NCBI GenBank assembly: GCA_025361935.1
Contig: JANYJB010000115.1
Coordinates: 1-44,038, forward strand
Reading direction: 5' to 3'
DNA length: 44,038 nucleotides
Source: Verrucomicrobiota bacterium
GTDB lineage: Bacteria; Verrucomicrobiota; Verrucomicrobiia; Opitutales; Opitutaceae
Shown: in pieces, positions 1 to 44,038 of the stretch
Layout: each line of letters starts with the position of its first letter
Position numbering within the stretch: position 1 is the stretch's first letter
Notes under the pieces: model-generated
Seen by the model: the letters and a program-made list of their open reading frames with translations, nothing else
What the model was told of the DNA's origin: nothing
Databases searched by the model: none
Program-made: the position numbers and the translations under genes

Positions 1-1399
1 CGCTGCGGTCGGCGGAATCGGGCGGGGCTTCGGCGACCTTGGAGAGAAGTTCGCCGACGGGAAGTTGGTAGAGTTCCGGCAGGGTGAGGCCGTTCCATTT
101 CCAGCAAAGCGCTTCGGGTTGTAGGCGCGTGCCGCCGCAAGTCGGGCAGGGGTTGTAGGCGCGGTAGCGCGAGAGGAAGACGCGCACGTGCATCTTGTAG
201 GTGTTCTTCTCGAGCCAGGAGAAAAACCCTTTCAAGCCATACCAGGCGTGCGGCCATTCCCGTCCGTTTTCGCCGTAGCCGGTTTCTCCTTCGATCACGA
301 ACGCGCGCTGTTCGGGCGTGAGCGAGGCGAAGGGAACGTGGAGGGGGATTTTATTTTTTTTGGCGATGGACGTGAGATCGTCCTTGGACGCGCTGTAGAC
401 TTCGCCTTCCCAGCATTTGATGGCTCCGTCGGCGATGGAGAGCGACTGGTCGGGGATGGCGAGGCGGTAGTCGATCTCTATGATGCGGCCGAAGCCGCGG
501 CAATGCGGGCAGGCGCCGAGCGGGGAGTTGAAGGAGAAGAGCGCGGGCGAGGCGGCGCGGAAAGTGCGTCCGGTTTCGGGCGAGTGCAGGCCGCGCGAAA
601 AGTGTCCGAGTTCGGCGAGCGTGTCGGCGGCGAAGACGTGAAGCTGGCCTTGACCGAAGTGCATCGCAGTTTCGGCGGCTTCGAGAAAGCGGGTGCGTTG
701 CGCAGGTTCCAGGGCAAGGCGATCCTGAGCGATGAAAAGGTGGGGCGAAGGGCTTTGGGTCAGGAGCGATGGGTCGGAGATCAGGTCGTCGATGCGGGCG
801 ACGGTGAGCTTGGCGTCGGACGAGGGAACAAGCACGCGGACGTAGGACTGGCCTTTGAGGTTGGCGAGGACCTCCGTCCACGCGAGGTTGGCGGGTTTGA
901 CCACCTTGAAAGCGACGATGACCTGGGCGGCGGGCGAGGCGGTGCTGGATTTTTCCCAGATGGACTGCGGGGTATCGTCTTCGACGGGCTTGCCCGTGGC
1001 GGGGTCAAAGCAGGTGGCGACGTGGCTGAACCAGACTTTGAAAAAATCGGTGAGCTCGGTCATCGTGCCGACGGTAGAACGTGAGGTTTTGACCGTGTTG
1101 GTCTGCTCGATGGCGATGGACGGGCGGATGTTCTCGATGGAGTCCACCTTGGGCTTGTCGAGGAGGTCGAGGAACTGGCGGGTGTAGGCGCTGAAAGTCT
1201 CTACGTAGCGCCGCTGGCCCTCGGCGTGGAGCGTGTCGAAGACAAGGGAGCTTTTGCCGGCGCCGGAGAGACCGGTGACGACGACGTATTTGCCCAGGGG
1301 CAAGTCGAGGTCGAAGCCCTTGAGATTGTTCTGGCGAACACCGCGAAGGCGAATGCACTCTGGCTGGTTTTTCGGAATAGGAGAAGCGGAGCGGGCCAC
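1..1399 (-). CDS. uvrA: Excinuclease ABC subunit A (UvrA), divergent, 3' part cut by window edge
   Basis: This is the N-terminal ~466 residues of a UvrA ATPase, the damage-recognition subunit of nucleotide excision repair; the C-terminus lies left of position 1. Visible family features are a Walker A motif TGLSGAGKSS near residue 35, AEGQRRYVETFSAYTRQFL, the block KTSRSTVGTMTEL, a CPHC pair followed by RGFG, and CPTCGGTRLQPEAL near the left edge. The chosen start is GTG at 1399, about ten residues before the conserved IRLRGVRQNNL; another in-frame GTG lies at 1408, and no in-frame ATG or clear ribosome site is seen. The first Cys pair of the insertion-domain zinc site, normally CPxCG, reads SPETG here. 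That oddity suggests a divergent UvrA lineage or paralogue; membership in the UvrA family itself is secure. Confidence 0.9.
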   Translation of the reverse strand, partial: MARSASPIPKNQPECIRLRGVRQNNLKGFDLDLPLGKYVVVTGLSGAGKSSLVFDTLHAEGQRRYVETFSAYTRQFLDLLDKPKVDSIENIRPSIAIEQTNTVKTSRSTVGTMTELTDFFKVWFSHVATCFDPATGKPVEDDTPQSIWEKSSTASPAAQVIVAFKVVKPANLAWTEVLANLKGQSYVRVLVPSSDAKLTVARIDDLISDPSLLTQSPSPHLFIAQDRLALEPAQRTRFLEAAETAMHFGQGQLHVFAADTLAELGHFSRGLHSPETGRTFRAASPALFSFNSPLGACPHCRGFGRIIEIDYRLAIPDQSLSIADGAIKCWEGEVYSASKDDLTSIAKKNKIPLHVPFASLTPEQRAFVIEGETGYGENGREWPHAWYGLKGFFSWLEKNTYKMHVRVFLSRYRAYNPCPTCGGTRLQPEALCWKWNGLTLPELYQLPVGELLSKVAEAPPDSADRS

Positions 1400-1450
1400 G
1401 GCGCACACGGATGAACAGGGCAGGATGGAAAGCAAATGCGCTGTGCAGAA

Positions 1451-1476
1451 CACGACCGATTTTTCATCCGGTCGTG
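1451..1476. other. Perfect 8-bp hairpin between deoR-type gene and uvrA
   Basis: CACGACCG at 1451-1458 pairs with CGGTCGTG at 1469-1476 around a 10-nt loop. It lies just downstream of the DeoR-type gene and upstream of uvrA on the same (minus) strand. No T-run follows on the minus strand, so it is not a clear intrinsic terminator. It could be an operator palindrome or mRNA structure; its role is unknown. Confidence 0.35.
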
Positions 1477-1486
1477 CCGAAGGAAA

Positions 1487-2254
1487 TCAAGCGCCGGTTA
1501 ACGCGAGGGTGGCGCCGGCGTTTTTAATCGCTGCGGCCACGGACGAAGCAGGCTTGGTGTCGGTGACGATGGTGAAGCGCGCGTTAAAAGGAGCGGTGAG
1601 ATTCATGGCCTTGCGACCGAACTTGGAGCTGTCCATCGCGAAGAACGTGCGTTCAGAGGCGGCGATCATCTTGCGCTGAATGGCGACGACGAGGGTGTTT
1701 TGATTCCAGACGCCGGTCTCGGTGATGCCAGCGCCGCCAAGAATGGCGATGTCGGCGTGGATTTGGTCGAGAGAGTGTTCGCAGAACGGCCCCACGAGCA
1801 CGCCTAGACGGTTGTAAATGCTACCGCCCGTCACGATGGTCTCCAAAGAGCCGATTTCGCTGAAGAGGCCGGCGATGGGAAGCGAGTTGGTGATGACTTG
1901 AAGACGTTTGGTGACGAGCAGACGGGCGACGGCATAGGTAGAGGTGCCGCCATCGAGGATGACCGTCATGCCGGGTTGAACCTGGTCTGCGATGTGTCGC
2001 GCGATGGCAAATTTTTCACCGGAATGACGCTGGTCGCGCAGGATGAAATCATATTCCTTGGCGAACTCGTCGGTCTCGACAAGGGAGGCGCCACCGTGGT
2101 GGCGGCGAAGCATACCTTTTACTTCAAGCTCATCGAGAGCGCGTCGGACAGTCGAAAGTGAAATGTCGAAGCGGGTGGCAAGGGTTTGCAGGTCGGCGTA
2201 TTTGTGTTCGCGAATGTATTTCTCGATTAGGTCGAGCCGCTGCTTGTTGGTCAT
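1487..2254 (-). CDS. DeoR/GlpR-family transcriptional regulator
   Basis: A 255-residue protein with the two-part DeoR layout. The N-terminal winged helix-turn-helix (residues ~5-57) includes LATRFDISLSTVRRALDEL and the family signature RRHHGGA. The C-terminal DeoR sensor domain (~75-230) is related to sugar-phosphate isomerases and carries ILDGGTST, TNSL, GGAGI and DSSKFGR, residues that normally bind a phosphorylated sugar effector. Proteins of this family usually repress sugar or nucleoside catabolic genes, but no such operon is adjacent, so the target cannot be named. The start is ATG at 2254. The gene stands alone, upstream of uvrA on the same strand with an 87-bp gap. Confidence 0.9.
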   Translation of the reverse strand: MTNKQRLDLIEKYIREHKYADLQTLATRFDISLSTVRRALDELEVKGMLRRHHGGASLVETDEFAKEYDFILRDQRHSGEKFAIARHIADQVQPGMTVILDGGTSTYAVARLLVTKRLQVITNSLPIAGLFSEIGSLETIVTGGSIYNRLGVLVGPFCEHSLDQIHADIAILGGAGITETGVWNQNTLVVAIQRKMIAASERTFFAMDSSKFGRKAMNLTAPFNARFTIVTDTKPASSVAAAIKNAGATLALTGA

Positions 2255-2336
2255 GGTCAGGTTTTAAGGGTTTTTGCGCGAAGGTCGAGGCGTAGAGCGG
2301 GATGGACGGTAGGGGAAGGGAAAATTTCGTTGCGGC

Positions 2337-2789
2337 ATGTGGCCTGCGGGTGACAGTGGCGCGGTGAATCATCCTTTCCTTCAACTGCTGGTGCGCTGGT
2401 CGGTGCTGGCGCTAGGCGTGACGCTTGCCACCAAGTTGATCATGGGCATCCACTGCGACGATGTGGGCACACTGGCGGCGGTGGTGGTGCTGCTGAGTCT
2501 GTTCAACGCGGTGCTGAAACCGCTGCTCGTGCTCTTCACCCTGCCTTTCATCCTACTTTCGCTCGGGTTCGGCATGTTGTTCATCAATGCGTTTCTCTTC
2601 ATGCTGGTCGGCGAAATGGTCAAAGGATTCCGGGTGGATGGCTTTTGGTCGGCCCTCGGCGGGGCGTTGATCGTAAGCGTCACGAACGTCGTCATCAGCA
2701 TGGTCATCGGCCGGCGTCCGCGTCCGCCGGGCGGTCCGGGAACCGGAGCCCGCCCGCCCGCAAAGCGCGACGATGTGATCGACATCTGA
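2337..2789 (+). CDS. Phage holin family 4 (superfamily IV)-type small membrane protein
   Basis: A 150-residue, very hydrophobic protein with about four membrane spans: residues ~16-34, ~39-62, ~63-85 and ~98-115. The tail is Pro/Arg-rich (RRPRPPGGPG). The pattern of LFNAVLKPLL followed by LPF and a glycine-rich span LGFGMLFINAFLF matches the widespread bacterial family labelled phage holin family 4, whose members are ordinary chromosomal membrane proteins of unknown function, not proven holins. ATG at 2337 is used; a GTG at 2364 (giving VNHPFLQLL) would also give a plausible N-terminus directly before the first membrane span. No phage genes surround it. Confidence 0.75.
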   Translation: MWPAGDSGAVNHPFLQLLVRWSVLALGVTLATKLIMGIHCDDVGTLAAVVVLLSLFNAVLKPLLVLFTLPFILLSLGFGMLFINAFLFMLVGEMVKGFRVDGFWSALGGALIVSVTNVVISMVIGRRPRPPGGPGTGARPPAKRDDVIDI

Positions 2790-2879
2790 GCTTGGGCAGC
2801 CGGGCTGTTTTCAATTTGACCGTGCGGGGCGCACCCGTGACCGTTGTGCTTTCATCAACTCTCAGGTTCCTTTATCACC

Positions 2880-4277
2880 ATGGCTGAAACCACAGAATAC
2901 GATCTCATTGTCATCGGCGGCGGCCCTGCGGGCTACGCGGGCGCCATTCGCGCCGGTCAACTCGGTAAAAAGGTTGCTTGCATAGAACTCGAGCGCGCCG
3001 GCGGCACCTGCCTTAACTGGGGCTGCATTCCAACCAAGGCTCTCCTGAAGAGCGCCGAACTTTACAACAAGATCAAGAAGGCCGACACGTTCGGGATCAA
3101 TGTGAAGGAGGTCACCTTCGACTTCGCCAAGGTGGTCGAGCGCTCACGCGGAGTGGCCGGCCAAATGGCCAAGGGCATTGAGTTCCTCTTTAAGAAAAAC
3201 AAGGTCGATTACTTTGTCGGCAAGGGCCACGTGACCGCGCCGGGCATGGTCGAAATCACCGACGGTGAGCACAAAGGAAAGTTTTTCAAAACGAAGTCCA
3301 CACTCATCGCCACCGGCTGCAAGATGCGCCGGATTCCCGATCTCGCGGTCGATGGCGTGCGTGTGATGACCTCCCGTGAGGCGCTCGGCAATACCAAGCT
3401 ACCCAAGTCCATTGTCGTTGTCGGCGCAGGCGCCATCGGCGTCGAGTTTGCGTATTTCTACAACGCCTTCGGTTCCAAGGTCACGCTGGTCGAGATGGTT
3501 GACCAAATCCTGCCCGTCGAAGACGAGGAAATCTCCAAGACCCTGCACCGCGCCCTTGAAAAACAGGGTATCACCATCCTTACCGGCACCAAGTGCGAGA
3601 ATTTCCGCGGCGGCAAAGACTCGGTCAAGGTGGACCTCGTGACCGGCGATAAAAAACAGGAAGTCGAGGCTGAGGTGCTTCTTTCCGCCATCGGTGTGGT
3701 GCCCAACATCGAAGGCGTGATCTCCCCCAACGTGAAGGTCGAGCTCGACCGCAACTATGTAAAGGTCGGCGACGACTATCAGACCAACATCAAGGGAATC
3801 TACGCTGCCGGCGACATCATCGGGCCGCCTTGGCTCGCGCACGTCGCCACCTTCGAGGCGGTGAGCGCGGTCAACGGCATGTTCGGCCACGGCAAGCCGC
3901 ACCGCGTTAAAAACTTCCCCGGCTGCACCTACTGCCAGCCGCAGGTGTCCAGCACCGGCCTCACCGAGAAAGCCGCCAAGGAAAAGAAGCTCGACTACAA
4001 GGTCGGCAAGTTTCCCTTCACCGCCTCGGGCAAGGCCGTCGCCTCGGCCGAGAGTGAAGGTTTCGTGAAGGTCATCACCGACGCCAAGACTGGCGAGATC
4101 TACGGCGCGCACATCATCGGCAGCGAGGCCACCGAGCTGATCGCCGAGTATGGACTCGCGGTCGAGCTTGAGGCCACTGTGGACGACATCCATCAGACGA
4201 TCCACGCCCATCCGACGCTCAGCGAGGCGATCATGGAGGCGGCCGCCGCCTCTCTCGGCGAAGCGATCCATATCTAA
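2880..4277 (+). CDS. lpdA: Dihydrolipoyl dehydrogenase (E3)
   Basis: A 465-residue FAD-dependent disulfide oxidoreductase that reoxidises lipoamide in 2-oxoacid dehydrogenase complexes or the glycine cleavage system. It has an FAD dinucleotide fold VIGGGPAGYAG near residue 11, the redox-active pair C44/C49 in GGTCLNWGCIPTK, an NAD-binding GAGAIGVEFA, the FAD motif GIYAAGDI, and the C-terminal His-Glu dyad in HAHPTLSEAI. Length is normal for the family. ATG at 2880 is preferred over upstream in-frame starts because the FAD fold begins directly after it. No E1 or E2 genes are adjacent, so the complex it serves is not shown here. A strong terminator follows. Confidence 0.95.
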   Translation: MAETTEYDLIVIGGGPAGYAGAIRAGQLGKKVACIELERAGGTCLNWGCIPTKALLKSAELYNKIKKADTFGINVKEVTFDFAKVVERSRGVAGQMAKGIEFLFKKNKVDYFVGKGHVTAPGMVEITDGEHKGKFFKTKSTLIATGCKMRRIPDLAVDGVRVMTSREALGNTKLPKSIVVVGAGAIGVEFAYFYNAFGSKVTLVEMVDQILPVEDEEISKTLHRALEKQGITILTGTKCENFRGGKDSVKVDLVTGDKKQEVEAEVLLSAIGVVPNIEGVISPNVKVELDRNYVKVGDDYQTNIKGIYAAGDIIGPPWLAHVATFEAVSAVNGMFGHGKPHRVKNFPGCTYCQPQVSSTGLTEKAAKEKKLDYKVGKFPFTASGKAVASAESEGFVKVITDAKTGEIYGAHIIGSEATELIAEYGLAVELEATVDDIHQTIHAHPTLSEAIMEAAAASLGEAIHI

Positions 4278-4294
4278 AGGTTGGAAATCTTCAT

Positions 4295-4331
4295 AAAAAA
4301 GCCCCGCTCATTTTAGGAGCGGGGCTTTTTT
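4295..4331. terminator. Bidirectional intrinsic terminator between lpdA and tRNA-Arg
   Basis: A perfect 15-bp stem (4295-4309 with 4317-4331; GC core GCCCCGCTC/GAGCGGGGC) encloses a 7-nt loop and is flanked by A6 and T6. Read rightward it ends lpdA; read leftward it ends the tRNA-Arg transcript. The symmetric A and T tracts suit a terminator shared by convergent genes. Confidence 0.9.
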
Positions 4332-4342
4332 GTGAAAAAAAC

Positions 4343-4417
4343 TGGTGCAAGCGCCGGGAGTCGAACCCGGATCGACGGCTTCGGAGACCGCTACACTATC
4401 CATTGTGCTACGCCTGC
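4343..4417 (-). tRNA. tRNA-Arg (anticodon CCG)
   Basis: Read on the minus strand, the cloverleaf closes. The acceptor stem GCAGGCG pairs with CGCTTGC with one G-T pair. A D arm is present, and the anticodon stem GCGGT/GCCGT encloses the loop CTCCGAA, giving anticodon CCG (reads CGG, Arg). The T arm is CGGG-TTCGACT-CCCG. The discriminator A (4346) is followed by an encoded CCA (4343-4345). The gene lies downstream of the DedA gene on the same strand with a 74-bp gap, and is ended by the shared terminator at 4295-4331. Confidence 0.95.
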
Positions 4418-4491
4418 AAACTAGGTCGTGAAATTCGGCCGGACAGGTTGCGCTGTCGAGTGCAAACCTTGGGGCGCGCTGGCGTAGTCGC

Positions 4492-5121
4492 TCAGGCTTT
4501 CTTGTCCGCCTTCATGTGGCGGTGGACGAAAACGTAGTAAACCGCGCCGAGCACGAAGAACGCTGCGACTACCCACAGCGTGATGCGGTGAAGTTCGCCG
4601 TTCATGAGTGCCTCGTCCTGTCCGGCCTTGATCCCGAGCCACGCCAGCACCGCGCACCAGATGCCCGAGCCGATCAACGTGTAGAGCGAATAAAACCCGA
4701 AATGGAAACGCACGATGCCCGCCGGAATGCCGATGAGGTGGCGCACGACCGGCAGGAGGCGTGAAAAGAAAATCCCGAACGAGCCAAATTTTTCGGCCCA
4801 GCGCTCCGCCGCAGCGATCTTTTCCGGTGTGATGAGCACATAACGACCATAGCGCGCGGCCAGCGGGCGTCCGGCGAGGCGGGCCGCCCAATACATTACC
4901 GAGGCACCGACCCACGACCCGATGGTTCCGGCCACGATTACTCCCCACACGCTCATCGTGCCTTTGGTGTAAGCCAGGTGCGCAGCGGGCGGGATGACGA
5001 GTTCGCTCGGCAGGGGAACGATGGAGCTTTCGACCGCCATAAGCAGGCCGACGAGCCAATAGCCGCCTTGTTCAAGTTTGTCGGAATACCAGGCGATGAG
5101 CTGGGCGAGCATTTCCTTCAT
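4492..5121 (-). CDS. DedA family membrane protein
   Basis: A 209-residue integral membrane protein of the DedA/SNARE-associated family. Typical features are ESSIVPLPSELVIPPA after the first membrane span, a GSWVGASVMYWAARLAG segment, and the family block FFSRLLPVVRHLIGIPAGI. Four to five membrane segments are evident, the last near residues 177-198. DedA proteins act in the inner membrane and are linked to membrane homeostasis and undecaprenyl-phosphate or phospholipid flipping; the substrate of this one is not shown by sequence. Start ATG 5121. The small basic protein gene lies upstream on the same strand but is separated by a terminator, so DedA probably has its own promoter in the 90-bp gap. 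Confidence 0.92.
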   Translation of the reverse strand: MKEMLAQLIAWYSDKLEQGGYWLVGLLMAVESSIVPLPSELVIPPAAHLAYTKGTMSVWGVIVAGTIGSWVGASVMYWAARLAGRPLAARYGRYVLITPEKIAAAERWAEKFGSFGIFFSRLLPVVRHLIGIPAGIVRFHFGFYSLYTLIGSGIWCAVLAWLGIKAGQDEALMNGELHRITLWVVAAFFVLGAVYYVFVHRHMKADKKA

Positions 5122-5155
5122 GGGCGAGGGGGAGAGAGACGGTGGTTTTGGGCAG

Positions 5156-5190
5156 AAAAAAGGGCAGGAGGGTAAAACCCTGCCTGCCCG
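5156..5190 (-). terminator. Intrinsic terminator after the small basic protein gene
   Basis: Read on the minus strand, GGGCAGG-C-AGGG pairs with CCCTCCTGCCC with a single-base bulge and is followed by T6 (plus-strand A6 at 5156-5161). It lies 22 bp past the stop of the gene at 5212-5367 and before DedA. The small gene is therefore probably transcribed as its own short unit. Confidence 0.85.
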
Positions 5191-5211
5191 AAAGAGACGG
5201 ACGCGGTTGAT

Positions 5212-5367
5212 TTAGACGTCGGGCTTGGTTTTGCGGAGGCCGGCGACGCGGTCGCCTTCTTTCCACTGGCCACGCTTTTTCAGGATGGCGACGCGCTCGA
5301 AGCGCTTGAGGACGTTGCGTTTGATGACGATGCCGGAGGCACCTTGGAGGCTTTTATGCTGGGACAT
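5212..5367 (-). CDS. Small basic protein of the Verrucomicrobia/Chlamydiae type
   Basis: A 51-residue, Lys/Arg-rich protein starting MSQHKSLQGASGIVIKRNVL and containing FERVAILKKRGQWKEGD, then RVAGLRKTKPDV at the end. I recognise this as the conserved small basic protein family described for Verrucomicrobia and Chlamydiae; its biochemical role is unproven, though size and charge would suit nucleic-acid or ribosome binding (inference). The start is ATG at 5367. The gene stands alone, bounded by CutA upstream and its own terminator downstream. It is one of the better taxonomic markers in the window. Confidence 0.85.
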   Translation of the reverse strand: MSQHKSLQGASGIVIKRNVLKRFERVAILKKRGQWKEGDRVAGLRKTKPDV

Positions 5368-5404
5368 GGCTTTTGAAATCGAGGGTTGGCGCGAAGTTAA
5401 AGGG

Positions 5405-5716
5405 TCATGTGTCTAGGGAGCGCACCGCCCATGACAAGTATTTTTCTCCAACCTCTTCCGTCTTCACAACGATCCACTCCGGCGTTTCGTAGGGGTGATG
5501 GGCGTGCAACCAGACCGATAGCGAGGCCAACTGTCTGGGTAACACTTTGAACATCAGGCGAAATTCATCGGGTTTCTCCTGCGCACGGTTCCAGCGGTAG
5601 TGGGATGTGACAGGCCCTTCGACCTGCACGCAGACGGCGAGCGAACACGCGACGGCCTCGGCGGCCAGTCGGTCGGCAGTTTCTTGGTCGGCCACGGTGG
5701 TCCAAGCGATAAACAT
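5405..5716 (-). CDS. cutA: CutA1-type divalent cation tolerance protein
   Basis: A 103-residue protein with the compact CutA1 ferredoxin-like fold. It begins FIAWTTVADQETADRLA and has the central VQVEGPVTSHYRWN and the hallmark HPYETPEWIVV. These proteins are trimeric and are loosely tied to copper and other divalent metal tolerance; the molecular role remains debated. The length is typical. The start is ATG at 5716; it is transcribed divergently from rpoZ, and its stop lies 37 bp upstream of the small basic protein start. Confidence 0.93.
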   Translation of the reverse strand: MFIAWTTVADQETADRLAAEAVACSLAVCVQVEGPVTSHYRWNRAQEKPDEFRLMFKVLPRQLASLSVWLHAHHPYETPEWIVVKTEEVGEKYLSWAVRSLDT

Positions 5717-5778
5717 TTAAGCCCCATGGAATCGCCTAGGCCGGATTTTCGCAAGCGCGGCGGGTGGCAAATAAACCC

Positions 5779-5807
5779 TTGACCGGCCAACGGGTGCCCT
5801 GTGCTAT
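5779..5807 (+). promoter_or_regulatory. Candidate sigma-70-type promoter of rpoZ
   Basis: TTGACC (5779-5784) is followed by a 17-bp spacer and TGCTAT (5802-5807), with a TG immediately before the -10. The -35 is a 5/6 match but the -10 is weak. Its position would put transcription start near 5815, about 28 nt before the rpoZ ATG. It resembles the candidate before the trigger factor gene. Confidence 0.45.
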
Positions 5808-5842
5808 CGCCCCTTAACGCCAACGCTCGACCACGCATTCCC

Positions 5843-6046
5843 ATGAGAGACGATTACCTTAAAGAAGCCCACAAAGTCATTCCTGATTCCAATCTGCTCA
5901 TCAACGTGGTTTCGCGCCGCGTGAAGCAGCTCCGCCGTGGCAGCCGCGCGCTGGTCGAATCCTTGGAAAAACTTTCCCCCGAGGACATCGCTCTCCGCGA
6001 GATCATCGAAGGCAAGATCACCTATCAAGAAGCCGCCGCCGAATAA
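5843..6046 (+). CDS. rpoZ: DNA-directed RNA polymerase subunit omega
   Basis: A 67-residue protein matching the RNA polymerase omega subunit, which supports folding and assembly of beta'. It shows NLLINVVSRRVKQLRRGSR, equivalent to the conserved Arg-rich helix, and IALREIIEGKITYQEA, equivalent to the ALREI-E-G-I core. It is slightly shorter than the E. coli protein at the C-terminus, as in many phyla. ATG at 5843 is chosen over an upstream in-frame start at 5801 because the family begins here and the putative promoter lies just upstream. A long hairpin follows. Confidence 0.88.
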   Translation: MRDDYLKEAHKVIPDSNLLINVVSRRVKQLRRGSRALVESLEKLSPEDIALREIIEGKITYQEAAAE

Positions 6047-6082
6047 GCGTCCGTCGCGGGCTTCGTGCCCTTTCGTTTTCGC

Positions 6083-6163
6083 GTCACTTTGCGCGAAGCC
6101 AAGAATTTCATGGCGAGTTTCGTCCATCGAAAATTCTTCGCTTCGCCCGAAGTGACTTTTTTT
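6083..6163 (+). terminator. Long imperfect inverted repeat with T-run, probable terminator
   Basis: Arms at 6083-6113 and 6124-6156 pair over about 31 positions with three mismatches and a 2-nt bulge around a 10-nt loop. A T7 run follows at 6157-6163. The T-run makes it look like the intrinsic terminator of rpoZ, but the stem is two to three times longer than a normal one, which also suggests a palindromic mobile repeat. It ends 43 bp before smpB. Confidence 0.7.
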
Positions 6164-6206
6164 ATACCTTGTTGCAGAGGTCGATGACTTCCGCCTCCTT
6201 CTGTCC

Positions 6207-6686
6207 ATGTCCGCCAAGAAAAAAGACGCCGTCCGTTTCACGGAGGTCCGCAACGCCAAAGCGCTGCGTGATTTTCATGTGGAGGAGCGCTTTGAAGCCG
6301 GTCTCGTGCTCCACGGCACCGAGGTGAAGGCGATCCGAGCAGGGCGTGCGCAGATCAGCGACGCTTTCGGTAAATTCGAGAAGGGCGAGCTGTGGCTGTT
6401 CAACGCGCACATCGAGGAATACGAATTCGGCAACATCAACAACCACGCCGCTCGGCGCATCCGAAAGCTGCTCCTGCACAAACATCAGGTTCGCAAGATC
6501 GCCCAGGCGATGCAGGTCGGCGAACGAACGCTCGTCCCTCTGCGCATGTATTTCAAGGGGGCGCTCGTGAAGGTCGAGGTGGCGCTCTGCATCGGCAAAC
6601 AACAGCACGACAAACGTGCGGACTTGCGCAAAAAGGCCGAGATGCTGGAAGTCAAACAGGCTCTTAAATTCCGCCGCACCCCATGA
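6207..6686 (+). CDS. smpB: SsrA-binding protein SmpB
   Basis: A 159-residue protein that binds tmRNA and brings it to stalled ribosomes for trans-translation. Diagnostic stretches are EERFEAGLVLHGTEVKAIR, LFNAHIEEY, HAARRIRKLLLHKHQV and LVPLRMYFKGALVKVEVAL, ending in a basic tail with KKAEMLEVKQALKFRR. The length is normal. ATG at 6207. Its stop overlaps the thrB start by 4 bp (ATGA at 6683-6686), implying coupled translation although the functions are unrelated. The tmRNA gene itself is not in the window. Confidence 0.96.
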   Translation: MSAKKKDAVRFTEVRNAKALRDFHVEERFEAGLVLHGTEVKAIRAGRAQISDAFGKFEKGELWLFNAHIEEYEFGNINNHAARRIRKLLLHKHQVRKIAQAMQVGERTLVPLRMYFKGALVKVEVALCIGKQQHDKRADLRKKAEMLEVKQALKFRRTP

Positions 6687-7591
6687 GTAAACTTCTTTCC
6701 GCCGTTACCGTCCGAGTGCCCGGCAGCACTTCCAACTGCGGTGCCGGTTTCGACACACTTGGCCTAGCCTTGCAGATCTACAACCACGTCACGCTGACGC
6801 GAACCGACGATGTAGCGGCGCAGCCGGTTTCCCCGGCGGATGGTCGCGCGCAGGCGATGGTTGAGGCGACGGCGTCGGCGTTCTTCGCGGCGGCCCGCAA
6901 AGCGCCCTTTGGGTTTTCCTATCAGATACGCGGCGAAGTGCCGCCGGCGCGCGGGCTTGGATCCAGCGTCACGGTGATCGGCGGCGTGCTGGGAGGGTTG
7001 AACGCGCTCTCGGGCGCGAATCTTTCGCGTCATCAGCTTGTGGCCATCGCCACCGCGCTTGAGGGCCATCCGGATAATGCGGCGGCCGGCATCCTCGGGG
7101 GCTTCTGCGTGGCGCGTTGCGATGCGACGACCAACGCCTACGTCGATACGGTGCGCATCGAGCTGCCAGCGACTCTGGCCTTTGTCGCGGCTTCGCCCGA
7201 AGTCGAGATGCTGACCAAAGAATCGCGCGGCGTGCTGCCGGCGACGCTGCCTTATTTCGACGCGGTGAAGAGTATAAACAGCTCCGCCTATCTGGTGGCG
7301 GCGATGATCGCGGGTGATTACGAGCGGCTGCGCGGTTCGGTGGCGGATTTCATGCACGAGCCCTACCGTCTGCCGAAAATCCCCGGGGGACGTGCGGCGA
7401 TCGAGGCGGGTGTCGCCGCAGGCGCTTACACCGGCTGGCTCAGCGGCAGCGGTTCCACGGTGCTCTGCATTGCCCCCCGATTGGCCGCGGAAACGGTCGC
7501 AGCGACGATGAAGGCGGCTTTTGGCGAGGTGGGGCTTCGCAGCGCCGTTCGCGTGCTTGCGGCCGACAACGCGGGAATGGTGGTTGAATAG
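6683..7591 (+). CDS. thrB: Homoserine kinase
   Basis: A 302-residue GHMP-superfamily kinase that phosphorylates L-homoserine in threonine biosynthesis. It has the N-terminal VRVPGSTSNCGAGFDTLGLA, the ATP-binding glycine-rich loop PPARGLGSSVTVIGGV, GHPDNAAAGILGG, and the late SGSGSTVLCIA. The GHMP loop begins at about residue 90. The start overlaps the smpB stop by 4 bp. It converges on the receiver-domain gene with a 3-bp gap. No other threonine-pathway gene is adjacent. Confidence 0.93.
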   Translation: MSKLLSAVTVRVPGSTSNCGAGFDTLGLALQIYNHVTLTRTDDVAAQPVSPADGRAQAMVEATASAFFAAARKAPFGFSYQIRGEVPPARGLGSSVTVIGGVLGGLNALSGANLSRHQLVAIATALEGHPDNAAAGILGGFCVARCDATTNAYVDTVRIELPATLAFVAASPEVEMLTKESRGVLPATLPYFDAVKSINSSAYLVAAMIAGDYERLRGSVADFMHEPYRLPKIPGGRAAIEAGVAAGAYTGWLSGSGSTVLCIAPRLAAETVAATMKAAFGEVGLRSAVRVLAADNAGMVVE

Positions 7592-7594
7592 GCC

Positions 7595-8005
7595 TCAGGT
7601 AACGCGGAGAGCCGGAGGATTCTCTCCGCGCCAGTGACTTCGGATCGTCTCCGCCAGTTGCTGCCAGCGGAATGGTTTTGAAATTACCTCCATGACGTTT
7701 TTCAAACCGTCGTCATGACTGTGGTCGTCCAGATTGAAGGAGTGGCCGGTGATGATTACGAATGGGGTGGCGGGGGATGCTGCGTTCGCGGCACGGATGA
7801 ATTCCAGGCCGTTCATCCCCGGCATATAATAATCGGTGATGATGATGCCAGGCCGCAGAGACACGATTTTCACTAGGGCATCCTCGGGACGCGTAAAGGT
7901 ATGCACAGGAACGGCAAAGTGTTCTTGCAGTAGATTACCGATCATATCGGTGAACGATTTCTCATCGTCCACGATCACTATAGATTGCGCGCCGACTGTT
8001 TCCAC
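7595..8005 (-). CDS. Single-domain response regulator (CheY-like receiver)
   Basis: A 136-residue protein made of one receiver domain without an output domain. Acidic pocket D13/D14 lies in IVIVDDE, the phospho-acceptor is D58 in ITDYYMPGMNG, switch T86 lies in FVIITGH, and K110 in ISKPF; all signature residues are present. It probably works by protein contact, as CheY or Spo0F do, but no histidine kinase or partner is nearby. The insert HSFNLDDHSHDD after the switch Thr is unusually rich in Asp and His. The start appears to be GTG at 8005. Divergent from trmL. Confidence 0.9.
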   Translation of the reverse strand: METVGAQSIVIVDDEKSFTDMIGNLLQEHFAVPVHTFTRPEDALVKIVSLRPGIIITDYYMPGMNGLEFIRAANAASPATPFVIITGHSFNLDDHSHDDGLKNVMEVISKPFRWQQLAETIRSHWRGENPPALRVT

Positions 8006-8108
8006 GAGCTCAGACTAAAATCAGACCGGTGATTCGTAAACAGTAAAGCTCTTAGGCCCATGAAAGTTTGCCATGGCGGCAGAGCTGTCGTGACGTGGTG
8101 ATATTGCA

Positions 8109-8573
8109 ATGCTTCACATCGTTTTGTTTCAGCCCGAGATACCTCAAAATACCGGTAACATCGGTCGAATGTGTGCGCTGACGAAGTCGCGGTTGCACCT
8201 TGTGCATCCGCTGGGTTTTGAGATTACCGACAAGCATCTCAAGCGGGCGGGCATGGACTACTGGCATGCGCTCGACGTGCATCATCACGCAGACTGGAAG
8301 GCGTTCAAGGCGAGCGAGGCAAGGCCTGAGCGGCTATGGCTTTTCACGACGAAAACGACGCGGAGTTATTGGAAAGTCGAGTTTGCCGACGGCGACGGGT
8401 TGGTCTTTGGCAACGAAGGGCATGGTGCTCCGGAGTGGCTGCACGCCGAGTTTGGCGCGGAGAGGAGCGTGACGATCCCCCATGCGGACCACGAGCTGCG
8501 CTCGCTTAATCTAAGCACGGCGGCGGGCATCGCCTGCTACGAGGCGATCCGGCAGACGAAGCTGCTCGGCTAG
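8109..8573 (+). CDS. trmL: tRNA (cytidine/uridine-34 2'-O)-methyltransferase TrmL
   Basis: A 154-residue SPOUT-class enzyme that methylates the ribose of wobble nucleotide 34 in certain leucine tRNAs. The N-terminus HIVLFQPEIPQNTGNIGR, the cofactor-knot motifs LVFGNEGHGAP and LRSLNLSTAAGIACYE, and the length near 155 match TrmL and not the longer TrmH or RlmB enzymes. ATG at 8109. Its stop overlaps by 4 bp the stop of the convergent FkbM methyltransferase gene. Confidence 0.93.
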   Translation: MLHIVLFQPEIPQNTGNIGRMCALTKSRLHLVHPLGFEITDKHLKRAGMDYWHALDVHHHADWKAFKASEARPERLWLFTTKTTRSYWKVEFADGDGLVFGNEGHGAPEWLHAEFGAERSVTIPHADHELRSLNLSTAAGIACYEAIRQTKLLG

Positions 8574-9382
8574 CCGCGCACAACGATGACGTTGGAGCGT
8601 GTCTTCATGCCGATTTTATAGCCGCGCCCAAGCAGGTAGGCGATGACGTCTTCTTTCCAGTGCGACTGGTGGACAAATTCGAGAATTCCTGCGGTGGGAA
8701 GCTTGTCGTCGGGCAGGCTGCGGAACCAGGGGAGCAGGGCCTTGTCCTCGTGTCCCTCGACGTCGATTTTGAAAGCGTCAACCCGTGAGACGCCGGCATC
8801 GTTTAAAATGTTTACCAGGGTGTCCACCTTCACGGCAACATCACCCTCGGATGAAGTGGTGGAGACGACGCCGCTGCCCATGTCGCCCGGGCTGTGCAAA
8901 AACAATTCGCCGGGTTTGTCCGAGACGGCCACGGGGAAGAGACGAAGCCGTTCATCGAGGTTGTTGGCCGAGGCGTTGAAGTGGATGCGCGGCACCAGGA
9001 GGGGGTTTGGCTCTATCGCGATGATGCGGCCAAAGCCGAGCTTGGCGGCGGACAGACTGTAGTAGCCGATGTTGGCTCCGATATCGAGAAACACGCCTTT
9101 CGCGGGGACATGGCGGTCGATAAAATTGAGCTCAGCTTTATCTCTAAGGCCTGAACGGAGGAGTAGCTTTTGGTCAGTGATGTTACGGTCCGGGATCAGA
9201 CGCATTTTCAGACCGTAGTAATCGATGTCGACGGGGGCTCCACCAAAGCGTTTGAGCCAATTACGTTTTATCCATTTGTGGAAAACGCCGCAGGAAATCC
9301 CTGCGCGCACGGCTAGTCGTAGCAGAGCTGCGTTCCCGATCGGTTTGAACTCTCCCCAGGCGCAGGTTTTGGCAGGATTCAT
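8570..9382 (-). CDS. FkbM-family SAM-dependent methyltransferase (copy 1)
   Basis: A 270-residue class I methyltransferase of the FkbM family, usually O-methylating sugars or polyketides. The SAM loop FLDIGANIGYYSLSAAKLG lies near residue 98 with IIAIEPNPLL after it; the FkbM hallmark FKIDVEGHEDKALLPW is present, with ILEFVHQ further on. ATG at 9382 is 8 bp from the stop of the upstream ABC ATPase gene, so the three are probably one operon. The acceptor is unknown. The N-terminal 50 residues are specific to this copy. Confidence 0.88.
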   Translation of the reverse strand: MNPAKTCAWGEFKPIGNAALLRLAVRAGISCGVFHKWIKRNWLKRFGGAPVDIDYYGLKMRLIPDRNITDQKLLLRSGLRDKAELNFIDRHVPAKGVFLDIGANIGYYSLSAAKLGFGRIIAIEPNPLLVPRIHFNASANNLDERLRLFPVAVSDKPGELFLHSPGDMGSGVVSTTSSEGDVAVKVDTLVNILNDAGVSRVDAFKIDVEGHEDKALLPWFRSLPDDKLPTAGILEFVHQSHWKEDVIAYLLGRGYKIGMKTRSNVIVVRG

Positions 9383-9390
9383 TCGTGAGT

Positions 9391-10383
9391 TTAAATTTCC
9401 CCCATACGCACACAGGCCACCTCTCGGTTCAAGAACGATTTAAGGGGAATCATCCCTGTTTTGCACTGTTCTTGAGCAAAAGCACAGCGCGTGTGGAAGG
9501 CGCAACCGAAGGGCGGGTTGATCGGCGACGGAGGATCGCCGGCGAGCACGATACGCTGACGAACGCGCTCCACGTCGGGGTCTGGCACGGGGATGGCGCT
9601 GACGAGTGCGCGGGTGTAGGGATGCTGCGGGTGATCGATGACGTCGGTGGCGGAACCGAGTTCGACGATTTTCCCCAGATACATGACGGCCACGCGGTCG
9701 GAGATGTGTTTCACGACCGAGAGATCGTGCGCGATGAAGACGAGGCTCAGTCCCATCTTGCGGACGAGGTCGGCGAGGAGATTCAGAATTTGTGCCTGGA
9801 TCGAGACGTCGAGGGCGGAGACGGGTTCGTCGGCGACGATGACCTTGGGCTGCAGGGCGAGCGCGCGGGCGATGGCGATGCGCTGGCGCTGTCCGCCGGA
9901 AAACTCATGCGGGTATTTCTCCATGAAACGCGGCGCGAGGCCGACGAGTTCCATGAGTTGGCCGACTCTTGCAACAACCTCGCCGGGCGGACACACCTTG
10001 TGCACGAGCAACGGCTCGGAGAGCGTGGCGAAAACAGTCATGCGTGGATTCAACGATGCGTAGGGGTCTTGGAAAACCATCTGCAGGTCACGCCGAATGT
10101 CTTGAACGGATGCGGAAGAACCTTGGGTGAGATTTTTGCCTTCGAGCAGCACGGCGCCCCCGGTGGTCGGGACAAGCTGCATGATGGTGCGCGCCAAGGT
10201 AGACTTTCCGCAGCCGGATTCACCGACAAGCCCCAACACTTCGCCGCGCCTGAGGCTGAGGGAAACGCCGTCGACGGCTTTCACCGTGCCGACTTGTTTG
10301 CGAAACAAGAAGCCCCGGTGGATAGGGAAATGGGTCTTGATGTCCTTAAGCTCTAGAATGGGTTCAGGCATGGCGGCAGGCAT
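9391..10383 (-). CDS. Oligopeptide/dipeptide ABC transporter ATP-binding protein (OppF/DppF type)
   Basis: A 330-residue ABC ATPase. It has Walker [10 protein letters not shown], signature [15 protein letters not shown], Walker [15 protein letters not shown], and the oligopeptide-type C-terminal domain with [17 protein letters not shown]. Such ATPases pair with a D-type partner to power peptide or nickel import. The D-type gene lies directly upstream, sharing one base of stop and start (TGATG). Start ATG 10383, with an alternative ATG four codons later. The permeases and binding protein expected in such an operon are absent from the flanking sequence. Confidence 0.93.
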
Positions 10384-11357
10384 CAGATCTCGCTGGCCTG
10401 AACGCGCAGGCAGGCTTGTTCGTGGTCGTTGGCAATGGTGACTAGCTTGGGATCAAGCGTGGCGCAGAATTCGTTGGCATGTGCGCAGCGCGGCGCGAAG
10501 GCGCATCCGGGAATCGGTTTGGACACATCGGGGGGCATGCCTGGGATGGTGAAAAGTTCGGAGCCTTTAGGCTGGGTGGAGGGAATAGAACGTTGCAGCG
10601 CGAGGGTGTAGGGATGCCTGGGATGGTGAAAAAGCGTGCGGGTGGCGGCCGACTCGACCACGCGGCCGGCATACATCACGAGCACGCGGTCGCACAGGCC
10701 GGCGACCACGCCCAGATCGTGGGTGATAAAGATCACGGCCATGCCCAGCTCGCGCTGCATTTTTTTGATAAGCTCTAGGATCTGCGCCTGCACGGTGACG
10801 TCGAGCGCGGTGGTGGGTTCGTCGGCGATGAGCAGTTCCGGTTTCGTGATGAGGGACATGGCGATCATCACACGCTGGCGCATGCCGCCGGAAAACTCGT
10901 GCGGGTAGCTGCGCAGGCGCGCCTGTGCGTCGTTGATGCCGACCGCCTCAAGCATCGCGAGGGTGCGTTTGAGAGCGTCGGGTTTGGAGATTTTTTCGTG
11001 GATGAGCAGGGGTTCGATGAGTTGATCGCCTATCCGCAGGTAGGGGTTGAGCGAGGTCATCGGATCCTGAAAAATCATGCTGATGCGTTTGCCCCGGATG
11101 GCGCGCAGCGTGGCGGGCGGAGAATGCAGCAAGTTCACGCCGTCAAAAATCGCGGTGCCGCCTTCGATGCGGCCCGGCGGCTGGGGGACGAGTCCCATGA
11201 GCGAATAACCGGTGACGGATTTGCCCGAACCGGATTCGCCGACGATACCGAGGGTTTCACCGCGCTCGAGTTGGAAGCTGATTCCGTCAACCGCGCGATA
11301 CACACCGTTGCGGGTGTGGAAGTGGGTGCGGAGGTCGGTGACCTTCAGAAGCGGCAT
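10383..11357 (-). CDS. Oligopeptide/dipeptide ABC transporter ATP-binding protein (OppD/DppD type)
   Basis: A 324-residue ABC ATPase. It has Walker [10 protein letters not shown], signature [15 protein letters not shown], Walker [15 protein letters not shown], and a C-terminal domain with [16 protein letters not shown], the Cys pattern of Opp/Dpp ATPases. ATG at 11357 ([13 protein letters not shown]) is chosen; the frame stays open to a TTG at 11399, but the domain begins at the ATG. It is the first gene of a minus-strand operon with the F-type ATPase and an FkbM methyltransferase. No permease or substrate-binding protein gene is adjacent upstream; the next gene is divergent. Confidence 0.93.
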
Positions 11358-11532
11358 GGGTTGACACTGAAAAGGGCGTGAAAGCGGGCTGGACTGCAAG
11401 CATTGTGAGGCGTGAAGTGACGGTTAGGGAGCTTGCGGAGCGGAATCGGGCAGGGCAGGTTGGGCCTTTACGCATGACGGTCGATCCATTCACTTCGCAC
11501 AACCCTAGGGCGCGTCCCTGTCTCTTTTCATT

Positions 11533-12801
11533 ATGAGCCGCACCCCTCCGACTTTCACCCGCCGACTGCGATGGCGGCTGGAATATGGACTTTATCTGGC
11601 GGTCGAGAAGTTGATCGGACTGCTGACGCCCCGCGAGGCGTGTTTGGTCGGGGAACGGGTTGGCCTGCTCATGCGTCTGCTTTCTTCCAAGCATCGGCGC
11701 ATTGTAGAGCGCAACCTGCGGATCGCCTTCGCCGGCGAAAAATCACCGGCTGAGCTGGAGTCGCTGGCGGAAGAGGTTTTTCGCCGCGCCGGCGCCAATC
11801 TCATCGCCTCGCTTTGCACCGCCTCGCTCCCGCCGGAGGCATTGAACCGCGCGGTCGAGATAGAAAACGCCGAGCTGCTGACCAACGCGATGTCCACGGG
11901 CAAAGGTGTCATCGGCGTGCTTGCACACATGGGAAATTGGGAGGCGCTCGCCCAGAAATTCCCGCAGATCATGTCGCCGGGCGTGCAGGCCGGCGATATT
12001 TACCGCCGCCTGAGCAACCCCTATCTCGACGTCCGCATGGTGGCCACGCGCCAGCGCATGGGGCTGAAACTTTTTGAAAAAAACAGCAACCCTCTCGCGT
12101 TCGCCTCATTTTTGCGAGCGGGTTCTGTGCTGGGAATCGTCAGCGATCAGCGGGCCATAGGCATAGGCGAGATCGTGCCGTTTTTCGGGCGTTTGACCGC
12201 CTGCACACCGCTGCCGGCGGTGCTGGCCCGTCGCACGGGTGCGCAGGTATTCGGCGTTTCCGTTAAGACGCAGGCTCCGGGGCGCTGGCTTATCAAGTTT
12301 CATCCGCTGCTGGACGAGCCGACCACGGAAAATTGCATGAAGCTGCTCGAAACCGTCATGCGAGAAAGCCCGTCCGATGTGTTTTGGCTTCAGGACCGTT
12401 GGAAAGTGAGTTCGGACCAGCCCCAGTATGCTCCGGGAAGGGTTCCCAAGGGAGGCATCGCTATGCTGCGCGCCCACAAGAATCGCCGTTGTCTGGTTTG
12501 GCTGGCCGAGGACGCCGGCGAGGTGCCGCCGCTCAAGCAAGCCGAGCCGGACAACTTTGCCTACGAATACTCTCTTGCTGCCGGAACGCCGCGTCCCGCG
12601 TGGCTGGCGGCGGACGCCTGCGTGCACGTGCGCCCGGTCTTGAATCGGCGCAAGATAATCGCCGACGAAATCCACCGCATTGATCACGCGAGCGCACTGC
12701 CGCTTGATTTTGTTTATGCCCCTCATGGTCCCGACAAAGTGGTAGCGGTGTGCCGAGGCATGGGTATGCAGGTCGCCACGATTCCCGAGGGCAATCCGTG
12801 A
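11533..12801 (+). CDS. Lipid A acyltransferase (LpxL/HtrB family) with C-terminal extension
   Basis: A 422-residue protein whose first ~300 residues match late acyltransferases of lipid A biosynthesis, which add secondary acyl chains at the inner membrane. The catalytic HX4(D/E) motif is H132-E137 in LAHMGNWEAL; SDQRA, VPFFGR and FWLQDRWK follow. A hydrophobic N-terminal segment at ~18-35 would anchor it. Residues ~305-422 form an additional domain that family members normally lack (usual length ~300); it resembles no enzyme I can name with certainty. First gene of the plus-strand glycan operon; its stop overlaps the next start by 4 bp (GTGA). Confidence 0.88.
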   Translation: MSRTPPTFTRRLRWRLEYGLYLAVEKLIGLLTPREACLVGERVGLLMRLLSSKHRRIVERNLRIAFAGEKSPAELESLAEEVFRRAGANLIASLCTASLPPEALNRAVEIENAELLTNAMSTGKGVIGVLAHMGNWEALAQKFPQIMSPGVQAGDIYRRLSNPYLDVRMVATRQRMGLKLFEKNSNPLAFASFLRAGSVLGIVSDQRAIGIGEIVPFFGRLTACTPLPAVLARRTGAQVFGVSVKTQAPGRWLIKFHPLLDEPTTENCMKLLETVMRESPSDVFWLQDRWKVSSDQPQYAPGRVPKGGIAMLRAHKNRRCLVWLAEDAGEVPPLKQAEPDNFAYEYSLAAGTPRPAWLAADACVHVRPVLNRRKIIADEIHRIDHASALPLDFVYAPHGPDKVVAVCRGMGMQVATIPEGNP

Positions 12802-13724
12802 AAACAAAACTCACAGATATACGGATTTTATCCGACGGACGCCCCGGACACGAAAACCAGAGTTTTGGGCTGGCGGAGGCGTTGCGCCGGCGCACCGGCG
12901 CCGACGTGCAGTGTGTGCGGCTTGATTTGAAGCGGGGGTTTTTAGCACGGGTCGCACAGGCCCGCCAGATCGGCGTCGGTCAGCCCAAACCGCAACTCGT
13001 GATCTCGGCCGGTCACCGGACAAATTTGCCGTTGCTGCTGGCGGCGCGGTGGTTTCATGCGAAGTCGGTGGTGATCATGAAACCGTCGCTGCCGATGTGG
13101 CTTTTCGACCTCTGCATGGTTCCAAGGCACGACTTGCGCGGAGGAAAAGGAGTCGGACGCGTCGTGGCCACACGAGGCGCCCTCAATCGTCTGCCTGAGA
13201 TGATTTCACCGAAGACAGACACGGCCGTTATTTTGATTGGCGGGCCTTCCAAGCATCACGACTGGTCCGGGGCGCCGTTGATCGCGGCAATCAAAGAAAT
13301 CGTGAGTTCGCGGCCGGGGCTTGCCTGGACCGTGGCCAACTCGAGGCGCACGCCCGAAAGGTTTTTACGCGAGGTGGAGGCGCTGGGTCTTCCGGTCGAG
13401 ATCGTGCCGCACGAGAAGACCACGCCGAGCTGGCTGCCGGCGACGCTTATGGGGGCGCAGGAGGTGTGGGTGACCGATGACAGCACCTCGATGGTTTTCG
13501 AGGCGATCACCGCGCGCGCGCGGGTGGGGTTGCTGCCGCTGCCTCCGAAGCGACAGGATGATCGCATGGTGCGTGCCATCGAAGACGTGGTCGCGGCGGG
13601 GTATGCGACGCGTTATGCTGAGTGGTCGGTGACGCGAAGTCTGCCGGCCACGGCGGAGCCGTTGCACGAAGCCGGGCGTTGCGCGGATGAAATCTTGAGC
13701 TGTTTGTTTCCTGACGTCCCATGA
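12798..13724 (+). CDS. ELM1/DUF1022-type glycosyltransferase-like protein
   Basis: A 308-residue protein of the mitochondrial-fission ELM1 (DUF1022) family, a group with a GT-B glycosyltransferase-like fold found in many Gram-negative bacteria near lipid A genes. It shows ILSDGRPGHENQSFGLAEAL at the N-terminus, ISAGHRT, MKPSLP, LIGGPSKHHDW, and VTDDSTSMVFEA in the likely nucleotide-sugar half. The start is GTG 12798 within GTGA, overlapping the acyltransferase stop, so the two are translationally coupled; the same kind of overlap (ATGA) links it to the following GT4 gene. Its position between an acyltransferase and a glycosyltransferase supports a role in lipid A or core modification, but the reaction is not established. 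Confidence 0.85.
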   Translation: MKTKLTDIRILSDGRPGHENQSFGLAEALRRRTGADVQCVRLDLKRGFLARVAQARQIGVGQPKPQLVISAGHRTNLPLLLAARWFHAKSVVIMKPSLPMWLFDLCMVPRHDLRGGKGVGRVVATRGALNRLPEMISPKTDTAVILIGGPSKHHDWSGAPLIAAIKEIVSSRPGLAWTVANSRRTPERFLREVEALGLPVEIVPHEKTTPSWLPATLMGAQEVWVTDDSTSMVFEAITARARVGLLPLPPKRQDDRMVRAIEDVVAAGYATRYAEWSVTRSLPATAEPLHEAGRCADEILSCLFPDVP

Positions 13725-14830
13725 AAATCCTGCAGATACTTCCCGAGTTGAATGCCGGCGGCGTGGAGCGTGGCACGCTGGAGATAGCTAGCGCGCTGGT
13801 GGATGCAGGCCATGCATCGCTGGTGGTTTCCAACGGGGGGAGGCTCGTGACTGCTCTCGAAGCGGAGGGTTCGCGGCACATTGCCTTGCCAGTGCATCGC
13901 AAGAGTCTGTTTTCGCTGCTGCAAGCAAGAGAGCTCAGGATGGTCTTTGAGAAAGAAAAGCCCGATATCGTGCATGCGCGTTCGCGGGTGCCGGCGTGGA
14001 TCGCCTGGCTGGCGTTGCGCGGCATGGATGCGAAAGTGCGTCCTCATTTTGTCACGACGGTGCACGGGTTTTATTCGATCAACGGCTACTCTGCCATCAT
14101 GGCTCGGGGCGAGTGCGTCATCGCGGTGTCGCACTGCATCCGTGACTATATCACGGCGAATTACCCCAAGACGCCCGAGTCGGTGATCCGTGTGATTCCG
14201 CGTGGTGTCGAACTGGCGGAGTTGCCGCGAGGTTTCACGCCTCACGCCGCGTGGCTGAAAACTTGGAGGGAGGCTTTGCCGCAGTTGTCAGGCAAGGCGG
14301 TGTTGTTGTTGCCGGGGCGGATCACTCGGCTCAAGGGCCACGAGGATTTTTTTGGCATGGTGTCTGGTTTGAAGGCCGTCGGCATGGCGGTTCACGGTCT
14401 CGTGGTCGGTGATACGCATCCTAAAAAAAAGGCGTATATGGGTGAGTTGCATGAGGTGGTTGATCGTCTGGGGCTCAAGGGGGACGTGACGTTTCTCGGG
14501 CATCGGGCGGACATCCGCGAGATCATGGCGGTGTCGGATATCGTCTATTGCCTTTCGGTGCAGCCGGAGTCGTTTGGGCGGACGACGCTGGAAGCGTTCG
14601 CCATCGGAAAGCCCGTGGTCGGTTATGATCACGGGGGGGTGGCGGAGCAGTTACGCGAGCTTTTCCCCGAGGGCGCGGTGCCGTTGCGGGATGTGACCGG
14701 TCTCGTTAGGGCAACGGCTTCGATTCTGAAAACGAAGGCGGTTCCTGGCTTGGTGGGAGAACCGTTCACGAAAAACGCGATGTGTGCGGCGACGTTGAAG
14801 GTTTACCAAGAACTGATTCCAAAGAAATAA
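13721..14830 (+). CDS. GT4-family glycosyltransferase
   Basis: A 369-residue GT-B glycosyltransferase. The N-terminus QILPELNAGGVERGTLEIA carries the glycine-rich acceptor-side loop; VHGFYSINGY and VSHCIRDYI follow; the C-terminal half has LLPGRITRLKGHEDF, VTFLGHRADIREIMAVSDI and PESFGRTTLEAFAIGKPVVG with the E-x7-E motif that binds the sugar nucleotide. Retaining enzymes of this family add hexoses to LPS cores and O-antigens. The start overlaps the ELM1-type stop by 4 bp. Donor and acceptor are not readable from sequence. Relatives closest in context are LPS core transferases. Confidence 0.92.
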   Translation: MKILQILPELNAGGVERGTLEIASALVDAGHASLVVSNGGRLVTALEAEGSRHIALPVHRKSLFSLLQARELRMVFEKEKPDIVHARSRVPAWIAWLALRGMDAKVRPHFVTTVHGFYSINGYSAIMARGECVIAVSHCIRDYITANYPKTPESVIRVIPRGVELAELPRGFTPHAAWLKTWREALPQLSGKAVLLLPGRITRLKGHEDFFGMVSGLKAVGMAVHGLVVGDTHPKKKAYMGELHEVVDRLGLKGDVTFLGHRADIREIMAVSDIVYCLSVQPESFGRTTLEAFAIGKPVVGYDHGGVAEQLRELFPEGAVPLRDVTGLVRATASILKTKAVPGLVGEPFTKNAMCAATLKVYQELIPKK

Positions 14831-14879
14831 TTTCGCTTACATTTGGCGGCCAGATGGGTTGGAGTAATTACTTATTAGC

Positions 14880-16157
14880 ATGAAAAATATCGCCATTGTC
14901 GGCCTTGGTTATGTCGGGCTGCCACTTGCCTTGCAGTTCGTCCGTTCAGGCGGGCGCGTGCTTGGCCTCGACATTGACCAGCGCAAGGTGGACGCGATCA
15001 ACGCCGGGCGCAGTTACATCAAGCATGTTGGCGCCGAGGCGATCGCAGCGGCGCGGACGGGCGGCAAGCTGGAAGCCTCGGCGGATTTTTCCCGCGTGCG
15101 CGAGGTCGATGCGGTGATCTTGTGCGTGCCCACGCCGCTCAATACCTATCGCGAGCCTGACCTTAGTTACGTGCTCGATACGGGGCGGGCGATTGCTCCC
15201 CATCTTTCCAAGGGTGTCCTCGTGGTGCTCGAATCCACCACGTATCCCGGCACAACGGATGGCGAGTTGCGCGCGGTGTTGGAAGAAGGCTCCGGCCTGA
15301 AGGCTGGCGTCGATTTTCACCTAGCATTTTCCCCCGAACGCGAAGACCCGGGTAATCCCGACAGCAAGGTTGCGATCATTCCAAAGGTTGTCGGCGGGCT
15401 TACGCCCGCCTGTCTCGACAAGGCCATGGCGCTCTACGGAATTGCGATTCAAAAACTCGTGCCGGTGAGTTCGTGCCGCGTGGCCGAGGCGACGAAGCTT
15501 TTGGAGAACATTTTTCGCTCGGTGAACATCGCCTTGGTGAACGAGCTTAAGATCGTTTACGCGGCGATGGGCATCGACATCTGGGAGGTCATTGAAGCGG
15601 CAAAGACGAAGCCCTTCGGCTTCATGCCGTTTTATCCGGGGCCAGGACTCGGAGGACACTGCATTCCGATCGACCCCTTTTATCTCACGTGGAAGGCCCG
15701 CGAGTTCGGCCAGCACACGCGGTTTATCGAGCTGGCGGGTGAGATCAACACCGCCATGCCGGACTATGTGGTGAAGGTGGCATTCGAGGCGCTGAACGAC
15801 GACGGCAAGGCGGTTAAAAACGCCCGCGTGCTTATTCTCGGACTGGCCTACAAGGCCAACGTGGACGACGACCGCGAGTCGCCCAGCTACAAGCTTATCG
15901 AGAAGTTCGAGGCGTTGGGTGCGAAGGTCGAGTATCACGATCCGTTTGTGCCCGTGGTGCCGATGACGCGCGAACACGCGGTTTACGCCGGCCGCAAGTC
16001 GGTCGCAGCGATCACTCCGGACTACGACCTGATCGTGGTTTCGACCGGACACGCGGCCTATCGCGAGTTTGATTTCAGCGCCTACCCGATGCCGTTAATC
16101 GACACGCGTAACGCAGTGCCGGTGGCCTTGCGTCCGCAAAAATACGTAAAAGCTTGA
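14880..16157 (+). CDS. Nucleotide-sugar dehydrogenase (WbpA/UDP-HexNAc 6-dehydrogenase type)
   Basis: A 425-residue NAD-dependent enzyme of the UDP-glucose/GDP-mannose dehydrogenase superfamily that oxidises the C6 hydroxyl of a UDP-sugar to a uronic acid. The N-terminal fold is IVGLGYVGLPLALQF (7-14 glycine motif), the substrate domain has LESTTYPGTT, AFSPERED and FGFMPFYPGPGLGGH, with catalytic C261 in GGHCIPIDP. FSPEREDPG and GPGLGGHCIPIDP are typical of the WbpA/UDP-GlcNAc branch, not of UDP-glucose dehydrogenase. It supplies an acidic donor sugar for the adjacent transferases (inference). It starts at ATG 14880, 49 bp after the GT4 stop. Confidence 0.9.
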   Translation: MKNIAIVGLGYVGLPLALQFVRSGGRVLGLDIDQRKVDAINAGRSYIKHVGAEAIAAARTGGKLEASADFSRVREVDAVILCVPTPLNTYREPDLSYVLDTGRAIAPHLSKGVLVVLESTTYPGTTDGELRAVLEEGSGLKAGVDFHLAFSPEREDPGNPDSKVAIIPKVVGGLTPACLDKAMALYGIAIQKLVPVSSCRVAEATKLLENIFRSVNIALVNELKIVYAAMGIDIWEVIEAAKTKPFGFMPFYPGPGLGGHCIPIDPFYLTWKAREFGQHTRFIELAGEINTAMPDYVVKVAFEALNDDGKAVKNARVLILGLAYKANVDDDRESPSYKLIEKFEALGAKVEYHDPFVPVVPMTREHAVYAGRKSVAAITPDYDLIVVSTGHAAYREFDFSAYPMPLIDTRNAVPVALRPQKYVKA

Positions 16158-16215
16158 TCGTTTGTGACCCATTTCCTAATAAAGGCTTACGCAAATCGCC
16201 ACGCTCTCTAATATA

Positions 16216-17016
16216 ATGAGTTTATACGACACGATTCGATTTTTGGTTACCGGCGGTCGGGCTTGTGATGTCCATGAACTTTATGACGTTATCAGACCGC
16301 AAACGTGCGAAAATCTGCGCAAGTTGCGTCTAGGTAATCGCACCGGAGATGGCGGTTATGTGATGGTTGACGATTTCACGGATATTCGAGCTGCCCTGTC
16401 GCTGGGGATAGGAAGTGATATCTCGTGGGATGTGGAGATGACGCAACGAGGTGTGGAAATTTACCAATATGACCATACGGTCGATCCGCCTGCCGAATGT
16501 GCGGTCAATCCTAGGCTGCATTTTCACCGATGGGGCATCGCCGGAAAAGCCGATCCCGCGCTACGTCTCAAGACCATCGGTGACATTCTTTCGGACGAAA
16601 TGGCCGGGCATGCCGGGGATCTGATTTTGAAGATAGACATCGACGGTTACGAGTGGGACGCATTCGCCCAGATGCCTGATGAAGTGCTGCGCCGATTCAG
16701 GCAAATTTGCATCGAGATACACAATCCTTTGGGGAGACCAGCCCAGCGGGCACGGCGGCTAAGAAACTTAAGTGTTCTGCGAACCTTGCACCGATGGTTT
16801 GCGCCAGTTCACCTGCATGCGAATAATGCCGGTCCTGTCCGCGAGCTATGCGGCCTCAAGGTGCCAAAGCTTCTGGAAATCACCTATCTCCGCCGGGACG
16901 GGCAGGTGTTTACCGACTCCAAAGAAGCTTTTCCCGGTGAACTCGATGTGAAAAACATAACGATAAATCCGGAAATCGAAATCGGGACGATTGTGTCGAG
17001 AAAAGCGATTGCGTGA
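16216..17016 (+). CDS. FkbM-like methyltransferase (copy 2)
   Basis: A 266-residue protein with a class I methyltransferase core. ALSLGIGSDISWDVEM takes the place of the glycine-rich SAM loop, IYQYDHTV follows as the acidic strand, and the FkbM-type block ILKIDIDGYEWDAFAQMP is clear, with RFRQICIEIHNP after it. It diverges from the other FkbM proteins in this window, and its GC content appears lower than its neighbours, which may mark an acquired gene. ATG 16216; 58 bp after the dehydrogenase. Likely methylates a glycan residue made by this operon, but the acceptor is unknown. Confidence 0.78.
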   Translation: MSLYDTIRFLVTGGRACDVHELYDVIRPQTCENLRKLRLGNRTGDGGYVMVDDFTDIRAALSLGIGSDISWDVEMTQRGVEIYQYDHTVDPPAECAVNPRLHFHRWGIAGKADPALRLKTIGDILSDEMAGHAGDLILKIDIDGYEWDAFAQMPDEVLRRFRQICIEIHNPLGRPAQRARRLRNLSVLRTLHRWFAPVHLHANNAGPVRELCGLKVPKLLEITYLRRDGQVFTDSKEAFPGELDVKNITINPEIEIGTIVSRKAIA

Positions 17017-17064
17017 TTCTTGATAAAACTTGAACGCCGGAAGCGGAAAATTGAATCCAATGCC

Positions 17065-17955
17065 ATGAGCCTCACGCGGGCTTCAGCGATCATCGCCATC
17101 ATGAAGGGCGGACTGGGCAACCAGATGTTTATCTACGCTGCGGCCCGCGCCTTGGCGTTGCGCACTGGACGCCAGCTGTATCTTGACGTGAAACGCGGCT
17201 ACAAAGCGGACACCTACGGTCGCAGCTACCGGCTGGATCGATTTCTCATTACGGCCGAGTCCATGCCGGAGGACTGGCGGGTGGCGCCAACTTTGAAGCA
17301 TCCGCGTCATAAAGTGATCCGGGCGCTCAATAAATTGCTGCCGCGTAACCAGCGGGGGTATTTGGCGGAGCGGCATCACATGGATGCGCGTCAGTTGACC
17401 GTGTTGCAGCCGATGCGGGAGCGGGTGACGTTGCTAGGTTACTGGCAGGACGAGGCGTATTTTTACGACCAGGCCGACGGGATTCGCCGCGAACTCGCGC
17501 CGCCGGAGCCGGCGGATGCGCGCAACCGCGAACTCGGTCGGGAGATGGCGGCGGGCGAGGCGGTTTTCCTGCACGTGCGCCGAGTGCGTTACAACCTGAG
17601 GCTGGAGGCGGCTTATTATCAGGCGGCCATCGACGCGGTGCAGCGCGACGTCCGCAACCCGCGTTTTTATCTTTTTGGCGACGATCTGGAGTGGCCGCGC
17701 GCGACGTTGAATTTCGGTGATAGCGAGGTGCGTAGTGTTGATCACAATTCAGGAGACGAACTGGCGGATCTCTGGCTGATGACGCAGTGTCGGCACGCCA
17801 TCGTCGCGAATAGTTCGTTCAGTTGGTGGGGGGCGTGGCTGGGGCGGCCTGACGCGGGGCGCAAGGTATTCGGGCCGACGGAACCAGGTTGGCCGATCAA
17901 GCCCGCTTCAGGCTGGCGCCTGCTGTCCAATTCGCTTGAAAGGAGTGCTTCATGA
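17065..17955 (+). CDS. GT11-family (alpha-1,2-fucosyltransferase-like) glycosyltransferase
   Basis: A 296-residue protein of GT11, the family of alpha-1,2-fucosyltransferases that use GDP-fucose. It has the N-terminal GGLGNQMFIYAAARALA (residues ~15-31) and the C-terminal ANSSFSWWGAWLG (~248-260), both strong family marks. The third motif, normally HxRRxDY, reads HVRRVRYN at residues 170-177, so the signature Asp is absent. ATG at 17065 is preferred over an upstream in-frame TTG at 17020. It overlaps the following DUF268 gene by 4 bp. Sugar specificity and activity are inferences from family membership. Confidence 0.85.
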   Translation: MSLTRASAIIAIMKGGLGNQMFIYAAARALALRTGRQLYLDVKRGYKADTYGRSYRLDRFLITAESMPEDWRVAPTLKHPRHKVIRALNKLLPRNQRGYLAERHHMDARQLTVLQPMRERVTLLGYWQDEAYFYDQADGIRRELAPPEPADARNRELGREMAAGEAVFLHVRRVRYNLRLEAAYYQAAIDAVQRDVRNPRFYLFGDDLEWPRATLNFGDSEVRSVDHNSGDELADLWLMTQCRHAIVANSSFSWWGAWLGRPDAGRKVFGPTEPGWPIKPASGWRLLSNSLERSAS

Positions 17956-18713
17956 GTCCCCTGCGACCCCTTCGTAACGCTTTCAAACTGGCCGGCCGCT
18001 TACTGGTGCGCCCGCGGGATGTCAGCTGGTTCCTGAGCAGCTACCGTCAGTGGCAGCAATCGGCGTCGGCGGATTGGCGGGCCAACTTTGGCGATTTGAA
18101 GCCCTGTCTCGACGACCGCTACGATGCGGCGGGCTCGGCTAAGGGGCATTATTTTCTCCAGGACATCTGGGCGGCCCAGCGGGTTTTCAAGCATGCTGCG
18201 GCTGGGCATGTGGATGTGGGCAGCCGGGTGGACGGCTTTGTGGCGCACGTCGCCAGTTTTTGTCCGGTGAAGTATGTGGACATCCGCGCGATCGAGACGG
18301 CGGTGCCAAACCTCGTCGGCGTGCAGGGTAGCGTGTGCGCGCTGCCGTTTGTGGACCGTTCGCTGGAAAGCCTGAGCTGCCTGCATGTGATTGAGCACAT
18401 CGGTCTTGGTCGTTATGGCGATCCGATGGACCCGGACGGCTGGCTCAAGGGCCTCGGCGAATTGCAGCGCGTGCTCAAGCCGGGCGGGCAATTGTTGCTG
18501 GGAACGCCGTGCGGGCGTTCGCGCGTGGTGTTTCATGCGCACCGTGTGTTTTCGCCTAAGCAGATCATCGCGGCGATGCCCGAGCTGAAGCTGGAGGAGT
18601 TTTCGCTGATCAACGACGGTCTTTCGACCGCGTGGCGCGAGCAGGTGCCGCTGGAAAGCGCCGATACCCTGGAGTTTGGCTGCGGTCTGTTCCGCTTCAC
18701 CCGTCCGGCATGA
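17952..18713 (+). CDS. DUF268 family protein (methyltransferase-like fold)
   Basis: A 253-residue protein matching DUF268, a family found in polysaccharide clusters. It carries HVDVGSRVDGFVAHVASF, VKYVDIRAIE, SCLHVIEHIGLGRYGDPMDP, LKPGGQLLLGTP and FHAHRVFSP, a pattern that reads like a class I methyltransferase (glycine-rich loop, VDIRA acidic strand, LKPGG). No biochemical function is established for the family. An AGGAG ribosome site lies at 17941-17945, seven bases before ATG 17952. It overlaps GT11 upstream and GT10 downstream, each by 4 bp. Confidence 0.82.
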   Translation: MSPLRPLRNAFKLAGRLLVRPRDVSWFLSSYRQWQQSASADWRANFGDLKPCLDDRYDAAGSAKGHYFLQDIWAAQRVFKHAAAGHVDVGSRVDGFVAHVASFCPVKYVDIRAIETAVPNLVGVQGSVCALPFVDRSLESLSCLHVIEHIGLGRYGDPMDPDGWLKGLGELQRVLKPGGQLLLGTPCGRSRVVFHAHRVFSPKQIIAAMPELKLEEFSLINDGLSTAWREQVPLESADTLEFGCGLFRFTRPA

Positions 18714-19711
18714 GTCACGCGGTTTCCCCGAGCACCGATGCGACTCGCGAATTTCGGGTGCGCGTGACCATCGGCTTTGAGGTGGGCGGCCTGGAGTGGT
18801 TCACGCCGGGGCGGAGCATGAAGGTGGGGCGTTGCCGGTTCGAGGTGCATCCGCCGGAGGACACGCCCTGCGATTATTGGATCGTGTTCGGGAACGCGAA
18901 GCCGCGTGAAACCGCGTTGGTGGCGCCGGCCAACACGCTGTTCATCGCCGGGGAACCGCCGGCCAAGAAATGTTATCCGATGGCGTTTTACCGTCAGTTT
19001 GCGCACGTGGTGGACACGCATGCGGGTTCGCGGCATCCGGGGCTGGTGATCGATGCGCTGGGGCTGTTCTGGATGGTGGGGCTGAGTTGGAAAAAATACG
19101 GCTACGTGTTCGGCTACGATCACCTGAAGCAGCTGGCGGCGCCCGAAAAAATCAACCGCGTGTCGGTGGTCTGCTCGAACACCGCGAGCACGGTCGGGCA
19201 GCGGCGGCGTCTGGAATTTCTGCATGCGTTGAAGGCGCGGCTTGGCGACAAGCTCGTGCATTTTGGGAAAGGATTCACGCCGGTGGACGACAAGATGGAG
19301 GCGGTGGAACCTTACCGGTTTCATCTGGTGCTGGAGAACAGCCAGAGTCCGCATTACTGGACGGAGAAGCTCACCGACGCCTATCTCGGGTGGGCGTTTC
19401 CGCTTTATGTGGGGTGCAAGAATCTGGGGGATTACTTTTCAACCGAGTCATTCCGGGCGCTCGACATGGACGACGTGGACGGCGCGGTTGCGTTGATCGA
19501 GCGGATGCTCGCCGCGCCACGCAGTCCGGCGGAGGTCGAGGCGGTGCGGGTGGCACGCGAGCAGGTGCTGGACGTTTACAACCCCTTCGTGCGTTTTGCG
19601 CAGTGGGTGGAGCGCTTTCACCGCGAAGAACCGGCGGAACGGGTGACGATCCGTGCGGAGAAGGCGTTTCGTCCGCTTAGCGGCTGGCTTTATCGTCTGA
19701 AAAAGCGCTGA
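18710..19711 (+). CDS. GT10-family (alpha-1,3/4-fucosyltransferase-like) glycosyltransferase, copy 1
   Basis: A 333-residue GT-B enzyme of GT10. The C-terminal donor-binding region reads FHLVLENSQSPHYWTEKLTD, then AYLGWAFPLYVGCKNLGDYF, the classic GT10 motif (ENS...YxTEK...A...P.Y.G). The N-terminal half is divergent, with VVCSNTAS marking the linker. Known members transfer fucose from GDP-fucose to GlcNAc, as in Helicobacter Lewis antigens. ATG 18710 lies within ATGA, overlapping the DUF268 stop. It is the last gene of the plus-strand operon, converging on copy 3 of FkbM with a 25-bp gap. The sugar is inferred from family. Confidence 0.87.
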   Translation: MSHAVSPSTDATREFRVRVTIGFEVGGLEWFTPGRSMKVGRCRFEVHPPEDTPCDYWIVFGNAKPRETALVAPANTLFIAGEPPAKKCYPMAFYRQFAHVVDTHAGSRHPGLVIDALGLFWMVGLSWKKYGYVFGYDHLKQLAAPEKINRVSVVCSNTASTVGQRRRLEFLHALKARLGDKLVHFGKGFTPVDDKMEAVEPYRFHLVLENSQSPHYWTEKLTDAYLGWAFPLYVGCKNLGDYFSTESFRALDMDDVDGAVALIERMLAAPRSPAEVEAVRVAREQVLDVYNPFVRFAQWVERFHREEPAERVTIRAEKAFRPLSGWLYRLKKR

Positions 19712-19736
19712 GCGCGCTGGGATCGGACGCGGCCGC

Positions 19737-20537
19737 TCAGGCTTTGCTGCGGAAGGCGACGTAATTGACCGTGGTGAATTGTTCCTCGGTCTCTCGGTAA
19801 CGCCGGAGGGGATGGAAATAGCCGCTGGGGGTGATGCGGTAGAGGTCCATGCCCTGCGCCTTGAAGAAATTGTAGAAGTCGCGGAGGTAGCTGCGGGTGT
19901 CGATGTTGCAGCCGCCGAACTCGAAGGTGACCATGTCCACGCCTTGGCGGGCGAAGATCCCGGTGGCACCGCGCAGCACGTCGAGCTCGTGGCCCTCGAC
20001 GTCCATCTTGAGCCAGTTGATGCGGGTGATGCCGTGTTCGGTGCAATAGGCGTCGACGGTCGAGAGGGTGATGGATTCCTCGCGTTCGAAACTGATGTTG
20101 CGGAACGAGAGGTCGCGTTTGGTGAGCGAGGCGAGGCCGGAGTTCTCCTTGTCGTAGAAGAGGCGCGCGGTGCCGGGCTCGGCGGAAAGGCCGAAGTGGT
20201 TGAGGCGGACGTTGGCCTGCTTGGGAGCGTTTTTCGTGAGCGTTTGATAGGTCACCGCAGCGGGCTCGAAGGAGTGGATTTCGCGCAGGTGGTCGCCGAG
20301 GCGCGAGGCGGTGAAGTTGAGGAACTGGCCCTTGTTGGCACCCACGTCGAAGACGACGAGGTCGCGCCGGTTGTCGCGGATGAGTTTGCGGATGACGGAC
20401 GCCTCGCCGCTGTCCTCAACATCGGTGCCGGAGCCGATGCCCATGAGCCAGTGGCAGAGCTTCACCTGTTTGCGCAGGAGGTATTGGCCGGGACGGTTGC
20501 CGAAGGGGTATTTGAGAAGGTGGCGGAAAAAGGCCAT
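19737..20537 (-). CDS. FkbM-family methyltransferase (copy 3)
   Basis: A 266-residue class I methyltransferase. The SAM loop is VVFDVGANKGQFLNFTASRL near residue 61 with IHSFEPAAVTYQTL, and the FkbM hallmark is NWLKMDVEGHELDVLRGA, followed by VTFEFGGCNIDTRSYLRDF. It is the closest of the copies here to the canonical family. ATG 20537 follows the GT10 stop by 11 bp, making it the last gene of the minus-strand glycan operon. It probably methylates a sugar hydroxyl on the product; the acceptor is unknown. Confidence 0.9.
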   Translation of the reverse strand: MAFFRHLLKYPFGNRPGQYLLRKQVKLCHWLMGIGSGTDVEDSGEASVIRKLIRDNRRDLVVFDVGANKGQFLNFTASRLGDHLREIHSFEPAAVTYQTLTKNAPKQANVRLNHFGLSAEPGTARLFYDKENSGLASLTKRDLSFRNISFEREESITLSTVDAYCTEHGITRINWLKMDVEGHELDVLRGATGIFARQGVDMVTFEFGGCNIDTRSYLRDFYNFFKAQGMDLYRITPSGYFHPLRRYRETEEQFTTVNYVAFRSKA

Positions 20538-20548
20538 GGGAAAACTGT

Positions 20549-21598
20549 TTATGGGCGATGGGTTGCCAGACGGGCCAGCGTAATCCGCGCGCGCTCTGCG
20601 GCGAAGGCGAGGGTGTTACCGACGCTGGCGTGTCGCCAAGCGTGGCGGCTCTGAATGGTCTCGGGTGACGTTGAGTGGGGCGCAGGCAGGGCGGCCCTGT
20701 CTTCGATGAGGCGGGCGAGGCGGGGAAAGGTGCCGTGTTCTTCGAGGACACGGCGGCGGGCCTCGCGGATGAGGGAGAGCCGGCGTTCGTATTGGCCGGA
20801 GGAAACGGCGTCCTTGATGATGCGCACAGCACCGTCAAAATCGTGGATGTTGATCGGGATGACGCTGCCGGGGGGGAAGTAGTCGTCCACGTTGGGGCAG
20901 CCGTGATAAAACGGCAGGCAGAGTCCGAGAAACGAGTCGGAGAGTTTTTCGGTCCAGTGATGGGGTGCCACGTGGTTTTCGATGGCCACGTGATAACGGA
21001 AGGAATCGAGAGCCTCGTTTTTTTGTTTAATGGGGCGCACGCCGTGTCCGAAAATCTCCAGTTTGGGCATCACGGCCTTGAGTCGCTGGGTGAAGACGTA
21101 GCGTGCGCGGTGCAACGTGTGCCGCTGCTGCTTCGAGGAGCACACGGTGGAGATGAGGGCAGTTTTGTTGGAAGGCTCGCGGGCGGCGATGACATCGTGG
21201 TCGCCTTCGTAGAAGCGCACCAGGCCGGGTTGTTCGCGAATGGCTCCGGGGTGGTCAATGATACATGGCTCCTGGCTCGTAAGCACCCAGCCGAATTGGG
21301 CGAGAAAACCGCGGCCGTAGATTTTGATGCTGGAGGGTTCGCTGGTCAGCAGCACGGTGCGGGCACGGGGGCATGCGAGGACTTCCTCCGATTGGCTGAA
21401 GCGTTCGCCGCCGATGGAGGGAAGGTCGTCGTAAACCAGCAGCCAGTCGTAGTCACGGACGTTGCGGTCAAAAATAAAGCGACAACGACCGACGAGGGGA
21501 TTGCCTCCGGGCAGGTAGCATCTCCAGACCGAAGTGACGTCGGCCTCACTATTTTTAGTCAGGAATTTGACCCGGATTTCAGGGGATGAGGAGGGCAT
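20549..21598 (-). CDS. GT10-family glycosyltransferase, copy 2
   Basis: A 349-residue GT10 protein. The donor-site region reads FRYHVAIENHVAPHHWTEKL, then SDSFLGLCLPFYHGCPNVDDYF, the same motif order as copy 1 (IEN...WTEKL...P.Y.G). N-terminal features include LLVYDDLPSI, LLTSEPSSIKIYG and ALISTVCSSKQQRH. ATG 21598 is preferred; ATG 21652 is also in frame but would overlap the end of the GT25-like gene. Sequence identity to copy 1 is limited mainly to the C-terminal motif, so this is not a recent duplication. Fucose as donor is the family expectation, untested here. Confidence 0.86.
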   Translation of the reverse strand: MPSSSPEIRVKFLTKNSEADVTSVWRCYLPGGNPLVGRCRFIFDRNVRDYDWLLVYDDLPSIGGERFSQSEEVLACPRARTVLLTSEPSSIKIYGRGFLAQFGWVLTSQEPCIIDHPGAIREQPGLVRFYEGDHDVIAAREPSNKTALISTVCSSKQQRHTLHRARYVFTQRLKAVMPKLEIFGHGVRPIKQKNEALDSFRYHVAIENHVAPHHWTEKLSDSFLGLCLPFYHGCPNVDDYFPPGSVIPINIHDFDGAVRIIKDAVSSGQYERRLSLIREARRRVLEEHGTFPRLARLIEDRAALPAPHSTSPETIQSRHAWRHASVGNTLAFAAERARITLARLATHRP

Positions 21599-21608
21599 GT
21601 CGCAGGGA

Positions 21609-22472
21609 TTAAAAACCGCGCAGACGTTTGGCGCAGCTTCTGAACCAGTCATAAACCCCGCTCAGTCGAGAGCACAACGTGCGCAGTCCGCGAAGGAGAC
21701 CGAAGGCTACGGGACCAGGGGAACAGGAGGGGATGGTGACTTGGTGGCGGCCTGATTCCTGATAGTCGGTTTTCCGGCCGACGATATCGGAGAAGCCCGA
21801 GTCCTGCCGAACAAGGCAGGGAGACAGCGCAACAACGCGAAAGCGCCGGCCGAGGGTGCGCAAATACCAGCGGTCGACCGCCCGGTTGCGCGAGAGCCAG
21901 GACCAGATGGTGTCGGTGCGGGGAAGTCGTGAGAGGAGATCGGCGCGAACGCGTGGGTTGACCACGTAAGCGTGGGCGCAGTTGCAGCCGAAAACCTCGT
22001 GCAGGCTGTAACCGGCGGGAAGATCGGCCAGTTGGCGAGTGGGTCCGGCCGGGTCGGTGTAGCCGAGGTAGCAGATGTCCCATTCGCCGGAGTGGTCGCG
22101 CAGCCATTCGCCGAGCTTGGGCAGCACGGAGGCAGTTTCCGGAGTGAAAAAAATATCGTCCTCGAGGATCAGGATCGGCCGGTCGGATTGGCTGGCACCG
22201 AGTTCGAGCGCCCGCCGGTGGGCAAGGGTGCAACCGCCGCGGGCTGCCCAGGTTTTGTCGCGGGAGCGGCCGTGAAACCAAGGGCGCTGGCCGTAGCCGG
22301 GCAGTTCGCGGCCGAGCACGGCGGGGGAGCGCGTGATTTTATCCGCAGGGATGAGGCTGCTGACATCGTGCTGGATTTTCTCCCAGCGATCGGCGCGTTG
22401 GTCGAGGTTGATGACGTAAACCCCGGCGACCAGATCCCAAAACGGATGAGGACATGATGCCTGCGTGCTCAT
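21609..22472 (-). CDS. GT25-family (LPS biosynthesis) glycosyltransferase-like protein
   Basis: A 287-residue protein. It begins GVYVINLDQRADRWEKIQ, the start typical of GT25 enzymes, then GCTLAHRRALELG and RPILILEDDIFFTPETASVL, in which LEDD is the metal/donor-binding acidic motif. WDICYLGYT and NCAHAYVVNP follow. GT25 includes LPS beta-galactosyltransferases such as Lex2B/LgtB. ATG 22472 overlaps the upstream GT8-like stop by 4 bp; the frame remains open further upstream but the domain begins here. Donor probably UDP-galactose or similar by family; not proven. Confidence 0.85.
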   Translation of the reverse strand: MSTQASCPHPFWDLVAGVYVINLDQRADRWEKIQHDVSSLIPADKITRSPAVLGRELPGYGQRPWFHGRSRDKTWAARGGCTLAHRRALELGASQSDRPILILEDDIFFTPETASVLPKLGEWLRDHSGEWDICYLGYTDPAGPTRQLADLPAGYSLHEVFGCNCAHAYVVNPRVRADLLSRLPRTDTIWSWLSRNRAVDRWYLRTLGRRFRVVALSPCLVRQDSGFSDIVGRKTDYQESGRHQVTIPSCSPGPVAFGLLRGLRTLCSRLSGVYDWFRSCAKRLRGF

Positions 22473-23242
22473 TCCTTCCAGTGGTCGGCGATCCACGGCG
22501 CGGACTTCATGTGATGATGAATCTTGGCGCCGCGGAAGCCGCGGATGGCCTCGTCGGGATCGGGCCGGCCGTGAAACACGAGGATGCGGCAGCCTTTCGG
22601 AGGCTTCGGCGTGGCGAGCAGGTTGAAGGGGAAGCGGGGGCGGCAGTGGCGTTTGTAGCTGCGCGCCCATTCGTCGGGCCACCAGTGGACTTCCTTCATC
22701 GCATAGGTGAGGAAGGCCTGCTCGGTGTTGAAGACGGTGCGATCCTCGGCGCGGTGGATTTCGCGAAGGAATGTTTCGTAGATGTAATTCGAGGCACCCG
22801 CTTCGAAGCGGAAGATCGAGGAGTTGCCGACGTGGGGGCGCTGGCCGAGGAGTTCTTTGCGAGCCTTCACCCAGTTGTGGATGATGCAGTTTTTGCCGGG
22901 GTGATAATCGAAGAAGCAGCCGATGTCGTCCATGATGGCGACGTCGAGATCGAGGAAGAGCGTGGGGCCGGTCAGGCCGCCGAAGCCGTCCTGAGTGACC
23001 ATGAGTTTTACCAGAACATCGGGCCAGCCGCGCTTGAGTCCCGGGTCGGCGGGGAAGGGGATGATGCGAACTTCGGGGTCGAGGCCGGTCGCGTTTTCGG
23101 TGCAGCAGTGAAAGAGAAACGGGCGGCGCAAGTGGCGTTTCACCCCGGCGAGCAGAGTGTTTACATAGTGCGGTCCGTAGCGGGTGCCCCACTTGATGCA
23201 GAGTATGTTGACTGGCGAAGAAAAAGGCGAAGGGACTGGCAT
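22469..23242 (-). CDS. GT-A fold (GT8-like) glycosyltransferase
   Basis: A 257-residue protein. The N-terminal INILCIKWGTRYGPHYVNTL-like opening (residues ~12-30), a mid-protein TLFLDLDVAIMDDIGCFFDY carrying a DxD metal site, and HNWVKARKELL plus GNSSIFRF are typical of small GT-A glycosyltransferases related to GT8. ILVFHGRPDPDEAI near the end resembles the conserved HF.G..KPW region of such enzymes. A GAGG ribosome-like site lies about ten bases before ATG 23242. It is the third gene of the minus-strand operon and overlaps the GT25-like gene by 4 bp. The donor is unknown. Confidence 0.75.
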   Translation of the reverse strand: MPVPSPFSSPVNILCIKWGTRYGPHYVNTLLAGVKRHLRRPFLFHCCTENATGLDPEVRIIPFPADPGLKRGWPDVLVKLMVTQDGFGGLTGPTLFLDLDVAIMDDIGCFFDYHPGKNCIIHNWVKARKELLGQRPHVGNSSIFRFEAGASNYIYETFLREIHRAEDRTVFNTEQAFLTYAMKEVHWWPDEWARSYKRHCRPRFPFNLLATPKPPKGCRILVFHGRPDPDEAIRGFRGAKIHHHMKSAPWIADHWKE

Positions 23243-23251
23243 TTAAAAACC

Positions 23252-24115
23252 TCAGAGTGGACTTGGCTTGGCTGTAGACGCAAGCGGCAGAATGCCTGCT
23301 TCAATGAGCGCGGCGAGAGCCGCCGGCATCATATGCTGTGAGAGGTGATGACCGTCTATAAAACAGGCGGATGTCGGTCCGTCGACTGGTGCGGTCACGC
23401 CGGTTGAGCGAATGCCTGCAAGATTGCAGGCATCGGAGAGTCGCGCGCAATAGGCGCGGGTGATTTCATCCCGCAGGGCCTGCGGGCCGATGACGGGCAA
23501 CGCCTGGATGTCTTCAGGGTTTTCGGTGCCTTCCAAAACGGGTGTCAGCGAGGGCAACCAGACGGACGGGGTGTGGCCGGCCGCCTTCAGGCGTAGCGGG
23601 AGCCGCATGAAACGATCCACCGTTTCGTTGACGGCAGTTTCGACACTGCGTCCCGCGAGGACCGCCTTGGGGATGTGGCAGCGGCAGTCTATCTCGCCAA
23701 AAACAAGAAGGATGCGTGAGGTGGCGGGAATGTCGCGCGAGCGGAGCAGGGCGTCGATTTTTTCGCGGGCGCAGGTGGACGAGCCGCGTTCGTCGGCCTG
23801 CCATGCGGTGGCGGGTCCAACATGGAACACCTTGAAAACGGGCAGCAGCTCTGCGGTCGAGCTGACGTAGCGCGCACGAAAAAATCCCGTCCAGATGCGA
23901 CGGCCTTTGCGAAAGCGGATATTTTCGGTCCCGCCGAAAAAAATCGAATGGCTGTCTCCCACCACGTGGAGAACCGGCAGCGGCCTGCGCGGGACGAACC
24001 CGATGTGGCGCGCGAGCAAGGCGTGCCTGCGGGCATCCAGTCCCGGTGGATGCGGCAGGCTCGCGCCAAGCGCGCTTTCAAGAGAGTTGATCTCGGCCAG
24101 GGTGGCGGCGTCCAT
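23252..24115 (-). CDS. SGNH/GDSL-hydrolase-like protein
   Basis: A 287-residue protein with blocks in SGNH-hydrolase order: LHVVGDSHSIFF (Ser block, residues ~48-59), LLVFGEIDCRCHI (a G-E-x-D variant of the usual GxND block), and CFIDGHHLSQHM (Asp/His block near the C-terminus). There is no signal peptide. In glycan operons such proteins may add or remove acetyl or other ester groups on sugars; that is inference. ATG 24115; 32 bp after the MsbA-like stop and 9 bp before the GT8-like start. The atypical second block leaves catalysis uncertain. Confidence 0.7.
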   Translation of the reverse strand: MDAATLAEINSLESALGASLPHPPGLDARRHALLARHIGFVPRRPLPVLHVVGDSHSIFFGGTENIRFRKGRRIWTGFFRARYVSSTAELLPVFKVFHVGPATAWQADERGSSTCAREKIDALLRSRDIPATSRILLVFGEIDCRCHIPKAVLAGRSVETAVNETVDRFMRLPLRLKAAGHTPSVWLPSLTPVLEGTENPEDIQALPVIGPQALRDEITRAYCARLSDACNLAGIRSTGVTAPVDGPTSACFIDGHHLSQHMMPAALAALIEAGILPLASTAKPSPL

Positions 24116-24147
24116 GCAGCGGAAAGGCGGCGGTTGATGTGCCCGGC

Positions 24148-25893
24148 TTAGCCGGAGGCAACGTTTTGCTGGTCGTAGAGTGCGCGGTAGAGCGGGTTTT
24201 CCGCATGGAGCCGGGCATGGTCTCCTTTGGCGATGATCCGGCCCTCTTGGAAAACCAGGATCATGGTGGCGTCGCGGATGGTGCTGAACCGGTGGGCGAT
24301 GATCAGCACGGTCTTGCCGACGACGAGTTTCTTGAGCGCCTGCTGGATGGCCGCCTCGCTCTCGCTGTCGAGCGCGCTGGTGGCCTCGTCGAGGATGAGG
24401 AGCGGGGCGTTGCGCAGGAAGGCGCGGGCGACGGCGAGGCGCTGGCGTTGGCCGCCTGAGAGGGTGGCGCCGCGTTCGCCAACGATGGTGTCGTAGCCTT
24501 GCGGCAGGCTGGCGATGAAGTCGTGGACGAAGGCGTCCCGGGCGGACTGTTCGACCTCGGCGTGGCTGGCGTCGTGGCGTCCAAGCAGGAGGTTGTTGCG
24601 GATCGTGTCGTTGAAGAGCACGGGCTCCTGAGAGACGATGGCGATGTTGCGGCGAAGATCGGCCAGAGTCATGTCGCGCAGATCGACGCCGTCGAGGGTG
24701 ATGCGTCCCGCGCTGACATCATAAAAGCGAGGCACGAGGTTGGCGAAGGTGGATTTGCCGGCTCCGCTTGGTCCGACGAGCGCGCAGGTGGTGCCGGCGG
24801 GGATGGTCACGGTCACGTCGCGGAGCGCGGCGGTGTCGTTGTCATAGGTAATGCCGACGTGCTCGAAGACGAGATCGCCGCGAACGCGGGTGACGGCCAC
24901 GGGATTTTTGGGATCTTGGATGGTCACCGGTTCATTCAAAACGACCTCCAGGCGATCCAGCGCGGCGGTTCCTATTTTGGTGATGTTTTGCAGAGCCCCG
25001 AGTTTTTTGATCGGGTCGTAGCAGCTGTAGAGCGCCATGATGATGGCGACGAAAGAGTTTAGGGAAATGTGGACGTGATAGGCGTAAATCAACGTGATTG
25101 AGATGCCGATGGATGAGATGATCTCTATCAAGGGAGGCAGGGCCTGGGTGTATTTCGTCACCTTCATTTGATAGGTGAGCAGCTTGCGGGTGATCAGTCC
25201 GAGGCGTTCGGTCTCTCGCTTTTCCAGTCCGAATGCGCGCACCTCGCGGGCGGCGTTCAGGTTCTCGCTGAAACGTTCGCTGACCTGCCCGAGATGGCCT
25301 TGAACCTGGGCGGCGCGATTGATGAGGCGTTTGCCAACGTAGCGAATCGGCAGAATGGACAGGGGGATGACCGCCATGCTGACCAAAACCAAAATGACTC
25401 CGTGCTCGTTGTAGGCTTTCCAAGCGAGGAAACTCAAGGCGCCGATCAACGAGGTGGGTTGTTTAAAGATGTCGTTGGCAAACGAGGTCAACGCCACCTG
25501 CAGCGTCTGGGTGTCGGTCATGCCGCGCGAAATGAGGTCGCCGGTTTTGTGCTTTTGCAGGAAGGCGAGCGGCAGGACTTGCAGTTTGCGAAAATAATCC
25601 AGGCGGAGCGCTTCGAGCACGCGCGTGCCCGCGTATTGGATGAGGTAACTGTTGAAATAACCCGCGATGCCGCGCGCCAGAAAAATCCCCGGCAGCCAGA
25701 GGGCGATCATAAACAACTGCCAGTCAGTCAGGCGGGCGGCGCTTTCGTTGAATATCTTGGGGAAGACCTTTTGAATCATGAACGGCAGGCCGGCGCCGTT
25801 GGCTATGCCGTAAACAACTCCACACAGCAGGGCCACGACGATCGGCCAGCGGACGATCTTGAGGTAGGCGAGATACGGACGTAAGCGTTGCAT
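24148..25893 (-). CDS. MsbA-like ABC exporter (lipid/lipid-linked glycan)
   Basis: A 581-residue half-transporter with six membrane helices in residues ~1-310 and a C-terminal nucleotide-binding domain. It has Walker A VGPSGAGKST, Q-loop IVSQEPVLF, signature LSGGQRQRLAVARAF, Walker B LLILDEATSALD and switch His in IIAHRFST. Length and layout match MsbA, which flips lipid A-core across the inner membrane as a homodimer. It heads the minus-strand operon of glycan genes, which supports a lipid A/lipooligosaccharide substrate. ATG 25893 is chosen over an in-frame TTG seven codons upstream. Other lipid or peptide exporters share this architecture, so the substrate is inferred. Confidence 0.9.
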   Translation of the reverse strand: MQRLRPYLAYLKIVRWPIVVALLCGVVYGIANGAGLPFMIQKVFPKIFNESAARLTDWQLFMIALWLPGIFLARGIAGYFNSYLIQYAGTRVLEALRLDYFRKLQVLPLAFLQKHKTGDLISRGMTDTQTLQVALTSFANDIFKQPTSLIGALSFLAWKAYNEHGVILVLVSMAVIPLSILPIRYVGKRLINRAAQVQGHLGQVSERFSENLNAAREVRAFGLEKRETERLGLITRKLLTYQMKVTKYTQALPPLIEIISSIGISITLIYAYHVHISLNSFVAIIMALYSCYDPIKKLGALQNITKIGTAALDRLEVVLNEPVTIQDPKNPVAVTRVRGDLVFEHVGITYDNDTAALRDVTVTIPAGTTCALVGPSGAGKSTFANLVPRFYDVSAGRITLDGVDLRDMTLADLRRNIAIVSQEPVLFNDTIRNNLLLGRHDASHAEVEQSARDAFVHDFIASLPQGYDTIVGERGATLSGGQRQRLAVARAFLRNAPLLILDEATSALDSESEAAIQQALKKLVVGKTVLIIAHRFSTIRDATMILVFQEGRIIAKGDHARLHAENPLYRALYDQQNVASG

Positions 25894-26027
25894 CAGAGGT
25901 CTCTTATGCCGCAAGACCGCGCGGGGCTAGGCAAGGCTTAATCTTGGGAGGAGCCGCGCCGGGCGACCACTTTCCCCTTGCTGCGCCTGCGAGCGGCCCG
26001 CGATAGTGCGTCTTTAAGCTATTCGCC

Positions 26028-27296
26028 ATGCTCGATCCCAAACTTCTTCGTGAATCGCCGGATGTCGTCCGCGCGGCTCTCGCTAAAAAACATCTGAACG
26101 TCGATCTCGACGCCATTTTAGCGTTGGACGAGACGTGGCGCGTCAAGTTGCAACAGGTGGAGGGTCTGCGAGGCCAACAGAAAGTCGCCAACACCGAGAT
26201 GGCCAAACTACCCAAGGGCTCGCCTGAGTTCATCGCCAAAGTTCAGGAGATGAAGGCGGTCTCCGCCCAAGTGAAGGAAGGCGAGGCTGTCCTTAAGGAA
26301 ATGGAAGACCGGTTAAAGCAGGCGATGATGACGCTGCCCAACATTCCCCATGCTTCCGTGCCCGAGGGGCGCACGCCTGAGGAGAATATCGTTTTTGCAA
26401 CGTGGGGCGACGTGGGCGCGCTTTCGCCCAACGCCAAGGCCCATTGGGAGATTCCCGGCTTCGACAAGCTGTTCGATTTCGCCCGCGGCTCCAAGGTGAC
26501 GGGAGCGGGCTTTCCGTTCTACATCGGCGACGGCGCCCGGATTGTGAGAGCGTTGCTTCATTTCTTTTTAGATGAAAACGGCAAGGCCGGCTACGTGGAG
26601 GTCAATCCGCCCATTTTAGTGAACGCCGCCAGCGCCACCGCCACCGGCCAGTTGCCGGACAAGGAAGGCCAAATGTATGAGGCGGTCGCCGATGGATTCT
26701 ACGCCGTGCCTACGGCCGAAGTGCCGCTCACGAATTTTTTCCGGGACGAGATCATCGACGAGGCTCTGCTGCCGGTCTATCGCTGCGCCTACACCCCGTG
26801 TTTCCGCCGCGAGGCCGGCAGCTACGGCAAGGACGTGCGCGGGCTCAATCGCCTGCACCAGTTCGACAAGGTCGAGCTGTTGAAGTGGGTGCATCCGGCG
26901 ACCAGCTACGACGAACTCGACAAGCTTCGCGGCGATGCCGAGAGCTTGTTGCGCAAGCTCGGTCTGCCTTATCGCGTTCTTCTCATGTGCGGCGGCGACC
27001 TCGGCTTCGCGCAGTCCAAGAAATATGATCTGGAAGTCTGGTCGGCCGGTCAAAAGCGCTGGCTCGAGGTGTCGAGCTGCTCAAACTTCGAGACGTTTCA
27101 GGCGCGGCGCGCGCAGATTCGCTTCCGTGGCAAGGACGGCAAGCCCGAGCTGGTTCATACTATCAACGGCTCCGGTCTCGCGGTTCCTCGCGTGCTCGCC
27201 GCGTTGTTGGAAAACAATCTTCAGGCGGACGGCCGCGTGAAAATTCCCTCGGTGCTGGTGCCGTATTTCGGCAAGGAGTATCTTACTTTCGCTTAA
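26028..27296 (+). CDS. serS: Seryl-tRNA synthetase
   Basis: A 422-residue class II aminoacyl-tRNA synthetase charging tRNA-Ser. The N-terminal ~110 residues form the long antiparallel coiled-coil arm that binds the tRNA variable arm (Lys/Glu/Gln-rich, up to MMTLPNIPHASVPEG). Motif 2 is CFRREAGSYGKDVRGLNRLH with HQFDKVEL after it; motif 3 is GSGLAVPRVLAALLEN, and TAEVPLTNFF precedes motif 2. The start is ATG 26028 with no clear ribosome site. It is divergent from the MsbA-like gene and followed by tilS on the same strand after 69 bp. Confidence 0.97.
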   Translation: MLDPKLLRESPDVVRAALAKKHLNVDLDAILALDETWRVKLQQVEGLRGQQKVANTEMAKLPKGSPEFIAKVQEMKAVSAQVKEGEAVLKEMEDRLKQAMMTLPNIPHASVPEGRTPEENIVFATWGDVGALSPNAKAHWEIPGFDKLFDFARGSKVTGAGFPFYIGDGARIVRALLHFFLDENGKAGYVEVNPPILVNAASATATGQLPDKEGQMYEAVADGFYAVPTAEVPLTNFFRDEIIDEALLPVYRCAYTPCFRREAGSYGKDVRGLNRLHQFDKVELLKWVHPATSYDELDKLRGDAESLLRKLGLPYRVLLMCGGDLGFAQSKKYDLEVWSAGQKRWLEVSSCSNFETFQARRAQIRFRGKDGKPELVHTINGSGLAVPRVLAALLENNLQADGRVKIPSVLVPYFGKEYLTFA

Positions 27297-27307
27297 ACTG
27301 GACTTTC

Positions 27308-27333
27308 CGCGGATGGCGCGAATAGACGCGGAT
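27308..27333. repeat. Degenerate CGCGGAT-type intergenic repeat
   Basis: The serS-tilS gap contains CGCGGAT (27308), GCGCGAAT and CGCGGAT (27327) at roughly 9-10 bp spacing. A related ACACGGATGAACAGGG stretch lies at 1405-1420 beside the uvrA start. Both look like remnants of a short dispersed tandem motif. The sample is too small to define a family. Confidence 0.3.
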
Positions 27334-27365
27334 ATTACCAAGCCGATTCTCCCCCGTGTTCATTC

Positions 27366-28418
27366 GTGAAATCTACGGTTAAAAAAAACGATTGGCCTGC
27401 GCTGGCGACCGCCCTTGGAGACCGATTCCCGTCGGCGTCGTTGCATACTGCAGTGCGTGCATGGGCGTCGTCGGCCCCGGCGGGCGGGCGCTGGGGGTTG
27501 GCCTTCTCAGGCGGGGCCGATTCGCTCGCGCTTCTTTTGCTCTTGTGGGCGCATTGGCCGGAGCGGCGGGCGGGGTTGTTGGCGCTGCATTTTAATCATC
27601 GTCTGCGCGGGCGTGACTCGGTGGCGGATGTGGCGTTTTGCCGGCGAGTGTGTGCGTCGCTCGGGATTGCTTTCGTGTTAGGGGAGTGGAAGCACGCGCG
27701 CAAAGGCGCGAGCGAGGCGGAGGCACGGGCTGCGCGGTTTGAATTTTTTGAACGCGAACTTTTGAAGCGGCGCATCAAGGCGCTGTGGTTCGGACATCAG
27801 CAGAACGACATCGCGGAAACGGCGTTGATGCGACTCGCGCGCGGCGGCGGCACGGCTGGTCTGGCGGCGCCAAGGCCGTTGCAAACGATGCCGGACGGGC
27901 GTGTGCATCTGCGTCCGTTACTAACGCTGCAAAAAAAGGCGATTGAGCAGGCTCTGCGGAAAGAGGGTGCGTCGTGGCGTGAGGATGCGAGCAACGCAAC
28001 CGGCGACTATTTTCGCAACCGGGTTCGGCACGAAGTCTTGCCCGCTTGGATCATGGCGGCGAGTGACCGTGATGCGTTGGCAGGCGCGGCGTTGTCGCGG
28101 GAATTGCTGGATGAGGATGACGTCGCGTTGGAAAATTGGCTGGACGGGATCGCGGCCTTTGATGCCGAGGGGCGTCTCGATATCAAGGCGCTGACAGGCA
28201 AACCTCGGGCGATCATCCGGCGAGCTCTTTATCGCTGGCTGGTGCTGCAAAAAGACGCGGGGGATCTTTCGCGTCAGGGGTTTGCCCTGTTGCTGGCAAT
28301 GGTGGAGCAGGGCGGGGCTACGCGTTTCAGTCTGGGGAGCGGTGGCTTTGCGGTGATTCGCAAGGGATGGTTGTTTTTTGAAAAAAATTCCCATTCGGCG
28401 TCTATCCTAAGCAGGTAA
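27366..28418 (+). CDS. tilS: tRNA(Ile)-lysidine synthase
   Basis: A 350-residue PP-loop ATPase that converts C34 of the AUA-decoding tRNA-Ile to lysidine. The PP-loop is AFSGGADSLALLLLL at residues ~46-60; LALHFNHRLRG, WFGHQQNDIAETALMRLARG and RPLLTLQKKAI follow, then NATGDYFRNRVRHEVLP. The length lies between the short single-domain type and the E. coli enzyme, and the C-terminal domain is reduced. The start is GTG 27366 without a recognisable ribosome site. It is followed by ftsH, a very common tilS-ftsH order in bacteria. Confidence 0.93.
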   Translation: MKSTVKKNDWPALATALGDRFPSASLHTAVRAWASSAPAGGRWGLAFSGGADSLALLLLLWAHWPERRAGLLALHFNHRLRGRDSVADVAFCRRVCASLGIAFVLGEWKHARKGASEAEARAARFEFFERELLKRRIKALWFGHQQNDIAETALMRLARGGGTAGLAAPRPLQTMPDGRVHLRPLLTLQKKAIEQALRKEGASWREDASNATGDYFRNRVRHEVLPAWIMAASDRDALAGAALSRELLDEDDVALENWLDGIAAFDAEGRLDIKALTGKPRAIIRRALYRWLVLQKDAGDLSRQGFALLLAMVEQGGATRFSLGSGGFAVIRKGWLFFEKNSHSASILSR

Positions 28419-28483
28419 ATAAAGGAGCGGCCAATTGACATATATTGGGGAACCTCCACGGTCTTTGCTAAGTCCTAAGTATA

Positions 28484-30502
28484 ATGCCTGACCTTAAAAA
28501 CGACAGCAAACGGCGTCCCCTCAAAAACCTCCCTCCGGATCGGTTTCCGCTGAAGGTTGCCTTGATTTGGCTTTCCATCATTCTCGCTTTGGTCGCGATC
28601 TATTCGCTTAGCCCGAGTCACGGAACGCCGCTCGCCAATCTCAAGATTCAGGAGGTCATGGACCTTGCCGATCAGGGCAAGGTCGAGTCGGGCGTGATCC
28701 GTCACGATGGCACCTATGGTCCAGAGGGCGCCGTGCTTACCGGCAAGGTCAAAGAACCGCTGCTCGAAGCCGATGGCGTCAAGACCGCGTTGTTCCGCGC
28801 CTCGGGCAGTCTCACGCAGGACGGATTGCAGCGGTTGCAAAAGACCAAACTTTTTGACGAGCCGCCGATCAGCAACGTATGGAGCCAGCTCGCCTCGCAG
28901 ATTCTTCCGATCATTCTCGTGATCAGCTTGCTTTATTTCCTGTTTGTGCGGCAGCTGCGTCAGGCCGGCCGTGGCGCGCTGAACTTCGGCAAAAGCAAGG
29001 CCAAGCTGCTCGCCCGCGACCGTGACAAGATCACATTCGCTGAAGTTGCCGGCTGCGACGAGGCTAAGGAGGAAATTGCCGAGGTTGTCGAATTCCTCAA
29101 GGATCCGAAGAAATTCCAGAAAATGGGCGGCAAGATTCCCAAAGGCCTCCTGTTGGTCGGTCCCCCCGGCACGGGCAAGACCCTCCTCGCCAAAGCAGTG
29201 GCCGGCGAGGCTGACGTGCCGTTCTTCAGCATCTCCGGTTCCGATTTTGTGGAGATGTTCGTCGGTGTTGGTGCGAGCCGTGTGCGCGATATGTTTGAAC
29301 AGGGCCGTAAAAACGCTCCTTGCATCATTTTTATCGATGAAATCGACGCGGTCGGTCGTCAGCGCGGCGCCGGTCTCGGCGGCGGCAACGACGAACGCGA
29401 GCAGACGTTGAATTCCATGCTCGTCGAGATGGACGGCTTCGACACCACGGAGGGCGTTATCATCATCGCTGCTACCAACCGTCCCGACGTTCTCGATCAA
29501 GCGCTGCTGCGCCCAGGTCGCTTCGACCGCCAAGTTTACGTTGATCTGCCCGACATCGTGGGACGTGAACAGATTCTTCGGGTTCACGCCCGCAAGATCA
29601 CTTTGGCCGAGGATGTGAATCTCAATGTCATCGCCCGAGGCACGCCCGGCCTTTCCGGTGCCGATCTGGCCAACTTGCTGAATGAATCGGCGCTCCTTGC
29701 CGCCCGCCGTAACAAAAAGAAAGTAGAGATGATCGATGTCGATGACGCCCGTGAAAAAGTTCAGTTCGGGCGCGAACGCCGTCGCGTCATGGATGACGGC
29801 GAAAAAAAGCTCACCGCCTACCACGAGGCCGGCCACGCGCTCGTCACGGCCGTGCTCGATGACGGATTGCTGCCCGTGCACAAGGTCACAATCATTCCAC
29901 GCGGAGGCAGCTTGGGCAGCACCATGTATATCCCGAGCAAAGACATTCTCTGCCAGGAAAAGAAGCGTCTTGAAATCCGCATCGCCATCGGATGCGCCGG
30001 TCGTATTGCCGAGGAACTCGTGTTGCATGACATCTCGAATGGTGCGTCGGGCGACATCAAGCAGGTCACGCGGATCGCGCGCCACATGGTATGCGACTGG
30101 GGCATGAGCCCGCTCGGCATGATTGCTTACGGCGAGAGTAACGATACCGTGTTTCTCGGTCGCGAGATCACCCGCAGCCAGCCCTATTCTGAAGAGACCG
30201 CCCGCAAGATTGATGCCGAGGTTTTCCGTATCGTTGACGAGCAATACAAACGCGCCACCGAGATAATCAAGACGCATCGCGCGGCCCTCGACGGCGTGGC
30301 CGCCGCGCTACTTGAGCACGAGACGATTGAGGGCAAGCATGTGTTGGAAATTCTAAATACCGGCGCAATCACCTCGCCGGTCATCCGGGAAATTCCGCCC
30401 GCGCTCCCGAAGTCCGACGAGAAAGCGACCAAAAAACCGGCTGAAAAGGAGGTCTCCGACGGTTTAGCCGGTGCCCATGCGCCGGCTCCCTCGCCGGCCT
30501 GA
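28484..30502 (+). CDS. ftsH: ATP-dependent zinc metalloprotease FtsH
   Basis: A 672-residue membrane-bound AAA+ protease that degrades misfolded or regulatory membrane and soluble proteins. Membrane helices are at ~24-42 and ~138-155 with the periplasmic domain between. The AAA domain has Walker [10 protein letters not shown] (226-233), Walker [10 protein letters not shown] (281-289), the pore motif around SDFVEMFVG, and the SRH with [19 protein letters not shown]. The zinc site HEAGH is at 447-451. The C-terminal tail is Pro/Ala-rich and variable. ATG 28484 follows tilS by 65 bp. An intrinsic terminator follows. Confidence 0.97.
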
Positions 30503-30519
30503 TGCACCGCTGGCATTGA

Positions 30520-30552
30520 CGAAGGCGCAGGGGGCAACCTCTGCGCCTTTTT
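30520..30552 (+). terminator. Intrinsic terminator after ftsH
   Basis: AAGGCGCAG (30520-30528) pairs with CTGCGCCTT (30541-30549) around a 12-nt loop, followed by a T5 run (30548-30552). It lies 17 bp after the ftsH stop and before the aminotransferase gene, and would separate the two transcription units. Confidence 0.85.
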
Positions 30553-30592
30553 GTTTGAGCCAGAATTTCATTTCCACGCTTTAGTTAAGCTG

Positions 30593-31861
30593 ATGTCCGC
30601 TTCTTCTTATTTATTTTCCTCTCTTGGTGATCGCGCGCAACCGCCGACCATTGCGCGGCTGATGGCGTTGATGTTGGAGAATCCGAAACTGCTTTCGCTG
30701 GCCGCCGGGTTTACGGACAATCGCACGCTGCCGGTAGCGGCAGTGCAGGCGGCGGTTGAAAAGCTGGCCGCTCAATCAGGCGAGCCGCAGTATCTCCAAT
30801 ACGGCACCAACCAAGGGCGGCCGGGCTTGCGAACTCTGCTGGCGGAGCGATTGCTCGCGCAGGAGCCGGAGTTGAAGGGCGATGCCGACACGATCAGGCA
30901 TAATTTTTTCATCACCAACGGATCCCAGCAGGCGCTTTATCTGGCGATGCAGGTGCTCTGTGATCCGGGCGACATCGTGCTCGTTGATCGTCCGAGTTAC
31001 TTTGTGTTTCTGGAGATGTTGACCGGCTTGGGCGTGCAGGCGCGGTCTTTGCCGCTGGATTCCGCAGGACGCGTTGATGGTGAAGCGCTGCGACTTCTGC
31101 TGGCGGGCATGCGAACGAGTGGAGAAATGACGCGGTTAAAGGCGGTTTATTTTGTCAGTTATTTCGCCAACCCCTCCGCACGCAGTCTTGATGAAGAGGA
31201 GAAGAATGCGGTGGCCAAGGCTTTGACTGCGGAGGGCATTGTCGTGCCGGTCTTGGAGGACGCGGCTTATCGTGAATTGTATTATGAAACACCGCATCCG
31301 GCGCGGAGCGTGCTGAGCTTGCCGGAGTGGGCGGAATTTCCCCGGTTATATCTTTCCACCCTCACGAAGCCGTTCGCGAGCGGACTCAAGGTCGGATACG
31401 GAACCTGCACGGACACGGCGCTGCTGGCGAAGATGATGCATGTCAGGGGGCATCATGATTTCGGCACGGCTAACTTCACTCAGGCCATTTTGGAGCAGGT
31501 GTTGGCGGATGGGGGCTTGGACAAACAGCTTGCGGTGATCCGCCCCGCTTATCTGCGCAAGATGCAGGTGTTGCATGGAGCGCTGATCGAAGCCGGTCTG
31601 CCTGAACTGGGTTGGCGCTGGAAGGTGCCTGGAGGAGGTCTTTATCTCTGGCTTGAAGCTCCTGCGGATTTCGACACGGGACTGGATTCCGCTTTCTGCC
31701 GCGCGTGCGTCGAAGCCGGTGTCCTTTATGTCCCGGGCGAACTCTGCTTCGGAGATGCTGTGCCTCGAAATTTCGTTCGGCTTAGCTTCGGCGTCCTCGG
31801 TGAAAAAGATCTGGCCGAGGCCGGCCGACGTTTCGTGGCGGTGGCCCGGCGGCTGGCCTGA
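30593..31861 (+). CDS. PLP-dependent aminotransferase, class I/II (aminoadipate/aromatic type)
   Basis: A 422-residue fold-type I aminotransferase. The N-terminal LLSLAAGFTDNRTLP, YLQYGTNQGRPGLRTLLAER, the turn FFITNGSQQALYLAMQVL, VDRPSYFVF, and the Schiff-base lysine in STLTKPFASGLKVGYG (K following LT) are typical of the LysN/2-aminoadipate and MocR-like catalytic domains. The C-terminal FVRLSFGVLGEKDLAEAGRR carries the carboxylate-binding Arg. There is no DNA-binding domain, so it is a free enzyme, not a MocR regulator. ATG 30593 is preferred over an in-frame TTG at 30551. The substrate is not identifiable; no pathway genes are adjacent. Confidence 0.88.
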   Translation: MSASSYLFSSLGDRAQPPTIARLMALMLENPKLLSLAAGFTDNRTLPVAAVQAAVEKLAAQSGEPQYLQYGTNQGRPGLRTLLAERLLAQEPELKGDADTIRHNFFITNGSQQALYLAMQVLCDPGDIVLVDRPSYFVFLEMLTGLGVQARSLPLDSAGRVDGEALRLLLAGMRTSGEMTRLKAVYFVSYFANPSARSLDEEEKNAVAKALTAEGIVVPVLEDAAYRELYYETPHPARSVLSLPEWAEFPRLYLSTLTKPFASGLKVGYGTCTDTALLAKMMHVRGHHDFGTANFTQAILEQVLADGGLDKQLAVIRPAYLRKMQVLHGALIEAGLPELGWRWKVPGGGLYLWLEAPADFDTGLDSAFCRACVEAGVLYVPGELCFGDAVPRNFVRLSFGVLGEKDLAEAGRRFVAVARRLA

Positions 31862-31947
31862 ATCCGTTTTGCTTCGAGTTTCCGAAAGATGGTAAAAATC
31901 GGCCTTGGATTCGTCCGCGAAGGAAGACAAGTTAACCCCTTCCAACT

Positions 31948-33306
31948 ATGAAAATCTGCTGCATTGGTGCTGGTTATGTGGGTGGGCCGACAATGGCGAT
32001 GATCGCTTTCAAGTCTCCCGATATCCAGGTGACCGTGGTTGACATGAACGCGGGCCGCATCGCGGCGTGGAACTCCGATAACCTGCCAATCTACGAGCCC
32101 GGTTTGGATGATGTTGTTAAAAAAGCGCGCGGGCGAAATCTGTTTTTTTCCACGGCTGTGAAGGAGAATATCGCCTCGGCAGACATCATTTTCGTGTCTG
32201 TCAACACGCCGACAAAGACCTACGGCGTGGGTGCGGGCCGTGCGGCCGATCTTCGCTACATCGAGTCGGTGGCGCGCACCATCGCCGAGGTCGCGACAAC
32301 CCCGAAAATCATCGTCGAGAAATCCACCATCCCGGTGAAGACCGCTGAGACGATTCAGCAGATTCTTGCGGCCAACACTTCCGGCGCGACGTTCCAGGTC
32401 CTTTCCAATCCTGAGTTTTTGGCCGAAGGCACTGCGGTTCAGGATCTGCTCAGTCCTGATCGCGTGCTCATCGGCGGCGAGCGCACGCCTGAGGGCGACA
32501 AGGCCGTGGAAACGCTCGTGAGCGTTTACGCCCGCTGGGTGCCGCGCGAGCGCATCATCACGACCAACCTGTGGTCGTCCGAACTTTCCAAACTGGTCGC
32601 AAACGCCTTCCTCGCCCAACGCATCTCCTCGATCAACGCGATCTCCGCCTTGTGCGAGGCAACCGGCGCTGACGTTGACGAGGTGGCCAACGCCATCGGC
32701 AAGGATTCGCGCATCGGCCCAAAATTCCTGAAGGCTTCCGTGGGCTTCGGCGGTTCCTGTTTTCAGAAGGATATTTTGAATCTTTCTTACCTCTGCGAAA
32801 GCTTCGGTTTGCCCGAAGTGTCGGCCTACTGGGCGAGTGTCGTCAAAATGAACGACTATCAGAAACAGCGTTTCTCATCGAAAATTGTGCGCACGCTTTT
32901 CAACAGCGTTGCGGACAAGCGTATCGCGGTGCTGGGTTTTGCCTTCAAAAAGGACACCGACGACACGCGTGAATCCGCCGCGATCAACATCGTGCGCGAC
33001 CTGCTGACCGAGCAGGCCAACGTGGTTGTTTACGATCCGAAGGTGCCGGCGGCCGAGATCATTTCCGATGTGCTGGGCAAGGGGCAGACTAGTTCGCGTC
33101 TTAGCGTTGCGACCAGTGCCTACGAGGCGGCCAAGGGTGCGCATGCCATCGCCATCGTGACGGAGTGGGATGAGTTCAAGACGCTCGACTACGCCAAGAT
33201 TTTCGAGGGTATGCAGAAGCCGGCCTTCCTTTTTGACGGGCGAAACATCGTTGATCTGGCGAATCTGCGCGCCATCGGTTTCCGCGCCTCCGGCATCGGC
33301 AAGTAA
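31948..33306 (+). CDS. UDP-glucose 6-dehydrogenase
   Basis: A 452-residue NAD-dependent enzyme that oxidises UDP-glucose to UDP-glucuronate. It starts [42 protein letters not shown], and catalytic C271 in [14 protein letters not shown] follow. [21 protein letters not shown] and FGGSCFQKD resemble the eukaryote-like branch of UGDH. ATG 31948 is clear but without an evident ribosome site. It is convergent with alr (13-bp gap). It differs from the WbpA-type dehydrogenase at 14880, so two uronic-acid-type routes are encoded. UDP-glucuronate would feed polysaccharide or lipid A decoration. Confidence 0.94.
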
Positions 33307-33319
33307 TCGGATACGCGGC

Positions 33320-34468
33320 TCAAAGTCCGAGCGGCGTGCGATAAAGACGCGTGACCCGCTTGGTCACCGAGCAAAGGGTTTCCCACGGAATCGTGTCGGC
33401 CCAGCGGCTGAACTCGGTCAGGCTGATTTCGCCGCCTTGCTGGCGGCCGATGAGCACTGCTTCGTCGCCTGCGCAAACGCTTGAGACATCCGTAACATCC
33501 ACGATGGTTTGATCCATGGTTACGCGGCCGAGCACGGGGCAACGTTGTCCGTGGATGAGCACGTGGCCGCGGTTGCTGGCGGCTCGGGGCAGGCCGTCGC
33601 CGTAGCCGGCGGTGAGGATGGCGACGGAGGAATCGCGGCGCAGGACATGGGTGCCACCGTAGCTGATGCCGGTGCCGGCGGGCAGCTGTTTTACGAGACC
33701 GACGCGCGTGCGGAAACTGAAGACGGGTTCAGCCTGAACCTGGGCAAGCAGCGAACCGGTGTGCGGCAGGATGCCGAACTGGAGCAGGCCGATGCGCACG
33801 GCATTGAAGGGGCCGGCCACCTCGATGGTTTCCAGACCGGCGCTGTTGTCGGCGTGGACAAAAAGGGTGGCGAGATCGAGGCCGTCGCATTGCTGGAGGG
33901 CGGCGAGGAAGCGTCGACGTTGTTCGGCGGTGAAGGCTGCGTCGGTGTCGGGGCAGGAAAAATGGGTGAACACGCCGGCGAGCTTTAGGTTTTTTGAGTC
34001 ACTAATTTGTCGATACAGTGCGGGGGCTTCCTTGTGCCAGACGCCGAGGCGGCCCATGCCGGTGTCGATTTTTAAGTGGACGGTGACTTCGCGGCCGGCG
34101 GTGCGGCCGACGGCGTCGAGGCGGGCAACTTCTTCGGACGAGGATACGGTGGCGGCCACGTCATATTCGACCACGTGGCGATCTTCGTCGGTCAAAAGTG
34201 GACTTAGGAGCAGGATGGGCCAGTCGGGGCTGAGTTCCCGGATGGCGGCGGCCTCGGCGAGGTTGGCAACGCCGAAGAGATCGGCCCCGGCGTGCATGAG
34301 GCGGGCGGCGGTTTGATGGAGGCCGTGTCCGTATGCGTCGGCTTTGATTACGGCGACGTAGCGCATGTGCGCGGGTAGCGAGGCGCGGATGAGGTGGAGG
34401 TTGCGTTCGAGAGCGGCGAGGTCGATCTCGGCCCAGCAGCGCAAGGGAAGGCGTGAGGCGTTGGCCAT
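33320..34468 (-). CDS. alr: Alanine racemase
   Basis: A 382-residue PLP enzyme making D-alanine for peptidoglycan. PLP-lysine K42 lies in VAVIKADAYGHG; HLKIDTGMGRLG, VHADNSAG, FNAVRIGLLQFG, and the C-terminal GISYGGTHV with the catalytic Tyr follow, then VTMDQTIVDVTDV. ATG 34468 is chosen because the tsaB stop lies at 34471; an in-frame GTG at 34507 would overlap tsaB. It is downstream of tsaB on the same strand (2-bp gap), a likely operon. Confidence 0.95.
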   Translation of the reverse strand: MANASRLPLRCWAEIDLAALERNLHLIRASLPAHMRYVAVIKADAYGHGLHQTAARLMHAGADLFGVANLAEAAAIRELSPDWPILLLSPLLTDEDRHVVEYDVAATVSSSEEVARLDAVGRTAGREVTVHLKIDTGMGRLGVWHKEAPALYRQISDSKNLKLAGVFTHFSCPDTDAAFTAEQRRRFLAALQQCDGLDLATLFVHADNSAGLETIEVAGPFNAVRIGLLQFGILPHTGSLLAQVQAEPVFSFRTRVGLVKQLPAGTGISYGGTHVLRRDSSVAILTAGYGDGLPRAASNRGHVLIHGQRCPVLGRVTMDQTIVDVTDVSSVCAGDEAVLIGRQQGGEISLTEFSRWADTIPWETLCSVTKRVTRLYRTPLGL

Positions 34469-34470
34469 GG

Positions 34471-35118
34471 TCAGTTGGCGGGAGCCTGATGGACTTGGGG
34501 TATCCACGTCACGTAGGAAGGTTCTTCGTGCATGAAAGCATCCGGTTCGGCACTCGGATGGAAGAGGTCAGCGTCGAGTAGCACGGGGCGCGCGAGCAGG
34601 GCGGGCAGGTCGTAGGGCGTGCGTCCGAGGTTTGCGGGCAATGGTGTCCAGTGGCGGAAACCTTCCGGCATGACGCATTCGCCGGCCAGCTCGGCGGTGG
34701 GCACGCGACGCAGAGGTTTCCCAATTTGCTGGACGTGCCAAGAATCGCGGCGGGCGTCGGCGATCATGTTGACCTCGGGCCGGGAGTGCGTGTGTGCGGC
34801 GAGGGCGAGGCTTTGGTAGGCGAAGGCAGGCGCAGGGTTGAGCACGCGCCATGTGCGCAGGGCGACCGCCGAAGTGCGGATGCCGAGGACGGAGCCTGGG
34901 CCTTCGCAGAAGGCGTAGGCGTTGAGAGCGGCGATGCTCAAATTGCATCCGGCCAGCAGCTTCTCCGTGCATGCGAAGACGGCGGTGCCGGCCTCGGCTT
35001 CTTCAATCTGCCATGACACCACGCCTCCATGCCACAGGCCGACCTGCACACGGGTGGAGGCCGCGTCGATCAGGAGCAGGGTGGGATGCTCGGCAAACAG
35101 GTGGCGGAGACTAGGCAT
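34471..35118 (-). CDS. tsaB: tRNA threonylcarbamoyladenosine biosynthesis protein TsaB
   Basis: A 215-residue protein of the TsaB (YeaZ) family, the non-catalytic partner that works with TsaD and TsaE in forming t6A37 of ANN-decoding tRNAs. It has an ASKHA-like N-terminal LLIDAASTRVQVGLW and the conserved CEGPGSVLGIRTSAVALRTW, matching GPGSFTGLRxG of the family. The C-terminal part is divergent, as in other TsaB proteins. ATG 35118 is chosen over an in-frame start at 35223. It lies just upstream of alr; neither tsaD nor tsaE is in the window. Confidence 0.8.
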   Translation of the reverse strand: MPSLRHLFAEHPTLLLIDAASTRVQVGLWHGGVVSWQIEEAEAGTAVFACTEKLLAGCNLSIAALNAYAFCEGPGSVLGIRTSAVALRTWRVLNPAPAFAYQSLALAAHTHSRPEVNMIADARRDSWHVQQIGKPLRRVPTAELAGECVMPEGFRHWTPLPANLGRTPYDLPALLARPVLLDADLFHPSAEPDAFMHEEPSYVTWIPQVHQAPAN

Positions 35119-35175
35119 CGGTAAACGTGTATCAAGTTTGGCCTGGGCGCGGGTTTCAAGCGTTAGAATCAGGCA

Positions 35176-35205
35176 TTGACCGCGCCGAGGGCGGAGCCGT
35201 ATTTT
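35176..35205 (+). promoter_or_regulatory. Candidate sigma-70-type promoter of tig
   Basis: TTGACC (35176-35181), an 18-bp spacer and TATTTT (35200-35205) lie about 40 bp before the trigger factor GTG. Five of six -35 bases and four of six -10 bases match the consensus. It shares the TTGACC box with the rpoZ candidate. Confidence 0.5.
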
Positions 35206-35245
35206 TGCCAGTTCTATAAACAAAACTCTCCCACTTTTTTAAACC

Positions 35246-36556
35246 GTGAACATCGAAATCAAAGACGTTTCTGAAACCCGCAAAAGCCTCGTTATAACCC
35301 TAGACCGGGCCGAAGTTGCCGCCGAGCACCAGGCCGTGGTCGGCGAGATTTCCAAGCACGCCCGCCTCCCGGGCTTCCGTCCGGGCAAGGCGCCCGCCAA
35401 CCTCGTGCTGAAGCGTTACGCGAAGGAGATCGGCGACGAATTCAAGCAGAAGGTTCTTTCGAAGGCTTATCGCGGCGGCCTTGAGCAGTCGAAGATCGAA
35501 GCGCTCAACATCACCGATGTCCAGGAGGGCACCCTCGCACCCGACCAGTCCGCGACCATCACGATCACGCTGGATGTGCGCCCCATCTTTACGCTGCCTG
35601 ACTACACCGGCCTGCCCACCGAGATCAAATCGGTTGATGCGACGGATGCAGAGGTCGATGCGGTCATCGAGGGCATGCGTTCCGAGCGCGCCGATTTCAA
35701 GGTCGCCGAGCGTCCCGCCGCCAAGGGTGACTACGTGAAGCTCGCCTACGAGGGCACCGTTGACGGCAAGCCCGTTCTCGACCTCGCGCCTGACAAGCAG
35801 ATCTACGGCAAAGTCCCGCAGACGTGGGAAGAAGTTGAAGGCGAAAACGAAGGTCTCATCCCCGGCCTCGGCAAACAGCTCGCCGGCCTCAAGGCTGGTG
35901 ACAAGAAAGACGTGACCGTTAACTTCCCTGCCGAGTTTGCCGCCGTCCCCGCGCTTGCCGGCAAAACCGCCGTCTATGCAGTCGAAGTTCAAGAGATTCG
36001 TGAGCGCGTCCTGCCTCCGATGGACGAAGCCTTCTTCAAGTCTCACCAGGCCGACGATCTCGAAAGCCTCAAAGTCAACGTCCGCAACAATCTCAAAGGC
36101 CGCAAGGAACACGAGAACCGTCAGGCCCAGCGCCGACAGGTCACCGAGGCGCTCAACGCCAAGGTGGATTTCGCTGTTCCTGAGAGCCTCGTTGAAAACG
36201 AGACCCAGCAGGTGCTCCGTCAGTTCATCGAGGAAAACATGCGTCGCGGCGTTCCCGCCGAGCAGTTCGAGAAGGACAAAGCTTCTCTCCACGACGGCGC
36301 CAGCAAGGCCGCCCGCAGCCGCGTGAAGACTCAGCTCATCCTCGCGAAAATCGCCGAGCAGGAAAAGATCACCGTCACCGAGAAGGACATCGACACCTTC
36401 ATCTACCGCGAGTCCGTGATGAACAACCAGAAGCCCGAAAAGCTCGTCAAGGAACTCACCCAAGACCGCGAGAAGCTCCGCTCCGTCCAGCAGTCGATCA
36501 TTTTCGACAAGGCCCTTGATTTGCTCGTTTCCAAGGCTACCGTGACTACAGCCTGA
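35246..36556 (+). CDS. tig: Trigger factor (ribosome-associated chaperone/PPIase)
   Basis: A 436-residue trigger factor that binds the ribosome exit and folds nascent chains. The ribosome-binding signature HARLPGFRPGKAP lies at residues ~32-44. The FKBP-like PPIase domain (~150-250) has KGDYVKLAYEGTVDGKPV and LIPGLGKQLAGLKAGDKKDV. The C-terminal helical arms (~260-436) include FAVPESLVENETQQVL. The start is GTG 35246 with no clear ribosome site; no ATG fits. It is first in the classical tig-clpP-clpX gene order and has a candidate promoter 40 bp upstream. Confidence 0.96.
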   Translation: MNIEIKDVSETRKSLVITLDRAEVAAEHQAVVGEISKHARLPGFRPGKAPANLVLKRYAKEIGDEFKQKVLSKAYRGGLEQSKIEALNITDVQEGTLAPDQSATITITLDVRPIFTLPDYTGLPTEIKSVDATDAEVDAVIEGMRSERADFKVAERPAAKGDYVKLAYEGTVDGKPVLDLAPDKQIYGKVPQTWEEVEGENEGLIPGLGKQLAGLKAGDKKDVTVNFPAEFAAVPALAGKTAVYAVEVQEIRERVLPPMDEAFFKSHQADDLESLKVNVRNNLKGRKEHENRQAQRRQVTEALNAKVDFAVPESLVENETQQVLRQFIEENMRRGVPAEQFEKDKASLHDGASKAARSRVKTQLILAKIAEQEKITVTEKDIDTFIYRESVMNNQKPEKLVKELTQDREKLRSVQQSIIFDKALDLLVSKATVTTA

Positions 36557-36596
36557 GCGCAGGCGTGATCAGTGTAATTTAAATCCAACACTTGCT

Positions 36597-37211
36597 GTGA
36601 GCTACGACGTAACCATCTGGGATAACAACGGGCGCGAAACACGTCCCATGAGCGTGTTTTCGCGGCTCCTGAAAGACCGCATTCTGTTTATCGGCACGCC
36701 GATTGACGACAATGTCGCCAATTTGGTGATCGCCCAGATGCTCTATCTCCAGATGGAAGACGCCAAAAAGGACATCCACCTCTACATCAATTCGCCCGGC
36801 GGCGTGGTGACGGGCGGCATGGCCATTTATGACACCATGGGTTTTCTGCAATGCGACATCATCACGTATTGCATCGGTCAAGCGGCCAGCATGGCGACGG
36901 TGCTCCTCGCCGCTGGCACGCCCGGCAAACGTTTCGCCCTTCCTAACAGTCGCGTGATGATCCACCAGCCCAGCGGCGGTGCGGGCGGGCAGACGGCCGA
37001 CATCATGATCGCCTCAAAGGAAATCCTCCGCTGGCGCCAGACGCTCAACGGCGTCATCGCCAAGCACACCGGAAAGACCGCCGAGCAGGTCGAAAAGGAT
37101 TCGGATCGCGACTACTACATGAGCGCTTACGAAGCCAAGGCTTACGGGCTGGTTGACCACGTGGTCGAATCGACCCGGGAAGTGCAAAAAATAGTGCCGT
37201 CTGCGGCCTGA
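36597..37211 (+). CDS. clpP: ATP-dependent Clp protease proteolytic subunit
   Basis: A 204-residue serine protease forming the double-heptamer chamber used with ClpX or ClpA. The triad is S98 in GQAASMATVLLAAG, H123 in RVMIHQPSGG, and D172 in DSDRDYYMSAYEA. INSPGGVVTGGMAIYDTM is also present. The start is GTG 36597, 40 bp after tig; no Shine-Dalgarno is visible. It ends before a candidate terminator that separates it from clpX. Family assignment is secure. Confidence 0.96.
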   Translation: MSYDVTIWDNNGRETRPMSVFSRLLKDRILFIGTPIDDNVANLVIAQMLYLQMEDAKKDIHLYINSPGGVVTGGMAIYDTMGFLQCDIITYCIGQAASMATVLLAAGTPGKRFALPNSRVMIHQPSGGAGGQTADIMIASKEILRWRQTLNGVIAKHTGKTAEQVEKDSDRDYYMSAYEAKAYGLVDHVVESTREVQKIVPSAA

Positions 37212-37235
37212 TATTCCCGATGTTTCGTTTCCACG

Positions 37236-37266
37236 ACGGCCCCCTGCTAAAGAGGCCGTTTTTTTT
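37236..37266 (+). terminator. Intrinsic terminator between clpP and clpX
   Basis: ACGGCC (37236-37241) pairs with GGCCGT (37254-37259) around a 12-nt loop and runs into T8 (37259-37266). The stem is short (6 bp) but GC-rich. It would end or attenuate the tig-clpP transcript so that clpX is expressed partly on its own. Confidence 0.7.
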
Positions 37267-37307
37267 GTGAACTCGACTCACCTTCCCGCCGATAACATCC
37301 TTCACCC

Positions 37308-38615
37308 ATGGCCAAACCGACACGCATGACCCTTTGTTCCTTCTGCGGCAAATCGCAGACCGAGGTCAAAAAAATCATAGCCGGGCCGAGCGTCCACATC
37401 TGCGACGCGTGTGTGAATGTCTGCAAAACCATCATCGACCGCGAGGTGAAGCAGCCCGCCATCGACGCCAAGCCCACCTTTCGCCTCGTCAAACCCTCCG
37501 AGATCAAGACTGCACTCGATGACTTTGTCATCGGCCAGGACCACGCGAAGAAAGTTCTCTCGGTCGCGGTCTACAATCATTACAAGCGCATCATGTTCGA
37601 CGCCGCCCGGACGCCCGGCGGTAACGGCGCGATCTCGCCCGAGTTCAACGACGTCGAGGTGGAGAAGCGCAACATCCTGCTCACTGGACCGACGGGGTCA
37701 GGAAAGACTCTCCTCGCCCGCACGCTCGCCAAGATACTCGACGTGCCCTTCGCCATTTCCGACGCCACCACGCTCACCGAGGCCGGCTACGTCGGCGAAG
37801 ACGTGGAGAATGTCGTCCTGCGCCTGCTCCAGTCTGCCAACTACGACGTGAAGCGCGCCGAGTGCGGCATCATCTACATCGACGAAATCGACAAGATCGG
37901 CCGCAAGACCGAGAACGTTTCCATCACCCGCGACGTCTCGGGCGAAGGTGTGCAGCAGGCACTCCTCAAAATTCTCGAAGGCACCGTGTGCAACGTTCCC
38001 CCGCAGGGCGGACGCAAGCACCCGAACCAGGAATACGTGCAGATCAACACGGCGGGCATCCTCTTCATCTGCGGCGGGGCTTTTGTCGGTCTCGACAACA
38101 TCATCCAACACCGCCTCGGCCAGCGCAGCCTCGGCTTCTCCTCGATCAAGGCCCAGCATGACAAAGCCGACGGCGACGCCATGTCGGCCGAGAGCATCAT
38201 GAAATCGGTCGCACCGGAGGATCTCGTGCGCTTCGGCATGATCCCCGAGTTCATCGGCCGCCTGCCGGTCGTCTCGGTGCTTGATCCGCTTCAAGTAGCC
38301 GACCTCGAGAAGATTCTCGTGCGCACGAAGAACGCCATGGTGAAGCAGTATTCGAAGCTCTTCGCGATCGACGGAGTGCGGCTGCGTTTCACGCCGGATG
38401 CGGTCAAGGCCATCGCCCAAAAAGCAGTCGAGCTGAAGACCGGTGCCCGTGCGCTTCGCGCCATCATGGAAAACCTCATGCTGGAGGTGATGTATGAGCT
38501 GCCTCAGCGCGACGATGTGGCGGAGGTCGTGATTGATGCGGGGGTGGTCGCCGGCAAGCGAAAGCCCGTTCTCAAGAAAACGCCCAAGGGCGAGCCGAAT
38601 CAAGACGCGGCGTAA
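37308..38615 (+). CDS. clpX: ATP-dependent Clp protease ATP-binding subunit ClpX
   Basis: A 435-residue AAA+ unfoldase. The N-terminal zinc-binding domain has C10, C13, C32 and C35 (LCSFCGKSQ and [10 protein letters not shown]). Walker A is [16 protein letters not shown], and [11 protein letters not shown] is Walker B. The ClpP-docking IGF-type loop region lies within FSSIKAQHD-flanking sequence, less clearly conserved. ATG 37308 lies 97 bp after clpP; an internal ATG at residue 7 is possible. Position directly after clpP supports the pairing. Confidence 0.96.
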
Positions 38616-38635
38616 ATTCACTGCACGTTCATCCG

Positions 38636-39544
38636 ATGAAAAAATCAGTTTTCACCATACTATTTTTTCTCTTCTGCACAGTCGGCGCCAGGGCGGTCAT
38701 CGTCTATGGCGGCGACGGCACGCAAAACACCACAGCTCTGACGGACGATCCGGGCTGGGCCAACGTCGGCCTGCTCAACGGCGCGACCGGCGTTTATATC
38801 GGTTCCTACGCCAGCGGCTATTGGGTGCTGACGGCCACGCACGTGGGCTCCGGCAATATCACGCTCGGCGGCACGACTTACAACGTGGTGGCCGGTTCCG
38901 GCGTGCAGGTGTCGGGCGACCTTTACGCCTTCCGAATTGATACGGACCCGCTGCTGCCGACCCTTTCGCTCGCCTCGGTGCGGCCGACTAACGGTTCGGC
39001 GGTGGTGTTGATTGGCGACGGACTCAATCGCGCCAGTTCGCTCACCACGTGGTATGTTGACGTGGACACGAATCCCAACACGTGGAGCACCTCGTTTTTT
39101 GCCGGCGCCGACGGGACCGTGACGGGCTATCGTTATGGCAGCGGCAACACGCTGCGCTGGGGGAGCAACACGATCGACGGAACGGCCTCCTACAATATCG
39201 GCACGGGTGTCACCTCGGGGCTTTACGTGGATTTCAACGCGGTCACCGGCGAGTCGCAGGGCGCGCCGGGGGATTCCGGCGGGGCGTTGTTTTACAAGAA
39301 CAGTTCTACATGGGAGCTGGCGGGCATTTTGAGCGCGATCGGCACATTCAGCGGGCCAAGCACGCTTAACGGACAGCCTTCCGGGACGGCGGTGGTCGGC
39401 AATGTGACCTACGCGATAGATCTCTCGAATTATTCGGGTGCGCTGAGCGCGATCATCGCCATCCCCGAGCCCTCCACGTGGGCTGTGACGCTGGGCGCAG
39501 GTGCCCTAGGGCTTGCCGTGTGGCGCCGTCGCCGGACGGACTGA
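38636..39544 (+). CDS. Secreted trypsin-like serine protease with PEP-CTERM tail
   Basis: A 302-residue exported protein. The signal peptide spans residues 1-20 (cleavage after GARA). The catalytic triad of a chymotrypsin-fold protease is readable: H69 in VLTATHVG, D95 in GDLYAFRID, S214 in GAPGDSGGALF. The C-terminus is a PEP-CTERM sorting signal: IPEPS at 276-280, a hydrophobic span, and WRRRR near the end; such tails direct exosortase-dependent processing and surface release in exopolysaccharide-producing bacteria. ATG 38636 lies 20 bp past clpX, so readthrough is possible. Substrate unknown; activity inferred from the triad. Confidence 0.85.
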   Translation: MKKSVFTILFFLFCTVGARAVIVYGGDGTQNTTALTDDPGWANVGLLNGATGVYIGSYASGYWVLTATHVGSGNITLGGTTYNVVAGSGVQVSGDLYAFRIDTDPLLPTLSLASVRPTNGSAVVLIGDGLNRASSLTTWYVDVDTNPNTWSTSFFAGADGTVTGYRYGSGNTLRWGSNTIDGTASYNIGTGVTSGLYVDFNAVTGESQGAPGDSGGALFYKNSSTWELAGILSAIGTFSGPSTLNGQPSGTAVVGNVTYAIDLSNYSGALSAIIAIPEPSTWAVTLGAGALGLAVWRRRRTD

Positions 39545-39552
39545 CAGGCCAA

Positions 39553-40620
39553 TCACCAGTGGAGGTATTCGCCCCTCTCCAAGTTGAGGGAGAACTCGAC
39601 GAAGAGCTGCACGGTGCGTTCCACGTCCTCGAGATCAACAATCTCGCTCGGGGTGTGCATGTAGCGGAGCGGGATGCTTACAAGTCCCGTGGCAATGCCC
39701 CCTCGACCCACTTGGATGGCGCGGGCGTCGGTGCCGGTGGGGCGAGGGTCGGCTTCGAGCTGGTAGGGGATTTTAAGCTTCTTCGCGGCCTTCATTAGGC
39801 GTTCGTAAACCTTTGGGTTGATGTTCGGGCCGCGGCAGATGATTGGGCCGCCGCCGAGCTTGGTTTCACCGAATTTACGGTGATCGCAATCGGGGTGGTC
39901 GGTCGCGTGGCCTACGTCCACGGCGAGGGCGATGTGGGGGTTCACGGCGTAGGCGGCGGTGATCGCGCCGCGCGTGCCGATTTCCTCCTGAGCAGTGGCG
40001 ACGGCGACGAGCTTGGCGGCGAGTTTCTTTTTGGCGGCGGCGAGGCGGACGAGGGTTTCGCCGACGACGTAGGCACCGACCTTGTTGTCGAAGGCGCGGG
40101 CGGTGCCGACGCTGCCGTGGATCAGTTCAAACTCGTGGTCGTAGGTGACGGTGTCGCCGATAGCGACGCGTTCGAGGGCCTCTTTTTTGGAGCGAGCGCC
40201 GATGTCGATCCAGATCTCGTGAATCTCGGGGACTTTCTTGCGGTCGGCGTCGTCCATGAGATGGATGGCGCGCTTGCCAGTGACACCCTTGACCGGGCCG
40301 TTCGCAGTCTGAATCACGACGCGGCGGCCGGAGATGACGGTGCGGTCATGACCGCCGATGGTGTCGAAATAGATGAAGCCGTCCTTGTTGACGTAGGTGA
40401 TGATGAGGCCGAGTTCGTCCATGTGGCCAGCGAGCATGAGCACGGGATCGCCTTTGGGGTTCAGGGTGGCGAGGCGGTTGCCCATGGCGTCCTTGGCGTA
40501 GGTGTCGGCGGCTGGTTTGACGTAGGTGTCAAAGACCTTCTGGGCTTCGAACTCTGCGCCGGAGGGCGAGCGGGCGTGGAGCAGATCGACGAGAAACTCG
40601 GGGGCTTGATATTTAGACAT
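39553..40620 (-). CDS. M42-family metallopeptidase (aminopeptidase)
   Basis: A 355-residue dinuclear metallopeptidase of family M42, which forms tetrahedral aminopeptidases. Metal and catalytic residues are H66 in AGHMDELG, D178 in RAFDNKVG, E212/E213 in AQEEIGTRG, D235 in AVDVGHATD, and a His in RYMHTPSE near the C-terminus. The length is normal for the family. ATG 40620 (MSKYQAPEF) is chosen; an upstream in-frame ATG at 40683 would add 21 residues with no family match. It converges on the PEP-CTERM gene (8-bp gap). Some relatives are annotated as endoglucanases, but the metal set supports a peptidase. Confidence 0.92.
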   Translation of the reverse strand: MSKYQAPEFLVDLLHARSPSGAEFEAQKVFDTYVKPAADTYAKDAMGNRLATLNPKGDPVLMLAGHMDELGLIITYVNKDGFIYFDTIGGHDRTVISGRRVVIQTANGPVKGVTGKRAIHLMDDADRKKVPEIHEIWIDIGARSKKEALERVAIGDTVTYDHEFELIHGSVGTARAFDNKVGAYVVGETLVRLAAAKKKLAAKLVAVATAQEEIGTRGAITAAYAVNPHIALAVDVGHATDHPDCDHRKFGETKLGGGPIICRGPNINPKVYERLMKAAKKLKIPYQLEADPRPTGTDARAIQVGRGGIATGLVSIPLRYMHTPSEIVDLEDVERTVQLFVEFSLNLERGEYLHW

Positions 40621-40722
40621 GGAAGCAACGTGGCAGGCGAAGGAGGAAAGAGGCAAAGCGGAAAAATCCTTCGGGCAAGTCATGGACTTTGGGGAACGCA
40701 GTGAAGCGTTGGCGAAGATGGT

Positions 40723-41480
40723 TCACCGCAAGGGCTCGAAAAGATAATCGTAGCCCGATGTGGGGGCGGCCGGAGCGCATGCAAGTATTGGGGTGATTCG
40801 GTAGTTTAATGGTTCCAGAATGGAGAGAATACCTTCGATTTCTTGGATGCTGTGCAACCCGATCAACAGGATGGGACGGCTTTTTGCGAGGGAGGCCGCA
40901 GCGCCGGCCAGCGCCTTGTGGGCGTGGCCTTCGACGTCGATCTTTATAAAATCGGGCAGGTGGATTTCACCGGCGCCGACCAGGTCGTCGAGACGCACGG
41001 CTTTCACCTGCATGGTCGGGATGGATTCGTTCCATGTCTTACCCTCGTAGGCTAGGTGGGACGATGTGCTTTCTAGTCCCTCGTAGAGAAAAAACGCCGG
41101 CTTCCTTCGGTGTCGCTGGCGGCGTTTGGAAACGTTTTCATCCAGGCGAGCCGGTTGCGGCAAACGTGCAGTTGCAGGCGGGCGTAGCTGAGTGGATTGG
41201 GCTCGAAGGCGGCTACGCTCCCTGTCGGTCCCACCCGTAGACCAAGGCCGATCGCAAAAATGCCATAGTGGCTGCCGAGATCCCAAATGTGTTTCCCCGT
41301 CCAGTCGCCGAGAGTCAGCAGCCGGGCCTGCACTTCTGGTTCGTGCGTCCCGCGCCAGTAGGAGGTCCAGGGAAACAGGGACCAGCAAGCTCCCTCGGCA
41401 ATTCCTCTGCGCACGCGTATAGGAAGACGTGCGATGAAAGAGGTTGCCAACAAGCGGGAAAAAAAGCGGCCACGGATCAA
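40723..41480 (-). pseudogene. FkbM-family methyltransferase (copy 4), interrupted by a -1 frameshift
   Basis: Two frames together encode one FkbM protein. The first frame gives IWDLGSHYGIFAIGLGLRVG (SAM loop) and VAAFEPNPLSYARL, and ends at TAG 41073-41075. The second gives FIKIDVEGHAHKALAGAA and ILLIGLHSIQEIE, to the stop at 40723. The join falls at a run of six T (41089-41094 on the minus strand), where adding one T, or a -1 ribosome slip at T-TTT-TTC, restores RRFFLYEGLES. A TTG start at 41480 would overlap the upstream flavoprotein stop. Either a decayed gene, a recoding event or a sequencing error; the sequence cannot decide. Confidence 0.75.
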
Positions 41481-42868
41481 AGCGTCACCTGCTCGGCGAT
41501 TTCCTCGAGCGGGTAGGTGAGGATTTCCGCGAGAGTGGGGTGATACCACGGCGCGCGGAGCAAGTCGAAGACCGTGGCTTTCATGACGAGTGGGCCGGAG
41601 AAAATATGAATGAGTTCCCCGGCGTCGTGACCGACGATTTCAGCGCCGAGGATGCGTCCGCGCTTGGGCTCGGCGATGACCTTCACGTAGCCGTAGTTGG
41701 CGTCCATGAGGATGGACTTGCCGTGGTCGTTAAAGGGGTAGGAGGCGACAATGAATTTCTCGCCGCGTTCGGTGAGTTCGTTTTCCTGCACGCCGATGGT
41801 GGCGAGCGGGGGATCGGTGAAGACGACGTTTAGCAACAGCGAGTGGTTGATGGGCTTCAGGTCTTTCACGCCGAAGGCGTGGCGGGCGGCGAGTTCGCCT
41901 TGGGCGACGGCGAGGTGGACGATGTCGTGCGGGCCGCAGACGTCGCCGCCGGCGTAGATGTGTTTGGCGGAAGTCTGCTGCCAGTTGTTCACGGCGATGC
42001 GTCCGGCGGGCGTGGTTTTGACTCCGGCGGCGGCGAGGTCGAGGCCGGTGGTGTTGGGTTCGCGGCCGAGTGCGTTGAAGAGAAACTTGGCTCGGCGGGT
42101 GACGGGCTTGCCGCCGCTGGTGAACTTTATGGATACGCCGTTTTTATCGCCGGAGATTTTTTCGATCTTGGTATCGGTGTGGAGATCTATGCCTTCGGCG
42201 CGGAAGGATTGTTGGACGACTTCGCTGGCGGCGGGCGAGTGGTCCTTGAGGATATTTTTGCTGCGTTGGATGAGGGTGACCTTGGAGCCGACGCGGCGGA
42301 GAAACTGGGCGAGTTCGCAGGCGACGATCCCGCCGCCGAGGACGATCACGCTTTCGGGGACGAAATCGAGGTCGAGCACGTCGTCGCTCGTCCAGAATGG
42401 TGTGGCGGCGAGGCCGGGCACGGCAGCGGGGACACTGACCTTGGAGCCGGTGCCGATGAGAAAAAATTTTGAGGTGAGCGTGCGGCCGTCGGCGAGGGCG
42501 ACGGTGTGCGGGCCGATGAAGCGGGCGTGGCTGCGGTAAACGTCGTATTTGCCGCTTTCGAGCGCTTGGGCGCGGTAGGAGGCAAATTCGCCGATGATCT
42601 TTTTCTTTCGGGCGTGGAGCGCCTTCATGTCGGCGGACGCCGCAGGGATTTTGAGGCCGAAGGTTTTCCCTTTTTGAGCGAGGTGGAGGATTTCGGTCGA
42701 GTAGAGAAGAGTCTTCGAGGGCATGCAGCCCTTAAGGATGCAGAGTCCGCCAAGTTGCTTGGCACCGTCCACGATGGCGACGCGTTTGCCGAGCCCGGAG
42801 GCGACGCGGGCGGCGTTAAAACCGGCGGAACCGGCTCCGATAACTAGCAGGTCGTAGGAAGTGGCCAT
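41477..42868 (-). CDS. Dihydrolipoyl dehydrogenase-like FAD/NAD(P) disulfide oxidoreductase
   Basis: A 463-residue class I pyridine nucleotide-disulfide oxidoreductase. The FAD fold is LLVIGAGSAGFNAARVA, the redox pair is C43/C48 in GGLCILKGCMPSKTL (canonical is GGTCxxxGC), the NAD(P) fold is VIVLGGGIVACELAQFL, then KHIYAGGDVCG, and WYHPTLAEIL with the C-terminal His and Glu. It is clearly distinct from the canonical enzyme at 2880, and no dehydrogenase-complex genes are near, so its electron acceptor is uncertain (lipoamide, mercuric or another disulfide). ATG 42868 is preferred over an in-frame start at 42901. It lies between the sugar transferase and the frameshifted FkbM gene. Confidence 0.9.
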   Translation of the reverse strand: MATSYDLLVIGAGSAGFNAARVASGLGKRVAIVDGAKQLGGLCILKGCMPSKTLLYSTEILHLAQKGKTFGLKIPAASADMKALHARKKKIIGEFASYRAQALESGKYDVYRSHARFIGPHTVALADGRTLTSKFFLIGTGSKVSVPAAVPGLAATPFWTSDDVLDLDFVPESVIVLGGGIVACELAQFLRRVGSKVTLIQRSKNILKDHSPAASEVVQQSFRAEGIDLHTDTKIEKISGDKNGVSIKFTSGGKPVTRRAKFLFNALGREPNTTGLDLAAAGVKTTPAGRIAVNNWQQTSAKHIYAGGDVCGPHDIVHLAVAQGELAARHAFGVKDLKPINHSLLLNVVFTDPPLATIGVQENELTERGEKFIVASYPFNDHGKSILMDANYGYVKVIAEPKRGRILGAEIVGHDAGELIHIFSGPLVMKATVFDLLRAPWYHPTLAEILTYPLEEIAEQVTL

Positions 42869-42884
42869 GAATCCGAAGTGTTCT

Positions 42885-44038
42885 TTAGCGTCCTTTGCCA
42901 AACAGCATGACGTGCACGGTTTTCAGGACGATGGAGGCATCCAGAACGAAGGAAAAATGCCTGATGTAGTAGAGGTCGTATTCGAGTTTGCGCAGGGTGT
43001 CGTCGAGGTTGGCGCCGTAGGGGTAGTTGATCTGCGCCCATCCGGTGATGCCTGGTTTGACGAGGTGGCGAAAGTGGTAGCAGGGGATTTTGGCTTCGTA
43101 ACCGACGACGAGTTTGTCCCATTCGGCACGGGGTCCGATCAGGCTCATTTCACCGCGAAAGACATTTAGTAACTGGGGAATTTCGTCGATGCGACTGGAG
43201 CGAAGGAATGCACCTATGCGGGTAATGCGTTGGTCGTTTTTCTGGGTGTAAAGGTCGCCGCCCTCTGTGGTGCGCATCGTGCGCAGCTTGAAAAGTTGGA
43301 AGGGAACGCGGTTGCGACCGATACGATTTTGGCGGAAAAAGATAGGTCCTCCGTCCTCGATCTTGATTGCCAAGGCGGCGATGCCGACAGACGGCAAAGC
43401 CAATATGATTCCCAGAGATGAAAGGATTAGGTCACTTATTCTCTTCAGACGTTCAAATACGGGTTCGCGCGCTATCTGGAAGCCTTCTTGAAACAGCCAG
43501 GTTTGGTTAAGACGGTAGAGGGGGATTTTTCTCCAATAAGTCTGATGAAAGAGCTCCAGAGTATAGGTGGGGACGCCGCTGAAGTAGAGACTGATGAGGG
43601 TTTGGGAGAGTTTGTCGGTGAACTCATGGTTGGATTCACGCAACACCAAGGCCTCGATCTCAAGCTGGCCTGCTGACAACTGATCAAGCACCTCGTCAAA
43701 GGGGTGCAATTTCTGCCCATCGGCATGTGTATCCGAGTTTGTTTCGGAGGAACACAGGATGATCGGCTGGGGCATGTCCTGTTTTTCACATTCGTCCTTA
43801 AAAACAAGACAGCTTTCACGATCGCCGAGGAAGACGAGGCTGCGTCCGCTTCGGGTGTTTTGGAGTTTGCTCCAGATAAAGCGCCGGTAGGAGAGCGAAA
43901 CCGGCATGAGCAGGATGAAGCTCAGGATGGTGACAGAGCGGCTTTGTTGCAGGGTGTAGCCAATGGGGATGATGACGAAGGTCGCGATCAAGGTGGCCAG
44001 CAGCGCGGATGAAAGGGCGATGATGTGCTGGCTGGTGT
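42885..44038 (-). CDS. Polyprenyl-phosphate hexose-1-phosphate transferase (exopolysaccharide priming), N-terminus beyond the edge
   Basis: The frame is open to the right edge, so the first membrane helices are missing. The catalytic C-terminal domain is clear: a membrane segment LILSSLGIILALPSVGIAAL, then FKLRTMRTTEGG, LRSSRIDEIPQLLNVFRGEM, SLIGPRAEW and VKPGITGWAQINYPYGA. These enzymes attach the first sugar phosphate to undecaprenyl phosphate. The middle part is the CoA-binding-like domain of the long WcaJ/EpsL-type proteins. GC content seems lower than its neighbours. It ends 16 bp before the flavoprotein start. Confidence 0.92.
   Translation of the reverse strand, partial: TSQHIIALSSALLATLIATFVIIPIGYTLQQSRSVTILSFILLMPVSLSYRRFIWSKLQNTRSGRSLVFLGDRESCLVFKDECEKQDMPQPIILCSSETNSDTHADGQKLHPFDEVLDQLSAGQLEIEALVLRESNHEFTDKLSQTLISLYFSGVPTYTLELFHQTYWRKIPLYRLNQTWLFQEGFQIAREPVFERLKRISDLILSSLGIILALPSVGIAALAIKIEDGGPIFFRQNRIGRNRVPFQLFKLRTMRTTEGGDLYTQKNDQRITRIGAFLRSSRIDEIPQLLNVFRGEMSLIGPRAEWDKLVVGYEAKIPCYHFRHLVKPGITGWAQINYPYGANLDDTLRKLEYDLYYIRHFSFVLDASIVLKTVHVMLFGKGR

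Follow-up and report, generated by a model that had tools for sequence, protein, structure and literature searches.

A putative fucosylated and methylated lipid A glycan island with two GT10 and one GT11 enzymes in a bacterium of the Opitutaceae

The window, i.e. the whole stretch of 44,038 nucleotides that was analysed, from a Verrucomicrobiota bacterium of the family Opitutaceae, carries a glycan island bounded by oppDF on the left and serS-tilS-ftsH on the right. All 14 open reading frames originally predicted were found in place, eight on the plus strand and six on the minus strand, converging within 11533-25914. The gap at the point of convergence, between 19711 and 19737, is 25 bp long, and a scan for promoters and terminators found none there. 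Both tandem repeats of the window (550-619 and 32609-32646) lie off the island, and an Rfam scan of the window returned a single tRNA and nothing else. The genes and flanks are as follows, with Pfam matches at or above the curated cut-off unless marked otherwise.

9391-11399, minus: oppF-oppD, left flank (best NCBIfam matches, oligopeptide/dipeptide transporter ATPases)
11533-12801, plus: LpxL/LpxM-type lipid A acyltransferase (PF03279, 132 bits, residues 18-291 of 422)
12798-13724, plus: ELM1-family protein, putative glycosyltransferase (PF06258, 200 bits)
13721-14830, plus: GT4 glycosyltransferase (PF13439/PF00534, 95.6 bits)
14880-16157, plus: nucleotide-sugar 6-dehydrogenase (predicted hexuronate donor synthesis), 425 aa (Pfam, 152.5 bits)
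16216-17016, plus: FkbM-like/Methyltransf_22 methyltransferase, weak (Methyltransf_22, 22.4 bits, equal to the cut-off of 22.4)
17020-17955, plus: GT11 fucosyltransferase, divergent subfamily (PF01531, 69.5 bits)
17952-18713, plus: DUF268/class-I methyltransferase (PF03269, 53 bits; Methyltransf_11, 26.1 bits, cut-off 21.2)
18710-19711, plus: GT10a fucosyltransferase, ATG at 18710 (PF00852, 33.4 bits, cut-off 23.9)
19737-20537, minus: FkbM methyltransferase (PF05050, 66.9 bits; TIGR01444, 85.9 bits)
20549-21652, minus: GT10b fucosyltransferase (PF00852, 24.6 bits, cut-off 23.9)
21609-22472, minus: GT25-like glycosyltransferase (PF01755, 24.9 bits, cut-off 24; scanned as 21612-22466)
22469-23242, minus: GT8-like enzyme of GT-A type (marked: no Pfam family; DxD present; structure model)
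23252-24115, minus: SGNH-hydrolase-like protein (marked: no Pfam family; motifs)
24148-25914, minus: MsbA-like ABC exporter, TTG start (PF00664 and PF00005, 115 and 113 bits)
26028-30502, plus: serS-tilS-ftsH, right flank (NCBIfam over cut-off)

The families originally assigned to these genes were mostly confirmed; missing from that list was the nucleotide-sugar dehydrogenase at 14880-16157, which matches TIGR03026 with 425 bits at a cut-off of 189.8. The LpxL-type protein has approximately 120 additional C-terminal residues, and its best NCBIfam matches are lauroyl acyltransferases, every one of them below cut-off; its gene shares 4 bp with that of the ELM1 protein. The best NCBIfam match of the exporter is MsbA (TIGR02203), at 467 bits also below the cut-off of 602. 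For the GT25-like gene, the putative start is the ATG that gives a 4-bp overlap with the stop of the GT8-like gene. As for the two FkbM methyltransferases expected, that at 19737-20537 holds, whereas the protein at 16216-17016 scores 20.5 bits against FkbM, under the cut-off of 22.7. Since the DUF268 protein also matches Methyltransf_11, three methyltransferases are predicted in all, and they make the glycan a putatively methylated one.

The reading of the GT10 and GT11 proteins as fucosyltransferases has gained from catalytic residues, fold and genomic linkage. None of the three genes contains a stop codon, and both GT10 proteins pass the GT10 profile cut-off of 23.9. Residues E85, R170, Y219, E222 and K223 of GT10a (window:18701-19708) align with the catalytic Glu95 and with Arg195, Tyr246, Glu249 and Lys250 of the donor site in HpFucT, the Helicobacter enzyme, to which the protein as a whole matches with only 32 bits; GT10b retains four of the five, with a histidine at the position of Tyr246. 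HpFucT mutants in Glu95 and Glu249 are described as having almost no activity (PMC4202792). In the GT11 protein, the HVRR of the HxRRxD motif given for GT11 in the same source is present, the Asp is missing in the window copy and its closest relatives, and one Arg is invariant across nine aligned sequences. The GT11 model (pLDDT 85) has exclusively NodZ or plant FUT1 fucosyltransferases at ranks 1-15 of the Foldseek search against the PDB, with heptosyltransferases starting at rank 16 and FUT8 and POFUT1 ranking lower, all at TM-scores of about 0.4-0.5; the modelled fold resembles GDP-fucose transferases best.

The GT8-like and SGNH-like assignments have no Pfam match behind them and are upheld by other evidence. 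The AlphaFold model of the GT8-like enzyme (pLDDT 90.7) finds LARGE1, glycogenin, UGGT and alpha-3-GalT as its best PDB matches (TM about 0.5-0.6), and D98 and D100 are invariant in 29 sequences. In the SGNH-like protein, the GDSH, GEIDCR and D..HLS blocks are invariant in six sequences. A sequence search of the PDB with the ELM1 and GT8-like proteins gave no match.

As stated earlier, the genes for GDP-fucose synthesis are absent from the window: neither the gmd family nor the fcl query matched its contig. Elsewhere in the genome (G000, an 88% complete assembly) fcl is intact (G000:C111:21976-22911), without stops and 83% identical to the fcl of the congener G041, so GDP-fucose genes are not altogether absent. 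The same assembly yielded no gmd over cut-off and no match to the fucose pyrophosphorylase domain of fkp. In 10 of 12 congeners gmd is immediately upstream of fcl, a place taken here by a Bat-like operon. A fragment at a contig end (G000:C80:13161-13346), considered as a truncated gmd, proved to be in the frame of another SDR, presumably one resembling UDP-xylose synthase, and a masked gmd was ruled out by the complete lack of N in the C111 stretch and in the window. Lacking a gmd over cut-off, fkp and a gmd beside fcl, the strain can be credited with fucose only putatively. GDP-fucose synthesis may even have been lost, with gmd deleted, fcl a remnant, and the GT10 and GT11 enzymes idle or using another donor; the missing gmd and the Bat-like gene upstream of fcl are in line with this, as is a second genome with fcl and no gmd (G120, 77% complete). 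Such a loss is nevertheless judged rather unlikely, given the incompleteness of the assembly, the intact fcl and the uninterrupted GT10 and GT11 genes, and given that G124, the closest genome compared, likewise has no gmd beside fcl but carries one on another contig.

Among genomes of the family, 12 of 14 with GT10 and 97 of 106 without it carry a gmd over cut-off, so that GT10 does not make gmd more frequent; this co-occurrence is uninformative as a test of the donor because 109 of the 120 genomes have gmd over cut-off anyway. More was learned from GT10b across bacteria, a search of genome contigs giving 513 relatives, with Verrucomicrobiota, Pseudomonadota and Planctomycetota among the phyla that carry them. 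The titles of their records mostly indicate lakes, sediments and bioreactors. Eighty GT10b loci were fetched and 78 measured, two having no usable ORF. At an identity of at least 45%, gmd and/or fcl occur in 15 of the 78, and in 13 of these 15 one of the two lies no further than 500 bp from GT10b; the other 63 loci, many of which end at contig borders, have neither gene at 45% identity. The dehydrogenase, taken as control gene, was found in four loci and in none within 500 bp of GT10b. At genome level, 40 GT10b genomes were chosen, of which 32 have a gmd over cut-off and eight do not, vs 6 with gmd among 14 unmatched control genomes. In one of the eight, Thiohalobacter, the best gmd match carries in-frame stops. 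A gene of the GT10b type without any gmd over cut-off also occurs in G044, which is 99% complete. The linkage of the GT10b subfamily to gmd and fcl supports GDP-L-fucose as the putative donor.

The flanks of the island recur in three other genomes of the genus (G041, G124 and G126), in two of which the island is broken over contigs; on the left at least oppD adjoins LpxL in all three. The search for the same gene order in relatives was thus borne out for the flanks and for LpxL-ELM1-GT4, a constant block in which LpxL keeps its position at 61-80% identity and ELM1 is syntenic, but not for the interior. The dehydrogenase is 95% identical in G124 and 88% in G041; ORFs named by eye as MBOAT-like and sulfotransferase-like appear in G041 and GT9-like ones in G126, and the MsbA-like exporter had no match in the island stretches searched in G041 and G124. 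A genome search found no ELM1 match in nine genomes of the genus. Among other Verrucomicrobiota, loci L089, L143 and L163 have LpxL-ELM1-GT4 near oppD; the serS-side flank is also present in L089, L143 and L160, with serS-MsbA on the opposite side of the block in L089 and L143. In the GT10a tree, which leaves out L087 (same contig as that of G124) and the over-long ORFs L098 and L111, monophyly of the genus copies, tested with four genus rows as one clade including G126 as a long branch, is rejected with a p-AU of 0.0136, an optimistic value as the clade was chosen after identities had already shown the conflict. The copy of G124 groups with Planctomycetota (support 95/91). That the genus copies do not form one clade suggests replacement by transfer; transfer of GT10a within the genus is supported by the tree, and the island interior has probably been swapped between lineages while the flanks persist.

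The constant LpxL-ELM1-GT4 block also suggests that the glycan would be carried on lipid A. Alternatively, a fucosylated glycan could reside elsewhere, on a separate glycolipid, a capsule or a glycoprotein, with the LpxL-like and MsbA-like proteins serving another lipid. Both fall under the respective NCBIfam cut-offs tried, and LpxL was matched in just 11 of the 80 GT10b loci, though many loci are short; against this stand the constancy of the block, both across the genus and at several further loci of Verrucomicrobiota, and the Pfam scan of the 14 island proteins, in which no Wzx, Wzy, WaaL-type, capsule or polymerase family was detected. A glycan off lipid A is therefore considered unlikely. 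The lack of Wzx, Wzy and WaaL families among these proteins also favours stepwise, LOS-type addition over a polymerised O-antigen.

With moderate confidence, the locus is best explained as an island for a fucosylated and methylated LOS-type lipid A glycan or core decoration. In the proposed scheme, LpxL, ELM1 and GT4 would acylate lipid A and begin a branch on its core, which the GT8-like and GT25-like enzymes would lengthen; the two GT10 enzymes and the GT11 enzyme would add L-fucose from GDP-fucose, and the three predicted methyltransferases may cap sugars. The SGNH protein could edit acyl groups, the dehydrogenase would provide a hexuronate donor, and the MsbA-like exporter would flip the completed molecule. 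The acceptor sugars, the order of addition, the attachment to lipid A and activity in the strain are putative throughout. Of the methylated, possibly fucosylated, lipid-A-borne glycan originally envisaged, the fucosyltransferase reading is strengthened, methylation and carriage on lipid A are predicted, and fucose in the strain is unproven.

In bacteria, GT10 and GT11 enzymes are known chiefly as the makers of Lewis antigens in Helicobacter, and GT25 includes the Helicobacter beta-1,4-GalT. The comparison already drawn with this system is valid at the level of enzyme families and does not extend to a demonstrated structure. As in H. pylori, where two GT10 enzymes (futA/futB) and one GT11 enzyme (futC) act on LPS sugars, two GT10 genes accompany one GT11 gene, and the counterparts of Glu95, Arg195, Glu249 and Lys250 are kept in both GT10 proteins, that of Tyr246 in GT10a. 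Unlike in Helicobacter, the genes lie in one island, the GT10 sequences are distant (33.4 and 24.6 Pfam bits), and a GT8-like enzyme, a dehydrogenase and methyltransferases are added. True Lewis-type antigens, made by a GT25 beta-1,4-GalT, two GT10 and one GT11 enzymes, would agree with the GT10 (futA/futB) and GT11 (FutC) inventory described for Helicobacter (PMC4202792), but are very improbable here: the GT25 match is marginal, GT10a is remote from HpFucT, and the modelled GT8-like enzyme suggests a different backbone.

LPS core and O-antigen islands generally combine fixed flanks with a variable interior. The present island shares constant flanks and variable decoration genes with them; it differs in having no Wzx/Wzy set and in being anchored at LpxL-ELM1-GT4 beside oppD and serS. 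Closer counterparts come from the GT10b loci, where neighbours include ELM1 (31 of 80), GT4 at any identity (37 of 80), GT25 (30 of 80) and the GT8-like gene (34 of 80). The sub-cassette GT8-like-GT25-GT10b facing GT10a also occurs in Thiobacillus and Thauera, homologous and equal in order and convergence; the Thiobacillus and Thauera loci also include ELM1-GT4. In Thauera sp. 28 (L127), ELM1-GT4-GT8x-GT25-GT10b converges on GT11-GT10a, and gmd-fcl adjoins GT10a. The window adds to these LpxL, the dehydrogenase, FkbM, DUF268, the SGNH protein and the exporter, and differs from the Thioalkalivibrio neighbourhood, gmd-fcl-GT10b, in having no gmd-fcl in the island. A literature search, covering its sources in part, returned no published description of the GT8x-GT25-GT10b/GT10a cassette. 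In the tree of the GT8-like protein (26 rows, without the nine locus matches that diverged most), the split between Verrucomicrobiota and Pseudomonadota needs only two changes, for which one or few exchanges are enough; repeated transfer across phyla is unsupported by it.

In this 'double GT10' cassette the GT8-like, GT25 and GT10b genes face GT10a; ELM1-GT4 belongs to it as well, and in some cases so do GT11 and gmd-fcl. Tentatively, and with more doubt than confidence, it may be mobile across phyla and, in Verrucomicrobiota, Pseudomonadota and Planctomycetota alike, build a single conserved fucosylated motif of the LPS core. It places the ELM1 family and the GT8-like family, the latter lacking a Pfam match, in a defined context and is a source of candidate fucosylation enzymes. 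If the proposal is true, fucosylation of LPS by GT10 and GT11 enzymes would be environmentally widespread and not chiefly a matter of mimicking animal blood groups; as the cassette recurs in bacteria mostly from lakes, sediments and bioreactors, another role, for example evasion of phages or predators, would be worth considering.

The assembly (2.48 Mb, 115 contigs, 88.4% complete), of which the window is one entire contig, contains an island of 14 genes bounded by oppF-oppD and by serS-tilS-ftsH:

8570-9382, minus: extra FkbM-type methyltransferase adjoining oppF, outside the originally predicted interval (TIGR01444, 91.6 bits)
9391-11399, minus: oppF-oppD
11533-12801, plus: LpxL-type protein, followed on the same strand by ELM1, GT4, a nucleotide-sugar dehydrogenase, an FkbM-like protein, GT11 and DUF268
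18710-19711, plus: GT10a, last gene of the plus set
20549-21652, minus: GT10b, in a set made up of FkbM, GT10b, GT25, GT8-like, SGNH-like and MsbA-like genes
22469-23242, minus: GT8-like gene of that set
26028-30502, plus: serS-tilS-ftsH
31948-33306, plus, past ftsH: second UDP-glucose/GDP-mannose dehydrogenase family gene, separate from that of the island

The island genes are tightly packed, several adjacent pairs sharing 4-bp overlaps, and the two sets converge across a 25-bp gap, which fits the two operons of the original prediction. Its gene list was correct overall; it lacked the dehydrogenase, counted one FkbM protein that is sub-threshold, and gave the DUF268 match of a protein that also has a methyltransferase-family match. 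The C-terminal ~120 residues of the LpxL-type protein extend past the Pfam domain, and this extension aligns fully in two genomes of the same genus (G124 and G126) and mostly in a third (G041).

A profile of 22 GT10 proteins aligned to Helicobacter FucT (HpFucT, 2NZW) with an E-value of 2e-35. Arg195 and Lys250 of HpFucT, which like Tyr246 are donor-site residues, correspond to R170 and K223, the Tyr246 position being occupied by Y219 in GT10a and by a histidine in GT10b. Glu95 pairs with the invariant E85 and Glu249 with E222; mutants of these two glutamates in HpFucT are virtually inactive (PMC4202792). The 15 best PDB matches of the predicted GT11 model (pLDDT 85) were all NodZ or plant FUT1 (TM-scores about 0.4-0.5), with FUT8 and POFUT1 among the lower matches and heptosyltransferases appearing from rank 16; this GT11 subfamily is without the Asp of the HxRRxD motif. 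Pfam gave no match for the GT8-like and SGNH-like proteins. In the GT8-like protein the DxD motif (D98, D100) is invariant in an alignment with 28 relatives, and its predicted model (pLDDT 90.7) resembles LARGE1, glycogenin, UGGT and alpha-1,3-galactosyltransferase, all retaining GT-A enzymes, with TM-scores of about 0.5-0.6. The SGNH-like protein has the GDSH, GEIDCR and D..HLS blocks in all six aligned sequences.

Within the genus, ELM1 was detected in 4 of 13 genomes, the one under study included, and GT10 in 5 of 13. G041 retains both flanks and the gene order, with LpxL-ELM1-GT4-dehydrogenase-GT11-DUF268-GT10a opposite GT10b-GT25-GT8-like-SGNH and further genes separating DUF268 from GT11, while in G124 and G126 the locus lies in two contigs each, the pieces carrying the same flanks as the window. 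By inspection of sequence, the interior holds MBOAT acyltransferase-like and sulfotransferase-like ORFs in G041, a sulfotransferase-like ORF in G124 and GT9-like ORFs in G126. A second SGNH-type gene lies between serS and tilS in G124 and G126; such a gene (L054:8454-9095, L057:5843-6487 and L084:5246 in the fetched loci) is distant from the SGNH-like gene of the island (27-29% identity). The identities of ftsH (95% to G124, 78% to G041) and GT10a (54% and 79%, respectively) conflict with descent, and in the GT10a tree the genus copies do not form one clade (p-AU 0.0136), the G124 copy clustering with Planctomycetota (support 95/91). Parts of the island interior have therefore probably been swapped.

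Scanning named genomes with 14 island-type GT10 sequences yielded 513 relatives. The best 80 loci, which include at least four contigs from already-examined genomes (L087, L089, L090, L099), belong by title to Verrucomicrobiota, Pseudomonadota (including Thiobacillus, Thauera and Thioalkalivibrio), Planctomycetota, Desulfuromonadales and a few others. Counting any match at E 1e-6 with overlaps resolved, GT4 was present in at least 37 of these 80, GT8-like in 34, ELM1 in 31, GT25 in 30, GT10a in 26, MsbA-like in 18, LpxL in 11 and GT11 in 8, all lower bounds because contig ends cut many loci. One locus (L084) matched 11 of the 14 island genes in the order and relative orientation of the window, with LpxL, the dehydrogenase and the FkbM-like gene unmatched and a further SGNH-like gene separating the exporter from the rest. 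Another, titled Opitutaceae bacterium (L163), has the opp-LpxL-ELM1-GT4 neighbourhood in common with the window. In Thauera sp. 28, ELM1-GT4-GT8-like-GT25-GT10b faces GT11-GT10a, and gmd-fcl, the genes of de novo GDP-fucose synthesis, adjoin GT10a.

The GT10b ORF could be measured in 78 loci. Of these, 15 contained gmd and/or fcl (at least 45% identity), the nearest lying within 500 bp of GT10b in 13, of which six are Thioalkalivibrio and amount to about one event; the remaining 63 had neither at this identity within the stretch examined. The dehydrogenase, taken as a control, occurred in four loci and never within 500 bp. At genome level, 32 of the 40 selected GT10b genomes had a gmd above the cut-off, versus 6 of 14 controls unmatched by phylum. 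Evidence against GDP-fucose as the donor is that the other eight GT10b genomes have no gmd over the cut-off, that G044, 99% complete, has a GT10b-type gene and likewise none, and that within the family gmd over the cut-off was about equally common with GT10 (12/14) and without it (97/106); the 63 loci with neither gene and the missing Asp of the GT11 subfamily also count against it. Thiohalobacter (G130, locus L144), which carries a GT10b gene and is one of those eight, has a best gmd match with three in-frame stops (contig 1 near 1388712-1389389), paralleling the missing gmd here.

The original prediction proposed looking for GDP-fucose genes in the genome. An intact fcl was found at C111:21976-22911, without stops and with 83% identity to that of G041, adjoining an apparent pgl-opcA-zwf (names by inspection) as in G041 and G126; searches of the 88.4% complete assembly returned neither a gmd over the profile cut-off nor the salvage gene fkp. 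The cut-off was passed in 10 of 13 genus genomes and 109 of 120 family genomes, and in an eleventh genus genome (G127) gmd is divided between two contigs. Ten of the 12 further members of the genus carry gmd immediately upstream of fcl, counting G127, whose gmd runs off its contig; this arrangement is missing from G124, where gmd is on a different contig from fcl, and from G120 (77% complete), which has none over the cut-off. Here a Bat/vWA-type operon (name by inspection) occupies the usual gmd place, with the solo fcl directly behind it (7983-8918 of the fetched locus L072). It is fair to state that the second enzyme of the route is present and the first was not found, having been either lost or relocated to a region that the assembly does not cover.

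Helicobacter is a known case of GT10 and GT11 enzymes fucosylating LPS. A literature search, mostly of journals open without subscription, turned up neither a description of this cassette nor work on fucosylated LPS in Opitutaceae in the texts available. Pfam matches placed none of the 14 island proteins in the Wzx, Wzy or WaaL families, and the constant LpxL-ELM1-GT4 block suggests that the glycan is attached to lipid A. In the likeliest mechanism, a short branched oligosaccharide would be assembled sequentially in the cytoplasm on lipid A-core, where it would receive methyl groups and, at up to three positions, fucose; the completed molecule would then be flipped by the MsbA-type exporter.
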